Source: Fundidesulfovibrio putealis DSM 16056 | GTDB taxonomy: Bacteria > Desulfobacterota > Desulfovibrionia > Desulfovibrionales > Desulfovibrionaceae | Assembly (NCBI RefSeq): GCF_000429325.1 | Contig: NZ_KE386886.1 | Coordinates: 143,653-207,652 of the forward strand | Length of the DNA: 64,000 nt | Reading direction: 5' to 3' | Part shown: piece by piece, positions 1 to 64,000 of the stretch | Position numbering within the stretch: the first letter of the stretch is position 1 | How the letters are laid out: the number at the start of each line of letters is the position of its first letter | Program-made: the position numbers and the translations under genes | The notes under the pieces: generated by a model | The model's database searches: none | What the model was told of the DNA's origin: nothing | The model's input: the letters and a program-made list of their open reading frames with translations, nothing else

Positions 1-464
1 TCTCAAGCCTCGCCCAGGCCCTGGACGCGGTGCAGCGCGAGCTGGGCCTGCCGGTGCTGGTGAGCACCCATCCGCGCACGGCGGCCATGCTCACGCGCCA
101 CGGCGTCGCCCTGGACAATCCCAGCGTGCGCTTCCTTGAGCCCTTCGGCTTTTTCGATTTCATCAGCCTCCAGTCCCAGGCCGCGCTGGTGCTCACGGAC
201 AGCGGCACGGTGCAGGAGGAGTGCTGCCTGCTGGGCGTGCCCGCCGTCACCCTGCGCGACACCACCGAGCGCCCCGAGACCCTGGAATGCGGGAGCAACG
301 TCCTCTCGGGCGTGGAACCCGGCAAGGTGCTGGCCTGCGTCCGGGCGGCCATGACCCTGAACCGGGAATGGCAGCCGCCTGCCGAATACCTGTCGCAAAA
401 CGTCAGCTCGGTCGTGGCCCGCATCATCCTGGGCATGCCCCCGGCAGCCGGAGGCGCAGCATGA
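1..464 (+). CDS. wecB: UDP-N-acetylglucosamine 2-epimerase (WecB-like), C-terminal part
   Basis: The gene starts before the window; the first complete codon is at position 3. About 153 C-terminal residues remain. They carry the STHPRT segment, a FLEPFGFFDFISL stretch and the LTDSGTVQEE segment, all typical of the GT-B fold of non-hydrolysing UDP-GlcNAc 2-epimerases that make UDP-ManNAc. The stop overlaps the next start in an ATGA junction (461-464), so the two genes are translationally coupled. Family assignment is strong; the exact sugar substrate is inferred, and related enzymes act on modified UDP-sugars in nonulosonate pathways. Confidence 0.85.
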   Translation, partial: SSLAQALDAVQRELGLPVLVSTHPRTAAMLTRHGVALDNPSVRFLEPFGFFDFISLQSQAALVLTDSGTVQEECCLLGVPAVTLRDTTERPETLECGSNVLSGVEPGKVLACVRAAMTLNREWQPPAEYLSQNVSSVVARIILGMPPAAGGAA

Positions 465-1594
465 GCCGCACCCCGCACTTTTCCATCATGGTGCCCACCT
501 ACAATCAGGCGGGCTATCTGGTAGCGGCGCTAAACAGCCTGATCGCCCAGAACGACCCGGACTGGGAGGCCGTGGTGGTGGACGACGGCTCCACCGACGA
601 CACCCCCCAGGTGCTGGAGGCCTGCCAGTTCAAGGACCCGCGCATCCGGGCCATCCGGCAGGAGAACGGCGGCACCGCCGCCGCCCTGAACACCGCCCTG
701 GCGAACTGCCGGGGAACCTGGGTGGGCTGGCTCTCCTCCGACGACCTCTTCGAGCCGGACAAGCTCGCGATCCACCGCCAAGCCATGGCCGAGCATCCCG
801 ACATCCGCTTCTTCCACACCCACTTCTACCATCTGGAGGAAGACACCGGCATGAAGACCGCCCCGGAGCACTGGCGGCCCATCCCGGAGCCGGGCCTCCA
901 GGTGGCGCGGTTCTTCTCCGGAAACTACGTCTCGGGCATCACCATCTGCGTGGAGCGCCAGGCCATGCTGGCCGCCGCACCCTTCCGCGCAGACCTGCGC
1001 CACGCCCAGGACTTCGGCCTGTGGGTGGCGCTGTCCCAGGCGCACCGCTCGCACTTCATCGACCGGCGCACGGCCGTCATGCGCTGGCACGCCTCCCAGA
1101 CCACCAACGCCTTCCCTGTGGCCGGGCTCTACGACTCGGCCTGGGCCTTGATCGACTTCCTGAACGCGAACCGGTTCGAGGCGCTGTTCCCGGCCCTGGA
1201 CCTTCTCGACCCGACGCAGGCCCGGACCGCAGTCGACGAGACCCTGGCCATATGCCTGAGTCCGGCCTCGTTTCTCTACCAGCTGGGCTACACCCCGGCC
1301 ATGATGGAGCGGCTTCTGGAGTGGATGCAGGCCCCGGAAGGCGGAGCCTCCAGGGAGCAGGCGCGCGCCCAAATCAACGAGGCCGTGGGGACCCGCGCCT
1401 TCGAGGACGCCCCGGACCAGGTGAAGGCCATCTTCCGCCGGGTCCTGGCCCACGAAGGGGCCTTCGCCTATGCCCCGCACTCCGTGGTGGACTTCATCCG
1501 CCGCACCATCGCCTCGCCCGTCACCGACGCCAGGAAGCGGCGCAATCTGGTCCGCTACCTGGACAAGAAAAAGGGCGAATGGAAAAGCCTCTAA
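461..1594 (+). CDS. Glycosyltransferase family 2 protein
   Basis: A cytoplasmic GT-A transferase of 377 residues, probably adding a sugar to a surface glycan or glycoprotein. The N-terminus shows the GT2 signature: VPTYNQAGY, then DDGSTDD at residues 41-47, and SSDD at 92-95 in the place of the metal-binding DxD. The C-terminal third (from about residue 230) is outside the conserved catalytic fold and has no recognised domain. The ATG at 461 is preceded by GGAGG at 450-454 and overlaps the epimerase stop. No membrane segment is visible. Donor and acceptor cannot be told from sequence. Confidence 0.88.
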   Translation: MSRTPHFSIMVPTYNQAGYLVAALNSLIAQNDPDWEAVVVDDGSTDDTPQVLEACQFKDPRIRAIRQENGGTAAALNTALANCRGTWVGWLSSDDLFEPDKLAIHRQAMAEHPDIRFFHTHFYHLEEDTGMKTAPEHWRPIPEPGLQVARFFSGNYVSGITICVERQAMLAAAPFRADLRHAQDFGLWVALSQAHRSHFIDRRTAVMRWHASQTTNAFPVAGLYDSAWALIDFLNANRFEALFPALDLLDPTQARTAVDETLAICLSPASFLYQLGYTPAMMERLLEWMQAPEGGASREQARAQINEAVGTRAFEDAPDQVKAIFRRVLAHEGAFAYAPHSVVDFIRRTIASPVTDARKRRNLVRYLDKKKGEWKSL

Positions 1595-1635
1595 CCACCA
1601 CGCATGTCAGCGAAGAAATTCAGGAGCAAGGGCGC

Positions 1636-2292
1636 ATGGAACAGTCTCTGAAAAGCAACGTCGAGATGTGGAAGATCCTTCAGGAGCGCGACTATTTCGC
1701 CACCCACCCCTGCTATCGGCAGGAAGACGGGTCCCTGCTCACGAAAGCCTCCGACGACCAGATCATCGAGCGCTTCATGGACCTTGCGGCCAAGAAGCGC
1801 GTGGCGGTGATCGGCTGCGGCTACGGGCGCGACGTGGCGGTGATCGCCCCCAAGGTCGGGCACGTCTGGGGCATCGACGTAAGCGAGCTCATCCTGGGCA
1901 AGGCCGTGGCCTACCTGCGCGAGCGCGGCTGCGACAACTTCACCCCCGTGCTGGCCGAGCGCTGGAAGGAGGACCTGCCGGGCGGGCTGGATCTGGTGTA
2001 CAGCTGCATCGTCTTCCAGCACCTCACCCGCGAACTGGTGCGCGACTACATCCTGAACATTCCCGGAAAGCTCGCCCCGCACGGCGAGGTGCTCTGCCAG
2101 TTCGCGGACATGGAGTACGGCACCCGCGACGCCGGGCTCGAACACCCTCACGAACCCAGCGTGCGCTGGAACCGCCAGGACATCGAAGCGCTCGTGGCCG
2201 AGTCGGGACTCAATCTGTACGCCCTGGAGCGCCAGCCCATCGAGGGCCACGGCGACTGGTGGTGGGCTCATTTCGGCCCTGCTGCGCGCTAG
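1636..2292 (+). CDS. Class I SAM-dependent methyltransferase
   Basis: A 218-residue methyltransferase. Motif I is VIGCGYGRD at residues 58-66, the acidic motif II is WGIDVSE near 80, and DLVYSCIVFQHL marks motif IV. It probably methylates a sugar or lipid intermediate of the surrounding glycan pathway. The ATG at 1636 is chosen because AGGAG lies 9 nt upstream; an in-frame ATG at 1579 would overlap the previous gene by 16 nt and lacks such a site. Substrate is unknown. Confidence 0.85.
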   Translation: MEQSLKSNVEMWKILQERDYFATHPCYRQEDGSLLTKASDDQIIERFMDLAAKKRVAVIGCGYGRDVAVIAPKVGHVWGIDVSELILGKAVAYLRERGCDNFTPVLAERWKEDLPGGLDLVYSCIVFQHLTRELVRDYILNIPGKLAPHGEVLCQFADMEYGTRDAGLEHPHEPSVRWNRQDIEALVAESGLNLYALERQPIEGHGDWWWAHFGPAAR

Positions 2293-2298
2293 TGTCTC

Positions 2299-2332
2299 GT
2301 TGTAGAAAAACATGAACATGTTTTTCTACAAC
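2299..2332. repeat. Perfect 16-bp inverted repeat, terminator or operator
   Basis: GTTGTAGAAAAACATG, two bases (AA), then its exact reverse complement. It begins 6 bp after the methyltransferase stop and is much more AT-rich than the flanking genes. It could be a rho-independent-like 3' hairpin (it contains internal T5 and A5 runs but no separate T-tract) or a binding site for a dimeric regulator ahead of the next gene. Confidence 0.7.
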
Positions 2333-2358
2333 AAAACAACTGGTTCTCTTGGGTCGAA

Positions 2359-2375
2359 TTCATACGGCGTATGAA
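2359..2375. promoter_or_regulatory. 7-bp-arm palindrome upstream of GT4 gene
   Basis: TTCATAC-GGC-GTATGAA is a perfect inverted repeat 51 bp before the chosen ATG of the GT4-TPR gene. Together with the longer repeat at 2299-2332 it makes this a candidate regulatory region. No regulator is identified. Confidence 0.4.
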
Positions 2376-2426
2376 CGTATTTTGCGAACGCCACACAAGA
2401 AAGACGGACGAAGCAGGCCTGCCCCC

Positions 2427-4340
2427 ATGCGCATCGTTCATGTGAACACCCAGGACGTGGCGGGAGGCGCGGCCAAGGTTGCCCGCCTGCTGGCCCTGCG
2501 CGAGCGCGAGGCCGGCCACGACGCCGTGCTGCTGGTGGCCAGGCGGCACGGGCGCGGGGCCTTCGTCTCGCGCTTCGACCCGGCCCCGGACCCGCTGCTG
2601 CGTCCTTTCGCCGAGGAGTGCGGCCTCCAGTACCTGCACTTCCAGGGCTGCTTCGGCCTGCCGGAGCGCGAGCCCATGGCCTCGGCGGACTTGGTCCACC
2701 TGCACAACCTGCACTACGACTTCTTCAACCCCCTGGCCCTGGCCGCCATCTCGCGGGCCAAACCCTGCCTGTGGACCCTGCACGACCTGCACCCGCTCAC
2801 CGGCTTCTGCAACTATCCCGTGGACTGCGCAGGCTGGCTCTCAGGCTGCACGGACTGCGAACGAGCCCGCATGAACGCCCCGGACCCTCAATGCGACGGG
2901 AGCCTGGTCACCCCGGCCAGACGCCGGGGCACGGCGCTGACCCATCGGGCCAAGGCCCTGGTCTACGCGCACTCCCGGCTGACCCTGGCCTGCCCGTCCC
3001 GGTGGGTGAAGGAGCAGGTGGAGCGCTCCATCCTGGCCGGGCATCCGGCCCAGGTCATCCCCAACGGCATCGAGACGGACGTGTTCGTCCCCGGAGACCG
3101 TGCTGCCGCGCGCCGCGAACTGGGCATTCCGCAGGACGTCCCGGTGGTGGGGGCCGTGGCCGCTTACGGCGTGTTCGACAATCCCATCAAGGGCGGCCCG
3201 CTGATCCTGGAGGCCATGCGGCGGGTGTGGAACGAGCGCCCGGAGACCATTTTCCTGAACGTGGGCGGCTTCGGCCACGGGCCGGATGCGCGCGTGGTCA
3301 ACCTGCCCTTCGTGGAGAACCCGGCGACCCTGGCCAGGGCCTACGCGGCCATGGACGTGTTCACCCACGCCTCCCTGGCCGAGACCTTCTGCCTGGTGGC
3401 CGCCGAGGCCATGTCCTGCGGCGTCCCCGTGGCCGCTCAGGAGCTCGGGCCGCTGCCCGAGGTGGTCCGCCAGGGACGCGACGGCCTGCTCTCCCCGCCG
3501 GGCGACGCCCCCGCCCTGGCTGCGAACATCACGCGGCTTTTGGGCGACGCGCCCCTGCGCCTAAGCCTGGGCCAGAGCGGTCGGAAGCGCGCCCTGGAGG
3601 AGTTCGGGCTGGACCTCATGGTGCGGCGCTACATCGAGCTTTCCCGGCAGGTGATCGAAGAGCGGCGCGGCTTACCCGGCATCGTGGCTCCTCTGCCGCC
3701 CGCCGGACTGCCCGCCCTGGCCAGGACATCCGCCCTCCTGAAGGCCGAGGGGATTTCAGACAAGGCCCGCACCAGCCAGGAGCTCGTCCGGGACTTCGTT
3801 CAAGAACAACCCGAGGAGCTCAGGCCACATTTCGAGGCCGTGGCGCAAAAATCCCGCGACATCGCGCGGGTGTTCGAGCTTCGGGGTCTGGGACGGCTGG
3901 AAGACTCCCTGGCCGTGATCGACTCGCTGAACGCCGCGTGGCCGCAGGACACGGCCCTGTGGCGCACCCGTGGGGTCACGCTCGGCCTCATGGGACGCCG
4001 GGACGAGGCCATGGAGGCTTTCCGGGTCTGCCTGGAGGCGCACCCGCCCCAGTCCGACGCGCTCCTGAACGTCTGCGACATGTGGCGCGCCGCCGGGGAC
4101 CAGGCCAAAGCCCTTGAGGCCCTGGATGCTTTTGCCGCCGTGGACCCGTATCTGCGCGGCTTCAACTGGCGGAAGGGGCTTCTGCTCCAGGACGCAGGAG
4201 ACCACCGGGGCGCGGCGCGGGCCTTCCTGCGCGAGCTGCGGCTCCACGGTTCGCCCGAAGCGCGCGGCCCGCTGGCCCACAGCCTGGAGGCCCTGGGGAA
4301 GCCGCTGCTGGCGCAGTGCCTGGGCCAGGACCCGGCGTGA
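2427..4340 (+). CDS. Glycosyltransferase family 4 fused to C-terminal TPR-like region
   Basis: A 637-residue protein. Residues 1 to about 410 are a GT-B transferase starting MRIVHVNTQD and containing the acceptor/donor cleft segments PNGIETDVF and the E-x7-E motif in AETFCLVAAEAMSCGVPV. The last 200 residues or so are helical, with repeats resembling tetratricopeptides (LNAAWPQDTALWRTRGVTLG and the matching LNVCDMWRAAGDQAKALEAL unit). TPRs usually bind proteins, so the acceptor could be a polypeptide or a partner enzyme. The ATG at 2427 fits the GT4 start; an upstream ATG at 2349 would add 26 unconserved residues across the palindromes. Confidence 0.82.
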   Translation: MRIVHVNTQDVAGGAAKVARLLALREREAGHDAVLLVARRHGRGAFVSRFDPAPDPLLRPFAEECGLQYLHFQGCFGLPEREPMASADLVHLHNLHYDFFNPLALAAISRAKPCLWTLHDLHPLTGFCNYPVDCAGWLSGCTDCERARMNAPDPQCDGSLVTPARRRGTALTHRAKALVYAHSRLTLACPSRWVKEQVERSILAGHPAQVIPNGIETDVFVPGDRAAARRELGIPQDVPVVGAVAAYGVFDNPIKGGPLILEAMRRVWNERPETIFLNVGGFGHGPDARVVNLPFVENPATLARAYAAMDVFTHASLAETFCLVAAEAMSCGVPVAAQELGPLPEVVRQGRDGLLSPPGDAPALAANITRLLGDAPLRLSLGQSGRKRALEEFGLDLMVRRYIELSRQVIEERRGLPGIVAPLPPAGLPALARTSALLKAEGISDKARTSQELVRDFVQEQPEELRPHFEAVAQKSRDIARVFELRGLGRLEDSLAVIDSLNAAWPQDTALWRTRGVTLGLMGRRDEAMEAFRVCLEAHPPQSDALLNVCDMWRAAGDQAKALEALDAFAAVDPYLRGFNWRKGLLLQDAGDHRGAARAFLRELRLHGSPEARGPLAHSLEALGKPLLAQCLGQDPA

Positions 4341-4494
4341 CCCGCACGATCCGCTTATCAGGCCTGCCCGTGAAACCAAACCGGTCGGCGAGCGACTGCC
4401 GCCCCGAAAAACGCCCCTGGTCATGGCCCAATCCGCGCCCCTGGCCTTTGGGCATGGGAATTGCTAGTCTTTGCGCATTCCAGGGGGAGGTCGT

Positions 4495-5391
4495 ATGATA
4501 CCGCTTTACCAGATGAAGATCATCCAGATCGACATCACCAACGCCTGCGTGAACAAGTGCTCCAACTGCACCCGGCTCATCGGCCATCACCGCAAGCCCT
4601 TTTTCATGGAGTTCGACTTCTTCAAGAAGGCCGTGGACTCCCTGGTGGATTTCCCCGGCATGGTGGGCACCATCGGCGGCGAGCCCCTGCTGCACCCGGA
4701 ATTCGAGAAGTTCGCCCGCTACCTGGAGCGTCAGATTCCCGACAAGAAGCGCCGGGGATTGTGGTCCACCATCCCCGAGCAGTTCAGCGCCAGATATGGC
4801 GAGCTCATCAAGCAAGTGTACGGCAACCTCTTCCTGAACGACCACACCATCGACGCCATCCTGCACCAGCCCGTGCTGGTGGCCGCCCAGGAAGCCGTGC
4901 CCGATCCGGCCAAGATGTGGAGCCTCATCGACAACTGCTGGGTGCAGACCTACTGGTCCGCCACCATCACCCCTAAGGGGGCCTTCTTTTGCGAGGTGGC
5001 CGGAGCCCTGGACATGCTCTTCGACGGCCCCGGCGGCTGGCCCGTCGAGCCGGGCTGGTGGAAGCGCGAGCCGGGCGAATTCGGCGAACAGAAGGAGCGC
5101 TGGTGCCCGCGTTGCGGCTGCGCCGTGCCCCTGCCCAGGCGCAAGTCCACCCAGGAGGTGGACGACGTGAGCGCGGGCAACCTCGCGGAGCTGACCCGCA
5201 TCGCCTCCCCCAAGGTGAAGAAGAACCGGGTGGAGGTGTTCGACGGCAAGTCCATGCCCGAGGACTGGAACCCGCACCCCAACTGGTACATGTCCGAGGT
5301 GGAGGAAGAGGCCCAGTACCGCAAGCGCATCGCCGACCGCCTGAGCGGGACGGACCCCGCCTGCCCCGATGACGGGCAGGAATGCGCCTAG
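4495..5391 (+). CDS. Radical SAM protein of glycan cluster
   Basis: A 298-residue radical SAM enzyme with CVNKCSNC supplying the [4Fe-4S] ligands C18, C22 and C25, and a GGEPL motif near residue 62. A second cysteine group, WCPRCGC near residues 203-208, may bind another cluster or zinc. GGGGGAGG lies 4 nt before the ATG. It sits among glycosyltransferases and 69 bp before a second radical SAM gene, which suggests paired steps in making an unusual sugar or peptide modification. The reaction is unknown. Confidence 0.8.
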   Translation: MIPLYQMKIIQIDITNACVNKCSNCTRLIGHHRKPFFMEFDFFKKAVDSLVDFPGMVGTIGGEPLLHPEFEKFARYLERQIPDKKRRGLWSTIPEQFSARYGELIKQVYGNLFLNDHTIDAILHQPVLVAAQEAVPDPAKMWSLIDNCWVQTYWSATITPKGAFFCEVAGALDMLFDGPGGWPVEPGWWKREPGEFGEQKERWCPRCGCAVPLPRRKSTQEVDDVSAGNLAELTRIASPKVKKNRVEVFDGKSMPEDWNPHPNWYMSEVEEEAQYRKRIADRLSGTDPACPDDGQECA

Positions 5392-5460
5392 GCCGCGTTT
5401 TCACGATTTGACGGCCAGAGTCCGGCCCGGACCAAACAGATTTTTGCAAAGGATCGACGC

Positions 5461-6657
5461 ATGCCTGCAAACGGCAAGGGATTTTCCACCACCACCCGGC
5501 GCGTTCTCACCCGCAGGGGCGTCCTGTGGCTCGGCCAGACCTGCAACCTGCGCTGCCACTTCTGCTATTTCCAGAACCGGATAAGCTCCGCCGAGCACCC
5601 GGACCACCCCTTCATGAGCCTCGACAAAGCCAAGGGCATCTGCTCCACCCTGCGCGGCCACTATGGCAACACGGCCATCGACATCCAGGGCGGCGAGCCC
5701 ACCATCCACCCGGACATCAACGCCCTGGTGGCCCACTGCCGCGAGATCGGCCTTCTGCCCACGCTCATCACCAACGCCCTGGTGCTGGACAAGCGCGAGC
5801 GCTGCCAGGCCCTCGTGGACGCGGGGCTTCGCGACCTTCTGGTCTCGGTGCACGGCCTGCGCGAGGACTACGACCGCGCCGTGGGCCTGCCCGGAGGCCA
5901 CGTCCGCCAGATGAAGGCCCTGGACAACCTGGTGGCCCTGGGTATCCCCTTCCGCTTCAATTGCGTGCTGGCCAAGTCCGTGCTGGGCCATCTCGCGGAG
6001 ATCTCGCGGCTGGCCGTGGAAACCGGGGCCAGAGTCGTGAACTTCATCGCCTTCAACCCGTTTGAGGACCAGCAGAAAAACGCCCGCTCCGGCGCGGACG
6101 TGCCCCGCTACACCGACGTGCGCGGCCCCCTGGTGGAGGCGCTGGACTACCTGGAACTGCACGGCGTGGAGGCCAACGTGCGCTACCTGCCCCTGTGCCA
6201 GGTTCCCGAGCGCCATCGCAAGAGCTTCTACAACTTCCAGCAGCTCCCCTACGACCTGCACGAGTGGGACTACGCCTCCTGGTCCTGGACCGGGCGCAAC
6301 CCGCAGCGCAGGCGTGACGGCGACCTGGAAGAGCCCGTGTCCCTGCGGTGGGCCAACTCGCGCTCCAAGATGTTCGGCTACGAGGGCTACCTTGAGGCCC
6401 CCTCGGTGAGCCCGGAGGACGAATACCGCCACAGCGCGTATATCCGCGCCCGCGAGCATTGCGGCTACAAGTTCGCCCCGGCCTGCGAAGCCTGCGGCCT
6501 GAAGGGAATCTGCGACGGCTTCCACGGCGACTACGCCTCCCTGCACGGCGCGGACGAAGCCCGGACGCAGGACATTCCCCTGGTGGAAGACCCGAAGTTC
6601 TACATCTCCCGTCAGGTGAAGATCGTGGAAGATGAAGACGCCGACTGGGCTGGCTGA
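5461..6657 (+). CDS. Radical SAM protein with C-terminal cysteine cluster
   Basis: A 398-residue radical SAM protein. CNLRCHFC gives C28, C32 and C35, followed by QGGEPT near 78-83. Near the C-terminus, CGYKFAPACEACGLKGIC supplies four cysteines arranged like the auxiliary cluster site of SPASM-type enzymes, which often modify peptides or sugars. AAGGA precedes the ATG by 7 nt. It is almost certainly co-transcribed with the radical SAM gene upstream and the methyltransferase 38 bp downstream. Substrate is not known. Confidence 0.82.
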   Translation: MPANGKGFSTTTRRVLTRRGVLWLGQTCNLRCHFCYFQNRISSAEHPDHPFMSLDKAKGICSTLRGHYGNTAIDIQGGEPTIHPDINALVAHCREIGLLPTLITNALVLDKRERCQALVDAGLRDLLVSVHGLREDYDRAVGLPGGHVRQMKALDNLVALGIPFRFNCVLAKSVLGHLAEISRLAVETGARVVNFIAFNPFEDQQKNARSGADVPRYTDVRGPLVEALDYLELHGVEANVRYLPLCQVPERHRKSFYNFQQLPYDLHEWDYASWSWTGRNPQRRRDGDLEEPVSLRWANSRSKMFGYEGYLEAPSVSPEDEYRHSAYIRAREHCGYKFAPACEACGLKGICDGFHGDYASLHGADEARTQDIPLVEDPKFYISRQVKIVEDEDADWAG

Positions 6658-6695
6658 AACCCGATCCCGGCCAACTGAACGGAGACCAAGACATC

Positions 6696-7745
6696 ATGCC
6701 CAGCTACCGGCAAATCCTCGACGCGCCCTGCATCCTGCACCAGGACGAGAAGACGCTCCTCGGCCTGTGCGCGGCCATGCTCACCCCCGGTTCCACCATC
6801 GTGGAGGTGGGCACCTACACGGGCGGCTCGGCCCGGATACTCCAGGCGGCCTGCAAAGGGACCTGCGCCCTGCACAGCATCGACATCGCCGACCATGTGA
6901 ATCCGCGCATCGTCTCCAAGGATAGCTTCCAGCATTTCCTGGGCGATTCGCGAGCCTTCGCTGACTGTTTCCAGGGACGCATCGACCTGGCCTTCATCGA
7001 CGGTGACCACTCTTTCCAGGGCGCGCTCACGGATTACGAAAACCTCCGCCCGCTGCTTGCCCCGCAGGCGGTGGTGCTCTTCCACGACGTGGACTTCGAT
7101 CACATCGGGGTCAAGGTGTTCTGCGACACCCTGGTGCGCACCGGCTGCCTGCGCGACGTGGTCCAGGCGTCCCGGATGCTGGCCGGAACCCACGTTCCCG
7201 CTGCGCCCATGCCCACGGCCGCCGACTACGCCGAAACCATCCGCCTCCAGGCGCTGACCTACGCCGCCGAACAGTACCAGGGCGTCTGCCGGTGCGAGGA
7301 AAGCCAGGCCTCCCGCCCTGTTTTCCCGCTCCCCCAGGACAGGTCCCGCATCCGCTTCATCGGGCGCGGCTGCCTCGGCTGGCTGGTGAGCCGCCTGTTC
7401 GACCTGGAGTGGGCGTCTTTCATCGATTCCTGGCAGGCCGATGACCCCGATTGCAGTTACTACGTGTGCAGCTACTCCAAGGGAGCCATCGAAGGCACCC
7501 TCATACACCAGAAGGGTATCTCCCCCTCCCGGATCATCTTCGTGAGCCCCGTTCAGGCGTCCTTGGCCATCCTGGACGACCTGCTGCTGGCAGGCGGCGT
7601 GAAAACTGCCAAAACGGCCACCTCGGAGATGGAGCAGGCCATAGTCCCCTCGGCGTTCATGGCTCTGCCCCCGGACATGCTCCAGCGTCTGCACGCCTCC
7701 GGCTACCTCCACCAGTTCTTCACCTCTTTCTTCTTCAAGGGCTGA
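6696..7745 (+). CDS. Class I SAM methyltransferase (Methyltransf_24-like) with extra C-terminal domain
   Basis: A 349-residue protein. The first 200 residues carry IVEVGTYTGGSARIL (SAM motif I) and DLAFIDGDHSF, the pattern of cephalosporin-hydroxylase-like and sugar O-methyltransferases in glycan loci. Residues from about 215 to 349 form a separate unknown domain with RIRFIGRGCLGW and YYVCSYSKGAIEG segments. GGAG lies 11 nt before the ATG. The following gene begins 1 bp after the stop, so both belong to one transcript. Substrate is unknown. Confidence 0.8.
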   Translation: MPSYRQILDAPCILHQDEKTLLGLCAAMLTPGSTIVEVGTYTGGSARILQAACKGTCALHSIDIADHVNPRIVSKDSFQHFLGDSRAFADCFQGRIDLAFIDGDHSFQGALTDYENLRPLLAPQAVVLFHDVDFDHIGVKVFCDTLVRTGCLRDVVQASRMLAGTHVPAAPMPTAADYAETIRLQALTYAAEQYQGVCRCEESQASRPVFPLPQDRSRIRFIGRGCLGWLVSRLFDLEWASFIDSWQADDPDCSYYVCSYSKGAIEGTLIHQKGISPSRIIFVSPVQASLAILDDLLLAGGVKTAKTATSEMEQAIVPSAFMALPPDMLQRLHASGYLHQFFTSFFFKG

Positions 7746-7746
7746 C

Positions 7747-8808
7747 ATGACCCCTGCCGCCACCATACCGCTCACGCCCGCCCTGGCCGATTCGCGCCTG
7801 GACCGGGCTGGAATAGAAAAGCCCCTGGTGTCCGTCATCGTCACCAGCTTCAACTACGCCCCCTACGTGCTGGACTGCCTGCGCTCGGTGGCCCGCCAGG
7901 CCTACCCCCACTGGGAGTGCATCGTGGTGGATGACTGCTCCACGGACGACAGCCCCGCCCTCATCCAGGCCTTCGTGGACTCGCCCGAAGCCGGTGGGCG
8001 CTTCGCCTTTGCGCGCCACGAGGCCAACGGCGGCCAGATGGAGGGGTTCAAGACCGGGCTGGCCCAGGCCAAGGGCGTGTTCGCGGTGCTTCTGGACGCC
8101 GACGACGTGCTGCTGGAGGACTTCCTGGAGGTGCACCTGCACACCCACCTGGGCAGGTTGCCCGTGGCCTTCACCAGCTCCAACCAGTACCAGATAGACG
8201 GCCTGGGGCGCATCGTGTCAGGCGAGCACCTGGACCACCACTCCAAGGGCGCCTACCGATACGTTCGCAAGACCACCTTCCAGCGCGGCTTCTGGATCTG
8301 GGCCACGGCCAGCTCCATGATGTTCCGGGTGGAGACCCTGCGGCTCATCCTGGAGAACCAGCCGCGCTCGTTCCGCATCTGCGCGGACTACTACATCGCG
8401 CACTTCGCCAACCTGATCGGCTATTCGCTGCTCATCCCCACCATCCACGGTTGCTACCGCCGCCACGGGGAGAACAATTTCGGCTCCAACCCGGTGCTGG
8501 GGGCCATCAACTCCGTGGGCTGCATGACCAAGCACCCCCCGCACGCCGAGTTCCGCCAGGCCATCATCGACCACATGCTGGGCAACAAGGCGCGCTTCAA
8601 GCCCATCCTTGGACGAAAGGACTTCGTGACCATGCTCTTCCGGGTGGGAACCTGGGAGGAGATACGCGAGGCGGCCCGCAAGCACCCCGACGTGCTGCCC
8701 GGACCGGAATGGAAGCTGCGGCTGCGCTACTGGCTTTTCAGGCTCTCGCGCCTGAAGCTGAACAGGACCCCCTGGCCGCAGAGGCTGGAGGCGGTCGATC
8801 CGTCCTGA
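7747..8808 (+). CDS. Glycosyltransferase family 2 protein
   Basis: A 353-residue GT-A transferase with VSVIVTSFNYAPY, VVDDCSTDD and LLDADDVLL, the last being the metal-binding DxD region. It closes the glycan cluster and is followed by a strong hairpin (8817-8855). It is distinct from the GT2 encoded at 461-1594 except for the common fold. No membrane segment is seen, so it presumably acts on the cytoplasmic face. Donor and acceptor are unknown. Confidence 0.87.
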   Translation: MTPAATIPLTPALADSRLDRAGIEKPLVSVIVTSFNYAPYVLDCLRSVARQAYPHWECIVVDDCSTDDSPALIQAFVDSPEAGGRFAFARHEANGGQMEGFKTGLAQAKGVFAVLLDADDVLLEDFLEVHLHTHLGRLPVAFTSSNQYQIDGLGRIVSGEHLDHHSKGAYRYVRKTTFQRGFWIWATASSMMFRVETLRLILENQPRSFRICADYYIAHFANLIGYSLLIPTIHGCYRRHGENNFGSNPVLGAINSVGCMTKHPPHAEFRQAIIDHMLGNKARFKPILGRKDFVTMLFRVGTWEEIREAARKHPDVLPGPEWKLRLRYWLFRLSRLKLNRTPWPQRLEAVDPS

Positions 8809-8816
8809 TGTTCGAA

Positions 8817-8855
8817 GGCCCGGAAAGGCGCGTTCGCGTCATTCCGGGCCGTTTT
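8817..8855. terminator. Terminator between convergent genes
   Basis: GGCCCGGAA pairs with TTCCGGGCC across a 16-nt loop, followed by GTTTTCG. It sits just after the GT2 stop and before the end of the convergent gene, so it may serve both. Confidence 0.65.
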
Positions 8856-8857
8856 CG

Positions 8858-9388
8858 CTAATCGCCCGGCGCGATGATGGTTTCGCTACCACCCACGCTG
8901 TCCACCACGAAAACCGGCTCGTCGCCCTGCCAGGGGGGGTTCGACTTCCCAGTCATCTCCTCGATGTCCACGCGCACCACGCAGGTGACCGCCAGGACCT
9001 TCTCGTCGTATTTGCCGGTGGGGCCGCCCAGGTGTCCCATGATGAGGTCCAGTCCGCGCTGCTTCTCCGCCGGGTCCTCCACGACCACGGCGCGCCCCGT
9101 GCCCACCACGGACTTGAAGTGCGCGGTGTAGTCGCAGGCCTTGGTCTGGCGCACCAGCGAGTAGGACACCACCGCGTCGAAGCTCACCCGGTCGCAGGCG
9201 CGCAGGCAGTCGGCCTTTTTCCCCTTGTGGGAGCTGTGGAAATACAGCGCGCGGTTCTCGTACCCGAAGCTCACCGGCACCACGTACGGCGACGCGCCGT
9301 CCCACATGGCCAGATGCACGTACTCGGCCCGTCGCAACAGGGCCTCCACCAGTTTGAAATCCTTTATCTCGCGGTCGGACTTACGCAC
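8858..9388 (-). CDS. Pyridoxamine 5'-phosphate oxidase family (NimA-like) flavin-binding protein
   Basis: A 176-residue split-barrel protein resembling the NimA/PNPOx-like family: LLRRAEYVHLAMWDGASPYVVPVSFGYENRALYFHSS is the typical flavin-binding N-terminal half. Members bind FMN, F420 or heme and act as small redox proteins; the substrate here is unknown. The start is a GTG with AAGGAG 7 nt upstream. It lies 42 bp downstream of the amidotransferase gene on the same strand, probably in the same transcript. Confidence 0.82.
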   Translation of the reverse strand: MRKSDREIKDFKLVEALLRRAEYVHLAMWDGASPYVVPVSFGYENRALYFHSSHKGKKADCLRACDRVSFDAVVSYSLVRQTKACDYTAHFKSVVGTGRAVVVEDPAEKQRGLDLIMGHLGGPTGKYDEKVLAVTCVVRVDIEEMTGKSNPPWQGDEPVFVVDSVGGSETIIAPGD

Positions 9389-9430
9389 AAAAACGCTCCT
9401 TGCGATTATTCTTTCAGCCCCGATTGATAC

Positions 9431-10126
9431 TCAGATATCGCGCGCCATGTTGTCCAGAAGGCGGGTCAGCATGGCCTCCAGACCCTCCAGGTGCTTGAGC
9501 CCCGCCCTCATCTCTTCCGGGGTCTGCACAAACTGCCCCTCGACCAGGTCGGCGGCCCCGTGTTCGATCAGCTGCTCCATGCTCTGGGCCGTGGTCTCGA
9601 AATGAAACTGCAACCCCACCAGCTTCGCGCCCACGGCGAAGGCCTGCTGCGCGCAGGCGTCGCTCTCTGCCAGCAGCGAGGCCCCGCGCGGCACGGAGAA
9701 GGTCTCGCCGTGCCAGTGAAAGGCCGTGAACTCCTTCGGGATGCCCGCAAACGCCGGGTTGGCCGCGCCCCAGGGCGTCAGCCGCACCGGATGCCAGCCT
9801 ATCTCGCGCTGGTTGTTGCTGCCCACCTGCCCGCCCAGAATCTGCGAGAGCATCTGCGCGCCCAGGCACACGCCAAGCACGCTCCTGCCCCTGGCCACGG
9901 CCTGCTTCAGGCACTCCTTCTCCTGGGCCAGCCACGGGAACTCCAGCTCGTCGTGGACGCTCATGGGGCCGCCCATCACCGTCAGCAGATCGTACTCGTG
10001 CGGGTCGGGCAGCGGGTCGTTCGCCCAGATCCGCGTGCGTGCAAGCTCATGACCGCGTTTGGCCGCCCAGACCGCTATCCCCGCCGGGTCCTCGAAAGGA
10101 ACATGTTCGATGGATTGGATACGCAT
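9431..10126 (-). CDS. Class I glutamine amidotransferase
   Basis: A 231-residue stand-alone GATase of the GMP-synthase-like type. The nucleophile is C87 in GVCLGAQM, and H175 and E177 in QFHFETT complete the triad. Such proteins release ammonia from glutamine or hydrolyse gamma-glutamyl bonds; no synthase partner is encoded nearby, so the acceptor is unknown. CAGGAG lies 7 nt before the ATG. The gene is divergent from the arsenosugar-type cluster starting near 10230. Confidence 0.85.
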   Translation of the reverse strand: MRIQSIEHVPFEDPAGIAVWAAKRGHELARTRIWANDPLPDPHEYDLLTVMGGPMSVHDELEFPWLAQEKECLKQAVARGRSVLGVCLGAQMLSQILGGQVGSNNQREIGWHPVRLTPWGAANPAFAGIPKEFTAFHWHGETFSVPRGASLLAESDACAQQAFAVGAKLVGLQFHFETTAQSMEQLIEHGAADLVEGQFVQTPEEMRAGLKHLEGLEAMLTRLLDNMARDI

Positions 10127-10229
10127 GGTATGACTCCTGCCTCCGTGGTGGCTTTCTTTGACGGATTCGTCAAGGTCCGCACGGGATGCGCTTTACCGGG
10201 ACCGCCCCGGCTGGTATAGACCGTTTCGC

Positions 10230-10943
10230 ATGTCCCCATCCTTCTCCGTAATCGTTCCGGTCCTCGGCGAAGAGGATCTGGTGAACCGCGTGGTGGATCA
10301 CATCCGCACCGTGGGCTACGGTCGCCGGGTGGAGATACTGGTGGCCGACGGCCATCCGCAGCGCACCACCCTGGCCGCGCTGGACCGCCCCGGCGTGCTG
10401 GCCGTGCCCGCACCGCGCGGACGCGCCCGCCAGATGAACGCCGCGGCCCGCAAGGCATCCGGAGACGTGCTGGTCTTCCTGCACGCGGACAGCACGCTGC
10501 CCGCCGGAGCCTTCGAGGCCATGGAAGCCGTTCTTTCCGACCCCGCGCGCGTCGGCGGGGCCTTCGACCTGGCCATTCGCTCCACCCGTTTCTCGCTTCG
10601 CCTGATCGCCTGGGCCGCCACCCTGCGCTCGCGCCTGACGCGCACCCCCTACGGCGACCAGGCCGTGTTCCTCACCCGCACGGCCTTCCAGGCCCTGGGC
10701 GGCTACGCCGACCTGCCCGTGCTGGAGGACGTTGACCTCATGCGCCGCCTGCGCCGCGCCGGGATGCGCATCGGCTTCGCCAAAGGCCGCGCCGTCACCT
10801 CGCCGCGCCGCTGGGAATCCGAAGGCGTCTGGCGGCGCACCTTCATCAACTGGGCCATCATCATCCTGTACATCCTGGGCGTCCCGCCCGAGCGCCTTGC
10901 GCCGCTGCACCGGACGCGCCCCCATACGGAGGAATCATCATGA
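10230..10943 (+). CDS. TIGR04283 family arsenosugar biosynthesis glycosyltransferase
   Basis: A 237-residue GT2-type protein. It starts SFSVIVPVLGEEDLVN, has VADGHP and HADSTLPAGAF as nucleotide-sugar segments, and ends with a hydrophobic stretch WAIIILYILG typical of TIGR04283 proteins. The family is named for frequent pairing with ArsS; a biochemical role is inferred. The ATG at 10230 fits family starts but has no clear ribosome site; a TTG at 10158 in the same frame would add 24 residues. The stop overlaps arsS in an ATGA junction. Confidence 0.83.
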   Translation: MSPSFSVIVPVLGEEDLVNRVVDHIRTVGYGRRVEILVADGHPQRTTLAALDRPGVLAVPAPRGRARQMNAAARKASGDVLVFLHADSTLPAGAFEAMEAVLSDPARVGGAFDLAIRSTRFSLRLIAWAATLRSRLTRTPYGDQAVFLTRTAFQALGGYADLPVLEDVDLMRRLRRAGMRIGFAKGRAVTSPRRWESEGVWRRTFINWAIIILYILGVPPERLAPLHRTRPHTEESS

Positions 10944-11881
10944 ACGTGTTCGACGAACTTGCCGGGGGCGACCTCGCCGCCACCGGGCTGGACGTGCTCC
11001 AGGTGAACGTGGGCCTCAAGTGCAACCTGTCCTGCTCGCATTGCCATCTGGAAGCAGGCCCCTCGCGTAGCGAGCTCATGGACGCCGCCACCCTGGACGC
11101 CATCGCCGCCACCGCCGAGGCCGTGCGCCCCCGCGTGGTGGACATCACCGGAGGTTCGCCGGAGTTCAACCCGCATCTCCCGGCCTTCCTGCGCCGTCTG
11201 CACGCCGCAGGCCTCCCCCTTCAGGTGCGCTCCAATCTGGCCATCCTCATGGAGCCCGGTTTCGAGCACTTCTTCGATCTTTACTCCTCCCTTGGCATCG
11301 ACCTCGTGGCCTCGCTGCCCTGCTATCTTCAGGAGAACGTTGACCCCATGCGCGGCCCCGGCGTGCACGCCAAGGTCATCGCCGCCATGCGCCGCCTGAA
11401 CGCCCTTGGTTATACCCAACCCGAAGGCCCGCGCCTGGACCTCGTGTTCAACCATCCCCTCGGGCCTTATCTCCCCCCCGCCCAGAAAGGCCTGGAGGAC
11501 GCCTACCGCGCCGAGTTGGCCAAGCACGGCGTCATCTTCTCCAACCTGTTGACCATCACCAACATGCCCCTGGGACGCTATCTCGAAGAGCTCGAAGCCA
11601 AGGGTCAGGCCGACGGCTACTGGCAGCTGTTGCGCGATACATTCAACCCCGACACCCTCCCCGGCCTCATGTGCCGCAAGCAGGTGAACATCGGCTGGGA
11701 CGGCACGCTCTACGACTGCGACTTCAACCAGGCGCTTGGCCTCAAGATCAACCACGGCGCGCCCGACCACATCCGCGATTTCGACCAGCAAGCGCTGGCC
11801 GCGCGCGTCATCGTCACCGGGCCGCACTGTCTCGGCTGCACTGCCGGGGCCGGGTCCAGCTGCGCAGGGACCTTGGCGTGA
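10940..11881 (+). CDS. arsS: Arsenosugar biosynthesis radical SAM protein ArsS
   Basis: A 313-residue radical SAM enzyme. CNLSCSHC provides C28, C32 and C35, followed by the family-typical CHLEAGPSR and DITGGSPEFNP segments. The C-terminal part has MCRKQVNIGWDGTLYDCDFNQ and a terminal CLGC pair. ArsS proteins join adenosyl-derived deoxyribose to methylated arsenic in arsenosugar formation. The arsM methyltransferase that normally supplies the substrate is not in this window. Translational coupling to the TIGR04283 gene supports one operon. Confidence 0.9.
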   Translation: MNVFDELAGGDLAATGLDVLQVNVGLKCNLSCSHCHLEAGPSRSELMDAATLDAIAATAEAVRPRVVDITGGSPEFNPHLPAFLRRLHAAGLPLQVRSNLAILMEPGFEHFFDLYSSLGIDLVASLPCYLQENVDPMRGPGVHAKVIAAMRRLNALGYTQPEGPRLDLVFNHPLGPYLPPAQKGLEDAYRAELAKHGVIFSNLLTITNMPLGRYLEELEAKGQADGYWQLLRDTFNPDTLPGLMCRKQVNIGWDGTLYDCDFNQALGLKINHGAPDHIRDFDQQALAARVIVTGPHCLGCTAGAGSSCAGTLA

Positions 11882-12299
11882 GGAGGAGAACTGGGACTCC
11901 GTCCCAGACCCTGGCAGGGCTCCGCCCTGCACCCGCCAGGGGGATGATCCCCCTGGACCCTCAGTGTGCTTCGCATACGTGTGGGCAAGCTTTGGCCGGT
12001 GTTGGGGGTTGTCACGGACGCGCCATGCGCGGCGGGCGACGAATCGTCTTCAAATCGGTTCAAGCCCGCCGCGCATGGCGTGGATGGGACAACCCCCAGC
12101 GCCGGACCAATCGAAGCTTTGCGCGCTGGGACGCATAGCTGCTTATACGTTTTTGAAGGAGAATCCAGAGGGGACAACTTTTCAGGAAGAAATGTTGGAC
12201 GCTGCAAAGCAGCGCCCAAAGGGCGAAGGCCAGGACGGCCCGAGTCACACGAATTTCCAAAAAGCTTCCTCTCTGGCCGCCGAAGGCGATCTTGCACCC
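11882..12299. repeat. Structured intergenic region: triple hairpin plus long imperfect inverted repeat
   Basis: No convincing gene here. Three hairpins follow the arsS stop: CTGGGAC-TCC-GTCCCAG (11891-11907), GCAGGGC-TCC-GCCCTGC (11914-11930) and CCAGGGGGA-TGA's partner TCCCCCTGG (11936-11956). A second copy of this element lies at 16632-16695 on the other strand. Next, a roughly 40-nt arm at 11998-12037 pairs with 12064-12103, with the matching core GGGGGTTGTC and CGCCATGCGCGGCGGGC. This may be a non-autonomous repeat or a structured RNA. Confidence 0.7.
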
Positions 12300-12980
12300 A
12301 TGACAAACAAAATCTGCCTGCTCTTCATGCTGCGCGCGCCGCTGCACGGCAAAGTCAAAACCCGGCTGGCCCGCGAGGTCGGCCACGATGCGGCGCTCGC
12401 GCTGTACAAGGCGTTCGTCGAGGACATGCTGGACAGCCTGGACGGCTGCGGCGCGGATATCGCGTTCTTTGTGGAGCCGGGAGAGGGCATCGGAGAAATG
12501 CGGGCGTGGCTGGGCGACGGGCGTGTGTACGTGCCGCAGTGCCATGGCAACCTGGGCGACAGGATGCGCGCTGCGTTCGAGTGGGCGTTTGGCGCGGAGT
12601 ATACGGCTGCGGCCTGCATCGGGTCGGACATCGCCGTGCTGTCGCATTGGCACGCGAAATCACTGGTGCGGCTTATGCGGTCGGAACCGGCCCTGATCGG
12701 CCCAAGCCCTGACGGCGGCTATTGGACCATTGGATTCGGCAGAAAGAGCTATTTGCCGCAGGCGTTCGAGAGCATGCCCTGGAGCACGCCGGAGCTGTTC
12801 GGGATAACCATGGGCGTCATGCAGCCGCTGCAACCGGCGACGTTGCCGGAACTGGCGGACATCGACACACTGGAAGATTTGCGTGCGTTGGTGCGGGCGC
12901 GTCCGGCGGGAGTCGCCCGGAGGACGCTGGCAGTGGCCGGGGCGCTGCTCGGTCAGGAACCGTTCAAAGACCAGTCGTAG
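12300..12980 (+). CDS. TIGR04282 family (CofC-like) arsenosugar biosynthesis glycosyltransferase
   Basis: A 226-residue nucleotidyl/glycosyltransferase-like protein (DUF2064). MLRAPLHGKVKTRLAREVG is the family start, GSDIAVLS is the metal-site region and LIGPSPDGGYWTIGF is the hallmark segment. Members occur with ArsS and TIGR04283 proteins, so it is taken as part of the same pathway despite the 418-bp gap. The ATG at 12300 matches family starts but its ribosome site is weak. The 3' end overlaps the convergent DUF547 gene by 28 bp. Confidence 0.85.
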   Translation: MTNKICLLFMLRAPLHGKVKTRLAREVGHDAALALYKAFVEDMLDSLDGCGADIAFFVEPGEGIGEMRAWLGDGRVYVPQCHGNLGDRMRAAFEWAFGAEYTAAACIGSDIAVLSHWHAKSLVRLMRSEPALIGPSPDGGYWTIGFGRKSYLPQAFESMPWSTPELFGITMGVMQPLQPATLPELADIDTLEDLRALVRARPAGVARRTLAVAGALLGQEPFKDQS

Positions 12981-13699
12981 GGAAGATACTTCAATTTGAC
13001 CTTGCCGCCGTGTGCGGCAAGAGCGTCTCGGAGGGCGGGGTCCGCGTGGCGCGCTACGAACGCGATCACCCCGTCCGCCCCGCCGAAATCCGCCTCGAAC
13101 CAATCGAAAATTGCACTCACGAAGAGCGTGTCCCCCGTGAGACGCGCCCGGTCAGGCGTTCGCACGAAGGCCCGCGCGGCCCGGTCCAGCTGTTCGTCCA
13201 GGCGAGCGGCTTCGTAGGGCTCGGGCAAGAGCGGCGGACAGCCCTTGGACGCGCAGTTGATGGCTGCGTGGAGCCTTGGGTCCTTGAACTGCTTGCGCAG
13301 GATCTCGTGCTCCAGCGCGTCCAAGGTGATGGTCCCGGCGCAGGTGCGCACCACGGGAAGCTTCCAGGGCGAGCCGAACAGGCCGCCGATGTCCCGGATG
13401 GAGGCCACGGGGAAATGGTCCAGGATGAGCCTTATGGTCGCGGCGTTGTAGAGGTTGATGTACGCGGCGAAGCGCTCGCGCTCGGGGAGCGATGGCAGGT
13501 CGGCGGCGGCCAGCTGCGCCAGATAGGCGTCGAGCCTGGATGGGTCGGCCTTGAGGCCGGTATAGTCCACGATGCCGTTGTGAACGTGCTTGGCGAGCAC
13601 CTGCGCGAAGAGGGCGCTGTCCACCGGCTGCGCTTGGGCGGGTGCTGCGGCCAGGAGGAGACAGGTTGCTAAGGTCGAGAGCAGTAGTTTGGGTATCAT
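12953..13699 (-). CDS. DUF547 domain-containing exported protein
   Basis: A 248-residue protein with a clear signal peptide (MIPKLLLSTLATCLLLAA, cleavage likely after APAQA) and then a DUF547 domain with the conserved AYINLYNAATIRLILDHFP and INCASKGCPPL segments. The function of DUF547 is not established. An ATG at 13699 is chosen because the signal peptide begins there; the upstream extension to 13768 crosses a palindrome. It ends by overlapping the TIGR04282 gene tail to tail. Confidence 0.85.
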   Translation of the reverse strand: MIPKLLLSTLATCLLLAAAPAQAQPVDSALFAQVLAKHVHNGIVDYTGLKADPSRLDAYLAQLAAADLPSLPERERFAAYINLYNAATIRLILDHFPVASIRDIGGLFGSPWKLPVVRTCAGTITLDALEHEILRKQFKDPRLHAAINCASKGCPPLLPEPYEAARLDEQLDRAARAFVRTPDRARLTGDTLFVSAIFDWFEADFGGADGVIAFVARHADPALRDALAAHGGKVKLKYLPYDWSLNGS

Positions 13700-13763
13700 G
13701 GGGGCATCCTCGCTGATCTTGCCTGCCCAGACAACACAAGATCCACAATAATCCAGATTGCTC

Positions 13764-13783
13764 CCCACATAGCGCTATGTGGG
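13764..13783. promoter_or_regulatory. 20-bp perfect palindrome between divergent genes
   Basis: CCCACATAGCGCTATGTGGG is fully self-complementary and lies 64 bp before the DUF547 start and 80 bp before the start of the unknown gene at 13864. This is a good position for an operator controlling both. No cognate regulator is recognised nearby. Confidence 0.5.
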
Positions 13784-13863
13784 TTGATGCATTTTCTTTT
13801 CTGGAGAGAATGCCTGGTTATCGACTCGCCGTGGCGGGTCAAAATCACCAGGAGATTCTTACA

Positions 13864-14358
13864 ATGCACCATCGAACAACCGGAAACAACGCAACTCACA
13901 CCGCATTTCCTCCTCTGAAGGCCGTACTCTCTGACCTTTTCCAAGACCAAGGACTGACAGCACACTTCAACGGGGCCAACCACCGCCAATCGTTCGTCGC
14001 GCCTCTTGGCCCTGCGCCTGCTGATCACGCCCGGCGAAGGGTGTGGGAAATCCTGCGCGCTCTCGAACCCGAAATGCTCAGGCGCTTTCTGCCCGCATTC
14101 CATCTGGAACAGAAACACAAGCGCGACCAGGTAAGACGCCGCAAACTCGACCATCTGCGCCGTACAGACCCCCTCTTTGAGCGCTCCATGCACATTCTGG
14201 AATGGATTCTTCCCAAGCTGTCCAAAGCTGCCGTCAGAGCCCTCGAACAGGGCCTTGCGGCACATCCTCATGCGTTCGTCAGGTTTTACGCTTCGCTTCG
14301 CAAGCTGGCCGAGGATGTGGAACTCACTCTTCACGCGCCCAATCACAGCGGAAAATGA
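13864..14358 (+). CDS. Protein of unknown function
   Basis: Not recognised. The product is 164 residues, charged and probably mostly helical, with an arginine/lysine-rich middle (EQKHKRDQVRRRKLDHLRR) and no signal peptide or membrane span. The ATG at 13864 has CAGGAGA 8 nt upstream, which supports this strand over the overlapping minus-strand frame. The gene ends 44 bp before the zincin-like gene and may be co-expressed with it. Confidence 0.55.
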   Translation: MHHRTTGNNATHTAFPPLKAVLSDLFQDQGLTAHFNGANHRQSFVAPLGPAPADHARRRVWEILRALEPEMLRRFLPAFHLEQKHKRDQVRRRKLDHLRRTDPLFERSMHILEWILPKLSKAAVRALEQGLAAHPHAFVRFYASLRKLAEDVELTLHAPNHSGK

Positions 14359-14402
14359 ACTGAGGCGACAAGCCTTCAAATCACCCACTAAAGGAGACTA
14401 AC

Positions 14403-15209
14403 ATGGGATTTTTCGGCAACACATCCTCCAACGATGACGACCTGTTCGGTTCGCATCCCGGTGCGGCAGGGCCGAGCCTTTTCACCGATCCTGGCAAGTT
14501 CACCGGTGTCCTGAACGCTTACAAACCGCTTTACCAGCAGACGCTGGCAACAGACGGCGATCCGGTCCAGGGCATGGCCCAGGCGAAGATGGTGAATATG
14601 AGCGGTGGAGGGCAGAGCAGCGGCGGTACGCTTTCGAATGCAGCCGAGGAAGAGCCATTTGGCAAAAACGACAGAATCAGGGAGAAGAAACGGCAGTTGG
14701 AGCAAGGGACCGTGCGGGAAAGCGAAGCTGGGCCGATGAATGAACCTTATGATCCTGAAAGCGTGGCGGTACGCGGAAGGGGCGGTTCTCAATTGTCGCC
14801 GGAGTTGAAGGATAGGCTCCGGTCAGAGTTGAATGATACCAGGTTCAAAGACATGGACCTCGACTCTCTCAAGCTCTATCGGGGGAAAACGCCTTGGTAC
14901 ATGCCCGGTGACAAACAAGCGATCACCTTGGAGAATCACATTTACCATAATGATCCGAATTTCGACCCGGAGAACAACCCTAAGCACTTTAACATACTCA
15001 AAGAAGAAGCGATTCATTCCGGGCAATTCCAGGACAATATGACACGTCCAGGATATTTGCTTGAGGGCCTTCTCAAAGGGTATGAAGACAGCAAATGGGA
15101 AGACGAGGCCCAAAGAATTGCTGGAACTGGTCGTTATGCACAAGTTCCACCTACAACCAATGAGACACCGCAGCGGCAGCCCGTCGAAGAGAAGGATCTC
15201 ACCGAGTAA
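14403..15209 (+). CDS. Unknown protein with a degenerate DUF4157/zincin-like core
   Basis: A 268-residue protein. Residues 1-110 are Gly/Ser/Asn-rich and probably disordered. From about residue 125 the pattern is like peptidase-like DUF4157 domains: ITLENHIYH, then ILKEEAIHSGQFQ in the place of HExxHxxQ, then YLLEGLLKGYEDSKWEDEA, matching their terminal Y-x-E-x-EA region. The first zinc histidine would be glutamate, so catalysis is doubtful. AAAGGAG lies 6 nt before the ATG. The fold call is inferred from motif order and is not certain. Confidence 0.6.
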   Translation: MGFFGNTSSNDDDLFGSHPGAAGPSLFTDPGKFTGVLNAYKPLYQQTLATDGDPVQGMAQAKMVNMSGGGQSSGGTLSNAAEEEPFGKNDRIREKKRQLEQGTVRESEAGPMNEPYDPESVAVRGRGGSQLSPELKDRLRSELNDTRFKDMDLDSLKLYRGKTPWYMPGDKQAITLENHIYHNDPNFDPENNPKHFNILKEEAIHSGQFQDNMTRPGYLLEGLLKGYEDSKWEDEAQRIAGTGRYAQVPPTTNETPQRQPVEEKDLTE

Positions 15210-15213
15210 CTGA

Positions 15214-15225
15214 GTAGCGACAGAG
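15214..15225 (+). repeat. 12-bp direct repeat, left copy
   Basis: GTAGCGACAGAG follows the stop of the zincin-like gene by a few bases. An identical copy lies at 16474-16485, just after the second lipoprotein gene, so the two bracket the lipoprotein pair. Confidence 0.4.
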
Positions 15226-15411
15226 ATACCACCAAGCCCCTAAACAGTCCTGGCCAGAAGCATGTGCCTGGCCAGGACGCTCGACATTTGAAGTCCGTCA
15301 GACTTGACGCGCAACGCGGCAATATATAAAATTCGCATAAAATATATAAATAGTATGCACGCTTTGGCGGCAACAATTCAACCGAGATGTCCCCCAGACA
15401 ACGGAATGCTT

Positions 15412-15924
15412 ATGAAAAAATCAAACGCGATTATATTACTCGTATTCGTCACATTCGCAACCATCTCCAGCGGATGTTTTCTATATTCAGCAAGCTACAA
15501 AAACCTTGACCCAAGGTGCAAAGGCTGGGTCAAGCAATACTATGCAGAATACGACAGAAGCAAGGAGTTCATACTGTCTATCCCAGACGCCGAAACACGT
15601 TACAGTTACTATATATGCATCAACAGAATAACGGCAACATTTGCTATTGGCGACGACGTCTTCAACGACATTCCAACCCCAACGATTAAAATGCTGAAGG
15701 AAAAACTCCCAACATGCAAAGGAAGCTGGGAATACTGGAAATCATTCGGCATTATTTATGAACTACACTTTTCTGGATCATATAATGTTTCGAAAGACGA
15801 GGAGATGATTTCAATCATGAAAAACAGCGTCTCAAGAATCACAAGTGAAATTTTCAAAGAAGACGCAGAAAAAATGATCAGATACATAACAAGCTCCGGG
15901 ACCCAGAAGACCGTGAACAAATGA
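15412..15924 (+). CDS. Lipoprotein of unknown function (paralogue 1)
   Basis: A 170-residue lipoprotein. The signal peptide MKKSNAIILLVFVTFATISSGC ends in an SSGC lipobox, so the mature protein should be lipidated. The mature part has conserved pairs shared with the next gene: LDPRCKGWVKQYY and ETRYSYYICIN. Codon use is AT-rich (many ATA, TTA and AAA), unlike the flanking genes, which suggests transfer. The ATG at 15412 begins a normal signal peptide; an ATG at 15406 is equally possible. Confidence 0.7.
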   Translation: MKKSNAIILLVFVTFATISSGCFLYSASYKNLDPRCKGWVKQYYAEYDRSKEFILSIPDAETRYSYYICINRITATFAIGDDVFNDIPTPTIKMLKEKLPTCKGSWEYWKSFGIIYELHFSGSYNVSKDEEMISIMKNSVSRITSEIFKEDAEKMIRYITSSGTQKTVNK

Positions 15925-15974
15925 GACAGCGACAATTCAACAACGAAAATACCAGAAAATCTGGAACAAACACG

Positions 15975-16462
15975 ATGAATGTTCGTATGACACTATAATC
16001 ACCTTATCAATGACCATGACAACACTTCACGGCTGTTTCTGGCACCATGTCGATTATAGCAAATTTGACAATCGGTGTAAGCAATGGACTACACAGCATA
16101 CGCTTGAAAAAGACGAAGCTGGATATATTCAAACAGTATTCCCCGACATTGAATCGCGATATTCTTATTATATGTGCATAAACATTACCACCGGCTCAAT
16201 GTCAGTTTTCCCACCAGTGCTCTATGACAAACCAGAAGAGTCGATTGAGTTTTTGAAGCGAAAAATTATATCAAACACAGAAGACATGGAAACCTGGTTA
16301 ATAGTCGACATTCTCAAAGACATGCAAGCCAGCAAGATTTACAACGTCAAAGGCGACTATGAACTGACAAGAATCATAACACACAAAATTACCACCATGA
16401 AAGACAAGGATTGGGCGCGAATGACAGAAGCCAAGCTTAACTTTATGATACTAAAGAAATAG
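15975..16462 (+). pseudogene. Lipoprotein paralogue 2, signal peptide apparently frameshifted
   Basis: The open frame 16010-16462 encodes residues resembling the first lipoprotein: FDNRCKQWTTQH against LDPRCKGWVKQY, and ESRYSYYMCIN against ETRYSYYICIN. It begins MTMTTLHGC, too short for a signal peptide. A start at 15975 in another frame reads MNVRMTL and hits TAA; shifted into the second frame it continues IITLSMTMTTLHGC, which would make a complete lipoprotein signal with a LHGC lipobox. A one-base change near 15990 would explain this. Sequencing error is possible. Confidence 0.5.
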
Positions 16463-16473
16463 CACTTAACATC

Positions 16474-16485
16474 GTAGCGACAGAG
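16474..16485 (+). repeat. 12-bp direct repeat, right copy
   Basis: GTAGCGACAGAG, identical to 15214-15225, marks the right edge of the AT-rich lipoprotein block. Confidence 0.4.
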
Positions 16486-16543
16486 CAAACATCGGTGAAT
16501 GTCGGCGCACTCCATTGACCGCCTCTCCACCCCGCCAACACAA

Positions 16544-16575
16544 AAGGGGAAGCGCGATCTCTCGCGCTTCCCCTT
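16544..16575. terminator. Strong rho-independent-type terminator
   Basis: AAGGGGAAGCGCG pairs perfectly with CGCGCTTCCCCTT across a 6-nt loop, and AATCTTT follows. It ends the AT-rich island on the + strand. Confidence 0.75.
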
Positions 16576-16631
16576 AATCTTTCGCACTATTCCAACACAC
16601 CCGCTCCATCCCGCGAAGCCCATAGCCGGGT

Positions 16632-16695
16632 CCAGGGGAGGCTTCTCCCCTGGCGGGTCAAGGGCAGAGCCCTTGCGGGTCCGGGCGGTGCCCGG
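16632..16695 (-). repeat. Triple-hairpin intergenic repeat, second copy
   Basis: Read on the minus strand, it gives CCGGGC-ACC-GCCCGG, CAAGGGC-TCT-GCCCTTG, then CCAGGGGA pairing with TCCCCTGG. This has the same order and linking ACCCGC as the element at 11891-11956. Both copies lie just downstream of a gene on the same strand (arsS and argJ), consistent with a 3'-end RNA structure. Confidence 0.65.
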
Positions 16696-16721
16696 TTCGG
16701 TCTTACTCCGGCCTCTCTCCC

Positions 16722-17915
16722 CTACGACCTGTAATCCGCGTTGACCTTCACGTACTCGTAGCCCAGGTCAGCGGCCAGCAGCAGGTACTCGCCGTTTCCG
16801 GCTCCCAGGTCGATGTCCACGGCGATCTCGCTGCGGCGCATGTGCGGGGCCAGCAGGCTGTCCAGGTCTCCGGCCACGGGCTGTCCGTTCAGGAATACCG
16901 GAATCTGCCCGATAGACACGCTCACGTTCTCCGGCTCGAACTGCGCGCCGGAGCGCCCCACGGCGGCCACGATGCGGCCCCAGTTGGCGTCGCGCCCGAA
17001 CATGGCGGTCTTGACCAGGGGCGAATGCCCCACGGCGCGGGCGCAGAGCTCGGCGTCCATGTGGTCTTCCGCGCCGGTGACGTGCACGCGGATGATCTTG
17101 GTGCCGCCCTCGGCGTCCTCCACGATCATGTAGGCCAGTGCCTGGCAGAGTTCGTTCATGGCTGCGCCAAGCACGGCAAGCTCGTCCTCGGAGTGGACGT
17201 CCACGCCGGACGCGCCGTTGGCCATGGCCAGCACGCAGTCGTTGGTGGAGGTGTCGCCGTCCACGGTGATGGCGTTGAAGCTGGCGTCCACGGCGGCGGC
17301 CAGCATCTCCTGCCACTGGGCGGGCTCCACCTTGGCGTCGCAGGCCACGAAGCCGAGCATGGTGGCCATGTTGGGGCAGATCATGCCCGCGCCCTTGGCG
17401 ATGCCCACGAGGCGGATTTCGCGCCCGTCGATCTCGACGGAGCCCCAGGCGATCTTGGTGAAGGCGTCGGTGGTCTTGATGGCCTTGGCGGCGTCCAGGG
17501 GACCGGCCTGCCCGAGCTTGGCGGCAAGGGCCGGGACTTCGGCGCGCCACAGGTCCATCTTGAGCTGCGGCCCGATGACGCCCGTGGAGGCGGGCAGGAT
17601 CTCGCCTGCGGAGATTCCCAGGCGCTCGGCCACCAGCTCGAGGGTCTCGCGGCAGTTGGCCTCGCCCTCGGCTCCGGTGCAGGCGTTGGCCTGCCCAGCA
17701 TTCACCAGGAAGGCCCGGATGCTTTCGGAATTATCCAGGTTCTCGCGGGCCACCAGCACGGGCGCGGCCTGGAACAGGTTCTTGGTGAACACGCCCGCTC
17801 CGGCTGCGGGCCGGTCGGAGACGATGAGCGCCAGGTCGTCGCGGCCCTGGTAGCGGAAGCCCGCGTCGTGGGTGGCGAAGGAAAATCCTTTGGGAACGGG
17901 TACGGTTTTTTCCAT
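16722..17915 (-). CDS. argJ: Bifunctional ornithine acetyltransferase / N-acetylglutamate synthase
   Basis: A 397-residue ArgJ of normal length. It transfers acetyl from N-acetylornithine to glutamate, closing the cyclic arginine pathway. The precursor self-cleaves before T185 in GMICPNMATMLGF, where Thr becomes the nucleophile. SGGASGVD-type sites are replaced by ANGASGVDV, as is usual, and GRDANWGRI is conserved. The start is 1 bp after the rfbA stop, so the two genes share a transcript even though their pathways differ. Confidence 0.95.
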   Translation of the reverse strand: MEKTVPVPKGFSFATHDAGFRYQGRDDLALIVSDRPAAGAGVFTKNLFQAAPVLVARENLDNSESIRAFLVNAGQANACTGAEGEANCRETLELVAERLGISAGEILPASTGVIGPQLKMDLWRAEVPALAAKLGQAGPLDAAKAIKTTDAFTKIAWGSVEIDGREIRLVGIAKGAGMICPNMATMLGFVACDAKVEPAQWQEMLAAAVDASFNAITVDGDTSTNDCVLAMANGASGVDVHSEDELAVLGAAMNELCQALAYMIVEDAEGGTKIIRVHVTGAEDHMDAELCARAVGHSPLVKTAMFGRDANWGRIVAAVGRSGAQFEPENVSVSIGQIPVFLNGQPVAGDLDSLLAPHMRRSEIAVDIDLGAGNGEYLLLAADLGYEYVKVNADYRS

Positions 17916-17916
17916 G

Positions 17917-18798
17917 TTACTGCTCTCCCCTGGCTTCGCGCACGACTTCCATGAGGTACTGGCCGTACGAGTTCTTGAGCATGTCCTGGGCCAGATGCTC
18001 CAGGTCGGCGTCGGAAATGTAGCCCATGCGGAAGGCGATCTCCTCCAGGCAGGAGACCTTGAGCCCCTGGCGGTCCTGGATGGCCTGCACGAAGCTGGCC
18101 GCGTGGTGCAGCGACTCGTGGGTGCCGGTGTCCAGCCAGGCGAAGCCGCGTCCCAGGAACTCCACCTTGAGCTGGCCGCGCTTCAGGTACTCGTTGTTCA
18201 CGTCGGTGATCTCGAGTTCGCCGCGCGGCGAGGGCTTCAGGTTCTTGGAGATCTCCACCACCTGGTTGTCGTAGAAGTACAGGCCGGTCACGGCGTACTT
18301 GCTCTTGGGCTTGGAGGGCTTCTCCTCGATGGAGATGACGTTCTTGTCCTGGTCGAACTCCACCACGCCGTAGCGTTCGGGGTCGCGGACCTTGTAGCCG
18401 AAGACCACGCCGCCCTGGTCCAGCTGGGCGCAGCGTTGCAGCACCTTGGCCATGCCCTGGCCGTAGAAGATGTTGTCGCCAAGCACCAGGCAGACCTTGT
18501 CGCCCGCGATGAACTCCTCGCCCAGGATGAAGGCCTGGGCCAGCCCCTCGGGCTTGGGCTGCACCTTGTACTGGATATTGAGGCCAAGCCACGAGCCGTC
18601 GCCCAGCATCTCCTCGAAACGGGGAAGGTCCACGGGGGTGGAGATGATCATGATTTCCCGCACGCCCGCCAGCATGAGCACGGACAGGGGGTAGTAGATC
18701 ATGGGCTTGTCGTAGACGGGCAGGAGCTGCTTGCTGACGACTCTGGTGATGGGGTAGAGTCTCGTGCCTGAGCCGCCGGCCAGGATGATGCCTTTCAT
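17917..18798 (-). CDS. rfbA: Glucose-1-phosphate thymidylyltransferase
   Basis: A 293-residue RmlA that makes dTDP-glucose from glucose-1-phosphate and dTTP, the first step to dTDP-rhamnose and other deoxysugars. The nucleotide-binding loop is [14 protein letters not shown] at residues 5-18. [26 protein letters not shown] and [12 protein letters not shown] are RmlA hallmarks. GAGGAC lies 4 nt before the ATG at 18798. The rest of the rml set is not in the window. Its product may feed the glycan locus at 1-8808. Confidence 0.95.
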
Positions 18799-18877
18799 GC
18801 ATGTCCTCGTTTGTGTTTTCTTAAAGAAGTTTTGTGGCCCATGCCCGCCAAATTTGCAACCGTCAAGGTGGTTTCTC

Positions 18878-19678
18878 ATGAGAGAGTCGGTTCTTCTCGC
18901 CATTGCCCAGGATACGACCATATTTCCGGGCCAGCGCGTGTTCATGGCATCGGGCGCTCCGTCGGGCGGCCTGTCCCCCGTGCTTCCCGCAGTGGGGGAG
19001 CTGCCGATGCTCGGCGTCGGGGCGTATCTTGGCCGCATGAGCGACACCCCCATGTTCCAGGTGGCGGGCCGCATGCGCTGGGCGGAAGGGGGCGCGTCCC
19101 CGGCCATGGACGTCATCATGGCCGACGCCCTGGAAGAGGTGTTCCTGCCTGCCGGCGCGTCGACCTTCTCCGCCTGGACCGGCGGCTTCAGCCTGGCCTG
19201 GGTGACGCTCTCGGACAAGGGCGCGGCGGGACTGCGGGATGATTCGTCCGGGCCGCTGATCGGCGACATGGTGGCGGCGGAGCTCGGCCTGTCGGTGATC
19301 CAGGGGCACATCCTGCCTGACGATACGCGCCGCCTGAAGGCCCTGCTGACCGATCTTGCCCTGACCCAGCGCTTCGACATCGTGGTGACCACCGGCGGCA
19401 CCGGGGTCGGCCCGCGCGACATCACGCCGGAGGCCACCATGGCGGTGCTGGAAAAGCGCCTGCCCGGCTTCGAGACGGCCATGGCCCTTGCGGGGATTCA
19501 GTCCACGCCGCGCGCGGTGATCTCGCGCGCCATGGCGGGATTTCTGGGGAACTGCCTGATTGTGAACCTGCCCGGCTCGCCCAAGGGCGTCCGCGAGACG
19601 CTGGCCGCCGTGCTGCCCGCCATGGAGCACGCCATCGAGAAGTGCCAGGGCGACCAGGGGGACTGCGGGACGATATAG
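18878..19678 (+). CDS. MogA/MoaB-family molybdopterin-binding protein with N-terminal extension
   Basis: A 266-residue protein. The C-terminal 165 residues form the molybdopterin-binding fold: [20 protein letters not shown], then [19 protein letters not shown] and [12 protein letters not shown], which bind and adenylylate molybdopterin in MogA/MoaB. The N-terminal 100 residues are a separate domain ([19 protein letters not shown]) of unknown role. Such a protein would act in molybdenum or tungsten cofactor synthesis, needed by formate dehydrogenases. AAGGTGG lies upstream of the ATG. It diverges from rfbA. Confidence 0.85.
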
Positions 19679-19694
19679 GGTTCAGACTACGCGT

Positions 19695-21902
19695 TCAGGC
19701 GGTGTGCGGCGTAGCCTTGTCCTGGGCCAGGATGTACTCCAGGCACTTCTCGCCCGAGAGGGACCTGCTGAAATATAAGCCCTGGAACACCGTGCACCCC
19801 ATGGCCCGGAAGCGCAGGTACTGCTCCAGGGTCTCGACCCCTTCCACCACCAGGGTGTAGCCCATCCTGGCGCTCAGGTTGACGATGCTTGCGATGATGT
19901 GCCCGTTGACCCCGTTGGGCGAGTCCATGGTCAGGGAGCGGTCCAGCTTGAGGACGTCCACCGGGAACTGCCGCAGGTAGCGCAGCGAGGCATGCCCCAT
20001 GCCGAAATCGTCGATGGCCACCCGCACACCCGATTCCCGCAGGCGGCGCAGGGTGGCCAGGGTGCGCGCGTCCGGCAGGAGCGCCACCGATTCGGTGATC
20101 TCAAGCTCCAGCACGCCGGGGCCGAGGCCGTTGGCGGCCAGAACAGACTCCACCTTTTGCGCCAGCTGCGCCTCCTGGAACTGCCGGGGCGACATGTTCA
20201 CGGACATCACGACCCCCTCTCCGGCCAGCACGCTCCAGGCCGAGCGCTGGGCGCAGGCCTCCTTCAGGACCCACAGGCCGAGCCGGTCGATAACGCCCGC
20301 GTCCTCGGCCAGGGCCACCGTGACCGGGGGCGGGATGAGCCCGTGCACCGGATGCCTCCAGCGCAGCAGCGCCTCCACGCCCACCACCCGCAGGCCCCCG
20401 CCCGCAAGCTGCGCCCCAAGCTGCGGCTGATACTCCAGGAACAGCTGAGAGTCCCTGTCCAGGGCGTCCAGCAGGTCGTCGGCCAGAGTCTTGGCCAGCC
20501 TGCCCTCGGCGCCGGGCCGGTCCAGGCATTTGCAGCCCCGAAGCCCCATGTCGCCGCCGCAGGCCGTGCGGGCCAGCAGCCCGAGCGCCTCGCGGTAGCT
20601 GCGCTCGTGCACCCGGTCGGCCAGGGCCACGAAAGGCAGGTACACCAGCGTGCCCAGCATCAGATTGAAGGCCTGCATGGCCACGCCCGCCATGGACCCG
20701 GTGGTCGCGTAGCCGCTCAGGAACACGGGCGCGGTCCAGGAGGTGGCCGCGATGGTCCGGGGAACCAGGTCCAGCACAGTGGCCGCGTAGGCGCACAGCG
20801 TCTGGATAAGCGGCGCGGCCAGGAAGGCCACGGCGTAGACCGGATTGAACACCAGGGGGAGGCCGAAGAGAATGGGCTCGTTGACGTTGCACAGTGCCGG
20901 AGCCAGCGCGAACAGGCACAGCTTGCGGCTGCCGCCGTCCCTGCCCCTGAGAAGGATGGCCGCGATGAGGCACAACGTGCTGCCTGAACCGCCGATCATG
21001 GCGAAGGCGTCCAGGAACGGCTTGGTGACGACGAAAGGCGGGACCAGCCCGGCGGCTGCCGCGCCCATGTTGTCCAGGGCCGCGGGGACCAGGATGGAGT
21101 GTTCCACCTGATACAGGATGTTGGGGCCGTGCGCGCCGAAGAACCAGAACACCTGCGCCAGGCCCGTGTAAGCCAGACCCTGGGCGAGGCCGTCGCCTTC
21201 CCCCTGGAACATGTCCACCAGCACCGCCTGGGCCACGGCGTTCAGGTTGGCAGCCCCGGACAGGTCCAGCCCGATGCGCGCCAGGCCGAACAGGAAGATG
21301 ACGATCATGCCAGCGGGCATTGCCGTCAGCACGTCGTGGACCACGGGGTCCTGCCCGGCGGCGGAGAGCGGCAGGCGCAGCCAGCGCGACCGGGCCAACC
21401 GCAGGAACAGTTCGCCGCTCACTGCCGCGACCAGGAGCGCCACCAAAAGCCCCCTGTCCAACGACATGAAATCGCGCAAGGCCGAGACGTCCGAGGGCGC
21501 AGTGATGACGAAGAAACAGGAGAGGACGATGGTCGCGGACATCCCGGCGCTCACGTGGCGGGCGGGAAAACGCTGGTTGCTGAGGGAGGCCAGACTGTAG
21601 CCGAAAGAGCACAGCACCGCCAGGGACGCGATGCCGAACGAGCCCCGGATGAGGTTGTCGCAAAGGGTGCGCCAGTGGACGCCAAACAGGCCGTCCAGCC
21701 CTGTCTGCAACGAGGGGAAGGGAAAATCCCGAACCAGGAGCGCCACGGACCCTGCCATGACCAGCGGCAGGACCAAGGTCAGCCCGCGCTGTATCGCCAG
21801 GAAAAACGGGCGTTCCCCCAGCGCCGAGGCCATTTCCGCCATCTGCTGATTGAAAAGCCCGGACCACCGGCCGCTCCGGCTCCGCTCCTGCCCGTTCTCC
21901 AC
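19695..21902 (-). CDS. PTS EIIC-like membrane domain fused to EAL phosphodiesterase
   Basis: About 735 residues. The N-terminal 430 or so resemble a cellobiose/lactose-type EIIC: many membrane spans from FLAIQRGLTLVLPLVMAG onward and the CNVNEPILFGLPLVFNP motif. The C-terminal part is an EAL domain with EALLRW, SVNMSPRQFQ, LELEITES, IDDFGMGHASLRYL, LKLDRSL, EGVETLEQ and QGLYFSRS, so the c-di-GMP site looks intact. No EIIA/EIIB is present, suggesting sugar sensing rather than transport. A GTG at 21902 has GGAG 8 nt upstream; an ATG at 21971 is the alternative. Confidence 0.85.
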   Translation of the reverse strand: MENGQERSRSGRWSGLFNQQMAEMASALGERPFFLAIQRGLTLVLPLVMAGSVALLVRDFPFPSLQTGLDGLFGVHWRTLCDNLIRGSFGIASLAVLCSFGYSLASLSNQRFPARHVSAGMSATIVLSCFFVITAPSDVSALRDFMSLDRGLLVALLVAAVSGELFLRLARSRWLRLPLSAAGQDPVVHDVLTAMPAGMIVIFLFGLARIGLDLSGAANLNAVAQAVLVDMFQGEGDGLAQGLAYTGLAQVFWFFGAHGPNILYQVEHSILVPAALDNMGAAAAGLVPPFVVTKPFLDAFAMIGGSGSTLCLIAAILLRGRDGGSRKLCLFALAPALCNVNEPILFGLPLVFNPVYAVAFLAAPLIQTLCAYAATVLDLVPRTIAATSWTAPVFLSGYATTGSMAGVAMQAFNLMLGTLVYLPFVALADRVHERSYREALGLLARTACGGDMGLRGCKCLDRPGAEGRLAKTLADDLLDALDRDSQLFLEYQPQLGAQLAGGGLRVVGVEALLRWRHPVHGLIPPPVTVALAEDAGVIDRLGLWVLKEACAQRSAWSVLAGEGVVMSVNMSPRQFQEAQLAQKVESVLAANGLGPGVLELEITESVALLPDARTLATLRRLRESGVRVAIDDFGMGHASLRYLRQFPVDVLKLDRSLTMDSPNGVNGHIIASIVNLSARMGYTLVVEGVETLEQYLRFRAMGCTVFQGLYFSRSLSGEKCLEYILAQDKATPHTA

Positions 21903-22089
21903 TGCCGTCTCCAGGCCGTATCGTCTTGATTTGCGCGACGCGACGCACAAAAGCGATGCGTCGGTGGGCATTCTCCATGCTCGAAATACGTCCGGGAGGC
22001 AATCTATTCCACCACCGTCGGGATGCAGCCTATATGCGTCGCCTTCTTGATATGCCGCGCAACCGCATGCTTGCCATGGGCGCACCAAA

Positions 22090-23379
22090 ATGTTTAGTCT
22101 GTCCGAGTTGTACCGGAGTAATGATGTGAGCATGCGGCTTTTCGACATGGTCGGGTGTTTGTCCAGCGCCATGGACCTGGTCAGCCCGGAGGTGGCGGGG
22201 CACCATCTGCGCGTGGGGGCCATAGCCTCCAGACTGGCCGAGGTGGCCGGGCTTCCTGGCCGCGAATGCGCGGACCTTGCCCTGGCGGGCATGCTCCACG
22301 ACATCGGCGCATTTTCCCTCAAGGGCCGCATCGACGCCCTGTCCTTCGAATCCGACGACCAGACCCACCCCGAAATCGGCTACCGCCTGCTGCGCGCCTA
22401 CCCGGAGTTCAGCCGCGCCGCCGACATGGTCCGCTCGCACCACTGCCTGTGGAGCAAGACCGGCCAGCGCCCGCCGGTGCTGACGCCGGAGCTCGAACTG
22501 GGGAACCTCCTCTGTCTGGCCGACCGGGTGGACACGCTCCTGCCGCGCGCGCCTGGAAAAGGCTTCGACCGCGACGTCCTGCTGAGAAAAATCCGCTCCG
22601 CCTCGGGGCGCATGTTCAACCCCTGGTGGGTGGAAGCCCTGGAGACCCTGGCCGGGCCTGACGGGTTTCTGGAAAAGACCGCCTCCAGCTCCGCCAGCCA
22701 CGGCTGCCTGGCAGTTCCCGATGAGCACAACCCGGAGCTTTCGGGCCGCGAGGTCTCCCGCCTAGCCCGCTTGTTCAGCCAGGTGATCGACTTCCGCTGC
22801 CGGTTCACCGCCACCCACTCGCGCGGGGTGGCCGCCACCACCATGCTCCTGGCCCGCGAGCTGCACCTTGGCGGCGATGAACGCGACTGCCTGGAAGTGG
22901 CCAGCGAACTGCACGACCTGGGCAAGCTGGGCGTTCCGGCGGAGATCATCATGAAGCCAGCCGCTCTGAGCAGGGACGAGATGATCACCATGCAGCGCCA
23001 CGCCGAACACGGCTACCACGCCCTCTCCGGCCCCACCGGGCTTGCGGGCGTGGCCAAGCTGGTGGTGGAGCACCACGAGCGCCTGGACGGCCAGGGCTAC
23101 CCCTACGGCAGGCATGCCTCCCAGATCAGCCTGCCGTCGCGCGTGCTGGCCGTTTCCGACGTGTTCACCGCCCTGGGCGAGGACCGCCCCTACCGGCCCG
23201 GCATGGAAATCTCGCGCATCGTCTCGATCCTGGAGGATCAGGCGGATCGTTACATCCTGGACCCCGACGTGGTGAGCCTCATCTCCGCGCGCCGCCACGA
23301 CCTGGACGCCGCGCGCCGCCACGCCCAGGCCCAGGCCCTGGCCGACTTCGATCGCTTCACCTCGGGTATTGCCCCCTAG
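22090..23379 (+). CDS. Tandem HD / HD-GYP domain protein
   Basis: A 429-residue protein with two HD domains. The first (residues 35-110) has HHLRVGAIASRL and MLHDIGAF. The second (from about 240) has THSRGVAATT, ELHDLGKLGVP and HHERLDGQGYPYG, the HD-GYP signature of c-di-GMP or c-GAMP phosphodiesterases. There are no membrane spans. It is divergent from the EIIC-EAL gene, so two likely c-di-GMP hydrolases share one upstream region. The ATG at 22090 lacks a clear ribosome site; an ATG at 22132 is possible. Confidence 0.85.
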   Translation: MFSLSELYRSNDVSMRLFDMVGCLSSAMDLVSPEVAGHHLRVGAIASRLAEVAGLPGRECADLALAGMLHDIGAFSLKGRIDALSFESDDQTHPEIGYRLLRAYPEFSRAADMVRSHHCLWSKTGQRPPVLTPELELGNLLCLADRVDTLLPRAPGKGFDRDVLLRKIRSASGRMFNPWWVEALETLAGPDGFLEKTASSSASHGCLAVPDEHNPELSGREVSRLARLFSQVIDFRCRFTATHSRGVAATTMLLARELHLGGDERDCLEVASELHDLGKLGVPAEIIMKPAALSRDEMITMQRHAEHGYHALSGPTGLAGVAKLVVEHHERLDGQGYPYGRHASQISLPSRVLAVSDVFTALGEDRPYRPGMEISRIVSILEDQADRYILDPDVVSLISARRHDLDAARRHAQAQALADFDRFTSGIAP

Positions 23380-23422
23380 GGCCGAAGACGCTAGGTTGCC
23401 CCAAGCAGGAAAGCGGGGCGAC

Positions 23423-26400
23423 ATGGATCAATACCGGGCCGACCTCCACGTTCACTCGAAATACTCGCGAGCCACCAGCAAGGGCCTGACCCCCAGGCAT
23501 CTGGCCGCATGGGCCAGGGCCAAGGGGCTGGACGTGGTGGCCACGGGAGACTTCACCCATCCCCAATGGCTGGAGGATCTCAAAGCCCAGCTCGTCCCGG
23601 ACGGCGAAGGGCTCCTGCGCCTGGCAGACCCCCAGGGCCTGGAGCCGGAAATCCCCTGGCTTACCGGATATCCCCTGCCCGGCCACGCCAAGTTCATCCT
23701 CTCCGCCGAAATAAGCTCCATCTACAAACGGGGCGGCAAGGTCCGCAAAGTCCACAACCTGGTCTACGCGCCGTCCTTCGAGGCCGCCGAGAAGCTCAAC
23801 GCCAAACTCGCGCGCGTGGGCAACCTGGCCTCGGACGGGCGCCCCATCCTGGGCCTGGACAGCCGCCACCTGCTGGAGATGGTCCTGGAGACCGACCCGC
23901 TGGCCTTTCTGGTTCCGGCGCATATCTGGACGCCCTGGTTCTCCATCTTCGGCTCGAAATCCGGCTTCGATTCGGTGGAGGAGTGCTTCGGCAGCCTCTC
24001 TTCGCATATTTTCGCCCTGGAAACCGGCCTTTCATCCGATCCGGACATGAACTGGCTGGTCTCCAGCCTGGACCGCTACCGCCTGATCTCCAACTCCGAC
24101 GCCCACTCCGGCGAGAAGCTCGGGCGCGAGGCCAACCTCTTTTCCGGCCCGGTGTCCTATGAGGGCATCTACCGGGCGCTGCGCGGCGAGGGCGTGGGGC
24201 ACGATTTCCTGGGCACGGTGGAGTTCTTCCCCGAAGAGGGCAAATACCACCTGGACGGCCACCTGGACTGCGGCGTGGTCATGGACCCGCACGAGACCAA
24301 GGCCAAGCGCGGCGTCTGCCCGGTGTGCGGCAAGCCCCTCACCGTGGGCGTCCTGCACCGGGTGATGGACCTTGCCGACCGGGAGCAGCCCGTGAAGCCC
24401 CAGGGTGCGCCGGGATTCGTGTCGCTCATCCCGCTGAACGAAGTGCTGGGCGAAATCTACGGGGTCGGGCCGACCTCCAAGAAGGTCAAGGCCCACATGG
24501 CCCGGCTGCTGTCGCGCCTGGGGCCGGAGTTGCACATCCTGTCGGATGCGCCGCTTGAGGATCTGGCCAAGGATTCTCCCATATTGGCCGAGGCGGTGTC
24601 GCGCATGCGCCAGGGCAAGGTGTTCCGCCAGCCCGGCTTCGACGGCCAGTACGGGCGCATCCGGGTTTTCAGCCCGGACGAGCTGGCCCGGCTGGTGCGA
24701 GGAACGGCTCTGGTCAGCCCGCCCAATACCGGAAGCGGCGACGTGCCGGGAGACCCGGTTCAGCCGGGCGCGGTCCGGACCCCGGATGAGGCCCGCGCCG
24801 GGGAAGCCGCCGCTGTCCGGAGCCTCAAGAATCCCACGACACCCAGCCCGCCTCCCCCATCCATGAACGAACGCCAGCGCCACGCCGCCACCGCCACCGA
24901 CCAGCGCCTGCTGGTGCTGGCCGGACCCGGCACCGGCAAGACCCATACGCTCATCGCGCGCATCCGCCATCTGCTGGAAGGCGTGAACACCGGCGACAGG
25001 CCCAGGCCCGGCGCGGACCCCGCGTCGCTTTTGGTGGTTACCTTCACCCGCCGCGCGGCCCAGGAGCTCAAGGACCGCCTGGACGGCGTGCCCGTGCGCG
25101 CGGACACGCTGCACGCCCTGGCACACGAATACTGGACCGAAGCCTACGGAGAAAAACCGGTGCTCCTGTCCGACGAGGCCGCGCGCAGACTGTTCGCCGA
25201 GGTCAACCCGGAGCTGACCGGCCCCAGGCTCAAGCAGGCCTGGCAGCAGCTGACCATCGACCGCGAGCGCATGCGCCGCCGCCCCCTGCCCGTGTGGCCC
25301 AAGGCTCCGGGCCAGCCCAAGCCCGCCCTGGAGGCGTCTGCCCTGGTCCAGGCCGATCCGCCCGGAGGCGCGTCTGGCCTCACGGCTGGCGACCGTCCGG
25401 CGAGCGCGGCCATGGACGCTGTCGGCGCAGCGCCCCTTACCCAGGCGTCCGGCCACCCTGGTGGCCACCCCGGCGGCCAGACCGGAGGCCCCACGGGCGG
25501 GCTCACGCTCGAAGACCACGCCTCGCGCTACGCCAAGCAGAAGGCTTCCTGGAATCTGGCCGACTACACCGACCTGCTGGAGTTCTGGCTGGAGAAGATC
25601 GAATCCGGCATCTATGAGAATGGGTTCAAGCACGTGCTGGCCGACGAAGTGCAGGACCTCTCGCCTCTGCAACTTGCCATCATCCGCGCCCTGGCCGACG
25701 GGCAGTCGCGCTCCTTCTTCGGCATCGGCGACCCCAACCAGTCCATCTACGGCTTCCGTGGCGCGGTCACGGACGTGGCCCGCGAGCTCCAGGGCTTCTG
25801 GCGCGACCTGTCCGTGGTGGCCCTGGAAGAGAACTACCGCTCCACCCAGCCCATCCTCGACCTGGCACACGGCCTGTTCCCGAATTCGCGCAAGCTCCTG
25901 GCCATGCGCCCAGTGTCCCAGTCCGGACGGGGCGAAATCATGGAATTTACCGCTCCGCAAGCCCTGCGCGAGGTCTCCTGGATGGCCGAAAAGATCAGGC
26001 AGCTCCTGGGGCCGACCTCCAGCACCCTCAGCCGGGGCAAGCACCACGACCTCTCCCCCGGCGACATCGCTATCCTGGTGCGCTTCCGGGGGTTGATGGA
26101 GCCCATCCAGAAGGTGCTGACGCGCTTTGGCGTGCCCTGCTCCGTGCCCGAGTCCGAGGCCTTCTGGGCGGACTCGCGGGTGAAGGCCATCCTGAACGCC
26201 GCCGGGAGATTCCTGGGCATGGCCGGGATGGAGGGCGCGCTCACCCTGGCCTGCCCGGACCGGGTGCTGGCCAAGGGGCCGAAAGAGATCGCCTTCTACC
26301 TGCGCGACGTCGCGCCCTTCGACCACCTCTTCTGGCAAAGCCCGGAGTTCGGCCAGCTGGTGGACGCCTACGCCAAGCACGGCGGCTGGGCCGGGCTCCT

Positions 26401-26806
26401 GAGCCACGTCAACGCCCAGAGCGAGCTGGAACTGGTGGGACGGCGCGCCGAGAAGGTGCGCATCATGACCCTGCACGCCTCCAAGGGGCTGGAGTTCGAG
26501 GTGGTGTTCATGCCCGCCCTGGAGGACGGCATCCTGCCCTTTGCCGGGATGGGCATGCTGACGGGGAAACTCTCGGCCTCCGAGACCCCGCCCGACGAGC
26601 GCGAGGAGGAGCGCCTGTTCTACGTGGGCCTGACGCGCGCCAGGACCCGCCTGTACCTGAGCCACGCCGAGAAGCGCGAGCTCTACGGTCGGCTTTTGAT
26701 GCTCAAGCCCTCGCGCCTTTTGAAAAAGCTCGACCTGCACGCGGCCAGCCGCTCGCACCTGGTGGCCAGGACCGTGCGCAAGGAAGAACAGCTGGGTCTT
26801 ATCTAA
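23423..26806 (+). CDS. PHP-domain / UvrD-type helicase fusion
   Basis: A 1127-residue protein. Residues 1-290 are a PHP phosphoesterase domain (ADLHVHSKYS, SNSDAHSGEKLG). A CPVCGKPL motif near 299-306 suggests a zinc site. After a proline-rich linker the SF1A helicase starts near 481: NERQRHAATAT (Q motif), AGPGTGKTHTL (Walker A), ADEVQDLSPLQ (Walker B), LEENYRS, TLHASKGLEF and FYVGLTRAR. A Gly/Pro-rich insert lies near 645-695. It probably unwinds and processes damaged DNA. ATG at 23423 is preceded by AGGAAAG. Confidence 0.88.
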   Translation: MDQYRADLHVHSKYSRATSKGLTPRHLAAWARAKGLDVVATGDFTHPQWLEDLKAQLVPDGEGLLRLADPQGLEPEIPWLTGYPLPGHAKFILSAEISSIYKRGGKVRKVHNLVYAPSFEAAEKLNAKLARVGNLASDGRPILGLDSRHLLEMVLETDPLAFLVPAHIWTPWFSIFGSKSGFDSVEECFGSLSSHIFALETGLSSDPDMNWLVSSLDRYRLISNSDAHSGEKLGREANLFSGPVSYEGIYRALRGEGVGHDFLGTVEFFPEEGKYHLDGHLDCGVVMDPHETKAKRGVCPVCGKPLTVGVLHRVMDLADREQPVKPQGAPGFVSLIPLNEVLGEIYGVGPTSKKVKAHMARLLSRLGPELHILSDAPLEDLAKDSPILAEAVSRMRQGKVFRQPGFDGQYGRIRVFSPDELARLVRGTALVSPPNTGSGDVPGDPVQPGAVRTPDEARAGEAAAVRSLKNPTTPSPPPPSMNERQRHAATATDQRLLVLAGPGTGKTHTLIARIRHLLEGVNTGDRPRPGADPASLLVVTFTRRAAQELKDRLDGVPVRADTLHALAHEYWTEAYGEKPVLLSDEAARRLFAEVNPELTGPRLKQAWQQLTIDRERMRRRPLPVWPKAPGQPKPALEASALVQADPPGGASGLTAGDRPASAAMDAVGAAPLTQASGHPGGHPGGQTGGPTGGLTLEDHASRYAKQKASWNLADYTDLLEFWLEKIESGIYENGFKHVLADEVQDLSPLQLAIIRALADGQSRSFFGIGDPNQSIYGFRGAVTDVARELQGFWRDLSVVALEENYRSTQPILDLAHGLFPNSRKLLAMRPVSQSGRGEIMEFTAPQALREVSWMAEKIRQLLGPTSSTLSRGKHHDLSPGDIAILVRFRGLMEPIQKVLTRFGVPCSVPESEAFWADSRVKAILNAAGRFLGMAGMEGALTLACPDRVLAKGPKEIAFYLRDVAPFDHLFWQSPEFGQLVDAYAKHGGWAGLLSHVNAQSELELVGRRAEKVRIMTLHASKGLEFEVVFMPALEDGILPFAGMGMLTGKLSASETPPDEREEERLFYVGLTRARTRLYLSHAEKRELYGRLLMLKPSRLLKKLDLHAASRSHLVARTVRKEEQLGLI

Positions 26807-26890
26807 TTCCTCCTATTCCGGTCGGGCTTGCCACACACTCCCGCAATGGCTATCTGCTCCCCACAGATCACGATCATCCCTGGAGAATTT

Positions 26891-27640
26891 ATGAGCGCCA
26901 CCTACAAAATCCACCCCATCGTGGCGGGTTCCAAGCGTTTCGACAAAGGCTTCATGACTTACCAGCAGCAGATGGGCACCCCCTACGTCATCCCGCTGTA
27001 CGCCTGGCTGATCCTGGGCGGCGACAAGAAGATCCTGGTGGACACGGGCGAATTGCGCCCCATCGTCACCCCGGACCGCGAGGAGTTCATCGGAGGCAAG
27101 ATCGAGACCATCGAGGAGGGCCTGGCCCGCTTCGGCCTGACCCCGGCGGACATCGACATCGTCATCCACACCCACTTGCACCGCGACCACTGCGAGAACG
27201 ACTACAAGTTCGAGAACGCGAAGATCTACGTGCACGAGAAGGAACTGGAGATCTGCCACGACCCGCACCCCATGGACTACCGCTACCAGGAGGACTTCAT
27301 CCTGGACGTTGAGGAAAACGGGCAGATCGTGGCGCTGACCGAGGACACCGAAGTGGTCCCTGGCGTGAGAATGATCCACACCCCGGCCCACACCGAGGGC
27401 GGCATGAGCGTGATGGTGGACACCGAGAAGGGCAAGGCGCTCATCACCTCCTTCTGCTGCATCATGGACAACTTCTACCCGCCCAAGGAAGTGAAGGGGC
27501 TCGGGATGGAGGTCATTCCGCCGTCCACCTGCCTGGACGTGAAAGAAGCCTACGACATCGTGCTCAAATGCCGGGACATGGCCGACATCATCATCCCCCT
27601 GCACGAGCCGAGTTTCGCCAAAGGCGACCCCATCGGATAG
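26891..27640 (+). CDS. Metallo-beta-lactamase-fold hydrolase, N-acyl homoserine lactonase-like
   Basis: A 249-residue metallo-hydrolase. H95-L-H97-R-D99-H100 (in HTHLHRDH) is the dinuclear zinc site; TPAHTEGG supplies another histidine and IPLHEPS the last. Spacing and length match the AttM/AiiA-like subgroup, which often hydrolyses lactones, though members with other substrates exist. There is no signal peptide, so it is cytoplasmic. GGAG lies 6 nt before the ATG. It may be a quorum-quenching or general lactonase; the true substrate is unknown. Confidence 0.82.
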   Translation: MSATYKIHPIVAGSKRFDKGFMTYQQQMGTPYVIPLYAWLILGGDKKILVDTGELRPIVTPDREEFIGGKIETIEEGLARFGLTPADIDIVIHTHLHRDHCENDYKFENAKIYVHEKELEICHDPHPMDYRYQEDFILDVEENGQIVALTEDTEVVPGVRMIHTPAHTEGGMSVMVDTEKGKALITSFCCIMDNFYPPKEVKGLGMEVIPPSTCLDVKEAYDIVLKCRDMADIIIPLHEPSFAKGDPIG

Positions 27641-27681
27641 CTGAAAACTGCGGTGAGGACGGGGTGGCGCTAAAAGAACAG

Positions 27682-27712
27682 GGCGCTGTGCCATCACGAA
27701 GGGCACAGCGCC
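27682..27712. repeat. Hairpin after lactonase-like gene
   Basis: GGCGCTGTGCC pairs exactly with GGCACAGCGCC across 9 nt. No T-tract follows, so it may be an mRNA-end hairpin or a factor-assisted terminator. A partial repeat, TGTGCC, follows it directly. Confidence 0.5.
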
Positions 27713-27838
27713 TGTGCCATGCCAGGCTCATGCGAAGACCGCTGTGCCGGGCATCAACTCGAATTGCGGCCTCAACAACCCGGCAGCCCTGCCAGGAAAA
27801 TACCAACCCCAGGCAGCCGCCAATCTTTCCGGATTCGC

Positions 27839-29497
27839 ATGATTTGCACGACAATGTATTCAAAAACAGTCGCCAAGACCACAATCTTTGTTTTTATCAC
27901 GATAATTAATACACTTCTCATTGCAGAAGTGTACTCATGGTTTGTTTTTCAAGGATTTATCGCTGCGCCAGCCACCCCCACGCAAAACCAGAACAATTCG
28001 AGTCCGGCTTTTGGCAGCGCGTATGAACTTGATGAGAAATTGGGGTACAGACTTAAATCGAAATCTTCCAGCCTTGAAGGAGAAGTCCAATACGCCAACA
28101 AGACGTACTCGATGAATAAAGCTCCAGGAACTCTTCGAATAATATGCGTCGGCGGATCGACGACCATCGGGATTGACAACCCCAAGCTATCGTATCCAGC
28201 GATATTGCAAGACATGTTCACCTTCGCACTGGCCAACTGCGATATAAAAGTGGAAGTGATCAACGCAGGAGCAATGGGGTATAACAGCTGGCACACCAAA
28301 CTCCGTGCGGAAAAAGAACTCGATATCCTTGATCCTGACTTGTACATTGTCATGGATGGCACAAACGACGTCATTGCAGCAGCAGCGATCGAGAACATCG
28401 AAGATGCGATAAAGCAACGAAACATCCTTACGCGCCAGATAAGTCTCAACGCAAAGCCAACCGCGACGAGCAGCCCCTACCTCAGACACGACTCATCATT
28501 GCTTCTTGACCGCCTGAACGACATAGGACTCGTCAAAACCATCAGAACCCACGTTGATGCCTTCTTCTCTGCAGACATTCTGGATCAAAAAATGAAGGCG
28601 TTTGGCTTCTCCGAGAATATTTCCGAGTTCATTGTCGAGCGTAAAAGCAAGGGGATCGACGTCGCCCTTGTGAACTATGGATGGATTGCCAGCGACAACC
28701 TCAACGCAACCAGAAAGAACATTCCTTTCAAATACAACATCCCACTCTTTCAATTCGGACGGTCATATATTCGGAAATCACTGTCCGGCATATCGCAAAA
28801 ACTCGACACGCCACTCATCGACATGCAGCCATGGACGGACGCGCTGCTCCAGCAAGCTCCCCTCGCATACAGAATATTCGTCGATGAACTTCACTATACT
28901 CAGTTCTTCAACTATTTTATCGCACGCGAAATTTTCGAGAAGTTAAGAACCCACCCCCGCCTCGCAAAACACGCTGCACAATGCCAGATCCCATCCCCTC
29001 CAGACATGGATAAGGAGTTTTCCTACTGCATCGGGTGGGGAGAATACTACTCTGGATTCGGACTCCCGACACAATCGTCACATGCTGTCCAGACATACGA
29101 CACCGAGTGGCATAACCTGATGTATCTTGACGAGACCCATGACGACTCCGGAAAAGGGACCTCATACAAGATTATCTCTCGAAGTGACATTGAAAGCGAC
29201 GGAACTTTAGAAGTATCCATCGCCTCTGACAGTTGTGATGGCCATACTGACTATTTCCCCAGGATTTTTTCCAACGAAGGCATGGTCGTCGTGGAACAAT
29301 TCACCGGTGGGACGTGGAAAAAAATATCTGAACTCGTCAACTACAAGAGCACAGGGGAATGGTCTCCGATTGGCTCACGATACTATTTCGATTGTCACGC
29401 AGCTGATGGTCCTCAACGCATTCGCATCAAACTATCCGGGAAGGCGCAACTGTTCAGCTACCAAGACAACATACTTTTCCATACGCAACTACCATGA
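27839..29497 (+). CDS. SGNH/GDSL-type hydrolase, AT-rich gene
   Basis: A 552-residue protein with an N-terminal membrane anchor (TIFVFITIINTLLIAEVYSWFVF) that places the rest outside the membrane. The SGNH blocks are VGGSTTIG near residue 104 (block I Ser), MDGTNDV near 172 and VDELHYTQ near 349 (catalytic Asp/His). A C-terminal part of about 150 residues has no recognised domain. Such enzymes often de-O-acetylate cell-surface polysaccharides. Codons are AT-rich against the neighbours, suggesting recent transfer. No ribosome site is clear; ATG 27854 is possible. Confidence 0.75.
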   Translation: MICTTMYSKTVAKTTIFVFITIINTLLIAEVYSWFVFQGFIAAPATPTQNQNNSSPAFGSAYELDEKLGYRLKSKSSSLEGEVQYANKTYSMNKAPGTLRIICVGGSTTIGIDNPKLSYPAILQDMFTFALANCDIKVEVINAGAMGYNSWHTKLRAEKELDILDPDLYIVMDGTNDVIAAAAIENIEDAIKQRNILTRQISLNAKPTATSSPYLRHDSSLLLDRLNDIGLVKTIRTHVDAFFSADILDQKMKAFGFSENISEFIVERKSKGIDVALVNYGWIASDNLNATRKNIPFKYNIPLFQFGRSYIRKSLSGISQKLDTPLIDMQPWTDALLQQAPLAYRIFVDELHYTQFFNYFIAREIFEKLRTHPRLAKHAAQCQIPSPPDMDKEFSYCIGWGEYYSGFGLPTQSSHAVQTYDTEWHNLMYLDETHDDSGKGTSYKIISRSDIESDGTLEVSIASDSCDGHTDYFPRIFSNEGMVVVEQFTGGTWKKISELVNYKSTGEWSPIGSRYYFDCHAADGPQRIRIKLSGKAQLFSYQDNILFHTQLP

Positions 29498-29699
29498 CGC
29501 GGTGCGCTGGGCGGCAATAGTTCTTTTCGTCCACGGCCCCGTCCGACCCACGCTTCACATCGGGCGATAATTTTCAAAACGGACTGAACACCCTCCCTTC
29601 CCCCCCTTGCCTGAGCGCCCCGCCTGGAGTAGTTGCCTGCGCTTCCACAGAGGGCTATGAACGCCGATCATCCGGCAGAGCCCCAAAAAGGAGTCCACC

Positions 29700-30899
29700 A
29701 TGCGTGAACGGTTCCTGTCCCATCTGCGCCAGACACTCGACCAGATCCGCGCCGACGGCTTCCAGAAATCCGAACGCGTCATCGACAGCCCCCAGTCGTC
29801 CACCATCCACCTCTCCCAGGGTGCGGACGTGCTGAACTTCTGCGCCAACAACTACCTTGGGCTGGCCGACGACCCGCGCCTTATCCAGGCAGCCAAGGAG
29901 GGGCTTGACCGCTTCGGCTTCGGCATGGCCTCGGTGCGCTTCATCTGCGGCACCCAGACCATCCACAAGCAGCTTGAAAGCGCCCTCTCGGCCTTCCTGG
30001 GCACCGAGGACACCATCCTCTACTCCAGCTGCTTCGACGCCAACGGCGGCCTGTTCGAGACGCTCCTCTCCGCCGAGGACGCCATCATTTCCGACTCGCT
30101 GAACCACGCCTCCATCATCGACGGCGTGCGCCTGTGCAAGGCCAAGCGCTTCCGCTACTTAAACAACGACATGGCCGACCTGGAGGCCAAGCTGAAAGAG
30201 GCCGACGCTGAGGGCGCGCGCTTCAAGCTGATCGCCACCGACGGAGTGTTCTCCATGGACGGCATCATCGCCGACCTGAAGGGCGTGTGCGACCTGGCCG
30301 ACAAGTACGGCGCGCTGGTCATGGTGGACGACTCCCACGCTGTGGGCTTCGTGGGCGACAAGGGCCGCGGCTCCCACGAGCACTGCGGCGTGCTGGACCG
30401 GGTGGACATCCTCACCGGGACGCTCGGCAAGGCCATGGGCGGCGCGTCCGGCGGCTATACGTCAGGCCGCAGGGAGATCGTTGACCTTCTGCGCCAGCGC
30501 TCGCGGCCGTACCTCTTTTCCAACTCGCTGGCTCCGTCCATCGCCGCAGCGTCGGTTGCCGTGCTGGGCCTCCTGGACAGCGCCGAGGGAGCAGCCCTGC
30601 GAGCCAAAGTCCGCGACAACGCCGCCCGTTTCCGCGCTGCCATGCAGGCCCACGGCTTCACCCTGGCGGGCAGAGACCACCCCATCATCCCGGTGATGCT
30701 TGGCGACGCCGTGCTGGCCGGGCGCATGGCCGAGGAACTGCTGAAGGAAGGCATCTACGTGATCGGCTTCTCCTACCCCGTGGTGCCCAAGGGCGCGGCC
30801 CGCATCCGCACCCAGATGAGCGCCGCGCACACTCCCGAACAGATCGACCGCGCCGTGGCCGCCTTCGCCAAGGTGGGCAAGGCCCTGGGCGCGATCTAA
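29700..30899 (+). CDS. kbl: Glycine C-acetyltransferase (2-amino-3-ketobutyrate CoA ligase)
   Basis: A 399-residue PLP enzyme of the alpha-oxoamine synthase family. It cleaves 2-amino-3-ketobutyrate with CoA to glycine and acetyl-CoA. The PLP lysine is in [34 protein letters not shown] and DDSHAVGF are hallmarks. Downstream is tdh, so the pair forms the threonine-to-glycine route, with 29 bp between genes. Full length and the expected start [13 protein letters not shown] support the annotation. Confidence 0.96.
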
Positions 30900-30928
30900 C
30901 CCGAAACGCAAACGACACGGACACCCAT

Positions 30929-31954
30929 ATGAAAGCACTGGCTAAAACCCACGCCGGACCGGGCCTCGAGCTGATCGACGTCCCCATGCCGGAGGTCGGG
31001 CACAACGACGTCCTGATCAAGATCAAGAAGACCGCCATCTGCGGCACGGACGTCCACATCTGGAAATGGGACGACTGGGCGCAGAAAACCATCCCCGTGC
31101 CCATGCACGTGGGCCACGAATACGTGGGCGAGATCGTGCAGCTCGGCCAGGAGGTGCGCGGCTTCGAGATCGGCGACCGCGTGTCCGGCGAGGGCCACAT
31201 CACCTGCGGCTTCTGCCGCAACTGCCGCGCCGGGCGCAGGCACCTGTGCCGCAACACCTTCGGCGTGGGCGTGAACCGCCCGGGCTCCTTCGCCGAGTAC
31301 CTGTCCATCCCGGCCTTCAACGCCTTCAAGATCCCAGACGACATCTCCGACGACCTGGCCTCCGTGTTCGACCCCTTCGGCAACGCCGTGCACACCGCCC
31401 TGTCCTTCGATCTAGTGGGCGAGGACGTGCTGATCACCGGAGCCGGGCCGATCGGCATCATGGCCGTGGCCATCTGCCGACACGTGGGCGCGCGCCATGT
31501 GGTGATCACCGACGTGAACGACTACCGCCTGGACCTGGCCCGCACCATGGGAGCGACCCGCGCCGTGAACGTCTCGCGCGAAAACCTGAAGGACGTCATG
31601 GCTGATCTGCGCATGACCGAGGGCTTCGACGTGGGCCTGGAGATGTCCGGCGCGCCCCAGGCCTTCGTGGCCATGCTCGAGAGCATGAACCACGGAGCGA
31701 AGGTGGCGCTCCTGGGGATTCCGCCCGCGAACACCTGCATCGACTGGAACCACGTCATCTTCAAGGGACTGGAAATAAAGGGCATCTACGGACGCGAGAT
31801 GTTCGAGACCTGGTACAAGATGGTGGCCATGCTGCAAAGCGGGCTGGACATCTCGACAATCGTCACCCACAGGTTCCCCATCGAGGAGTACCAGAAGGGC
31901 TTCGACGCCATGATCAGCGGCCAGAGCGGCAAGGTGATCCTGGACTGGGCCTAG
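30929..31954 (+). CDS. tdh: L-threonine 3-dehydrogenase
   Basis: A 341-residue zinc medium-chain dehydrogenase that oxidises threonine to 2-amino-3-ketobutyrate with NAD+. [11 protein letters not shown] and GHEYVGEI provide the catalytic zinc ligands; [15 protein letters not shown] binds the structural zinc; [12 protein letters not shown] is the NAD motif. Length and start match E. coli Tdh. The following perfect GC hairpin with T5 (31988-32021) ends the kbl-tdh operon. Confidence 0.97.
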
Positions 31955-31987
31955 CTGAAACAACTGCGCTTCGCCGTTGCCATCTCA

Positions 31988-32021
31988 GGCGGGCGGACCG
32001 GCATGGTCCGCCCGCCTTTTT
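31988..32021 (+). terminator. Rho-independent terminator of kbl-tdh
   Basis: GGCGGGCGGACC pairs perfectly with GGTCCGCCCGCC across GGCAT, followed by TTTTT. Confidence 0.92.
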
Positions 32022-32050
32022 GCGTGGACGCGCAATGCGCTTCAAAATAG

Positions 32051-32074
32051 AAAAGGCCCCGCCGGAGCGGGGCC
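32051..32074 (-). terminator. Rho-independent terminator of PEP-CTERM gene
   Basis: Read on the minus strand, GGCCCCGC-TCCG-GCGGGGCC is followed by TTTTCTATTTT, ending the PEP-CTERM gene that stops at 32103. Confidence 0.85.
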
Positions 32075-32102
32075 GTGCACTCATGGAAGATGGCAGGAGA
32101 GC

Positions 32103-32897
32103 CTAGTTGCCCTTCTGGGAGCGCCTGCGCATGAAGACCGCGCCGAGAACGCCTACGCCCATGAGGATCATGGTGCCGGGTTCGGGGGTGGCGGTGGGGG
32201 CGGGGGTGTTGGACCAGCGGGCTTCGTAGTTGTTGGCAACCAGGCTGCCAAGGGCTGGATCGAAGAAGTTGTAGGCCTGCATGATAGCCGCACTGAACCC
32301 GATTGTATTGGCAATCGTTGTGTCGGTGTACACCAGGGAGCCGTTGATGCTGAATTCAAACGAAGTGCCGGTGAACAGGATGGCGAAGCTCGTCCAGTCG
32401 TCGTAGCTCACCGACGTAGCAAGATCGACCCAACCACCTGCAACATCACCGTCGTACACACGATAGCGGGCAGCACCGCCATAGTTGGTGAAACCGATGA
32501 TGGGATAACCAGAGACAGCAGAACCGTCTGTCATTACGCCCCACATATCGGACCGCACCGTGCCCTTACTTGCATCGGCCCAGCTTTCCTCAATCCAAAG
32601 ATCGGCCGACAGAACGGACCCTATCCCGCCCGTCAAAGCATAATTCATGCCCTGGGTATTATAGAACATGCTCTGGTAGGCACCCGGCCTGGCGGAAATG
32701 CCCTGAGCCCGGTTGATACCGATTTCCAGGACGTTGTCGCGGCCCTGGAAGGTGCCGATATTCGCAAAGGTATTCGGCTGATACCGGTCAGTCACCCAGC
32801 CGTTCGGAACATCGGCGAAATCGGGCATGATCGAATTCGCAAAACCTGCCACAGGCAGCAACATCAACACGAACAGAAGAGAAATTGCCTTTTTCAT
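32103..32897 (-). CDS. PEP-CTERM sorting domain protein
   Basis: A 264-residue exported protein. The signal peptide MKKAISLLFVLMLLPVAGFA precedes a beta-rich body with many Tyr/Trp and Gly/Ser/Asn residues. The C-terminus has the PEP-CTERM signal: TPEPG, a hydrophobic stretch MILMGVGVLGAVF and a basic tail MRRRSQKGN. Exosortase (EpsH/XrtA type) cleaves such signals; no exosortase gene is in the window. AAGGGG lies 4 nt before the ATG at 32897. Such proteins are often linked to exopolysaccharide production. Confidence 0.9.
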   Translation of the reverse strand: MKKAISLLFVLMLLPVAGFANSIMPDFADVPNGWVTDRYQPNTFANIGTFQGRDNVLEIGINRAQGISARPGAYQSMFYNTQGMNYALTGGIGSVLSADLWIEESWADASKGTVRSDMWGVMTDGSAVSGYPIIGFTNYGGAARYRVYDGDVAGGWVDLATSVSYDDWTSFAILFTGTSFEFSINGSLVYTDTTIANTIGFSAAIMQAYNFFDPALGSLVANNYEARWSNTPAPTATPEPGTMILMGVGVLGAVFMRRRSQKGN

Positions 32898-32927
32898 AGT
32901 ACCCCTTTTGTATTGTCCCAGGCTCAT

Positions 32928-33375
32928 GCCTGTATTTGATTTCGCGTTCGGTTAGCAAAATCGATGCCTACGTGTAACCTATCCAAATCATCCAGCATTC
33001 TTGCGGGTCGGCATATGCTTTTCGGAACAATTCCTTCTCGCCAGCCAGACATGCTTGTAAACATTCCCGACAGTTACATGTAAAGATTCCCATCCAGACA
33101 ACCCGCTGTCCTTCCTTTCCAAAGCAAGCCCTCAAGCGCCTGCGCATTCCGGAGCGAACCGCGCCTTCACGCCCTCTCTCAGGAGGCCAGGGCTCATTCC
33201 GGGCAGGCAATCCATTCACAGAATTGTAAATTTTATTACTGTTGACAAAGAAACTCTGAAAGCATAATTCGTTCCTGCCAGACGCGAATCGTTTCGCCCA
33301 CAGGAACGCAAACACCTCGCCATTCGCGCCTGGCCACCCGCATCGACACCAACTATCGGATTCAGGAGCTTCCCA
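32928..33375. other. Intergenic region between PEP-CTERM gene and IclR gene
   Basis: No gene supported here. It must hold divergent promoters. One candidate, TTGACA at 33242-33247 and CATAAT at 33263-33268 (15-bp spacer), points toward the IclR gene. The AT-rich part is confined to about 33215-33275. No long repeat or palindrome was noticed. Confidence 0.5.
33242..33268 (+). promoter_or_regulatory. Candidate sigma-70 promoter for IclR gene
   Basis: TTGACA and CATAAT with a 15-bp spacer lie 108 bp before the GTG start of the IclR gene, inside the only AT-rich patch. The spacer is shorter than usual. Confidence 0.4.
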
Positions 33376-34143
33376 GTGAAGGGCAAGGACAACGCCTCGG
33401 AAACTCTGGCCAAAGGCCTGCGAATCCTGGACATTTTCGGCGTCGGGGACGAGGGCTTCACCTTGAGCCAGATCGCGGGCCGCGTGAGCCTCAATAAAAC
33501 TTCCGTCTACCGCTACGTGAACACCTTCCGCGAGCTCGGCTACCTGCGCCGCGACGAGCGCACCGGCCTGTACCACCTGGGCGTGCGCGCGCTCTCGCTT
33601 GCCCATGCCATCATGGAAAAGAGCGAGATGATAAAGCAGGTGAAGCCCTTCGTAGAGGAGGCCTTCCGCAAGCACGGCGTCCACGTGGACGTGGGCGTGG
33701 TGGCTGGCGACGCCATCTACCTCATATACCGCCACGAATCGCGTGACACCTCTGTGTTCCGCTCCTTCAGCTATTCATCCGCCCTGCACTACCTGGCCAC
33801 CGGCAAGGCCGCCATGGCCTTCATGGACCCCACGGAGCTGCGCCAGCTGCTGGACCGCCTGGAGCTGGCCCCCAAGACGGACAAGACCATCGTGGACAAG
33901 GACGCCCTGCTGGCCGAGCTGGAAAAAGCCCACGAACAGGGTTACTCCGTGAACAACGAGGAGTTCGTGCCCGGCCTCATCGCCATCGGCGCGCCGCTCT
34001 TCTCGCTTCGCACGGGCAAGGTGGTGGGCGGCGTCAGCTTCGACTCCACCACAGACCAGTACTCAATGAAGGAATTCGAGACCCGCTTCGCCCCCTATCT
34101 GGTGGAGCTGGCCAAAAAGATTTCGGCGGTGGTGACCCTCTAG
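33376..34143 (+). CDS. IclR family transcriptional regulator
   Basis: A 255-residue regulator. Residues 8-70 are the winged helix (LAKGLRILDIF, FTLSQIAGRVSLNKTSVYRYVNTF), and the C-terminal part is the IclR effector domain (YLATGKAAMAFM, EEFVPGLIAIGAPLF). The start is GTG with CAGGAG 7 nt upstream. It lies 208 bp before livJ in the same direction, so it probably regulates that transporter and the aspartase operon. The effector is unknown and could be an amino acid or an aspartate-derived acid. Confidence 0.9.
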   Translation: MKGKDNASETLAKGLRILDIFGVGDEGFTLSQIAGRVSLNKTSVYRYVNTFRELGYLRRDERTGLYHLGVRALSLAHAIMEKSEMIKQVKPFVEEAFRKHGVHVDVGVVAGDAIYLIYRHESRDTSVFRSFSYSSALHYLATGKAAMAFMDPTELRQLLDRLELAPKTDKTIVDKDALLAELEKAHEQGYSVNNEEFVPGLIAIGAPLFSLRTGKVVGGVSFDSTTDQYSMKEFETRFAPYLVELAKKISAVVTL

Positions 34144-34351
34144 GGCCGCCCCGAGTAGCGACAACAGCGTTTCCAAGTCCGCACGCTCAAGCCCTGCTCT
34201 CCGCTTCGAGGCGGCCTGGGCGGGAGGGTGCGGCGTCAGGCAGACGGAGGCGGGCCGCGAGGCCTTCTCCCGGTATTCGGATCGGACCATCTTGCACCCG
34301 CTCCGGGCGGTCTTCGCGCCGGAGTCAACGCACAACGTGGAGGAAACTTGA

Positions 34352-35488
34352 ATGAAACGGATTCTGGCCCTGTGCTTGGCAATGATGTTTGGCTTCGCCT
34401 CCCTGGCGATTGCCGCGGATGACACCGTCCGCATCGGCGTGTTCCTTCCCCTGACCGGCCAGAACGCCTTCGGCGGCCAGCTGGAGCTTGAGGGCGTGCA
34501 GATGGCCCACAAGGAAGCCGGAACCGTGCTCGGCAAGAAGGTCGAGCTGTTCGTGGTGGACAACAAGTCCGACAAGGTCGAGTCGGCCAACGCCACCAAG
34601 CGCCTGATCGAGAAGGAAAAAGTCCAGGCCATCATCGGCACCTACGGCTCCTCCCTGGCCATGGCCGGCGGCGAAGTCTCCGAGAAAGCCGGCGTGCCCC
34701 AGGTCGGCACCAGCTGCACCAACCCCCTGGTGACCCAGGGCAAGAAGTACATCTTCCGCGTGTGCTTCATCGACCCCCTGCAGGGCGCCGGCGCGGCCAC
34801 CTACGCCGCCCGCACCCTGAAGGCCAAGAAGGCCGCCATGCTGGTGGACGTCGCCAACGACTACTCCGTGGGCCTGTCCAACTTCTTCAAGAAGTCCTTC
34901 ACCAAGCTGGGCGGCACCGTGGTCGCCACCCTGAACTACCAGTCCGGCGACCAGGACTTCACCGCGCAGCTCACCAAGATCATCTCCGAGAAGCCCGACG
35001 TCCTGTTCATCCCCTCCTACTTCGCCGAAGGCGCTGTCATCATGAAGCAGGCCAAGGAGCTGGGCGCCACCTTCAAGATCCTGGGCGGCGACGCCATGGA
35101 CAACCCCGAGATCACCAAGATCGGCGGCAACGCCGTCGAGGGCTTCGTCCACACCACCTTCCCCTATGATCCTTCCATGGCCAACATGAACGCTGCGGCC
35201 AAGAAGTTCACCGACGACTGGAAGAAGACCCACCCCGCCGACAAAGAGCCCAACGTGAACGCGGCCCTGGGTTACGACGCCTACATGATCATCATCGACG
35301 CCATCAAGCGCGCCGGAAAGTACGACTCCGAGTCCATCACCAAGGCCCTGGCCGAGACCAAGGACTTTGTGGGCGTGACCGGTTCCACCACCATCAACGA
35401 GACCCATGACGCGGTGAAGCCCATCGGCCTCATCACCATCAAGGACGGCAAGAAGGTCTACGTGGGCGAAGTCGCTCCCGAGCTGTAA
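34352..35488 (+). CDS. livJ: Branched-chain-type amino acid ABC transporter, substrate-binding protein
   Basis: A 378-residue periplasmic binding protein with a signal peptide (MKRILALCLAMMFGFASLAIA) and the Peripla_BP_6 pattern RIGVFLPLTGQNAFGG, IGTYGSSLAMAG and ALGYDAYMIIIDAI. It delivers substrate to LivHMGF. The LIV label follows the family; context with aspartase and asparaginase hints that the true ligand may be Asn, Asp or a wider range. A strong hairpin (35523-35552) separates it from livH, which would favour its higher expression. Confidence 0.9.
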   Translation: MKRILALCLAMMFGFASLAIAADDTVRIGVFLPLTGQNAFGGQLELEGVQMAHKEAGTVLGKKVELFVVDNKSDKVESANATKRLIEKEKVQAIIGTYGSSLAMAGGEVSEKAGVPQVGTSCTNPLVTQGKKYIFRVCFIDPLQGAGAATYAARTLKAKKAAMLVDVANDYSVGLSNFFKKSFTKLGGTVVATLNYQSGDQDFTAQLTKIISEKPDVLFIPSYFAEGAVIMKQAKELGATFKILGGDAMDNPEITKIGGNAVEGFVHTTFPYDPSMANMNAAAKKFTDDWKKTHPADKEPNVNAALGYDAYMIIIDAIKRAGKYDSESITKALAETKDFVGVTGSTTINETHDAVKPIGLITIKDGKKVYVGEVAPEL

Positions 35489-35522
35489 GCCGAAGCGAGC
35501 CCCGAGCCGTTGACGACCATCC

Positions 35523-35552
35523 GGGCGGGGAGGACATACGTCCTCCCCGCCC
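35523..35552 (+). repeat. Intercistronic GC hairpin between livJ and livH
   Basis: GGGCGGGGAGGAC pairs perfectly with GTCCTCCCCGCCC over ATAC. There is no T-tract, so it is more likely an mRNA-stabilising or partial-termination hairpin than a full terminator. Confidence 0.75.
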
Positions 35553-35580
35553 ACTCACGGCACCACAAAAGGACTTTCTC

Positions 35581-36474
35581 ATGAATTTCGAAACGTTCAT
35601 CCAGCACGCGCTCAACAGCCTCACCCTGGGAAGCCTCTACGCGCTCGTCGCAATCGGCTACACCATGGTCTACGGCATCCTGCGCCTGATCAACTTCGCC
35701 CACAGCGAAATCTTCATGCTGGGCGCTTATTTCGTCTTCTGGGGCACCACCCTCTTCGCCCTGCCCTGGCCACTGGCAATTGCCCTGTCAATCGCCTTCA
35801 CGGCGGGCCTTGGCATCATGGTGGACCGCATCGCCTACCGTCCTCTGCGGGACGCTCCCCGAATTTCCGCGCTGATAAGCTCCATCGGCGTGTCCTTCTT
35901 CCTGCAGAACGTGGCCATCGTGTTCTTCCAGGCCATCCCCCGCGCGGTGTACCGCCCCGAATGGCTGGAGAACCCTATCATCATGGGCAACGTGCGGGTG
36001 CTTCCCATCACGCTGTTCGTGCCGGTGCTCTCGGTGCTCCTTATGCTGGGGCTTGTGTACATCGTGTACCGCACCAAGACGGGCCTGGGCATGCGCGCCA
36101 TCAGCAAGGACATCGAGACCAGCTACCTGATGGGCGTTCCGGTCAACCGGGTCATCGCCATCACCTTCGGCATCGGCTCGGCCCTGGCCGCAGCCAGCGG
36201 CATCATGTGGGCGCTTAGGTACCCGCAGCTCCAGCCCATCATGGGCGCGGTGCCGGGCTTCAAGGCCTTCATCGCGGCGGTGTTCGGCGGCATCGGCTCC
36301 ATCCAGGGAGCGGTGGTCGGCGGCGTCACCCTGGGGTTCATCGAGATCATGACCGTGGCCTTCTTCCCTGACCTGGCGGGCTACCGAGACGCCTTCGCCT
36401 TCGTCCTATTGATCGCCATCCTGCTGGTGAAGCCCACCGGACTCTTCGGAGCCAAAGCGGAGGAGAAGGTCTGA
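35581..36474 (+). CDS. livH: Branched-chain amino acid ABC transporter permease LivH
   Basis: A 297-residue integral membrane permease with about eight spans. LGSLYALVAIGYTMVYGILRLINFAHSE is the LivH opening, and AVFGGIGSIQGAVVGGVTLGFIE is the conserved cytoplasmic-loop region. It pairs with LivM. Its stop overlaps livM by one base (TGATG). Confidence 0.93.
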   Translation: MNFETFIQHALNSLTLGSLYALVAIGYTMVYGILRLINFAHSEIFMLGAYFVFWGTTLFALPWPLAIALSIAFTAGLGIMVDRIAYRPLRDAPRISALISSIGVSFFLQNVAIVFFQAIPRAVYRPEWLENPIIMGNVRVLPITLFVPVLSVLLMLGLVYIVYRTKTGLGMRAISKDIETSYLMGVPVNRVIAITFGIGSALAAASGIMWALRYPQLQPIMGAVPGFKAFIAAVFGGIGSIQGAVVGGVTLGFIEIMTVAFFPDLAGYRDAFAFVLLIAILLVKPTGLFGAKAEEKV

Positions 36475-37517
36475 TGAACCGCATCACCACTATTCTTTTG
36501 AACATTCTGGCGGCTGGCGTCGTGGCCCTGTTCCTGTGGTGGGCCGAGGCCAACCTGGACGGCTACAAGATCCAGATCCTGAACCTCATCGCGGTCAACA
36601 TCATCCTGGCCCTGTCCTTGAACCTGATCTACGGGTTCACGGGCATGTTCAGCCTGGGCCACGCCGGGTTCATGGCCATCGGCGCGTACGTCTGCGCCAT
36701 CCTGATCATGAGTCCCGAGCAGAAAGAGATGCTCTTCATCATCGAGGACGCCTACGGCTGGGTGCAGGCCGCCCACGCCCCGTTCCTGGTGGCGGTGTTC
36801 GCGGGCGGGCTGGTGGCGGCGCTGTTCGGGCTTGTCGTTGGCATGCCGCTTCTGAAGCTTGGCGACGACTACCTGGGCATCGCCACCCTGGGTTTCGCCG
36901 AGATCGTACGCGTGGTGGCCACCAACCTGACCGGCATCACCAACGGCGCGCTCGGGTTCAAGGGCATCCCGGCCTACTCCAACCTGTGGTGGAACTTCGG
37001 CTGGTGCGCGTTCAGCCTTTTCGTGATCGTGCGGCTGCTCAAGTGCAACACCGGCAACGTGCTCAAGGCCATCCGCGACGACGAGATCGCCTCCAAGGCC
37101 ATGGGCATCGACGCCTTCCGCTACAAGCTCCTGTCCTTCACGGTGGGCTCTTTCTTCGCGGGCATCGGCGGCGCGCTGCTGGCCAGCCTCCTGACCACCA
37201 TCGACCCCAAGATGTTCCTGTTCACCCTGACCTTCAACGTGCTCATGATCGTGGTCACGGGCGGCCTGGGGTCCATCACCGGCTCGGTGCTGGCGGGCGT
37301 CGGCATCACGGTGCTGCTGGAGTGGCTGCGCGTGGTGGAGAACCCCCTGAGCTTCGGCGGCTTCGAGATCGCGGGCATCCCCGGCATGCGCATGGTGGTC
37401 TTCTCCCTGGCGCTCATCGTGATCATCCTCTTTAGGCGCGAGGGCCTCATGGGCATGCGCGAATTCAGCTGGCAGGCCGTGTTTGGCCGCCTGGGCAAGG
37501 GAGGCAACGCCAAATGA
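36474..37517 (+). CDS. livM: Branched-chain amino acid ABC transporter permease LivM
   Basis: A 347-residue membrane permease. NIILALSLNLIYGFTGMFSLGHAGFMAIGAY is the LivM signature, and VTGGLGSITGSVLAGVGITVLLEWLR is the conserved C-terminal part. It forms the pore with LivH. The stop overlaps livG in an ATGA junction, so all five genes are one translationally coupled operon. Confidence 0.93.
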   Translation: MNRITTILLNILAAGVVALFLWWAEANLDGYKIQILNLIAVNIILALSLNLIYGFTGMFSLGHAGFMAIGAYVCAILIMSPEQKEMLFIIEDAYGWVQAAHAPFLVAVFAGGLVAALFGLVVGMPLLKLGDDYLGIATLGFAEIVRVVATNLTGITNGALGFKGIPAYSNLWWNFGWCAFSLFVIVRLLKCNTGNVLKAIRDDEIASKAMGIDAFRYKLLSFTVGSFFAGIGGALLASLLTTIDPKMFLFTLTFNVLMIVVTGGLGSITGSVLAGVGITVLLEWLRVVENPLSFGGFEIAGIPGMRMVVFSLALIVIILFRREGLMGMREFSWQAVFGRLGKGGNAK

Positions 37518-38299
37518 GTGCCGAGACCATCCTGGAAGTATCGGGACTGACCATGCGCTTTGGCGGCCTGACCGCCGTGGACGACTTCAGCGCCACGCTG
37601 AAAAAGGGCACCATCTCCGGGCTCATCGGCCCCAACGGCGCGGGCAAGACCACCTGCTTCAACATGATCACCGGGTTCTACAAACCCACGTCCGGGCGCT
37701 CGGTGTACCGGGGGGTGGAGCTCACGGGCCAGCCGCCCTACAAGGTCTGCAAGGCGGGCATCGCGCGCACCTTCCAGAACATCCGCCTCTTCGGCAACGA
37801 GACCGTGCTTGAGAACGTGATGATCGGCTGCCACCTGCGCCAGAAGACCAACTGGCTCCAGTCCGTGTTCATGCTGCCCGCAGCCCTGAAGGAAGACCGG
37901 GCCATCCGTCAGCGTTCGCTTGAGCTGCTGGACGTGGTGGGCCTCGCCCACCTGGAGAACGAGCAGGCCAACAGCCTGCCCTACGGCGCGCAACGCAGGC
38001 TGGAGATCGCCCGCGCCCTGGCCACCACGCCGGGGCTCATCCTGCTGGACGAACCCGCCGCCGGCATGAACCCCCAGGAAACCCAGGACCTCATCGCCTT
38101 CATCCGCACCATCCGCGACCGTTTCGGCCTGACGGTGCTGCTCATCGAGCACGACATGAAGCTGGTCATGGAGATCTGCGAGCACATGTGGGTGCTGGAC
38201 TACGGCGTCACCATCGCCCAGGGCGCGCCGGAGGAGATCAAGTCCAACCCCAAGGTCATCGAGGCCTATCTTGGAGAGGAGTGCGTCACCGATGCTTAA
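37514..38299 (+). CDS. livG: ABC transporter ATP-binding protein LivG
   Basis: A 261-residue ATPase. Walker A is GPNGAGKTT, the Q-loop is ARTFQNIRLF, the signature is replaced by NSLPYGAQRRLEIARAL, and Walker B is LILLDEPAAGMNP. The YGxQ signature is normal in LivG. It powers LivHM together with LivF. The start overlaps livM. Confidence 0.94.
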   Translation: MSAETILEVSGLTMRFGGLTAVDDFSATLKKGTISGLIGPNGAGKTTCFNMITGFYKPTSGRSVYRGVELTGQPPYKVCKAGIARTFQNIRLFGNETVLENVMIGCHLRQKTNWLQSVFMLPAALKEDRAIRQRSLELLDVVGLAHLENEQANSLPYGAQRRLEIARALATTPGLILLDEPAAGMNPQETQDLIAFIRTIRDRFGLTVLLIEHDMKLVMEICEHMWVLDYGVTIAQGAPEEIKSNPKVIEAYLGEECVTDA

Positions 38300-38996
38300 G
38301 CTCACGGACCTGCACGTCCACTACGGCGGCATCCACGCCCTGAAGGGCGTGTCCATGGAAGTGCCCCAGGGCAAGATCGTCACCCTGATCGGGGCCAACG
38401 GCGCGGGCAAGTCCAGCACGCTGCGCGCCATCGCCGGGCTCATCAAGAACAAGAAGGGCCAGATCACCTACAACGGCAAGGACCTGACCACGGCCACGCC
38501 CGTGGACATCGTCAAGTCCGGCATCGTCATGTCGCCGGAAGGCCGTCGCATCTTCGGCCACCTCTCGGTGTTCGAGAACCTGATGCTCGGGGCCTACAGC
38601 CGCAATGACAAGGACGGCATCGCCAAGGACCTGGAGTGGGTGTTCGAGCTGTTCCCGCGCATGCGCGAGCGCCGCGAGCAGAAGGGCGGCACGCTGTCGG
38701 GCGGCGAACAGCAGATGCTGGCCGTGGGACGGGCGCTCATGAGCGCGCCGGAAGTGGTCATGCTGGACGAGCCGAGCCTGGGCCTTGCCCCCTTGCTGGT
38801 GCGCGACGTGTTCGAGATCATCAAAACCATCAACGAGCGCGGCATGACCGTGCTGCTGGTGGAGCAGAACGCCTTCGCGGCCCTCAAGGTGGCCCACTAC
38901 GCCTACGTCCTGGAGACCGGAACCATCGTGCTGCAGGGAACCGGCAGCGAGCTGGCCGCCGACAAGCGGGTCTGCGAGGCCTACCTGGGAGGTTGA
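38292..38996 (+). CDS. livF: ABC transporter ATP-binding protein LivF
   Basis: A 234-residue ATPase with Walker A GANGAGKSS, signature LSGGEQQMLAVGRALM and Walker B VVMLDEPSLGLAP. It pairs with LivG. The ATG at 38292 overlaps the livG stop by 8 bp; GAGGAG lies 10 nt upstream. A TTG at 38271 would add seven residues and is less likely. AspA begins 5 bp after the stop, linking transport to catabolism. Confidence 0.93.
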   Translation: MLKLTDLHVHYGGIHALKGVSMEVPQGKIVTLIGANGAGKSSTLRAIAGLIKNKKGQITYNGKDLTTATPVDIVKSGIVMSPEGRRIFGHLSVFENLMLGAYSRNDKDGIAKDLEWVFELFPRMRERREQKGGTLSGGEQQMLAVGRALMSAPEVVMLDEPSLGLAPLLVRDVFEIIKTINERGMTVLLVEQNAFAALKVAHYAYVLETGTIVLQGTGSELAADKRVCEAYLGG

Positions 38997-39001
38997 TCCG
39001 C

Positions 39002-40522
39002 ATGGACGTCTCGCCCAAGACCATCCGCCAGTACCGCCTGGAGTCCGATTCCCTGGGCGAGGTGCGCGTTCCGGCCAACTCCCTCTACGGGGTGCAGACC
39101 CAGCGCGCCATCGACAACTTCCCCATCACCGGGGTGCGCATCTCGCACTACCCGGAGTTCGTGAAGGCCCTGGCGGCCATCAAGAAAGCCGCCGCAATGG
39201 CCAACGAGCGCATGGGCATGCTGGACGCCCCGCGCTCCAAGGCCATCCGCGAGGCCTGCGACCTGATCATGGCGGGCAAGCACCGGGGGCATTTTCGCGT
39301 GGACGTGATCCAGGGCGGGGCGGGCACCTCCAGCAACATGAACGCCAACGAGGTCATCGCCAACCTGGCCCTGGAGCTCATGGGCCACTCGCGCGGGGAC
39401 TACGCCTTCCTGCACCCCAACAACCACGTCAACCTCTCCCAGTCCACCAACGACGTCTACCCCTCGGCCATCCGCCTGACCCTGGTCATCATGGGACAGG
39501 CCCTGCACAAGGCCATGGGCAGGCTGGCCAAGGCCCTGGAGGACAAGGGCGTGGAATTCGCCCACGTCATCAAGATCGGGCGCACACAGCTTCAGGACGC
39601 CGTGCCCATGACGCTGGGCCAGGAGTTTCGGGCCTGGGCGCTCATGGTACGCGAGGACCGGCAGCGCCTGCTGGAGGCGCTTGACCTGGTGCGCGAGATC
39701 AACCTCGGCGGCACGGCCATCGGCACGGGCATCAACGCCCCGCCGGAGTACGCGCCGCTGGTGGTGGCGCTTCTGAACCAGGTCAGCGGACAGGGCATGA
39801 TCCTGGCCGAGAACCTGGTGGAGGCCACCCAGGACGCCGGGGCCTACGTGCAGTTCTCCGGAGTTTTGAAACGTACGGCAGTGAAGCTCTCCAAGATCTG
39901 CAACGACCTGCGCCTGCTGTCTTCGGGTCCGCGCTGCGGCCTGGGCGAGATCCGCCTGCCCAAGATGGCTCCGGGCTCGTCCATCATGCCCGGCAAGGTG
40001 AACCCCATCATCCCCGAGGTGGTCAACCAGATCGCCTTCCAGGTGATCGGCTCCGACCTCACCGTGACCATGGCCGCCGAGGCCGGACAGCTTGAACTGA
40101 ACGCCATGGAGCCTGTGCTGGCCCACAACCTGTTCAACTCCCTGCTGCTTCTGCGCCGGGGCTGCGTGGTGCTGGCCGACAAGTGCGTCAAAGGCATCGA
40201 GGCCGACGAGGAGCGCTGTCGGCAGAACGTTGAGCAGAGCCTGGGGCTGGCCACGGCCCTGTGCCCCTACGTGGGCTACGACGCCGCCTCCAGGATCGCC
40301 CAGCACGCCGCGCGCGAGGGACTGAGCGTCCGCGACGCCGCCCGCGCCATCCTGGGATGGGACGAAAGCCGCCTGACCGAAGTGCTGAACCCCGAAAGCA
40401 TGCTGACGCCGGTTGAGCCCAAGCGCGAATTCGTGTGCTTCACGGCTGACCGCCCCGACGTCTCACTGGACGCCCCTGCCGGGGAATGCCCGGACAACGG
40501 CGGCGCGCCGGACACCCACTAG
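39002..40522 (+). CDS. aspA: Aspartate ammonia-lyase
   Basis: A 506-residue member of the fumarase/aspartase superfamily: GGAGTSSNMNANEVIAN, HVNLSQSTNDVYPSA and the catalytic SS loop GSSIMPGKVNP. TMAAEAGQLELNAMEPV favours aspartase over fumarase. It converts aspartate to fumarate plus ammonia. GGGAGG lies 9 nt before the ATG. The last 40 residues or so are an acidic, Pro/Gly-rich tail without a clear fold. Fumarate could then be reduced or oxidised centrally. Confidence 0.88.
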   Translation: MDVSPKTIRQYRLESDSLGEVRVPANSLYGVQTQRAIDNFPITGVRISHYPEFVKALAAIKKAAAMANERMGMLDAPRSKAIREACDLIMAGKHRGHFRVDVIQGGAGTSSNMNANEVIANLALELMGHSRGDYAFLHPNNHVNLSQSTNDVYPSAIRLTLVIMGQALHKAMGRLAKALEDKGVEFAHVIKIGRTQLQDAVPMTLGQEFRAWALMVREDRQRLLEALDLVREINLGGTAIGTGINAPPEYAPLVVALLNQVSGQGMILAENLVEATQDAGAYVQFSGVLKRTAVKLSKICNDLRLLSSGPRCGLGEIRLPKMAPGSSIMPGKVNPIIPEVVNQIAFQVIGSDLTVTMAAEAGQLELNAMEPVLAHNLFNSLLLLRRGCVVLADKCVKGIEADEERCRQNVEQSLGLATALCPYVGYDAASRIAQHAAREGLSVRDAARAILGWDESRLTEVLNPESMLTPVEPKREFVCFTADRPDVSLDAPAGECPDNGGAPDTH

Positions 40523-40539
40523 ACCAGCAAGGACTGCGT

Positions 40540-41025
40540 GTGAATCTCTCCATCTACACCATGGGTGGCACCATCGACAAAGTCTACTTCGACGACCTCT
40601 CGGACTACGTGGTGGGCGAGCCCCAGGCGGGCGAAATCCTGAAAGAGGCCCAGGCGGCCATCAGCTTCACGGTGAACGAGGTCCTGCGCAAGGACAGCCT
40701 GCACCTCACGGATGAAGACCGCCAGTTGCTGCGCGAGCGCGTGGCCGCAGACCCCGAGCGCTTCATCCTCATCACCCACGGCACGGACAGCATGGTCCAG
40801 AGCGCCCAGGTGCTGAAGGGCATCGCCGACAAGGTCATCGTGTTCACCGGCGCCATGAGCCCGGCCCGCTTCAAGGGCTCGGACGCGTCGTTCAACGTGG
40901 GCTGCGCCGTGGGCGCGGTGCAGTCGCTGCCGCCGGGCGTGTACATCTGCATGAGCGGGCAGGTGTTCGAGGCGGGCACGGTGCGCAAGAACCGCGCGGC
41001 GGGCCGTTTCGAGAGCCTGGGCTGA
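40540..41025 (+). CDS. Short asparaginase-domain protein
   Basis: A 161-residue protein covering only the N-terminal half of type I/II L-asparaginase: YTMGGTIDKVY holds the first catalytic Thr and ILITHGTDSMVQSA the second Thr/Asp pair. Full-length enzymes have about 330 residues and complete the site with the second domain. Short homologues of this size are known as a family; whether they hydrolyse asparagine is open. GTG with AAGGA 6 nt upstream. It follows aspA by 17 bp, suggesting Asn to Asp to fumarate. Confidence 0.75.
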   Translation: MNLSIYTMGGTIDKVYFDDLSDYVVGEPQAGEILKEAQAAISFTVNEVLRKDSLHLTDEDRQLLRERVAADPERFILITHGTDSMVQSAQVLKGIADKVIVFTGAMSPARFKGSDASFNVGCAVGAVQSLPPGVYICMSGQVFEAGTVRKNRAAGRFESLG

Positions 41026-41121
41026 TTCTGCCGATTTCACCGCAAGGGGCGGTTTGCTTCGGGCTTCTTCTTGTGTAGGGTAAGGCGTAGTGCGTCCATA
41101 CTCGACATCAAGGAGATGACC

Positions 41122-42153
41122 GTGTTCGACAAAGCCGCCCTTTCTCTGCAAAACTCCCCCGCCCGTTGGCTGGTGACCGGCGTGGCCGGATTCATCGGCT
41201 CCAACATACTGGAAAAGCTCCTGAGCCTGGGACAGACCGTCACCGGCCTGGACAACTACTGCACCGGCTACAAGGCCAACCTGGAGTCGGTCCGGGCCAG
41301 CGTCGGCGACAAAGCCTGGGCCAACTTCCGCATGGTGGAAGGCGACATCACCGATCCGGCGGCCTGCCGCGAAGCCTGCACCGGCGTGCAGTACGTGCTG
41401 CATCAGGCGGCCCTGGGCAGCGTCCCCCGCTCCATCGAGGACCCCATCACCTCCGACCGCGTCAACGTGGGCGGTTTCGTGAACATGCTGACTGCCGCCA
41501 AGGAAGCCAAGGTGAAGCGCTTCGTGTACGCGTCCTCCAGCTCCGTCTACGGCGACCACCCGGTGCTGCCCAAGGTGGAGGAGCAGATAGGCAACCAGCT
41601 CTCGCCCTACGCGGTGACCAAGCTCACCAACGAGCTCTACGCCAACGTGTTCGGGACCTGCTACGGCCTTCAGGCCATCGGGCTTCGCTACTTCAACATC
41701 TTCGGCCCCCGCCAGGACCCCGACGGGGCCTACGCCGCCGTCATCCCCAAATGGTTCGACGCGCTGCTTCGCGGCGACACCGTGTACGTGAACGGCGACG
41801 GCGAGACCAGCCGCGACTTCTGCTTCGTGGAGAACGCCGTGCGGGCCAACATGCTGGCCGCCGTCTCCCAGCACCCCGAGGCTCACGGCAAGGCCTACAA
41901 CGTGGCCTGCGGGACGCGCACCACGCTGAACGAGCTCTACGTCCTGCTGCGCGACCTGGCCGCCACCAAGAACCCCGAAGCCGCCAAGGCCAAGCCCGTC
42001 TACCGGGAAGAGCGCGCGGGCGACGTGCGCCACTCCCTGGCCAACATCACCCGCGCCAGGACGCTCCTGGGCTACGAGCCGCTCATCCAGATCAAGGAAG
42101 GCCTGGACATGGCCGCCAGCTGGTACTTCGAACTGGCTGCGCGGAGCGCCTGA
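41122..42153 (+). CDS. NAD-dependent epimerase of the WbpP/UDP-GlcNAc 4-epimerase type
   Basis: A 343-residue extended short-chain dehydrogenase. [16 protein letters not shown] is the NAD loop, [14 protein letters not shown] and YAVTK are the Ser/Thr-Tyr-Lys catalytic set, and [25 protein letters not shown] is the WbpP-like region. It would interconvert UDP-GlcNAc and UDP-GalNAc, or the corresponding uronic acids, for surface glycans. The GTG at 41122 has AAGGAG 6 nt upstream; ATG at 41116 is possible but lies right on that site. Confidence 0.85.
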
Positions 42154-42178
42154 TCGCGCGCCCTCAGAAAGCATGCTC

Positions 42179-42214
42179 AAATGCCTCCCCATCCAACCGG
42201 ATGGGGAGGCATTT
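42179..42214. terminator. Strong terminator after epimerase gene
   Basis: AAATGCCTCCCCATCC pairs perfectly with GGATGGGGAGGCATTT over AACC; TCATTT follows. It is bidirectional in form. Confidence 0.85.
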
Positions 42215-44915
<2,701 letters not shown>

Positions 44916-45070
44916 TGGTTCGCATGGCAATCTGAGCGATCAGGCTTGGGTTTGCCGCAGGATTGATGTATCCAGTTCTTCAAATCAAACCCTCACGCCC
45001 CGCGCGCCACCACTATCCGTGGGGCACGTGGGGCGTGGGACGCTTCCACAAAGCGACAAGGAGCACGACA

Positions 45071-45604
45071 ATGGCCGACAGGCAGGCACGCAAGGACAAG
45101 GTGATCGAGGTTCTGAACAAGGCTCGCGGCATGGAACTCTACGCCATCACCCAGTACATGAACCAGCACTACAACCTGGACAACCTGGACTACGGCGAAC
45201 TGGCCATGAACATGAAGCTCATCGCCATCGACGAGATGCGTCACGCCGAAATGTTCGCCGAGCGCATCAAGGAACTGGGCGGCGAGCCCGCCACCAGCGC
45301 GCTGGGCACGGTGCAGAAGGGCCAGGACGTCCGCGCCATCTACCCCTTCGACAGCAGCGTGGAAGACGAGACCGTGGACCAGTACAACCAGTTCCTGAAC
45401 ATCTGCCGCGAGGCGGGCGACAGCATCAGCGCCAAGCTCTTCGACGCCATCATCGAAGAGGAACAGGCCCACTTCAACTACTTCGACAACGTGGACGGCC
45501 ACATCAAGACCCTGGGCGACACCTACCTGTCCAAGATCGCCGGGACCCCCTCCTCCACCGGCGGGACCACCAAGGGTTTCGCGCTGCCCGGCGCAGGCGC
45601 GTAG
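45071..45604 (+). CDS. bfr: Bacterioferritin
   Basis: A 177-residue ferritin-like four-helix protein that stores iron in a 24-mer shell. MELYAITQYMNQHY, NMKLIAIDEMRHAEMFAERIKELGG and IIEEEQAHFNYFDNV supply the diiron ligands (Glu, Glu/His, Glu, Glu/His). The ending LSKIAGTPSSTGG closely matches the Desulfovibrio desulfuricans protein, whose heme is iron-coproporphyrin III, so the same cofactor is likely. AAGGAG lies 6 nt before the ATG. It adjoins katG, fitting peroxide and iron defence. Confidence 0.95.
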   Translation: MADRQARKDKVIEVLNKARGMELYAITQYMNQHYNLDNLDYGELAMNMKLIAIDEMRHAEMFAERIKELGGEPATSALGTVQKGQDVRAIYPFDSSVEDETVDQYNQFLNICREAGDSISAKLFDAIIEEEQAHFNYFDNVDGHIKTLGDTYLSKIAGTPSSTGGTTKGFALPGAGA

Positions 45605-45615
45605 CGCAGACGGAT

Positions 45616-45653
45616 AAACGGCCCGGCGCGTGACATACCGCGCCGGACCGTTT
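45616..45653. terminator. Terminator between convergent bfr and methyltransferase genes
   Basis: AAACGGCCCGGCGCG pairs with CGCGCCGGACCGTTT with one mismatch across TGACATAC. It is suitable for either strand. Confidence 0.75.
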
Positions 45654-45674
45654 CCATCCCGCGTTCCCCCTGCT

Positions 45675-46889
45675 TCAGCTCTTGCGTATGCCCCCCACCA
45701 CGTACACCGGGTCGCTGGTCCAGGTCTGGCGGATGTGCGGATCATCCACGGGCCGCCACCAGTTGCGGGCGCTGAAGGTCCACAGGTCCGCGTAATCACC
45801 GCTCGCCAGCAGGTACTCCAGAACCAGCCCCATGCGCTCGAACTCGTGCAGGTCCAGCCACAGGGGCGTGGCCTTGGTGGGGAACCAGCGGTTGGAAAAC
45901 CCGAACAGCAACTGCCCGCCGGGCCGCAGCACCCGCGCGCACTCCCGCACGATCCCGGCGGGGTCCAGCAGGTACTCGACCGACAGGCTGCACACCACCG
46001 CGTCAAACCCCGCGTCCGCGAAGGGCATCACGCCATCCCGGTTCAGGTCCTGCACCACGCGCGCGGACAAGAGCGGGTTGGCCGCGAGCTCTTCCATGTT
46101 CATGCCAAGGCCCGTCACGTCCAGATCCGCGTCCAGCGGCAGGTGCGACTGCACCGAGGACATCAGGTCCAGCACGCGCGCCCCTCGGGGAATGCGCGAT
46201 GCGTACTGCTGCGTGAGAATTGCGGACGCCTGGGCGTCGACGTGCCCGATGAGGCGCGGCCTGGCGTAGAACCGGGCGTCGTCCTCGTTGTCCAGGCGGG
46301 CCTCCCCGTCCGGGGGCGTGAAGTCCGTGGGGGCGAAGTCTGCCCGCCGGGCCTGCATGCCGGGACCGAAGCAGCAGATCTCCTCCAGCCAGTCCGAGAG
46401 CCTGCCCCCGGTGTCGGATTTCTTCTCCGCCACGTTCAGCACCGTGGCGTCCAGCCGAAACGGCCTGCCCGCCAGGGGGTGGTTGAGGTCCAGCACGAAC
46501 CGGCCATCCCTGGCGTCGAGGACGCGCGCCGGACGCGCGTCCTGGGGGAATATTCCCGGCAGCGACCCGAACAGCCCGCGCGGATAGTGGCGTCCGTCCC
46601 TGGGGGACACCGTCCGCCCGGCCACGGTCGGGGGGGTGAAGCACCGGTGCGGAACCTCCTGCACCAGGGCGTCCTGGCGGTCCGGCAAGGCCTGCCCGGC
46701 GGCGTAGGATACTCCGGCGGATTCACCCGCGACCAGTCCGGTCAGGGCGTCCTTCAATCCGGGCGGGAGGATGTCCCGCCAGAGGTTCATCTTGCGGGCC
46801 AGGAACCGCTCCTCATGGAACGCCTCCCGACTCTGCCAGGTCAGGGAAAAGTCAACGGTGGCCAGGGTTTGATCGCTTACACGGGGCAT
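45675..46889 (-). CDS. FKBP-like domain fused to SAM methyltransferase
   Basis: About 404 residues. Residues 25-155 resemble the SlyD-type FKBP fold: VSYAAGQAL, VEVPHR-like EVPHRCFTP and VLDLNHPLAGRPFRLDATV, where DLNHPLAG is the typical end of FKBP/SlyD. From about 235 a class I methyltransferase follows (ARVLDLMSSVQSHL, FDAVVCSLSVEYLLDP). Possibly the PPIase-like part presents a protein substrate. The ATG at 46889 is the cleaner start; a GTG at 46907 is an alternative. Substrate is unknown. Confidence 0.75.
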   Translation of the reverse strand: MPRVSDQTLATVDFSLTWQSREAFHEERFLARKMNLWRDILPPGLKDALTGLVAGESAGVSYAAGQALPDRQDALVQEVPHRCFTPPTVAGRTVSPRDGRHYPRGLFGSLPGIFPQDARPARVLDARDGRFVLDLNHPLAGRPFRLDATVLNVAEKKSDTGGRLSDWLEEICCFGPGMQARRADFAPTDFTPPDGEARLDNEDDARFYARPRLIGHVDAQASAILTQQYASRIPRGARVLDLMSSVQSHLPLDADLDVTGLGMNMEELAANPLLSARVVQDLNRDGVMPFADAGFDAVVCSLSVEYLLDPAGIVRECARVLRPGGQLLFGFSNRWFPTKATPLWLDLHEFERMGLVLEYLLASGDYADLWTFSARNWWRPVDDPHIRQTWTSDPVYVVGGIRKS

Positions 46890-47148
46890 GCTCTCCTTCT
46901 TGCTCACCCTGAATTGGGTTCAAAGTGTTGAATGATGCTTGGCGCGTAGACTGAAAATGGTAATTCGGGTTATCATGATGTCAAATGCGGAGTTCCCCCA
47001 TTTTCCGCTTCCGGATTGTCAACATGCCTAAACTGAAGTAGGCGTATTGCAGTTTCCGGTTGAATAACATCAGGCGTTTACGGAAGCGTCCAGTGCCTTT
47101 GCCCGGACGCCGTTCGAAGAGTCCATCTGGCCCAGAGGCGGCGCAATC

Positions 47149-48276
47149 ATGAGGAAAAGGGCGATTCTGATCGTCATGCTGCTCGCGGCAGGCGCGCTCG
47201 TCCTGACGTGCCAGAGACAAAGGCCTCTCGTGCTCGGTTTTGCCGGGCAGCTCACCGGGACCTTCTCCGACCTGGGTGTCCAGGGGAGAAACGGGGCGAC
47301 CCTGGCCGTGGAAGAGATCAATCAGGCGGGGGGCGTGGCGGGCAGGCAGCTGAAGCTGTTGGCCGTGGATGACGGCAACACCCCTGACGCCGCCCTGGCC
47401 GGGGACGAGAGCCTCCTGGACGCAGGAGCCGTGGCCATCATCGGCCACATGACCAGCTCCCAGACCATGGCGGTGCTGCCCATGGCGGAATCGCGCGGCG
47501 CGCTGCTGGTCTCCCCCACCACGGCAACCCCTACGCTCACGGCCAAAAAGGACCTGTTCTTCCGCCTGATTCCGGACAACTCCAGCTGGGCCGCCGCGCT
47601 GGCGGAGTTCGCCCTGAAGTCCCGCCGGATCGAACGCGTCTACGTCCTGGGCGACAGCGACAATACCGCCTACACCGCAAGCTTCAACAAAGCCTTCGTT
47701 CAGCGATTCCAAGCTCTTGGCGGCATGATCAGCGCAGCCAGGGAGTTCTCCTCCAAAGCCAGGCCGGACTGGAAGGCCCTGGTGGAGGATGCGGCCTCGT
47801 CCGGAGCCCAGGCAGTGGTGCTTACCGCCTCGGCCAGGGACGTTGCCGAGTTTGCCAAGGCCCGCGCGCTGGCCAGGGTGGACATGCACATCCTCTGCCC
47901 CACCTGGCCCTACACCCGCGAGATTCTCGTGGCGGGCGGAGAGAGCGTGGAAGGCATCATCTTCGCCACCAGCTACACCGAAGAGAACGACACTCCGCGT
48001 TTCAAGAGCTTCCAGCACCGCTACCAGGCACGCTTCGGCTGGGAGCCCAATTTCGCTGCGGCATACTCCTACGAAGCCGTGCTGCTCCTGGCCAAGGCCC
48101 TGGAGATCACCGGCGGGAAGCGCCGGGGCCTTGAGGACGCGCTGACATCCACGGGGACAATACAGGGCGTCATCGGCGATTTCAGCCTGGACCAGTACGG
48201 CGACGTCTCGCGCGGCACCTTCCTGGTGACCATCGAGCAGGGCCGGTTCAAGACCGTGCGCAAGCCCGGGGAATAG
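47149..48276 (+). CDS. ABC-type substrate-binding protein, sensor partner (lipoprotein)
   Basis: A 375-residue Peripla_BP_6 protein. The signal MRKRAILIVMLLAAGALVLTC ends with a lipobox-like LVLTC cysteine, so it may be lipidated. LGFAGQLTGTFSDLGVQGRNGA and GHMTSSQTMAVLP show the LivJ-like fold. There are no transport genes beside it; instead a histidine kinase starts 2 bp after the stop, so it probably senses a ligand and signals to that kinase. Confidence 0.88.
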   Translation: MRKRAILIVMLLAAGALVLTCQRQRPLVLGFAGQLTGTFSDLGVQGRNGATLAVEEINQAGGVAGRQLKLLAVDDGNTPDAALAGDESLLDAGAVAIIGHMTSSQTMAVLPMAESRGALLVSPTTATPTLTAKKDLFFRLIPDNSSWAAALAEFALKSRRIERVYVLGDSDNTAYTASFNKAFVQRFQALGGMISAAREFSSKARPDWKALVEDAASSGAQAVVLTASARDVAEFAKARALARVDMHILCPTWPYTREILVAGGESVEGIIFATSYTEENDTPRFKSFQHRYQARFGWEPNFAAAYSYEAVLLLAKALEITGGKRRGLEDALTSTGTIQGVIGDFSLDQYGDVSRGTFLVTIEQGRFKTVRKPGE

Positions 48277-48278
48277 CC

Positions 48279-50327
48279 ATGCCCTCCAGATCCATCGCCA
48301 GCATCATCTCCCGGACCCTCATCCAGCGCACGCTCATCCCGGCGGTGGTCTGTCTGGCGCTGCTGGCCGCCATGCAGGGCATCAAGCAGAAAGACGCCGT
48401 GGAGACCAAAAACCAGGATTTCGCCCAGACCCTGGCCCTCTACGCCGATTCCTACATGGACGGGGCCTACCGTTCCCTGGAGCATTTCGCCGATGCCCCT
48501 CCTTCGGGCACGGGCGTCCCCCTGTCGATGCGCCTGGCGGACATGCTCTCCGTGATGCCCTCCATGGACCGCCTGATCCTGACCGACGCCCAGAACACCA
48601 TCCTGTCCGCCGAGCCTGCCGGACCGCGCGGCCTGGATTTCCCCATCCGCTTCGACAACGCGCACGGCCGCAGATATCTGCTGTCGCGCCCCATTCCCTC
48701 CCCGCTGACGGGCATTCTCACCGTGTTCATCGGCGTTCGGCGAAACACCGGAGGCGTGCTGGCCGGAGAACTGAACCTGTTTGAACTGACCAACCACATC
48801 CAGGCCCTTTCGCGCAACTGGGCAGGAGAGGTCATCCTCTGCGACGCCTTCGGCAACCTGGTGTCCCACCCGGATCCGTCCCTGGTGGCCACCCAGACCA
48901 ACATCGGGGATTCCCCGCTGTTCAAGGCCGCCAGGCAGGGAGAAGCGACCCTCATCTACCGTGAGAACGACGACTTCTTCCTGGGCGCGCATGCCGTCAT
49001 ACCGGGCCTTGGCTGGCTGGTGCTTGTGCGCACCCCGGCGGCCGGAGCCATGGCTCCGGCCCTGGCTCCCGTGGCCGTGGCCGCCGTGGTGATGGCGTCG
49101 GTCTTCATATTTCTTACCCTGATGCTGCGCCGCGAACTGGACAAACGCATCTCAAGCCCCATGGCCCAGGCGGCCACCCGCCTGGACCGCCTGCCGCGCA
49201 ACGCCTCCTACAGGCCAATACCCGACCCGCCCTTTGCAGAGCTGGGGCGTTTCGAGGCGGCCGTTGCGGACATGACCGACCGCATCGCCTCCGGCGAGGC
49301 CCACCTGCGCGAAAGCGAGCGCCGCTTCCGGGCCATTTTCGAGCAGGCCGCCGTGGGGTTGGTGCAGTGCACGCCCCAGGGCAACTTCCTGCGCGCCAAC
49401 AAGCGCTTCACCCAGATCTGCGGCTATACCCCCCAGGACCTCTCCGGCATGAACCTGCTTAAGTTCAGCCTCCCCGAGGACAGGGAGGACGACGCGGACA
49501 ACATGCGCCTTGTGCTCTCCGGGCATCTGCCCTCCTTCGACATGGACAAGCGCCTGCTCGCGAAGGACGGCCAACAGGTGTGGGTTCACCTCACTGCCTC
49601 TGCGGTGCGCGACGACGCAGGCGATGTGCGCTCCATCATCGTGGTGGTGGAGGACATCAGCGCCCGCAGGAACGCGGAAAAGGCCGTGAGCGATTCGCTG
49701 CGCGAAAAGGAGATCCTGCTGCGCGAAATCCACCACCGGGTGAAGAACAACCTGCAGATCATCTCAAGCCTGCTCTACCTCCAGAGCGACCACGTGAACG
49801 ACCCCGAAGCCCTGACCATGTTCCTGGAGAGCCGCAACCGCATCGCCTCCATGGCCCTGGTCCACGAGGAACTCTACCGCTCCGACGACCTCTCCGGCGT
49901 CAACATCCGCGAATACGCCCTGAAGCTCGTCCCCCGGCTGGTGGCCGCCTTCCACTCCGGCAAGGGCATCCAGTGCGCGGTGGAGGCGGACGACGTCTGC
50001 CTGGTGATCGGCCAGGCCATCCCCTTCGGGCTCATAATCAACGAGCTGGTCACCAACGCCGCCAAGCACGCCTTCAAGGGACGCCCCTCCGGCACCATTT
50101 CCGTGGTCATACACGGGGTTGACGGCAGGCTCCAGGCGAGGGTATCTGATGATGGCGTCGGGCTTCCACCGGATTTTGACCCAGCCAGCACGTCCACCCT
50201 GGGGATGCAGCTCGTGGTCCAGCTCACGCGCCAGTTGCGCGGCGAGTTGATTCATGGAGACAGCCAAGGAACGTCGTTCACCCTCAGCTTTCCCGTGACG
50301 GAGGCCCATTCGCATGAGTCCAGCTAA
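48279..50327 (+). CDS. Sensor histidine kinase (Cache, PAS, HisKA_2 type)
   Basis: A 682-residue membrane kinase. A first span at residues 15-33, an external Cache-like region to about 260, a second span near 262-281, and a PAS domain around 340-460. The phosphoacceptor region is LREIHHRVKNNLQIISSLLYLQ (His near 486), the HisKA_2/HWE-like form, followed by ATP-binding INELVTNAAKHAF, DDGVGLPPDF and LGMQLVVQL. The downstream receiver gene overlaps by 14 bp. Confidence 0.92.
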   Translation: MPSRSIASIISRTLIQRTLIPAVVCLALLAAMQGIKQKDAVETKNQDFAQTLALYADSYMDGAYRSLEHFADAPPSGTGVPLSMRLADMLSVMPSMDRLILTDAQNTILSAEPAGPRGLDFPIRFDNAHGRRYLLSRPIPSPLTGILTVFIGVRRNTGGVLAGELNLFELTNHIQALSRNWAGEVILCDAFGNLVSHPDPSLVATQTNIGDSPLFKAARQGEATLIYRENDDFFLGAHAVIPGLGWLVLVRTPAAGAMAPALAPVAVAAVVMASVFIFLTLMLRRELDKRISSPMAQAATRLDRLPRNASYRPIPDPPFAELGRFEAAVADMTDRIASGEAHLRESERRFRAIFEQAAVGLVQCTPQGNFLRANKRFTQICGYTPQDLSGMNLLKFSLPEDREDDADNMRLVLSGHLPSFDMDKRLLAKDGQQVWVHLTASAVRDDAGDVRSIIVVVEDISARRNAEKAVSDSLREKEILLREIHHRVKNNLQIISSLLYLQSDHVNDPEALTMFLESRNRIASMALVHEELYRSDDLSGVNIREYALKLVPRLVAAFHSGKGIQCAVEADDVCLVIGQAIPFGLIINELVTNAAKHAFKGRPSGTISVVIHGVDGRLQARVSDDGVGLPPDFDPASTSTLGMQLVVQLTRQLRGELIHGDSQGTSFTLSFPVTEAHSHESS

Positions 50328-50688
50328 AGTCATGATCGTCGAGGACGAAGTCATTGCAGCCATGGCCACGGCCCGCATGCTCAAGAAGCTCGGCTTCGAC
50401 GTGTGCGGCAACGTCACCTCCGGGGAGGAAGCCCTGCTGGCCTTCGACGGTGAATGCCCCGACATCATCATCATGGACATCCGCCTGGACGGCGAACTGG
50501 ACGGCATCGAGACCACCAGGCAGCTGAAGCTGCGCCGCGACGTCCCCGTCATCTTCGTGACCGCCTACTCCGACGACTCCACCCGCACCCGCGCCGAGGC
50601 CACCAAGCCCCTGGCCTTCATCAACAAGCCCCTGGACATCAGCCAGTTGGAGCACATCCTCTCCAACCTGAGCATCGGCGGCAAGTAA
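50314..50688 (+). CDS. Stand-alone response regulator receiver
   Basis: A 124-residue CheY-like receiver: acidic pair E10-D11, phosphoacceptor D55 in IIMDIRLDG, Thr in FVTAYSDD and Lys in INKPLD. It has no output domain. It overlaps the kinase gene and is thus its likely partner; such receivers commonly pass phosphate onward or act by protein contact. GGAGG lies 8 nt before the ATG. Confidence 0.92.
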   Translation: MSPAKVMIVEDEVIAAMATARMLKKLGFDVCGNVTSGEEALLAFDGECPDIIIMDIRLDGELDGIETTRQLKLRRDVPVIFVTAYSDDSTRTRAEATKPLAFINKPLDISQLEHILSNLSIGGK

Positions 50689-50828
50689 CGCCCTTTCGCC
50701 GCGCAGCCGGGAGTGCGGCAACCGCCCTGAACCGTTTCAGAAATCCTGTCCCGAACCTGGGGGCAAACCTTGGCTTGCCTGTCCAAGTGGCGTACATATC
50801 CCTGCACCACTTTCGAGGAGACACGCCC

Positions 50829-52541
50829 ATGCCCCAACACGTCGTCATAATCGGCGCGGTGGCCCTCGGCCCCAAGGCCGCCTGCCGCTTCAAGCGCCTT
50901 GTCCCGGACGCGAAAGTCACCATGATCGACCGCGACGCCATCGTGTCCTACGGCGGCTGCGGCATCCCCTATTTCATCTCCGGCGACGTGTCCGACCTGA
51001 AAGAGCTGCGCACCACCAGCTTCAAGCTGGTGCGCGACGAGAAATTCTTCCACGACTGCAAGGACATCGACGTCCTCACCCGCACCGAGGCCCTGCGCAT
51101 AGACCGCGAGGCAAAGCGCGTGCACGTGCGCAACCTGGACACCGGCGCGCTCTCGGAGATTCCCTACGACAAGCTGGTCATCGCCACCGGAGCCGCGCCC
51201 CGCAGGCTGAACATCCCTGGCGAAGACCTGCCCGGCGTGCACGCCGTGGCCAACCTGCACGACGCCACCGCCGTCAAGGACATGATCAGCTCAGGTTCGG
51301 CCGGGCGCGCCGTGGTGGTGGGTTCGGGCTTCATAGGCCTGGAAGTGGCCGAGGCCCTGGCGGACATGTGGGGGCTGGAGGTGGCCGTGGTGGAGCTCAT
51401 GGACCACGTGCTGCCCCGTAACATAAGCCCCTCCCTGGCCCGCATGGCGGAGCACCATCTGGCCGAGAAAGGCGTGGAGCTATACTTCGGGGAGAAGGTC
51501 CTGGCCGTGGAGGGCGACGGCAAGGCTCAGCGCGTGGTCACGGACAAGCGCACCCTGGAGGCCGAGCTAGTGATCCTCGCAGCTGGCGTGGTCCCAAGCG
51601 GAGAGCTGGCCCGCGAGGCCGGGCTTGCGGTCTCCCCGCGCGGAGGCGTGCTGGTGGACGAGTTCATGCGCACCTCCGACCCGGACATCTACTCCGGCGG
51701 CGACTGCGCCGAGATCAAGAACGTGGTGACCGGCGGCACAATGCATCTGCCCCTGGGCTCCATGGCCAACCGCCAGGGCCGGGTGATCGGCACGAACCTG
51801 GCCGGAGGCGAAGCGACGTTCCCCGGCGCCGTGGGCTCGTTTGCCATGAAGCTCTTCGAGCGAAACGTGGCCGGGGCCGGGCTCACCCCGGAGCAGGCCG
51901 CGCAGGCCGGGTTCGACGCGCTGTCCGCCCTGGTCATCCAGTTCGACCGCGCCCACTTCTTCCCCGGCAAGGACCTGATGACCCTGGAAGTCACCGTGGA
52001 CAAGAAGACCCGCGCCGTGCTGGGGATACAGGGGTTCGGGTCGGCGGGCGACGCCCTGGTGGGCCGCGTCGGGGCTGTGGCGGCGCTCATGCAGAAGGGT
52101 TGCACGGCGGATGACCTCTCCGTGCTCGAGTACCCCTACTCGCCGCCCTTCTCCTCGGCCATGGACATCGTGAACACTGTTGGCACCGTGGCCGAGAACA
52201 TGCTGGCCGGAATGAACCAGGGCGTCTCGCCGGAAGAATTCGGGCGGCTCTTCGAACAGAAGGGCGAGGCCTGCTTCTTCCTGGACTGCCGCGAACAGGA
52301 CAACGCCGCCCCCTACCTGGAACGACACCCCGGCGTCTGGCACAACATCCCCCAGGGGCAGCTGCGCGAACGCCTGGGTGAGATCCCCAGGGACAAGGCC
52401 GTGGTGCTGGTGTGCAACACGGGCATCCGCTCCTACGAGGCGCAGATCACGCTTGAGCAGGCCGGTTTCAAGGACGTCCTGAACCTGCACGGCGGCATGG
52501 CCGCGCTGAAGCAGAGCGGGGAGGACCCCAACGCGGAGTGA
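50829..52541 (+). CDS. CoA-disulfide/persulfide reductase with C-terminal rhodanese domain
   Basis: A 570-residue flavoprotein. IIGAVALGPKAACRF is an altered N-terminal FAD motif; the redox-active C44 is in SYGGCGIPYFI, the CoADR position. VVVGSGFIGLEVAEAL binds NAD(P)H and GGDCAEI closes the FAD site. From about 470 a rhodanese domain has its Cys in VVLVCNTGIRS. Related enzymes reduce CoA disulfide, CoA persulfide or polysulfide, suiting sulfur metabolism. GAGGAG lies 9 nt before the ATG. Confidence 0.88.
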   Translation: MPQHVVIIGAVALGPKAACRFKRLVPDAKVTMIDRDAIVSYGGCGIPYFISGDVSDLKELRTTSFKLVRDEKFFHDCKDIDVLTRTEALRIDREAKRVHVRNLDTGALSEIPYDKLVIATGAAPRRLNIPGEDLPGVHAVANLHDATAVKDMISSGSAGRAVVVGSGFIGLEVAEALADMWGLEVAVVELMDHVLPRNISPSLARMAEHHLAEKGVELYFGEKVLAVEGDGKAQRVVTDKRTLEAELVILAAGVVPSGELAREAGLAVSPRGGVLVDEFMRTSDPDIYSGGDCAEIKNVVTGGTMHLPLGSMANRQGRVIGTNLAGGEATFPGAVGSFAMKLFERNVAGAGLTPEQAAQAGFDALSALVIQFDRAHFFPGKDLMTLEVTVDKKTRAVLGIQGFGSAGDALVGRVGAVAALMQKGCTADDLSVLEYPYSPPFSSAMDIVNTVGTVAENMLAGMNQGVSPEEFGRLFEQKGEACFFLDCREQDNAAPYLERHPGVWHNIPQGQLRERLGEIPRDKAVVLVCNTGIRSYEAQITLEQAGFKDVLNLHGGMAALKQSGEDPNAE

Positions 52542-52567
52542 TGCGTCTGGAAGATGGAAGAGCAATA

Positions 52568-52622
52568 GCCTCCGGCGGCCAAAGGGCTACGCCCTCTGGA
52601 CACCCGCACCGCTCCGCGTCGT
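52568..52622 (+). repeat. Intergenic repeat, copy 1
   Basis: GCCTCCGGCGGCCAAAGGGC... with paired GGG/CCC arms and a shared ACCGCT.CGCG end. It recurs 119 bp downstream at 52687, about three-quarters identical. The gap between genes at 52542-52831 holds little else. Confidence 0.6.
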
Positions 52623-52686
52623 TTGTGGACAGTTCGGCATGCGGCGCGGATTTGTGAAGCGCAGCGTAGAGGCGGCAAGAACGTCT

Positions 52687-52742
52687 GCCTCCGGCGGCCA
52701 AAGGGGCAAGCCCCTTTGGAATCCTGTACCGCTTCGCGCCGT
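52687..52742 (+). repeat. Intergenic repeat, copy 2
   Basis: GCCTCCGGCGGCCAAAGGGG followed by CAAGCCCCTTTGG, folding as CCAAAGGGG-CAAG-CCCCTTTGG. It is a direct repeat of the element at 52568. Confidence 0.65.
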
Positions 52743-52831
52743 TCGCCGAAAGCCACGAAGAATACTGCGAGAATCCCGCTGTATCATGGACATGAAGCCC
52801 GGGATGATTTCGAAGGGGCTGAGGAGAAGGC

Positions 52832-53047
52832 ATGACGCTCTGGCGCAACAAAAAGAACGGAAAGCCGTATCGCGTGCTGCACCACGCCGTTGACTGCACC
52901 AACGCCCGCGACGGGCAGGCTGTCGTTGTTTATTGCCCCGAAGAGAGGCCAGACTTCATCTGCGTGCGCGAAAAGGCCGAGTTCGAGGCCAAGTTTGTCC
53001 GGGTGGAAGATTCTGAATTCCGAGTACAAGAGAAGGCCCCCGGCTGA
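52832..53047 (+). CDS. Small DUF1653-like protein
   Basis: A 71-residue cytoplasmic protein. KNGKPYRVLHHAVDCTNARDGQAVVVY and EFEAKFVRVE resemble the short beta-rich DUF1653 family (an unknown-function group). GGAG lies 5 nt before the ATG. The stop codon falls in the loop of a perfect terminator hairpin. Confidence 0.7.
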   Translation: MTLWRNKKNGKPYRVLHHAVDCTNARDGQAVVVYCPEERPDFICVREKAEFEAKFVRVEDSEFRVQEKAPG

Positions 53048-53064
53048 CGCCGGGGGCCTTCTCT
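53029..53064. terminator. Perfect 16-bp terminator hairpin
   Basis: AGAGAAGGCCCCCGGC pairs exactly with GCCGGGGGCCTTCTCT over TGAC, the loop holding the stop of the upstream gene. It serves both converging genes. Confidence 0.88.
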
Positions 53065-53087
53065 GTCTAATCGACGGGAGCGGGAAT

Positions 53088-53309
53088 CTAGGCCTTCTTC
53101 AGGAAGCAGGTCTTCAGCACCAGCCCCTTGACCTTCTCGGCGTTGCACTCGATCTCGCCCTCGTTGTCGGTGAGCCGGATATTCTTGATGAGCGTGCCGC
53201 GCTTGAGCGTGGCGGACGTTCCCTTGACCTTCAGGTCCTTTGTCAGCGTGACGCTGTCGCCGTCTTTCAGCAGCGTGCCGTTGCTGTCCTTGACTTTTAT
53301 CTCGTCCAT
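53088..53309 (-). CDS. PhnA-domain protein (YjdM C-terminal domain only)
   Basis: A 73-residue protein matching the PhnA C-terminal domain: VKDSNGTLLKDGDSVTLTKDLKVKGTS and LKRGTLIKNIRLT. Full-length PhnA/YjdM has an additional zinc-ribbon N-terminus, absent here. Despite the name, PhnA is not shown to act on phosphonates. GAGGAAG lies 5 nt before the ATG at 53309. Confidence 0.85.
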   Translation of the reverse strand: MDEIKVKDSNGTLLKDGDSVTLTKDLKVKGTSATLKRGTLIKNIRLTDNEGEIECNAEKVKGLVLKTCFLKKA

Positions 53310-53406
53310 GCGTGCTTCCTCGTAAATGGGGCAAAATTGTGGAGGCCCACCCCTTAGACCAGGGCGGCAGGCTTTGCAACGGCGCGTGATGCGTGGAAGC
53401 CGGGCG

Positions 53407-54522
53407 TCAGCCGTTTGCCGGGGTGACGGATGGAGACGCGGGCAGGGTGACCAGGAACGTGGCCCCCGGACGCGCCGAGCGCGCATGCTCCACGGAGCCG
53501 CCCAGGGACTTCATGACCCCGTGGCAGATGGACAGCCCGAGCCCGGAGCCTTTACCCACCTCTTTCGTGGAGAAGAACGGCTCGAAAATACGCTCAGCCA
53601 GGGAGTCGTCCACGCCTGGGCCGGTGTCGGACACCTCGATGCCTACGGTCGCCGGAGCGGCGTTCCGGACGCGAACCGTAAGCGTGCCGCCGGTAGCGGC
53701 CATGGCGTCCAGGGCGTTGTCCGCCAGACGCCCGACCACCTGCTCGATCTCGGCCCTGGGCAGGCGCACCAGGGCAACTGAGGGGTCGAACTCGGTCTTG
53801 ATTTCCACATGAAGGCTACCGGCGCGCTCCCGCACCAGCTCCAAGGCGGAGGCCACGGCCTGCCGCGGGTCGAAATCCACGGTCCTGGGGTCCACGCGCC
53901 CCCCAAGGCTCATGAGCTTGGACACGATGTCCCGGCAGCGCCTGCCCTGGGCCACGATGGCCGCAAGTTCGGCCTGCACTTCAGCCAGGCCCGCGCAGGC
54001 GGCGAACTCCGGTTCCTCCAGGAGGTCCCCGGCCCAGCCCGCCTTCTGCATCATGATGTTCACCGGATTGTTGATCTCGTGGGCCACGCCCTCGGCCAGC
54101 CTGCCAAGCGCCGCAAGCTTGCCCGTCTCGATCATGCGCAGGCTCTCCTCCTGGTTCAGCCTGCGCTCCCCGGCCCGCACCAGCACCCGCACCAGCTGGT
54201 CGAAATTCACGGGCTTCACCAGATAGTCCGCAGCGCCGAGCTTCATACCCCGCACCGCCGTGGCCACGTCCGACTGCCCCGTGAGCATCACCACCTGGAC
54301 CAGCGGCCAGCGCTCCTTGATCTCGCCAAGCACCTCCAGGCCGCTGCGGTCCGGGAGATTCACGTCCAGCACCACCGCCGCCGGGGCCTCGCTCTCCACG
54401 AGCCCTATCCCCTGGGCGGCGTCCACGGCCCACAGCACGGGGAAGTCCCGCGCCAGGAGGCGCTCGGCCAGCAGCCGGACGAAATCGAGCTCATCGTCGA
54501 TGAGCAGGGTCTTGGGACGCAT
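53407..54522 (-). CDS. Receiver-histidine kinase hybrid (soluble)
   Basis: A 371-residue cytoplasmic protein: receiver at 1-120 (D53 in VLDVNLPD, Thr in LTGQSD, Lys in LVKPVN), then DHp with GVAHEINNPVNIMMQKAG and an ATP-binding domain with RLADNALDAMAATG, SDTGPGVDD and GKGSGLGLSI. The receiver-first order suggests its kinase activity is set by another kinase. It is the last gene of the signalling run. Confidence 0.92.
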   Translation of the reverse strand: MRPKTLLIDDELDFVRLLAERLLARDFPVLWAVDAAQGIGLVESEAPAAVVLDVNLPDRSGLEVLGEIKERWPLVQVVMLTGQSDVATAVRGMKLGAADYLVKPVNFDQLVRVLVRAGERRLNQEESLRMIETGKLAALGRLAEGVAHEINNPVNIMMQKAGWAGDLLEEPEFAACAGLAEVQAELAAIVAQGRRCRDIVSKLMSLGGRVDPRTVDFDPRQAVASALELVRERAGSLHVEIKTEFDPSVALVRLPRAEIEQVVGRLADNALDAMAATGGTLTVRVRNAAPATVGIEVSDTGPGVDDSLAERIFEPFFSTKEVGKGSGLGLSICHGVMKSLGGSVEHARSARPGATFLVTLPASPSVTPANG

Positions 54523-54745
54523 GGTCCCCTCCCGGTTGGCGTGTCGCCTTGGCGGTGCGCCAGCTCAAATACCTGTCGGACGCCGGATTCGCGCGGCCCG
54601 CACGCAGTGTCCTGCGCCCGCCGTCTCGCTTCAGCCGTACTCCCGGCCAAGCCCCGGCCGCCGCCTGCCGCGCCCGGCAATGGGGGCGGACAGGCTACAG
54701 GCCAAAGACTTCCCCCGCCCGCGTGTGGGCCGGGGTTGCCGCAAC

Positions 54746-55189
54746 TTACTCGTCCATCACCTTGCGGGCGGTGTCGAAATCGCCCTCTTCGGCCATGGCC
54801 GCGATCACCATGGCGTCTTCGATGCGCTCGCGGTAGGCCTTCTTCACGGTACCCAGCAGCTCGTCGATGTCGATGGGCTTCTTGTGGTAGTGGAACGCGC
54901 CCAGCTTGCGGGCTTCTTCCTCGTCCAGGTCGGTGCCGTGGCCGGTGAGGATGATGATCTGCACCTTGGGGTTGGTGGCGCGGACCTTGCGCAGGACCTC
55001 CATGCCGTCGATGCCGGGCATGCGCAGGTCAAGGACCATGACGTCGGGCTCGTGGGTCTTGACCACGTCCAGCGCAGCTTCGCCGGAGTAGACCACCTTG
55101 GAAGGCACATCGCGCATTTTCATGCGCTCGGCCAGGGTGTTGACGAAATTCTCCTCATCGTCCACGAGAAGCAGCTTGATCTTGTTCAT
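54746..55189 (-). CDS. Stand-alone response regulator with C-terminal tail
   Basis: A 147-residue receiver: acidic D10-D11, D54 in MVLDLRMPG, LTGHG and HKKPID are conserved. A 25-residue tail (ERIEDAMVIAAMAEEGDFDTA) follows. There is no DNA-binding or enzymatic output. It starts 46 bp after the DHp protein's stop and probably exchanges phosphate within this cluster. Confidence 0.9.
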   Translation of the reverse strand: MNKIKLLLVDDEENFVNTLAERMKMRDVPSKVVYSGEAALDVVKTHEPDVMVLDLRMPGIDGMEVLRKVRATNPKVQIIILTGHGTDLDEEEARKLGAFHYHKKPIDIDELLGTVKKAYRERIEDAMVIAAMAEEGDFDTARKVMDE

Positions 55190-55234
55190 ATCCGTCTCCT
55201 TGCAACGTTCGGCGCGCACGCGCCCGCCACTCGA

Positions 55235-55888
55235 TTACGCCTCTCGCCCGGCCTTTCGGAAAGCCAGGCGCACCCCGCCTTCAAGAGCCTCGGCCGCCAG
55301 CAGGCCAGGCTTGTCGCCTGTCAGTGACTTGGCCAGGGACTGGGCCTCCCCGGCATCAAGCGCCTGACACAAAATATCCACATACACCCGGTCGCCGTCC
55401 TCGCCCGGCTCAAGCCGGACGTTGCCCTGTTCCCGGCACCGCCAGGTCACGCCCAGGAGCGCCGCCTCCAGGACCACCAGCACCTCGATCTGCGACGGTT
55501 CGGCCAGCACCGCAGCGGGAGCCTGCCCCACTTCCAGGGTCAGCTTGTGCTTCTTGGCTATGCGCCCCGAAAGCTGCACCAGGAGCCGTACCGAGAAGTT
55601 CAGGTCCGAGCCGTCCTGCCCCTCGTCCGGGGAATGCGCCAGGTGGCTCAGGTGCTCGCACATGTCCTGGCCCCGGGCCACCGAGGACTGCACCTGCGCG
55701 ATGATCTCCTCGAACTTGTCGTTGTACTTGAACTTGGGCCGAAGCCCCATGGACTTGAGCGACTCCTTGCGCGCAAGGGACAGATAGTCGCCAAGAAGCC
55801 CGGATGCCTGCTGGATGGTGGCCAGCACGTTGCACAGATCGTGGCTGAGCGTGGCGGCCATCCGGCCCATGAATCGCGCTTTGTCCAT
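55235..55888 (-). CDS. DHp-containing protein with degenerate ATP-binding domain
   Basis: A 217-residue cytoplasmic protein. ATLSHDLCNVLATIQQASGLL is a kinase-like DHp helix with a candidate His in SHDL. A second domain (residues 110-215) lies in the HATPase position but I find no N, G1, F or G2 box. It resembles histidine phosphotransferases of the ChpT type and could shuttle phosphate between the receivers. CAGGAG lies 5 nt before the ATG at 55888. Confidence 0.75.
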   Translation of the reverse strand: MDKARFMGRMAATLSHDLCNVLATIQQASGLLGDYLSLARKESLKSMGLRPKFKYNDKFEEIIAQVQSSVARGQDMCEHLSHLAHSPDEGQDGSDLNFSVRLLVQLSGRIAKKHKLTLEVGQAPAAVLAEPSQIEVLVVLEAALLGVTWRCREQGNVRLEPGEDGDRVYVDILCQALDAGEAQSLAKSLTGDKPGLLAAEALEGGVRLAFRKAGREA

Positions 55889-55967
55889 TGTCACTCCTGG
55901 CATCCTGCCAGCCGCCAGCCTGCTCGGCGGGATGTCGGCTCCGGTTGCCTCCGGTTCGTACACATGC

Positions 55968-56348
55968 CTAGGCCTTGCCCGCCGCCACGGCCTCGCCAAT
56001 CTTGGCGGTGAGGTCGTCGATGGACAGGGGTTTGATCATGTAATCGAACGCGCCAAGCTTCATGCCGTCCATGCCGTCCTTGGTGGCGCCCTGCCCGGTG
56101 AGCAGGATCACCTGCACGGCGGGATGGCGCTCCCGGATGAGCTTCAAGACGTCCAGCCCCTTGAGGCCTGGCATGAACATGTCCAGCACCACCACGTCCG
56201 GGGGCGTCTCGTCTATCATGCGCAGTCCGGTTTCACCGTTCAGGGCCACGCGGCAGGTCAGCCCGCGCAACTCCAGACGCTCGCTCAGGGTGTGGACGAA
56301 CTCTTCCTCGTCGTCCACGAGCAGGATGTTCCAGTCCTTCATGGTCAT
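55968..56348 (-). CDS. Stand-alone response regulator receiver
   Basis: A 126-residue receiver: D12-D13, D56 in VVLDMFMPG, Thr in LLTGQG and Lys in MIKPLS. The ATG at 56348 lies just inside the gap to the kinase stop (56351), with GGAGG 10 nt upstream. It is clearly co-expressed with the kinase, so it is a likely phosphate acceptor. Resembles the other receiver in the run but differs outside the active site. Confidence 0.9.
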   Translation of the reverse strand: MTMKDWNILLVDDEEEFVHTLSERLELRGLTCRVALNGETGLRMIDETPPDVVVLDMFMPGLKGLDVLKLIRERHPAVQVILLTGQGATKDGMDGMKLGAFDYMIKPLSIDDLTAKIGEAVAAGKA

Positions 56349-56350
56349 GA

Positions 56351-58081
56351 TTACTGAGCCTCCACGGCGGCGGAGGGCGGAGCCATAACCGGCAGGACCA
56401 CCGTGAAGGTGGACCCCACCTGCTCCTGGCTGCTGACCGAGACCTCGCCGCCGAGACGTTTGATGATGCCGTAGGTGATGGACAGACCAAGCCCGGTGCC
56501 CTTGCCGCGCTTGGTGGTGAAGAACGGCTCGAAGATGCACTTCATGGTGTCGTCCGACATGCCGCAGCCGTTGTCCTGGATGGAAAAGCCCACGTGCTGC
56601 TCGTCCTGGTTCCAGCTTTTCACCGTGATGGTTCCCTGGTCGGGGATGGCGGCCAGGGCGTTGTTCAGGATGTTCAGGATCACCTGCTGCAACTGCCCCC
56701 GGTCGGACTCGATGCGCCCGAGCTCAGGCTCCAGGTCCAGGGTAAGGCTCACGCTGCGGTGCTCGGCCTCGCGCGCCAGGAAGCTGGCCGTCTCGGTGAT
56801 CACCTCGTTTAAGCTGAGCCCCTCGATCTTCACATCCATGCGCCGGGCGAAGCCGAGCATGCGGTGGGTGATGCCCCGGCAGCGTTCCACGGCCTTTATG
56901 ATGGCCTCCACCTGGGAGAAGAACTTGACGCGGCCCGGGAAGTCCTCCTGAAGGGTCAGGAGATCCTTGAGCAGCCCGGCCTTCTCGTTGATGATGGCCA
57001 GGGGGTTGTTGATCTCGTGGGCCACGCCTGCGGCCAGGCGTCCGATGGAGGAGAGCTTCTGGGCGTGCTCCACCTGCCGGAAGGCCAGGGCGCGCCGCTC
57101 CTCGGACTCGCGCATGCGGTTGACCAGCATGCCCGTGAAGCGCGACACCACGAAGAAGATGGCCATCACCCCCACCAGGAAGACCAGCAGCAGGTCCCCG
57201 CGCAGGTTGTACCAGGCGTTTATCGCGCCCAGGCGCGGCTTGGCGGCCATCAGGATGAAATCCGTGTTGGGGAAATAGGCGTACGTCAGGTACAGCTCGC
57301 GCCCCTGGGGATCGGTGATGGGGATGACCTGCGGCTCGAAGGTGACCGGCGGCAGCGGCAGCGGGCAGGGCTTGAGCACGTCCCCGTAAAAGTATGAGCT
57401 GGTCTGGAGCACGCCCTTGCGGTTCACCATGAAGGCGTCCGAGCCGGGTTCGAGCCCCATGGCCGCGATGATCTTGTCGAACTGCCGGGTGTCCAGCGTG
57501 GCGCGAAGCACCCAGGACTCGCCGGACTCCGAGGTGTGCTGCATGGCGATGACCACGTGGGGCAGGTTCCTAAAGCCCAGGAACACGTCGGAGATGTACT
57601 TGCCGCTGGCGCGCACCTGGGCGAACCAGTCCTGGCTGGAGTAGTCGCGGTTCTTCAGGTCGTAGGGGCCTACGTAGCTCACCTGCCTGCCGTGGGCGTC
57701 GATGAGGCCAAGGTCCACGAACCCCTCGAATTCCTTGCGCATCACCCGGAAGATGCGCCCCAGGTTGCGCTCGTCGGACAGATCCTGGAAGCTGTAGGCC
57801 TGGGCGATGAACCCCACGGTGGAGGCGCGCTCGGCCAGGAAGAGGTCGATGGTGTTGCGGGTCTTGCCGAGCAGCACGCGCAGCGGGTTCTGCACCTCGC
57901 GGGCCATGGTGGTCTGGAACTCGCTGAAGTTGATGACCGCCATGAGCAGGAGCGGCACCAGCGTCACCACGGCCATGAGCCCCACGATCTTGTACTTCAG
58001 CAGATTGTAGCGCTCGGGCGAGATGGCGTCGTCGCTGGTGTGAAGGTCCCGGAAGTGCCGGGTGAAGATGTCACCGAGCAT
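56351..58081 (-). CDS. Membrane sensor histidine kinase (Cache domain)
   Basis: A 576-residue kinase. First span near residues 32-52 (VGLMAVVTLVPLLLMAV), an external Cache-type region with DYSSQDWFAQV, second span near 300-320 (LLLVFLVGVMAIFFVV), then DHp with GVAHEINNPLAIINEKAG, and ATP-binding ILNILNNALAAI, QDNGCGMSD and GKGTGLGLSI. It is orthodox and complete. GGGAGGAAG lies 3 nt before the ATG at 58081; the NifX-like gene's 3' end overlaps it by 11 bp. Confidence 0.93.
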   Translation of the reverse strand: MLGDIFTRHFRDLHTSDDAISPERYNLLKYKIVGLMAVVTLVPLLLMAVINFSEFQTTMAREVQNPLRVLLGKTRNTIDLFLAERASTVGFIAQAYSFQDLSDERNLGRIFRVMRKEFEGFVDLGLIDAHGRQVSYVGPYDLKNRDYSSQDWFAQVRASGKYISDVFLGFRNLPHVVIAMQHTSESGESWVLRATLDTRQFDKIIAAMGLEPGSDAFMVNRKGVLQTSSYFYGDVLKPCPLPLPPVTFEPQVIPITDPQGRELYLTYAYFPNTDFILMAAKPRLGAINAWYNLRGDLLLVFLVGVMAIFFVVSRFTGMLVNRMRESEERRALAFRQVEHAQKLSSIGRLAAGVAHEINNPLAIINEKAGLLKDLLTLQEDFPGRVKFFSQVEAIIKAVERCRGITHRMLGFARRMDVKIEGLSLNEVITETASFLAREAEHRSVSLTLDLEPELGRIESDRGQLQQVILNILNNALAAIPDQGTITVKSWNQDEQHVGFSIQDNGCGMSDDTMKCIFEPFFTTKRGKGTGLGLSITYGIIKRLGGEVSVSSQEQVGSTFTVVLPVMAPPSAAVEAQ

Positions 58082-58442
58082 GGTCTTCCTCCCTGTCGAA
58101 GAGGATGTCGCCGGACTGGAGCGCGCCTTGCGCATAGCGCTCCAGCACGTCGCGGGCCGGGCCTGCCACGTTGTCCAGCACCTCCACCCGCTTCCAGCGC
58201 AGGTAGTGGTAGTACTCCTCTTCTATACCGCCGCAGATGAGCACGTCCACGTCCTTTCGCAGGATCAGGTCGCACAGGCCGTCCGCCGAAGGGTGCGGCA
58301 GGAGGAAATCCTCGGTCTTGATCTCGCCCACATCGCCGTCGCCGTCCTGGATGACGTCGGCCAGCAGGGCCTCGGCCGCCAGATCGAACCGGGGAGCCAC
58401 CTCGTCCTTGAAAAGCGGGATGAGCACGCGCAGGGTCCGCAT
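58071..58442 (-). CDS. NifX/NafY-family (dinitrogenase FeMo-cofactor-type) protein
   Basis: A 123-residue protein of the NifB/NifX/VnfX fold: VLIPLFKDEVAPRFDLAAEALLADV, and VDVLICGGIEEEYYHYL. Family members bind metal-sulfur clusters or cofactors; its role here, in a signalling run without nif genes, is unknown. GGAG lies 7 nt before the ATG and it starts 3 bp after the upstream AAA+ gene's stop. Confidence 0.82.
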   Translation of the reverse strand: MRTLRVLIPLFKDEVAPRFDLAAEALLADVIQDGDGDVGEIKTEDFLLPHPSADGLCDLILRKDVDVLICGGIEEEYYHYLRWKRVEVLDNVAGPARDVLERYAQGALQSGDILFDREEDHAR

Positions 58443-58445
58443 GGC

Positions 58446-59606
58446 CTAGCTCCTCTCCCCGGCGGCGCGCGGCAGCTGCTTGAGCAGGTGCGCGGGCAGG
58501 CAGGCGGGCGGGATGGCGGATTTGTGGCAGACCATGACCGCGAACTCCACGATGTTGCGCAGCTCCCGCACGTTTCCGGGGTAGTCGTGCTCCAGGAGCA
58601 ATGCCCTGGCCTTGGGAGTGAACCCATGCACTTTCTTGCGGAACTTCCCCGCGAACAGTTCCAGGAAGTGCGTCAGCAGAAATTCGATGTCTTCTGGCCG
58701 TTCGCGCAGCGGGGGCAGGTCCAGGCGCAGGGCTCCCAGGCGGTAGGCCAGGTCCTGTCGCAGCTTGCCCGCGCGCACCAGCGCCTCCGGGGACGTGGGC
58801 GACGAGGCGATGATCTTGGCCTGCGAGCGCACCGGAGTCTGCATTCCGGCGGGCAGGATAGTCCCCTCGTCCACGAAGCGCACCAGCCGGGCCTGCAAGG
58901 CCTCGGGCAGCTCCCCAACGTCGGAGAGGTACACCGAGCCCGCTCCCGCCCGTTGGAACGCTCCCAAGGCTATCCCCCCGGACGTCTGCTTGCGGCCGAA
59001 CAGCTCGGCCTCCAGCGTCTCCGGGGGCATGGGGCCGCAGTTCACGCGCACGAACGGTTCGCGCGAGCGCGGCGACACCTTGTGGATGGCCTCGGCCACG
59101 GCGTCCTTGCCGGTTCCGGTCTCGCCGATGACGATGACCGGGTCGTCGGCCTGGGCCATGGCCGGGATCAGGCGCATGATGCGCTCCATCACCGGGCTCT
59201 TGCCCACCAGCTTGCCGATGCCTCCCGGCTCTTCCAGGCGGCGCTCCAGGTCCCTGACGGCGCTCAGGTCCTCCACCAGATCGATGCGGTAAAGGTCCTG
59301 CCCCTTTGTGTCGCGCACGGGGATGACGCTTATGCGCACCGGGATCTTGCGGCGGTGACGGTTTATGATCTCCGTGTCCGCCGGGCCCTGCACCGGGCAG
59401 TGCCGATGGCACAGCCCGGAGCGCAGCACGTGCCGACAGGGCACGCCCCGGACTTCCTCGCGGGCAAAGCCCGTCAGCCGCTCGAGCGCAGCGTTCAGCG
59501 TCACGACCCGGCCCTCCCGGTCCAGGACGGCCACGCCAAGCGGCAGGCCGTCCAGGATGGCCGGGAAGTCGAGGGAAGCGAGGATGCCGGGGGGCACGAA
59601 TGTCAT
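58446..59606 (-). CDS. Degenerate sigma-54-type AAA+ protein with PAS domain
   Basis: A 386-residue protein. An N-terminal PAS-like domain (LDGLPLGVAVLDREGRVVTLN) with CRHVLRSGLCHRHC cysteines is followed by AAA+: Walker A GETGTGKDAVA is intact. But where GAFTGA should be is SGGIALGAFQRAG, the Walker B is VYLSDVGELP instead of LFLDEvGE, and sensor I reads IIASSPTS. It stops soon after YPGNVRELRN with no FIS-type helix-turn-helix. It is thus unlikely to activate sigma-54 promoters and may be a signalling adaptor. Confidence 0.85.
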   Translation of the reverse strand: MTFVPPGILASLDFPAILDGLPLGVAVLDREGRVVTLNAALERLTGFAREEVRGVPCRHVLRSGLCHRHCPVQGPADTEIINRHRRKIPVRISVIPVRDTKGQDLYRIDLVEDLSAVRDLERRLEEPGGIGKLVGKSPVMERIMRLIPAMAQADDPVIVIGETGTGKDAVAEAIHKVSPRSREPFVRVNCGPMPPETLEAELFGRKQTSGGIALGAFQRAGAGSVYLSDVGELPEALQARLVRFVDEGTILPAGMQTPVRSQAKIIASSPTSPEALVRAGKLRQDLAYRLGALRLDLPPLRERPEDIEFLLTHFLELFAGKFRKKVHGFTPKARALLLEHDYPGNVRELRNIVEFAVMVCHKSAIPPACLPAHLLKQLPRAAGERS

Positions 59607-59714
59607 GATGTACGTTCTCCTAGCGTTGGTACTTCGGGTAGAAGGTGCGCCCGGTCGCCGGGCGCGTCGCTAGAATCATTGTGTTCACGGTTAAATACAA
59701 GTCCAATTACGCGT

Positions 59715-60149
59715 TTAGTGCGCGCCGCCGCCAACGATTCCCGAAGCGGCCAGGCTCAGCACCAGCACTTCCAGGAAGGCCAGCAGCGCGAAGACCTTGT
59801 CGCCCTTCTTCAGGAAGGCCGGGATGAGCGGAATGTAGGCGATGATGGTCAGGCCCGCCAGCAGCACGATGCCCGCGAAGTTCAGGAAGTCGCCCTTGCC
59901 CATGAGCACGAGCCAGCCCCAGCCGGTGGGGACGTTGCCCTGCGACAGGTAGGTGCCAACGGGCTGCGACCACAGCACCGTGACCTTCTCCAGGGGGATG
60001 TGGGGGGTCATGATGCCCGCCACGTAAAGGATATAGGTCACCGCCATGAGGGCCAGGCCGCCCCAGCAGCCCCAGAAGAGGATGTCGGCGTAGAGGATCT
60101 GTTCGCGAGGCGTCTCGATGGGCGCACCAACGGTTTTGTTGTCAGCCAT
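59715..60149 (-). CDS. Small membrane protein, partner of TauE/SafE gene
   Basis: A 144-residue protein with about three membrane spans (ILFWGCWGGLALMAVTYILYV, FAGIVLLAGLTIIAYIPLIP, LLAFLEVLVLSLAASGIV). Not otherwise recognised. AAGGAG lies 7 nt before the ATG. It begins 27 bp after the TauE/SafE stop, suggesting a shared complex. Confidence 0.75.
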   Translation of the reverse strand: MADNKTVGAPIETPREQILYADILFWGCWGGLALMAVTYILYVAGIMTPHIPLEKVTVLWSQPVGTYLSQGNVPTGWGWLVLMGKGDFLNFAGIVLLAGLTIIAYIPLIPAFLKKGDKVFALLAFLEVLVLSLAASGIVGGGAH

Positions 60150-60176
60150 GACTAGTCTCCTTAGCTCGTCGAAAAA

Positions 60177-61151
60177 TTAGAAGCCCAGGCCCTTCATGAA
60201 CGCCTTGCCGCCAGAGAACAGCAGCACGCCGATGACCATGTAGCGGATGAACTTGGGTTTGGCCTTGGCCAGCAGCTTAACACCCGCGAACGAGCCGAAC
60301 ATCAGGCCGATGACCGAAGGAATGGCCATGAGCGGGATGACGCAGCCCTGGTTCAGGTAGACCCAGGCGGCGGAGGTGTCGGTGATGGACAGGAGGAACT
60401 TGGAGGTGCCAACGGCCACCTTGAGGGGCGCGCCCATCATCAGGTTGAGCACCGGGACGTTGGCCCAGCCAGCGCCCAGGCCGAACATGCCGGCCATGAC
60501 GCCGATGATGATGAACATCAGCAGGCCCGGCAGGGTGCGGTGGGTCTTCCAGTTGACGGTCTCGCCGGAGGAGGCGTCGAAGTAGGAACCGTTCATGCCC
60601 AGGGCCAGGCCGATGGCGTCCTGCTTGGTGACCACGGGGTAGGCCGTGTTCTTGGAGACCAGCAGCAGCACCGCGATGAACAGGATGGTGCCGCCCAGGC
60701 ACAGCTGGATGACGTTGGTGGGCAGCGCCAGGCCGATCATGGCGCCCACGATGGCGCAGGCGCTGGCGATGAGCGCCACGGGCAGGGCCAGGCGCAGGCT
60801 GGCCAGGTTTCTCTTCAGAAGACCAGGGCCTGCGGCCAGCGCTCCGGCCAGGGCCACCAGGAGGCCCGCGCCGCGCACGAAGTCCAGATGGAACGGGAAG
60901 AATCCGCTGACCAGGGGCACGAACAGCACGCCGCCGCCAACGCCCGCCAGCACCGCGATGATGCCCAGGATGAAACAGAAGAACAGAAGAATTGTAGGCC
61001 ACATCCACCAGGGCCCTTCAGGCGCGCCTGCCGCCTGGGCGGCCTCCACCATGGCCTTGCCGCCGTCCAGGGATGCGGCATAGGCGAACGCCCCCCCCAA
61101 CAGGCCCAGAGCCACCATTACCATTCCGATTCGCAACCAGCTCGATTTCAT
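60177..61151 (-). CDS. TauE/SafE family permease
   Basis: A 324-residue membrane protein with about eight spans. GIIAVLAGVGGGVLFVPLVSGFFPFH and GVMAGMFGLGAGWANVPVLNLMMGAPLKVAVGTSKFLLSITDTSAAW are the two repeated halves of TauE/SafE (DUF81). Members move organosulfonates, sulfite or other anions. The ATG at 61151 fits the N-terminal signal-anchor MKSSWLRIGMVMVALGLLGGAFA. It heads the signalling run and is read away from the sigma-54 activator. Confidence 0.88.
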   Translation of the reverse strand: MKSSWLRIGMVMVALGLLGGAFAYAASLDGGKAMVEAAQAAGAPEGPWWMWPTILLFFCFILGIIAVLAGVGGGVLFVPLVSGFFPFHLDFVRGAGLLVALAGALAAGPGLLKRNLASLRLALPVALIASACAIVGAMIGLALPTNVIQLCLGGTILFIAVLLLVSKNTAYPVVTKQDAIGLALGMNGSYFDASSGETVNWKTHRTLPGLLMFIIIGVMAGMFGLGAGWANVPVLNLMMGAPLKVAVGTSKFLLSITDTSAAWVYLNQGCVIPLMAIPSVIGLMFGSFAGVKLLAKAKPKFIRYMVIGVLLFSGGKAFMKGLGF

Positions 61152-61241
61152 GTTCGCACGCTCTCCCTTGCTTCCAGATTCAGAAAGGACCGTCCGGCGA
61201 AAACGTCGGCGGCACGCCCCCACGCTTGTTCTTTCCTGCAC

Positions 61242-61259
61242 AATCAAGAAGCGTACCAG
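61242..61259 (-). promoter_or_regulatory. Candidate sigma-54 promoter for TauE/SafE gene
   Basis: On the minus strand CTGGTACGCTTCTTGATT places GG and GA ten bases apart, close to the GG-N10-GC of sigma-54 promoters (consensus TGGCACG-N4-TTGC). The -12 GC is GA, a weak point. It lies about 90 bp before the TauE/SafE start and near the candidate activator sites at 61310-61345. Confidence 0.4.
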
Positions 61260-61309
61260 GATGAAACCCGCATGGATCAACGGTTTGCGGGCACCGCTTC
61301 GCGCCAGAA

Positions 61310-61345
61310 CGGCAAGAATCTGCCGGAAGCGGCAAATTATTGCCG
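61310..61345. promoter_or_regulatory. Pair of CGGCA-N6-TGCCG operators
   Basis: CGGCAAGAATCTGCCG (61310-61325) and CGGCAAATTATTGCCG (61330-61345), with centres 20 bp apart, about two helical turns. They lie between the TauE/SafE and sigma-54 activator genes and suit an enhancer (activator) binding array. Confidence 0.7.
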
Positions 61346-61433
61346 CAGGGGTCTTCACATTTTTGAAGCGAGAACGTATCTGAAGGGTGTGAGGCCGGGA
61401 TAATCCAGCGAATTCGAGCAGAACCGGACGGGA

Positions 61434-62477
61434 ATGGGCGACTATATGAAAAACGGCAAAAATTTGCCGCTTCGGCTGGACCTGGACGACCTCCCAGAGG
61501 AAGGCGGCGGCGTCACCGCCGTGCTCATCGGGTCCAGATCCATGCGCGAAGCGCACCAGCTGGCCTCCCAGGTGGCCACGTCGGACGCCCCCGTGCTGCT
61601 CCAGGGCGAGTCCGGAACAGGCAAGGAACTGTTTGCCCGCCTCATTCACGCCATGTCCAACCGCCGGGAGAAACCCTTCGTCCCGGTGAACTGCGGCGTG
61701 CTGCGCGACGAATTATTCGCGGATAAATTTTTCGGGCACGAGGCAGGGGCCTTCACCGGCGCGTCCAAGCAGCAGAAGGGCAGCTTCGAGTTGGCCGGGG
61801 CCGGGACGCTGTTCCTGGACGAGGTGGGCGAAATCCCCCCCAACAACCAGGTGGACTTCCTGCGGGTGCTGGAGCAGCGCACATTCCGGCGTCTGGGCGG
61901 CGAGAAGGAGCTGCCCTTCGAGGCCCGCATTGTGGCCGCCACCAACCGCAACTTCCTGGAGATGGTCAAGGCCGGGCAGTTCCGGGCGGACCTCTACTAC
62001 CGGCTGAACGTGGTGCCGGTGTTCCTGCCGCCGCTCAGGCAGCGCCGCGAGGACATCCCCATCCTGGCCGGGCACTTCCTGGAGCACTTCGGACTGCGCT
62101 ACCACAAGCACGGCATGAGCCTCTCGCCCGAGGCCCTGGCGGTGCTGAGCAGCTACGCCTGGCCGGGCAACGCCCGCGAGCTGCGAAACCTGATCGAGCG
62201 CCTCGTGCTGGTGCACCCCGAGGGGGTCATCGAGGCCCAGGATCTCCCGGTGGAGGTGCAGCCTGGCTCCGCCGTGCAGGTGGAGGAGGCCGGACCCGAC
62301 AGTCTGCTCCTGGACGCAGCCGTGCGCGACGCCGAGATACGGGCCATCATAAGGGCCTTCCGGCACACGCGCGGCAACCGTGCCAAGACCGCCGACGTGC
62401 TGGGGATCTCCCCGCGCACCCTTCGCCACAAGGTGAAGGAGTACTCGCTCAGCCTGGCGCGCTACTCCAAGGGCTGA
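61434..62477 (+). CDS. Sigma-54-dependent transcriptional activator
   Basis: A 347-residue activator without a long sensory domain (only about 35 residues precede the AAA+). GESGTGKELFA is Walker A, GAFTGA is intact in HEAGAFTGASK, LFLDEVGEIP is Walker B, and a C-terminal FIS-type HTH (GNRAKTADVLGISPRTLRHKVKEY) binds DNA. Without a receiver, it may be controlled by another protein or amount. It is divergent from the TauE/SafE operon, the likely target. An ATG at 61446 is an alternative. Confidence 0.9.
   Translation: MGDYMKNGKNLPLRLDLDDLPEEGGGVTAVLIGSRSMREAHQLASQVATSDAPVLLQGESGTGKELFARLIHAMSNRREKPFVPVNCGVLRDELFADKFFGHEAGAFTGASKQQKGSFELAGAGTLFLDEVGEIPPNNQVDFLRVLEQRTFRRLGGEKELPFEARIVAATNRNFLEMVKAGQFRADLYYRLNVVPVFLPPLRQRREDIPILAGHFLEHFGLRYHKHGMSLSPEALAVLSSYAWPGNARELRNLIERLVLVHPEGVIEAQDLPVEVQPGSAVQVEEAGPDSLLLDAAVRDAEIRAIIRAFRHTRGNRAKTADVLGISPRTLRHKVKEYSLSLARYSKG
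61454..61469. promoter_or_regulatory. Third CGGCA-N6-TGCCG site inside activator gene start
   Basis: CGGCAAAAATTTGCCG has the same half-sites as 61310-61345 and lies at codons 7-12 of the activator gene, where binding could repress its own synthesis. Confidence 0.6.
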
Positions 62478-62508
62478 GCACGCCCCACCCGCTGTTCCCG
62501 ACAACATG

Positions 62509-62537
62509 GCCGCCGCTCCGGGCGGCTACACTCTTTT
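62509..62537 (+). terminator. Candidate terminator after sigma-54 activator gene
   Basis: GCCGCC pairs with GGCGGC over GCTCCG, then TACACTCTTTTT. A short stem, so it may be a weak terminator. Confidence 0.5.
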
Positions 62538-62556
62538 TATCTCCCGCCCCCGACTC

Positions 62557-62575
62557 TTTACACCATTTTTACACC
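62557..62575 (+). promoter_or_regulatory. Candidate KdpE box upstream of kdp
   Basis: Two TTTACACC units at 62557-62564 and 62568-62575, an 11-bp repeat unit, with the second continuing CGCCTG. The E. coli KdpE site as I recall it also has TTTTTACACCCCGCC, so this is likely the potassium-response operator for the genes below. kdpDE itself is outside the window. Confidence 0.65.
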
Positions 62576-62618
62576 CGCCTGATTACATATGCCCCATCGA
62601 CACTCATCGGAGGTTGCG

Positions 62619-62708
62619 ATGGACATTCTCTTTGTTTCGCTCACCCTGGCCCTGGTCTTCGGCCTGTTCGGCCTGATCGGGCTGCTCGGCAATCTGGAAA
62701 GGAAATAA
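62619..62708 (+). CDS. 29-residue membrane peptide ahead of kdpF
   Basis: MDILFVSLTLALVFGLFGLI forms a single membrane span, ending LLGNLERK. GGAGG lies 5 nt before the ATG. It is separated from kdpF by 2 bp. It resembles KdpF in size and topology but lacks the YL-x-AL-x-KPE pattern. May be an extra stabilising peptide of the pump or a regulator. Confidence 0.6.
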   Translation: MDILFVSLTLALVFGLFGLIGLLGNLERK

Positions 62709-62710
62709 CC

Positions 62711-62794
62711 ATGGACAGCCTGGCCCTCACCCTTGCCGCCGTCCTGTTCGTGTACCTGCTGGCGGCGCTGTGCAAACCGGAGTGGTTCGAATGA
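62711..62794 (+). CDS. kdpF: K+-transporting ATPase subunit KdpF
   Basis: A 27-residue peptide: one span then the KdpF end LLAALCKPEWFE. KdpF stabilises KdpABC. Its stop overlaps the kdpA start in an ATGA junction (62791-62794). Confidence 0.85.
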   Translation: MDSLALTLAAVLFVYLLAALCKPEWFE

Positions 62795-64000
62795 ACGTCA
62801 ACAGCCTGTTTCACCTCGTGTTCTTCATCGTGCTGCTGCTGGCGGCGTCCTGGCCGCTGGGCCTGTACATTGCCCGCGTCTACCAGGACCAGCCCTGCGG
62901 CCTGGACCGCGCGCTCGGCCTCGTGGAGCGCCTGCTGTACCGCCTGTGCGGCGTGGACGCCCGCCAGGAGATGGACTGGAAGGCCTACGCCCTGTCCATG
63001 GTGGGCCTGAACGCCCTGGGCCTCCTGGCGGTCTACGCCCTCCAGCGGCTTCAGGGCGCTCTGCCCCTGAACCCGGCTGATCTTTCGGCGGTGGACCCCT
63101 TCGTGGCCTTCAACACCGCCGTGAGCTTCGCCACCAACACCAACTGGCAGGCCTACGGCGGCGAGACCACCATGAGCTACCTCACGCAGATGCTTGCGCT
63201 CACGGTGCAGAACTTCCTGTCCGCCGCCACGGGCATGGCCGTGATGGCCGCCCTGATCCGTGGCCTTGCCCGGCGCGAGACCGACAGGCTGGGCAATTTC
63301 TGGCGCGACGTGACCCGCTCGGTGCTCTACGTCCTGCTGCCCCTGTCCATCGTGCTGAGCCTTGCGCTCATGTGGCAGGGCGTGCCCCAGACCCTGGAAG
63401 GCCCGGCTGCCGCCGCGTTCCTGGAGCCTGCCAGCTACGACAAGCCCGTGCTGGATGAAACGGGCAAGCCGGTCCTGGACGAGTCAGGCACCCCCAGGAC
63501 GGAACCGGCCACGCAGGCGCAGCAGAGCATCGCCCGCGGCCCCGTGGCCTCCCAGGTGGCCATCAAACAGCTGGGCACCAACGGCGGCGGCTACTACAAC
63601 GTCAACTCCGCCCACCCGCTGGAGAACCCCACGCCGCTCACCAACCTGCTGGAGATGCTGGCCATTCTGCTGATACCGGCAGCGCTTTGCCACACGTTCG
63701 GGGTGATGGTCGGCGACAAGCGGCAAGGTTTTGCCGTTCTGGCCGCCATGACCATCCTGTTCGCCGGGTTCGCGCTGCTGACGCTCCAGGCCGAATCCGC
63801 CCTCAACCCGACGCTTGCGGGCCTGGGCATGGAGTCCGCCCCCAGCCTGGAGGGCAAGGAGCTGCGCTTCGGCGTGGCCGGGTCCGCCCTGTGGGCCGCC
63901 GTCACCACTGCCGCGTCCAATGGTTCGGTGAACTCCATGCACGACAGCTTCACGCCCCTTGGCGGCATGTGGCCGATGCTGCTCATGCAGCTTGGCGAGG
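62791..64000 (+). CDS. kdpA: K+-transporting ATPase subunit KdpA, N-terminal part
   Basis: The gene runs past the window end. About 403 residues show the channel-like pore: selectivity segments AVSFATNTNWQAYGGE, KQLGTNGGGYYNVNS and TTAASNGSVNSMHDS, each with the Gly/Asn set of KdpA. A loop near residues 210-235 carries a short tandem repeat (KPVLDETG, then KPVLDESG) not in E. coli KdpA as I recall it. KdpA forms the high-affinity potassium path of KdpFABC. It should be continued by kdpB. Confidence 0.94.
   Translation, partial: MNVNSLFHLVFFIVLLLAASWPLGLYIARVYQDQPCGLDRALGLVERLLYRLCGVDARQEMDWKAYALSMVGLNALGLLAVYALQRLQGALPLNPADLSAVDPFVAFNTAVSFATNTNWQAYGGETTMSYLTQMLALTVQNFLSAATGMAVMAALIRGLARRETDRLGNFWRDVTRSVLYVLLPLSIVLSLALMWQGVPQTLEGPAAAAFLEPASYDKPVLDETGKPVLDESGTPRTEPATQAQQSIARGPVASQVAIKQLGTNGGGYYNVNSAHPLENPTPLTNLLEMLAILLIPAALCHTFGVMVGDKRQGFAVLAAMTILFAGFALLTLQAESALNPTLAGLGMESAPSLEGKELRFGVAGSALWAAVTTAASNGSVNSMHDSFTPLGGMWPMLLMQLGE

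Follow-up and report, generated by a model that had tools for sequence, protein, structure and literature searches.

A candidate split sigma-54 activator at a sulfur-anion-type permease locus of Fundidesulfovibrio putealis

Introduction

We describe a ten-gene locus of Fundidesulfovibrio putealis DSM 16056 in which, on what we judge to be an even balance of evidence, a split enhancer-binding protein (EBP) consisting of a regulatory PAS-AAA+ subunit and a bare DNA-binding activator controls a sulfur-anion permease operon. The locus itself is already described; the evolutionary reading, stepwise decay of an EBP and a split EBP, is the new part, and no published account of the split was found in the literature searched. 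If the reading is right, the intermediate states described below show how a sigma-54 activator can come apart into a ring subunit that senses and a bare subunit that activates.

The operon would combine a TSUP sulfur-anion permease and its small membrane partner with signalling proteins of its own. The bare EBP would bind CGGCA-N6-TGCCG and drive the operon from a sigma-54 promoter, and the sensing half of the activator would be a second, decayed EBP encoded inside the operon: a PAS-AAA+ protein in which the PAS domain, Walker A and, in most cases, the arginine fingers survive, and from which the loop that contacts sigma-54 and the DNA-binding part are gone. We propose that this protein physically joins or contacts the bare EBP's AAA+ ring and that, with the NifX-like protein, it would set the activity of the bare EBP by redox, metal or sulfur state. 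The Cache kinase, RR1, DHp protein, RR2 and receiver-kinase would form a separable relay, probably adjusting the permease or a target elsewhere. More tentatively, and leaning slightly against it, we suggest that a one-component sigma-54 activator evolved into a pure regulatory AAA+ subunit, lodged in or on the ring of a separate bare activator, with a NifX-type third partner reporting metal/sulfur-redox state, and that the assembly sets expression of a permease of sulfate reducers.

Organization of the locus

The window, i.e. the whole 64,000-nt stretch analysed (contig NZ_KE386886.1, positions 143,653 to 207,652), carries the following features, numbered from its first letter.

61434..62477, + strand: bare sigma-54 activator, DVU2956-like (Pfam; GAFTGA and Fis-type HTH in the sequence)
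61454..61469, no strand: palindrome CGGCAAATTTTTGCCG, 20 nt within the called start of the activator gene (motif scan)
61330..61345, no strand: palindrome CGGCAATAATTTGCCG, upstream of the permease (motif scan)
61310..61325, no strand: palindrome CGGCAGATTCTTGCCG, upstream of the permease (motif scan)
61243..61258, - strand: sigma-54 -24/-12-like site TGGTACG-N4-TTGAT (pattern score 10)
60177..61151, - strand: TauE/SafE (TSUP) permease (Pfam; cassette identities)
59715..60149, - strand: 144-aa membrane protein accompanying the permease (Pfam, PDB fold search, co-occurrence)
58446..59606, - strand: PAS-AAA+ protein without GAFTGA loop or HTH, DVU2960-like (Pfam, alignment, tree)
58071..58442, - strand: NifX-like protein, PF02579 (Pfam; conserved Cys57)
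56351..58081, - strand: dCache sensor histidine kinase (Pfam)
55968..56348, - strand: lone receiver RR1, ATG at 56348 (Pfam)
55235..55888, - strand: DHp protein with an ATP-siteless CA-like domain, likely histidine phosphotransferase (Pfam, alignment, fold search)
54746..55189, - strand: lone receiver RR2 (Pfam)
53407..54522, - strand: receiver-histidine kinase hybrid (Pfam)

All ten genes were found at 53407-62477 by ORF calls and Pfam, nine of them co-oriented and the sigma-54 activator divergent, with the domains proposed in a first-pass annotation; the sequences likewise bear out its observation that the AAA+ protein in the run lacks GAFTGA and the divergent activator has it. From the permease to the receiver-kinase hybrid, the intergenic gaps are 27, 108, 3, an 11-nt overlap, 2, 79, 45 and 223 nt. 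The full gene order is kept in 41 of 42 related uncut full loci of the order Desulfovibrionales, the remaining one missing only its last gene; because the order recurs in this way the arrangement is not due to chance, and the genes, intact rather than scattered, form one conserved system, as had been claimed. A potassium (Kdp) role was dropped: kdpA follows the activator, yet the recurrent pairing is that of activator and permease.

The bare activator, its palindromes and the promoter

The divergent activator, which holds GAFTGA, matches Sigma54_activat (3.5e-64) and HTH_8 in Pfam. It had been called a full sigma-54 activator, and the description stands for the AAA+ and HTH domains but not for the N-terminus: there is no regulatory domain, the AAA+ match beginning at residue 34. 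Pfam finds no receiver domain either. All 46 census activators carry GA[FY]TGA and an HTH signature by pattern match, and Walker B is canonical in 47 of 47 activators, including that of the window.

Of the 46 activator loci, 43 have CGGCA-N6-TGCCG palindromes ahead of the permease and the other three have them with one mismatch; none of the 44 other census loci has any. We regard them as candidate binding sites of the bare activator. On sequence grounds, the activator is a conserved member of the locus with conserved putative operators, not a mere neighbour.

The sigma-54-like site is weak taken alone, because a score of at least 9 is reached in 22 of 500 shufflings of the 300 nt upstream; the same site also occurs in loci L014 and L015. 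The promoter pattern is present in 15 of 44 activator-labelled loci (shuffle rate 0.022 per region) and in 1 of 47 loci not so labelled, L048, which does have an activator. Among these 47 loci scored as activator-less, L046 and L048 have an activator by a wider rule and are the sole palindrome carriers, and L043, at a contig end and with a decayed AAA+ gene, cannot be judged. Scans for sigma-70 promoters (1 versus a shuffle mean of 1.1) and terminators (6 versus 6.1) gave nothing above shuffles.

Co-occurrence of the activator, PAS-AAA+ and NifX-like proteins

The census covers 90 loci of other genomes in the order Desulfovibrionales (from 91, the fragmented match G073 being omitted). The samples comprise 80 named contigs (best 80 of 156) and 199 genomes, which partly overlap and are not independent. 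As a general matter, linkage alone can cause adjacent genes to be acquired or lost together.

The NifX-like protein matches Nitro_FeMo-Co (PF02579, 3.2e-7), and its Cys57 is conserved in 59 of 59 rows. It occurs together with the activator and the PAS-AAA+ protein in 46 of the 90 census loci; this triad is wholly absent from 38, six more, cut by contig ends, hold no member, and none of the 90 has part of it. In the second sample (89 loci), both loci with an intact AAA+ protein are without the activator, which is present in 45 of 46 loci with a non-GAFTGA AAA+ protein; the remaining locus is truncated on that side. The kinase run is retained without activator, AAA+, NifX or palindromes in 23 census loci, plus one cut upstream. 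A kinase tree (65 picked rows; the outgroup is not one side of a branch, and its rows L148 and L154 lie at the end of a very long branch) is read most simply as a single loss of the triad in one lineage that kept its kinase relay; at the sequence level the relay is separable. Because the change occurred in one clade, the association has no independent replicates. Mirror-tree analysis, tried as support for contact between activator and AAA+ protein, was negative: their partial correlation across 43 loci is 0.04, no co-evolution signal, and the activator's strongest, 0.55 over 43 loci, is with the Cache kinase.

These correlations would suit an alternative that we think unlikely but worth serious attention, in which the decayed PAS-AAA+ protein acts outside sigma-54 control as an ATP-binding sensor with the NifX-like protein, the relay or the permease, and the EBP is autoregulated or governed by the Cache relay. 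The palindrome at the activator start agrees with it, as do 9 of the 11 loci L020-L030, where a PAS-EBP gene has a NifX gene directly downstream and the cassette is absent. What tells against it is that activator, AAA+ and NifX are jointly absent where the kinase remains and that absence of GAFTGA tracks presence of the activator, patterns that we count towards the split EBP.

The relay proteins

By Pfam, the Cache kinase combines dCache_1 (9.2e-16) with HisKA and HATPase, RR1 and RR2 are receivers alone, and the last gene encodes a receiver with HisKA and HATPase. The DHp protein has a HisKA match of 0.0054, short of the curated cut-off, and no HATPase; His16 and Asn20 are present in all 53 aligned rows (53 of 62 sequences). 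ChpT and Spo0B pair a DHp domain with a CA-like domain without an ATP site, and the window's protein resembles them in this, with a phospho-acceptor His in the DHp helix pair and no ATP site. It is likely a histidine phosphotransferase, as predicted from sequence. Its fold search returned general kinase DHp-CA structures, and ChpT and Spo0B are absent among the matches listed (best 50 of 230, E<=0.001). The kinases, receivers and phosphotransfer-like DHp protein constitute a relay-type set, within which all phosphotransfer is predicted. Such a set had been noted before as linked to a permease of sulfur-anion type, in a run without a DNA-binding output of its own, and Pfam agrees.

Among the reduced loci, 14 of 24 have a receiver gene upstream of the permease; in L062, the single reduced locus tested, a LuxR-type receiver-HTH gene stands there. 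This weakens the case for a relay that has the permease as its sole target; in the reduced lineage it may have acquired an output that binds DNA.

The first-pass annotation saw a branched phosphorelay here. That the phosphorelay drives transcription is unsupported, as the lineage without activator, AAA+ and NifX retains the relay. That a branched phosphorelay, running from the Cache kinase and receiver-kinase to RR1, the DHp protein and RR2, controls the divergent activator, and thus the permease, seems to us improbable: the loci that keep the kinase run without the triad and palindromes, and an activator with no receiver domain, weigh more than the complete relay parts in fixed order, the phospho-acceptor His in 53 of 53 aligned DHp proteins and the activator-kinase correlation of 0.55.

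Stepwise decay of the PAS-AAA+ protein

Two features of a sigma-54 activator were looked for in the window's PAS-AAA+ protein, the GAFTGA loop and a C-terminal HTH, and it has neither: Pfam gives PAS and Sigma54_activat (1.6e-39) and no HTH, and the entire loop is lost as well. No PAS-AAA+ protein with intact GAFTGA was seen in activator-bearing loci (0 cases). Mapped on a tree, decay runs from GAFTGA to GAFPGA with the HTH retained, then to loss of the HTH, then to deletion of the loop. The tree was built without loop and tail columns and omits the truncated L048, L061_1, which is the second fragment from a split reading frame, and L031, which shares its contig with L014; absence of the HTH was judged by tail length and sequence in relatives and by Pfam in the window alone. 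The GAFPGA state is found in five census genomes of genus g35 and in Desulfovibrio sp. A2 (L057), which we take to be a near relative of D. vulgaris Hildenborough and which carries the activator, the NifX-like gene and the GAFPGA AAA+ gene.

Walker A is retained in 49 of 49 PAS-AAA+ rows and a D-E Walker B in 0 of 47; in relatives with intact GAFTGA the canonical Walker B Asp is already missing, the motif reading T-E. Of the presumed arginine-finger positions, assigned from PspF, the first is lost in L018/L086 and L077/L080, and both are lost in Solidesulfovibrio and its kin (L032, L034, L039 and L040). In four comparisons, pN/pS was 0.21, 0.32, 0.43 and 0.39 for the PAS-AAA+ gene versus 0.20, 0.29, 0.35 and 0.34 for the activator; the gene is thus under purifying selection like that on the intact activator, and the pseudogene view is rejected on these values. 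That it is a functionless, decaying relic, as losses of loop, HTH and canonical Walker B might suggest, is highly improbable given this selection, its presence in 46 of 46 activator loci of the census and the universal Walker A.

The permease and its membrane partner

The permease matches TauE (PF01925, E 6.8e-36) and is 76-90% identical across eight related cassettes. DVU2958 is a TSUP permease of clade B, a group proposed as sulfate transporters; the clade placement is that of DVU2958 (PMC5840216, in part). The window's permease likely resembles this group of proposed sulfate transporters of sulfate reducers, its substrate being assigned by likeness. The gene for the 144-aa membrane protein accompanies this TauE in 88 of 89 loci (46 of the 89 sequences were aligned); the protein has no match in a Pfam search and nothing at E<=0.001 in a PDB fold search. 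Of the 45 genomes of the phylum with this partner, 42 have aprA.

We count in favour of the split EBP the all-or-none triad, the decay states, the palindromes, the activators' GA[FY]TGA and HTH, Walker B, pN/pS, the triad loss, aprA, the TSUP clade, the binding of DVU2956 versus DVU2960 and the FleT precedent. Counted against it are the mirror-tree value of 0.04 beside 0.55 for activator and Cache kinase, the arginine-finger losses, T-E in intact relatives, the restriction to one clade, joint gain or loss by linkage, and the basis of the DVU correspondence in published descriptions and near relatives.

Comparison with described systems

In FleQ/FleT of Rhodobacter (Cereibacter) sphaeroides, too, a second EBP is encoded in the operon driven by the first, and FleT, an EBP without a DNA-binding domain, works in a hetero-oligomer with FleQ; that system is flagellar, not transport-related, and the parts of these sources drawn on state neither GAFTGA loss nor PAS for FleT (PMC11999139, PMC7277832). 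Paralogous EBPs cooperate with a small accessory protein in VnfA1/VnfA3/VnfZ of Azotobacter (PMC9542535) and HrpR/HrpS/HrpV of Pseudomonas syringae (PMC4145663); the partners described in the sections used are co-activators, none an output-less EBP. Further literature was drawn on in part (PMC8586430, PMC3333781, PMC7531388, PMC10920352, PMC8085924).

The ORP operons resemble our locus in that a sigma-54 EBP, DVU2106, acts on its operons via palindromes, and differ in having other genes and a single EBP (PMC3897727, in part); they are labelled cell division, and the DVU2956-regulated operon transmembrane transport (PMC4641369, in part). In the window, a divergent EBP without N-terminal domain and with GAFTGA intact faces an operon that contains a second EBP-like gene, its GAFTGA altered, and a TSUP permease (cf. 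DVU2958). ORP is itself a NifX-family protein.

No described system with this gene set had been recognized in the first pass, yet Kazakov et al. 2015 (PMC4641369) describe an apparent counterpart in Desulfovibrio vulgaris, DVU2956-DVU2967, likewise with a bare EBP transcribed divergently from a sigma-54 operon that contains a second EBP-like gene. The window's locus looks orthologous, a Fundidesulfovibrio form of this type, a correspondence resting on published descriptions and near relatives. DVU2960 has GAFPGA, only the Thr being changed, whereas the window's protein lacks the whole loop and the HTH; the words NifX, dinitrogenase and sulfite are absent from the main text of that paper (PMC4641369).

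A tie of DVU2956 to both biofilm formation and hydrogen sulfide has been reported (Zhu et al. 2019, via a review, in part). Given this tie and the likeness of the permease to the sulfate-transporter group, the circuit, if our reading is true, may therefore link sulfur supply to sulfidogenesis and corrosion. Production of DVU2960 or DVU2962 reportedly also lowers biofilm. Of the two D. vulgaris proteins, DVU2956 binds the region upstream of DVU2957 and DVU2960 does not (Kazakov et al. 2015, PMC4641369, in part); were the EBP split as we propose, this puzzle of one protein that binds and another that does not would gain a testable explanation.

Gene content of the locus

The gene set, order and coordinates read by the first-pass annotation were borne out, with nine genes on the minus strand and one divergent gene; three further genes lie directly downstream of the run (50314-52541, 53088-53306).

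Features of the locus and its downstream flank
61151 down to 53407, minus strand: nine-gene run (TauE/SafE permease, its small membrane partner, PAS-AAA+ protein, NifX-like protein, Cache kinase, receiver RR1, DHp protein, receiver RR2, receiver-kinase)
61434-62477, opposite to the run: divergent gene, the bare activator
Downstream region: lone receiver
Downstream region, plus strand: pyridine nucleotide-disulphide oxidoreductase with a rhodanese domain
Downstream region, minus strand: PhnA-domain gene

The AAA+ protein combines a PAS domain, Walker A and a sigma-54 AAA+ fold, and neither GAFTGA nor a helix-turn-helix (HTH) was found in it by Pfam or sequence comparison. The activator carries GAFTGA and a Fis-type HTH, with no regulatory domain found by Pfam. 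We refer to these two proteins and the NifX-like protein as the triad, and to the five genes from Cache kinase to receiver-kinase as the relay. In the DHp protein, which has no HATPase match in Pfam, the His and Asn are invariant (53 of 53 aligned rows), and its model, a confident one (pLDDT 90.5), resembles kinase DHp-CA structures in a fold search. The permease's membrane partner drew no match from Pfam and none from the fold search at E<=0.001. RR2 (54746-55189) lacks an output domain, yet among the ten genes its pN/pS is the lowest in three of four same-genus comparisons (0.08, 0.10, 0.23); in the fourth it stands at 0.34 and the permease is lower.

Conservation across the order

The locus is real and conserved. 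Of 199 genomes sampled from the order, 92, counting that of the window, contain the membrane partner, which served as survey marker; the closest ones belong to Fundidesulfovibrio. The census took in 90 loci from other genomes (8 from an earlier set and 82 new; one fragmented match was left out). Activator, non-GAFTGA AAA+, NifX and Cache kinase occur together in 46; 24 have the kinase run and no triad member (one of them cut upstream); in 15, permease and partner are present but that kinase run and every triad member are absent; and five are cut downstream by contig ends, with no triad member visible. Mixed triad states number zero among the 90. Gene order, which the first-pass annotation had proposed to check, is complete in 41 of the 42 uncut activator loci, the remaining one lacking the receiver-kinase. 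NifX and kinase are listed in swapped order in two rows, which we attribute to stop-to-stop ORF starts.

A second sample of 89 loci, partly overlapping the census, contains 42 with a decayed AAA+ protein plus activator, NifX and kinase, two with a GAFPGA-form AAA+ protein alongside the same three, two with an intact AAA+ protein (GAFTGA and HTH), NifX and kinase and no activator, and 12 with a kinase and no triad member; the remaining 31 are cut by contig ends or have no kinase run.

Separability of triad and relay

In a tree built from 65 selected Cache kinases, the triad-less loci group in a single clade (100/100) whose sister is the GAFPGA clade (100/99), and systems with an intact AAA+ protein branch outside both. 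Most simply, therefore, the triad was lost once as a block, with permease, partner and relay retained. Of the 24 triad-less kinase loci, 14 carry a receiver gene upstream of the permease; at the only such locus tested (L062, 8983-9657) it encodes a receiver plus LuxR-type HTH regulator.

Decay of the AAA+ protein

The states of GAFTGA loop and HTH were read off alignments, and loop columns and C-terminal tail were excluded from the tree of 58 AAA+ proteins. A 100/99 branch separates the 13 intact proteins from the rest, in which two GAFPGA proteins with an HTH (100/100) stand apart from 43 without one (100/99). Of these 43, four have a Pro-containing loop (93/89), and the loop is shortened in the other 39, the window's protein included. 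Since branching among these is open and 'shortened' takes two changes on the best tree, the order T-to-P, HTH loss, loop deletion is parsimony on states rather than a resolved ladder. GAFPGA occurs in all five census genomes of one genus (g35), the same state as published for DVU2960 of Desulfovibrio vulgaris Hildenborough.

Constraint on the AAA+ gene about equals that on the activator gene (pN/pS). Walker A is kept in 49 of 49 rows; a canonical D-E Walker B occurs in 0 of 47, and T-E is already present there in intact relatives. A C-x8-C-x3-C motif in the PAS domain (window 59394-59441) is found in 42 of 49 rows, the window's among them; three of the six Fundidesulfovibrio genomes have lost part of it. 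This domain may act as a metal, Fe-S or thiol sensor. The motif is visible too in aligned intact relatives (L020-L030).

Desulfovibrionales also hold a wider EBP-NifX pair (EBP, enhancer-binding protein). At nine of the 11 loci L020-L030 (L020-L024, L026, L028-L030), a NifX-like gene lies directly downstream of a PAS-EBP with intact GAFTGA and HTH; at L027 it is nearby on the other strand, and L025 has none. One genome, G021, carries both a decayed cassette (L019) and an intact pair (L021); among intact relatives, the latter stands nearest to the decayed clade (82/83 support).

Palindromes upstream of the permease

Three CGGCA-N6-TGCCG sites lie between permease and activator in the window. 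At least one exact copy lies within 600 nt of the permease in 43 of the 46 activator loci of the census, the other three having copies with one mismatch, and in 0 of the other 44 loci; shuffled upstream sequence gave 0.0045 per region. The pattern occurs 24 times in the whole genome versus eight for a reversed control. These palindromes are probably binding sites of the activator. The tighter CGGCAA-N4-TTGCCG has only three genome copies, two at the locus and the third inside kdpA (CGGCAAGGTTTTGCCG, window 63721-63736, a fourth palindrome), which may be chance or a second target.

Transport substrate

Within the phylum, 45 of 297 genomes encode the partner, and aprA is present in 42 of these 45 versus 78 of the 252 others (Fisher p 8e-16, uncorrected for kinship). 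The three without aprA comprise one weak match, one partial match and one genome in an otherwise aprA-bearing genus; partner matches are weak (E 1e-7 to 1e-10) in four of the 42. The TSUP protein DVU2958 has been placed in a conserved clade to which the sole sulfate-transporter candidates of two sulfate reducers also belong (PMC5840216).

A proposed split enhancer-binding protein and known systems

The decay series, the all-or-none triad, the order-wide palindromes and the separability of the relay are new, and because of them a split EBP is the best explanation of the locus. We infer that the two AAA+ proteins are directly linked; the sole statistical test for it (mirror-tree, 43 loci) was negative.

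The first-pass annotation knew of no described system with this set; the locus is in fact a relative of the partly described DVU2956-type locus (PMC4641369). According to that report, DVU2956 is an EBP that lacks an N-terminal domain and lies divergent from the DVU2957 operon; in purified form it binds upstream of DVU2957, which is not the case for DVU2960; the functionality of DVU2960 is termed unclear; and partner control or a cascade is suggested for EBPs without N-terminal domains. A review states that DVU2956 lowers biofilm formation (PMC8586430). Among known systems, FleQ/FleT is described as a hetero-oligomer that includes an EBP without a DNA-binding domain (PMC11999139), and VnfA and HrpRS as paralogous EBPs acting together (PMC9542535, PMC4145663).
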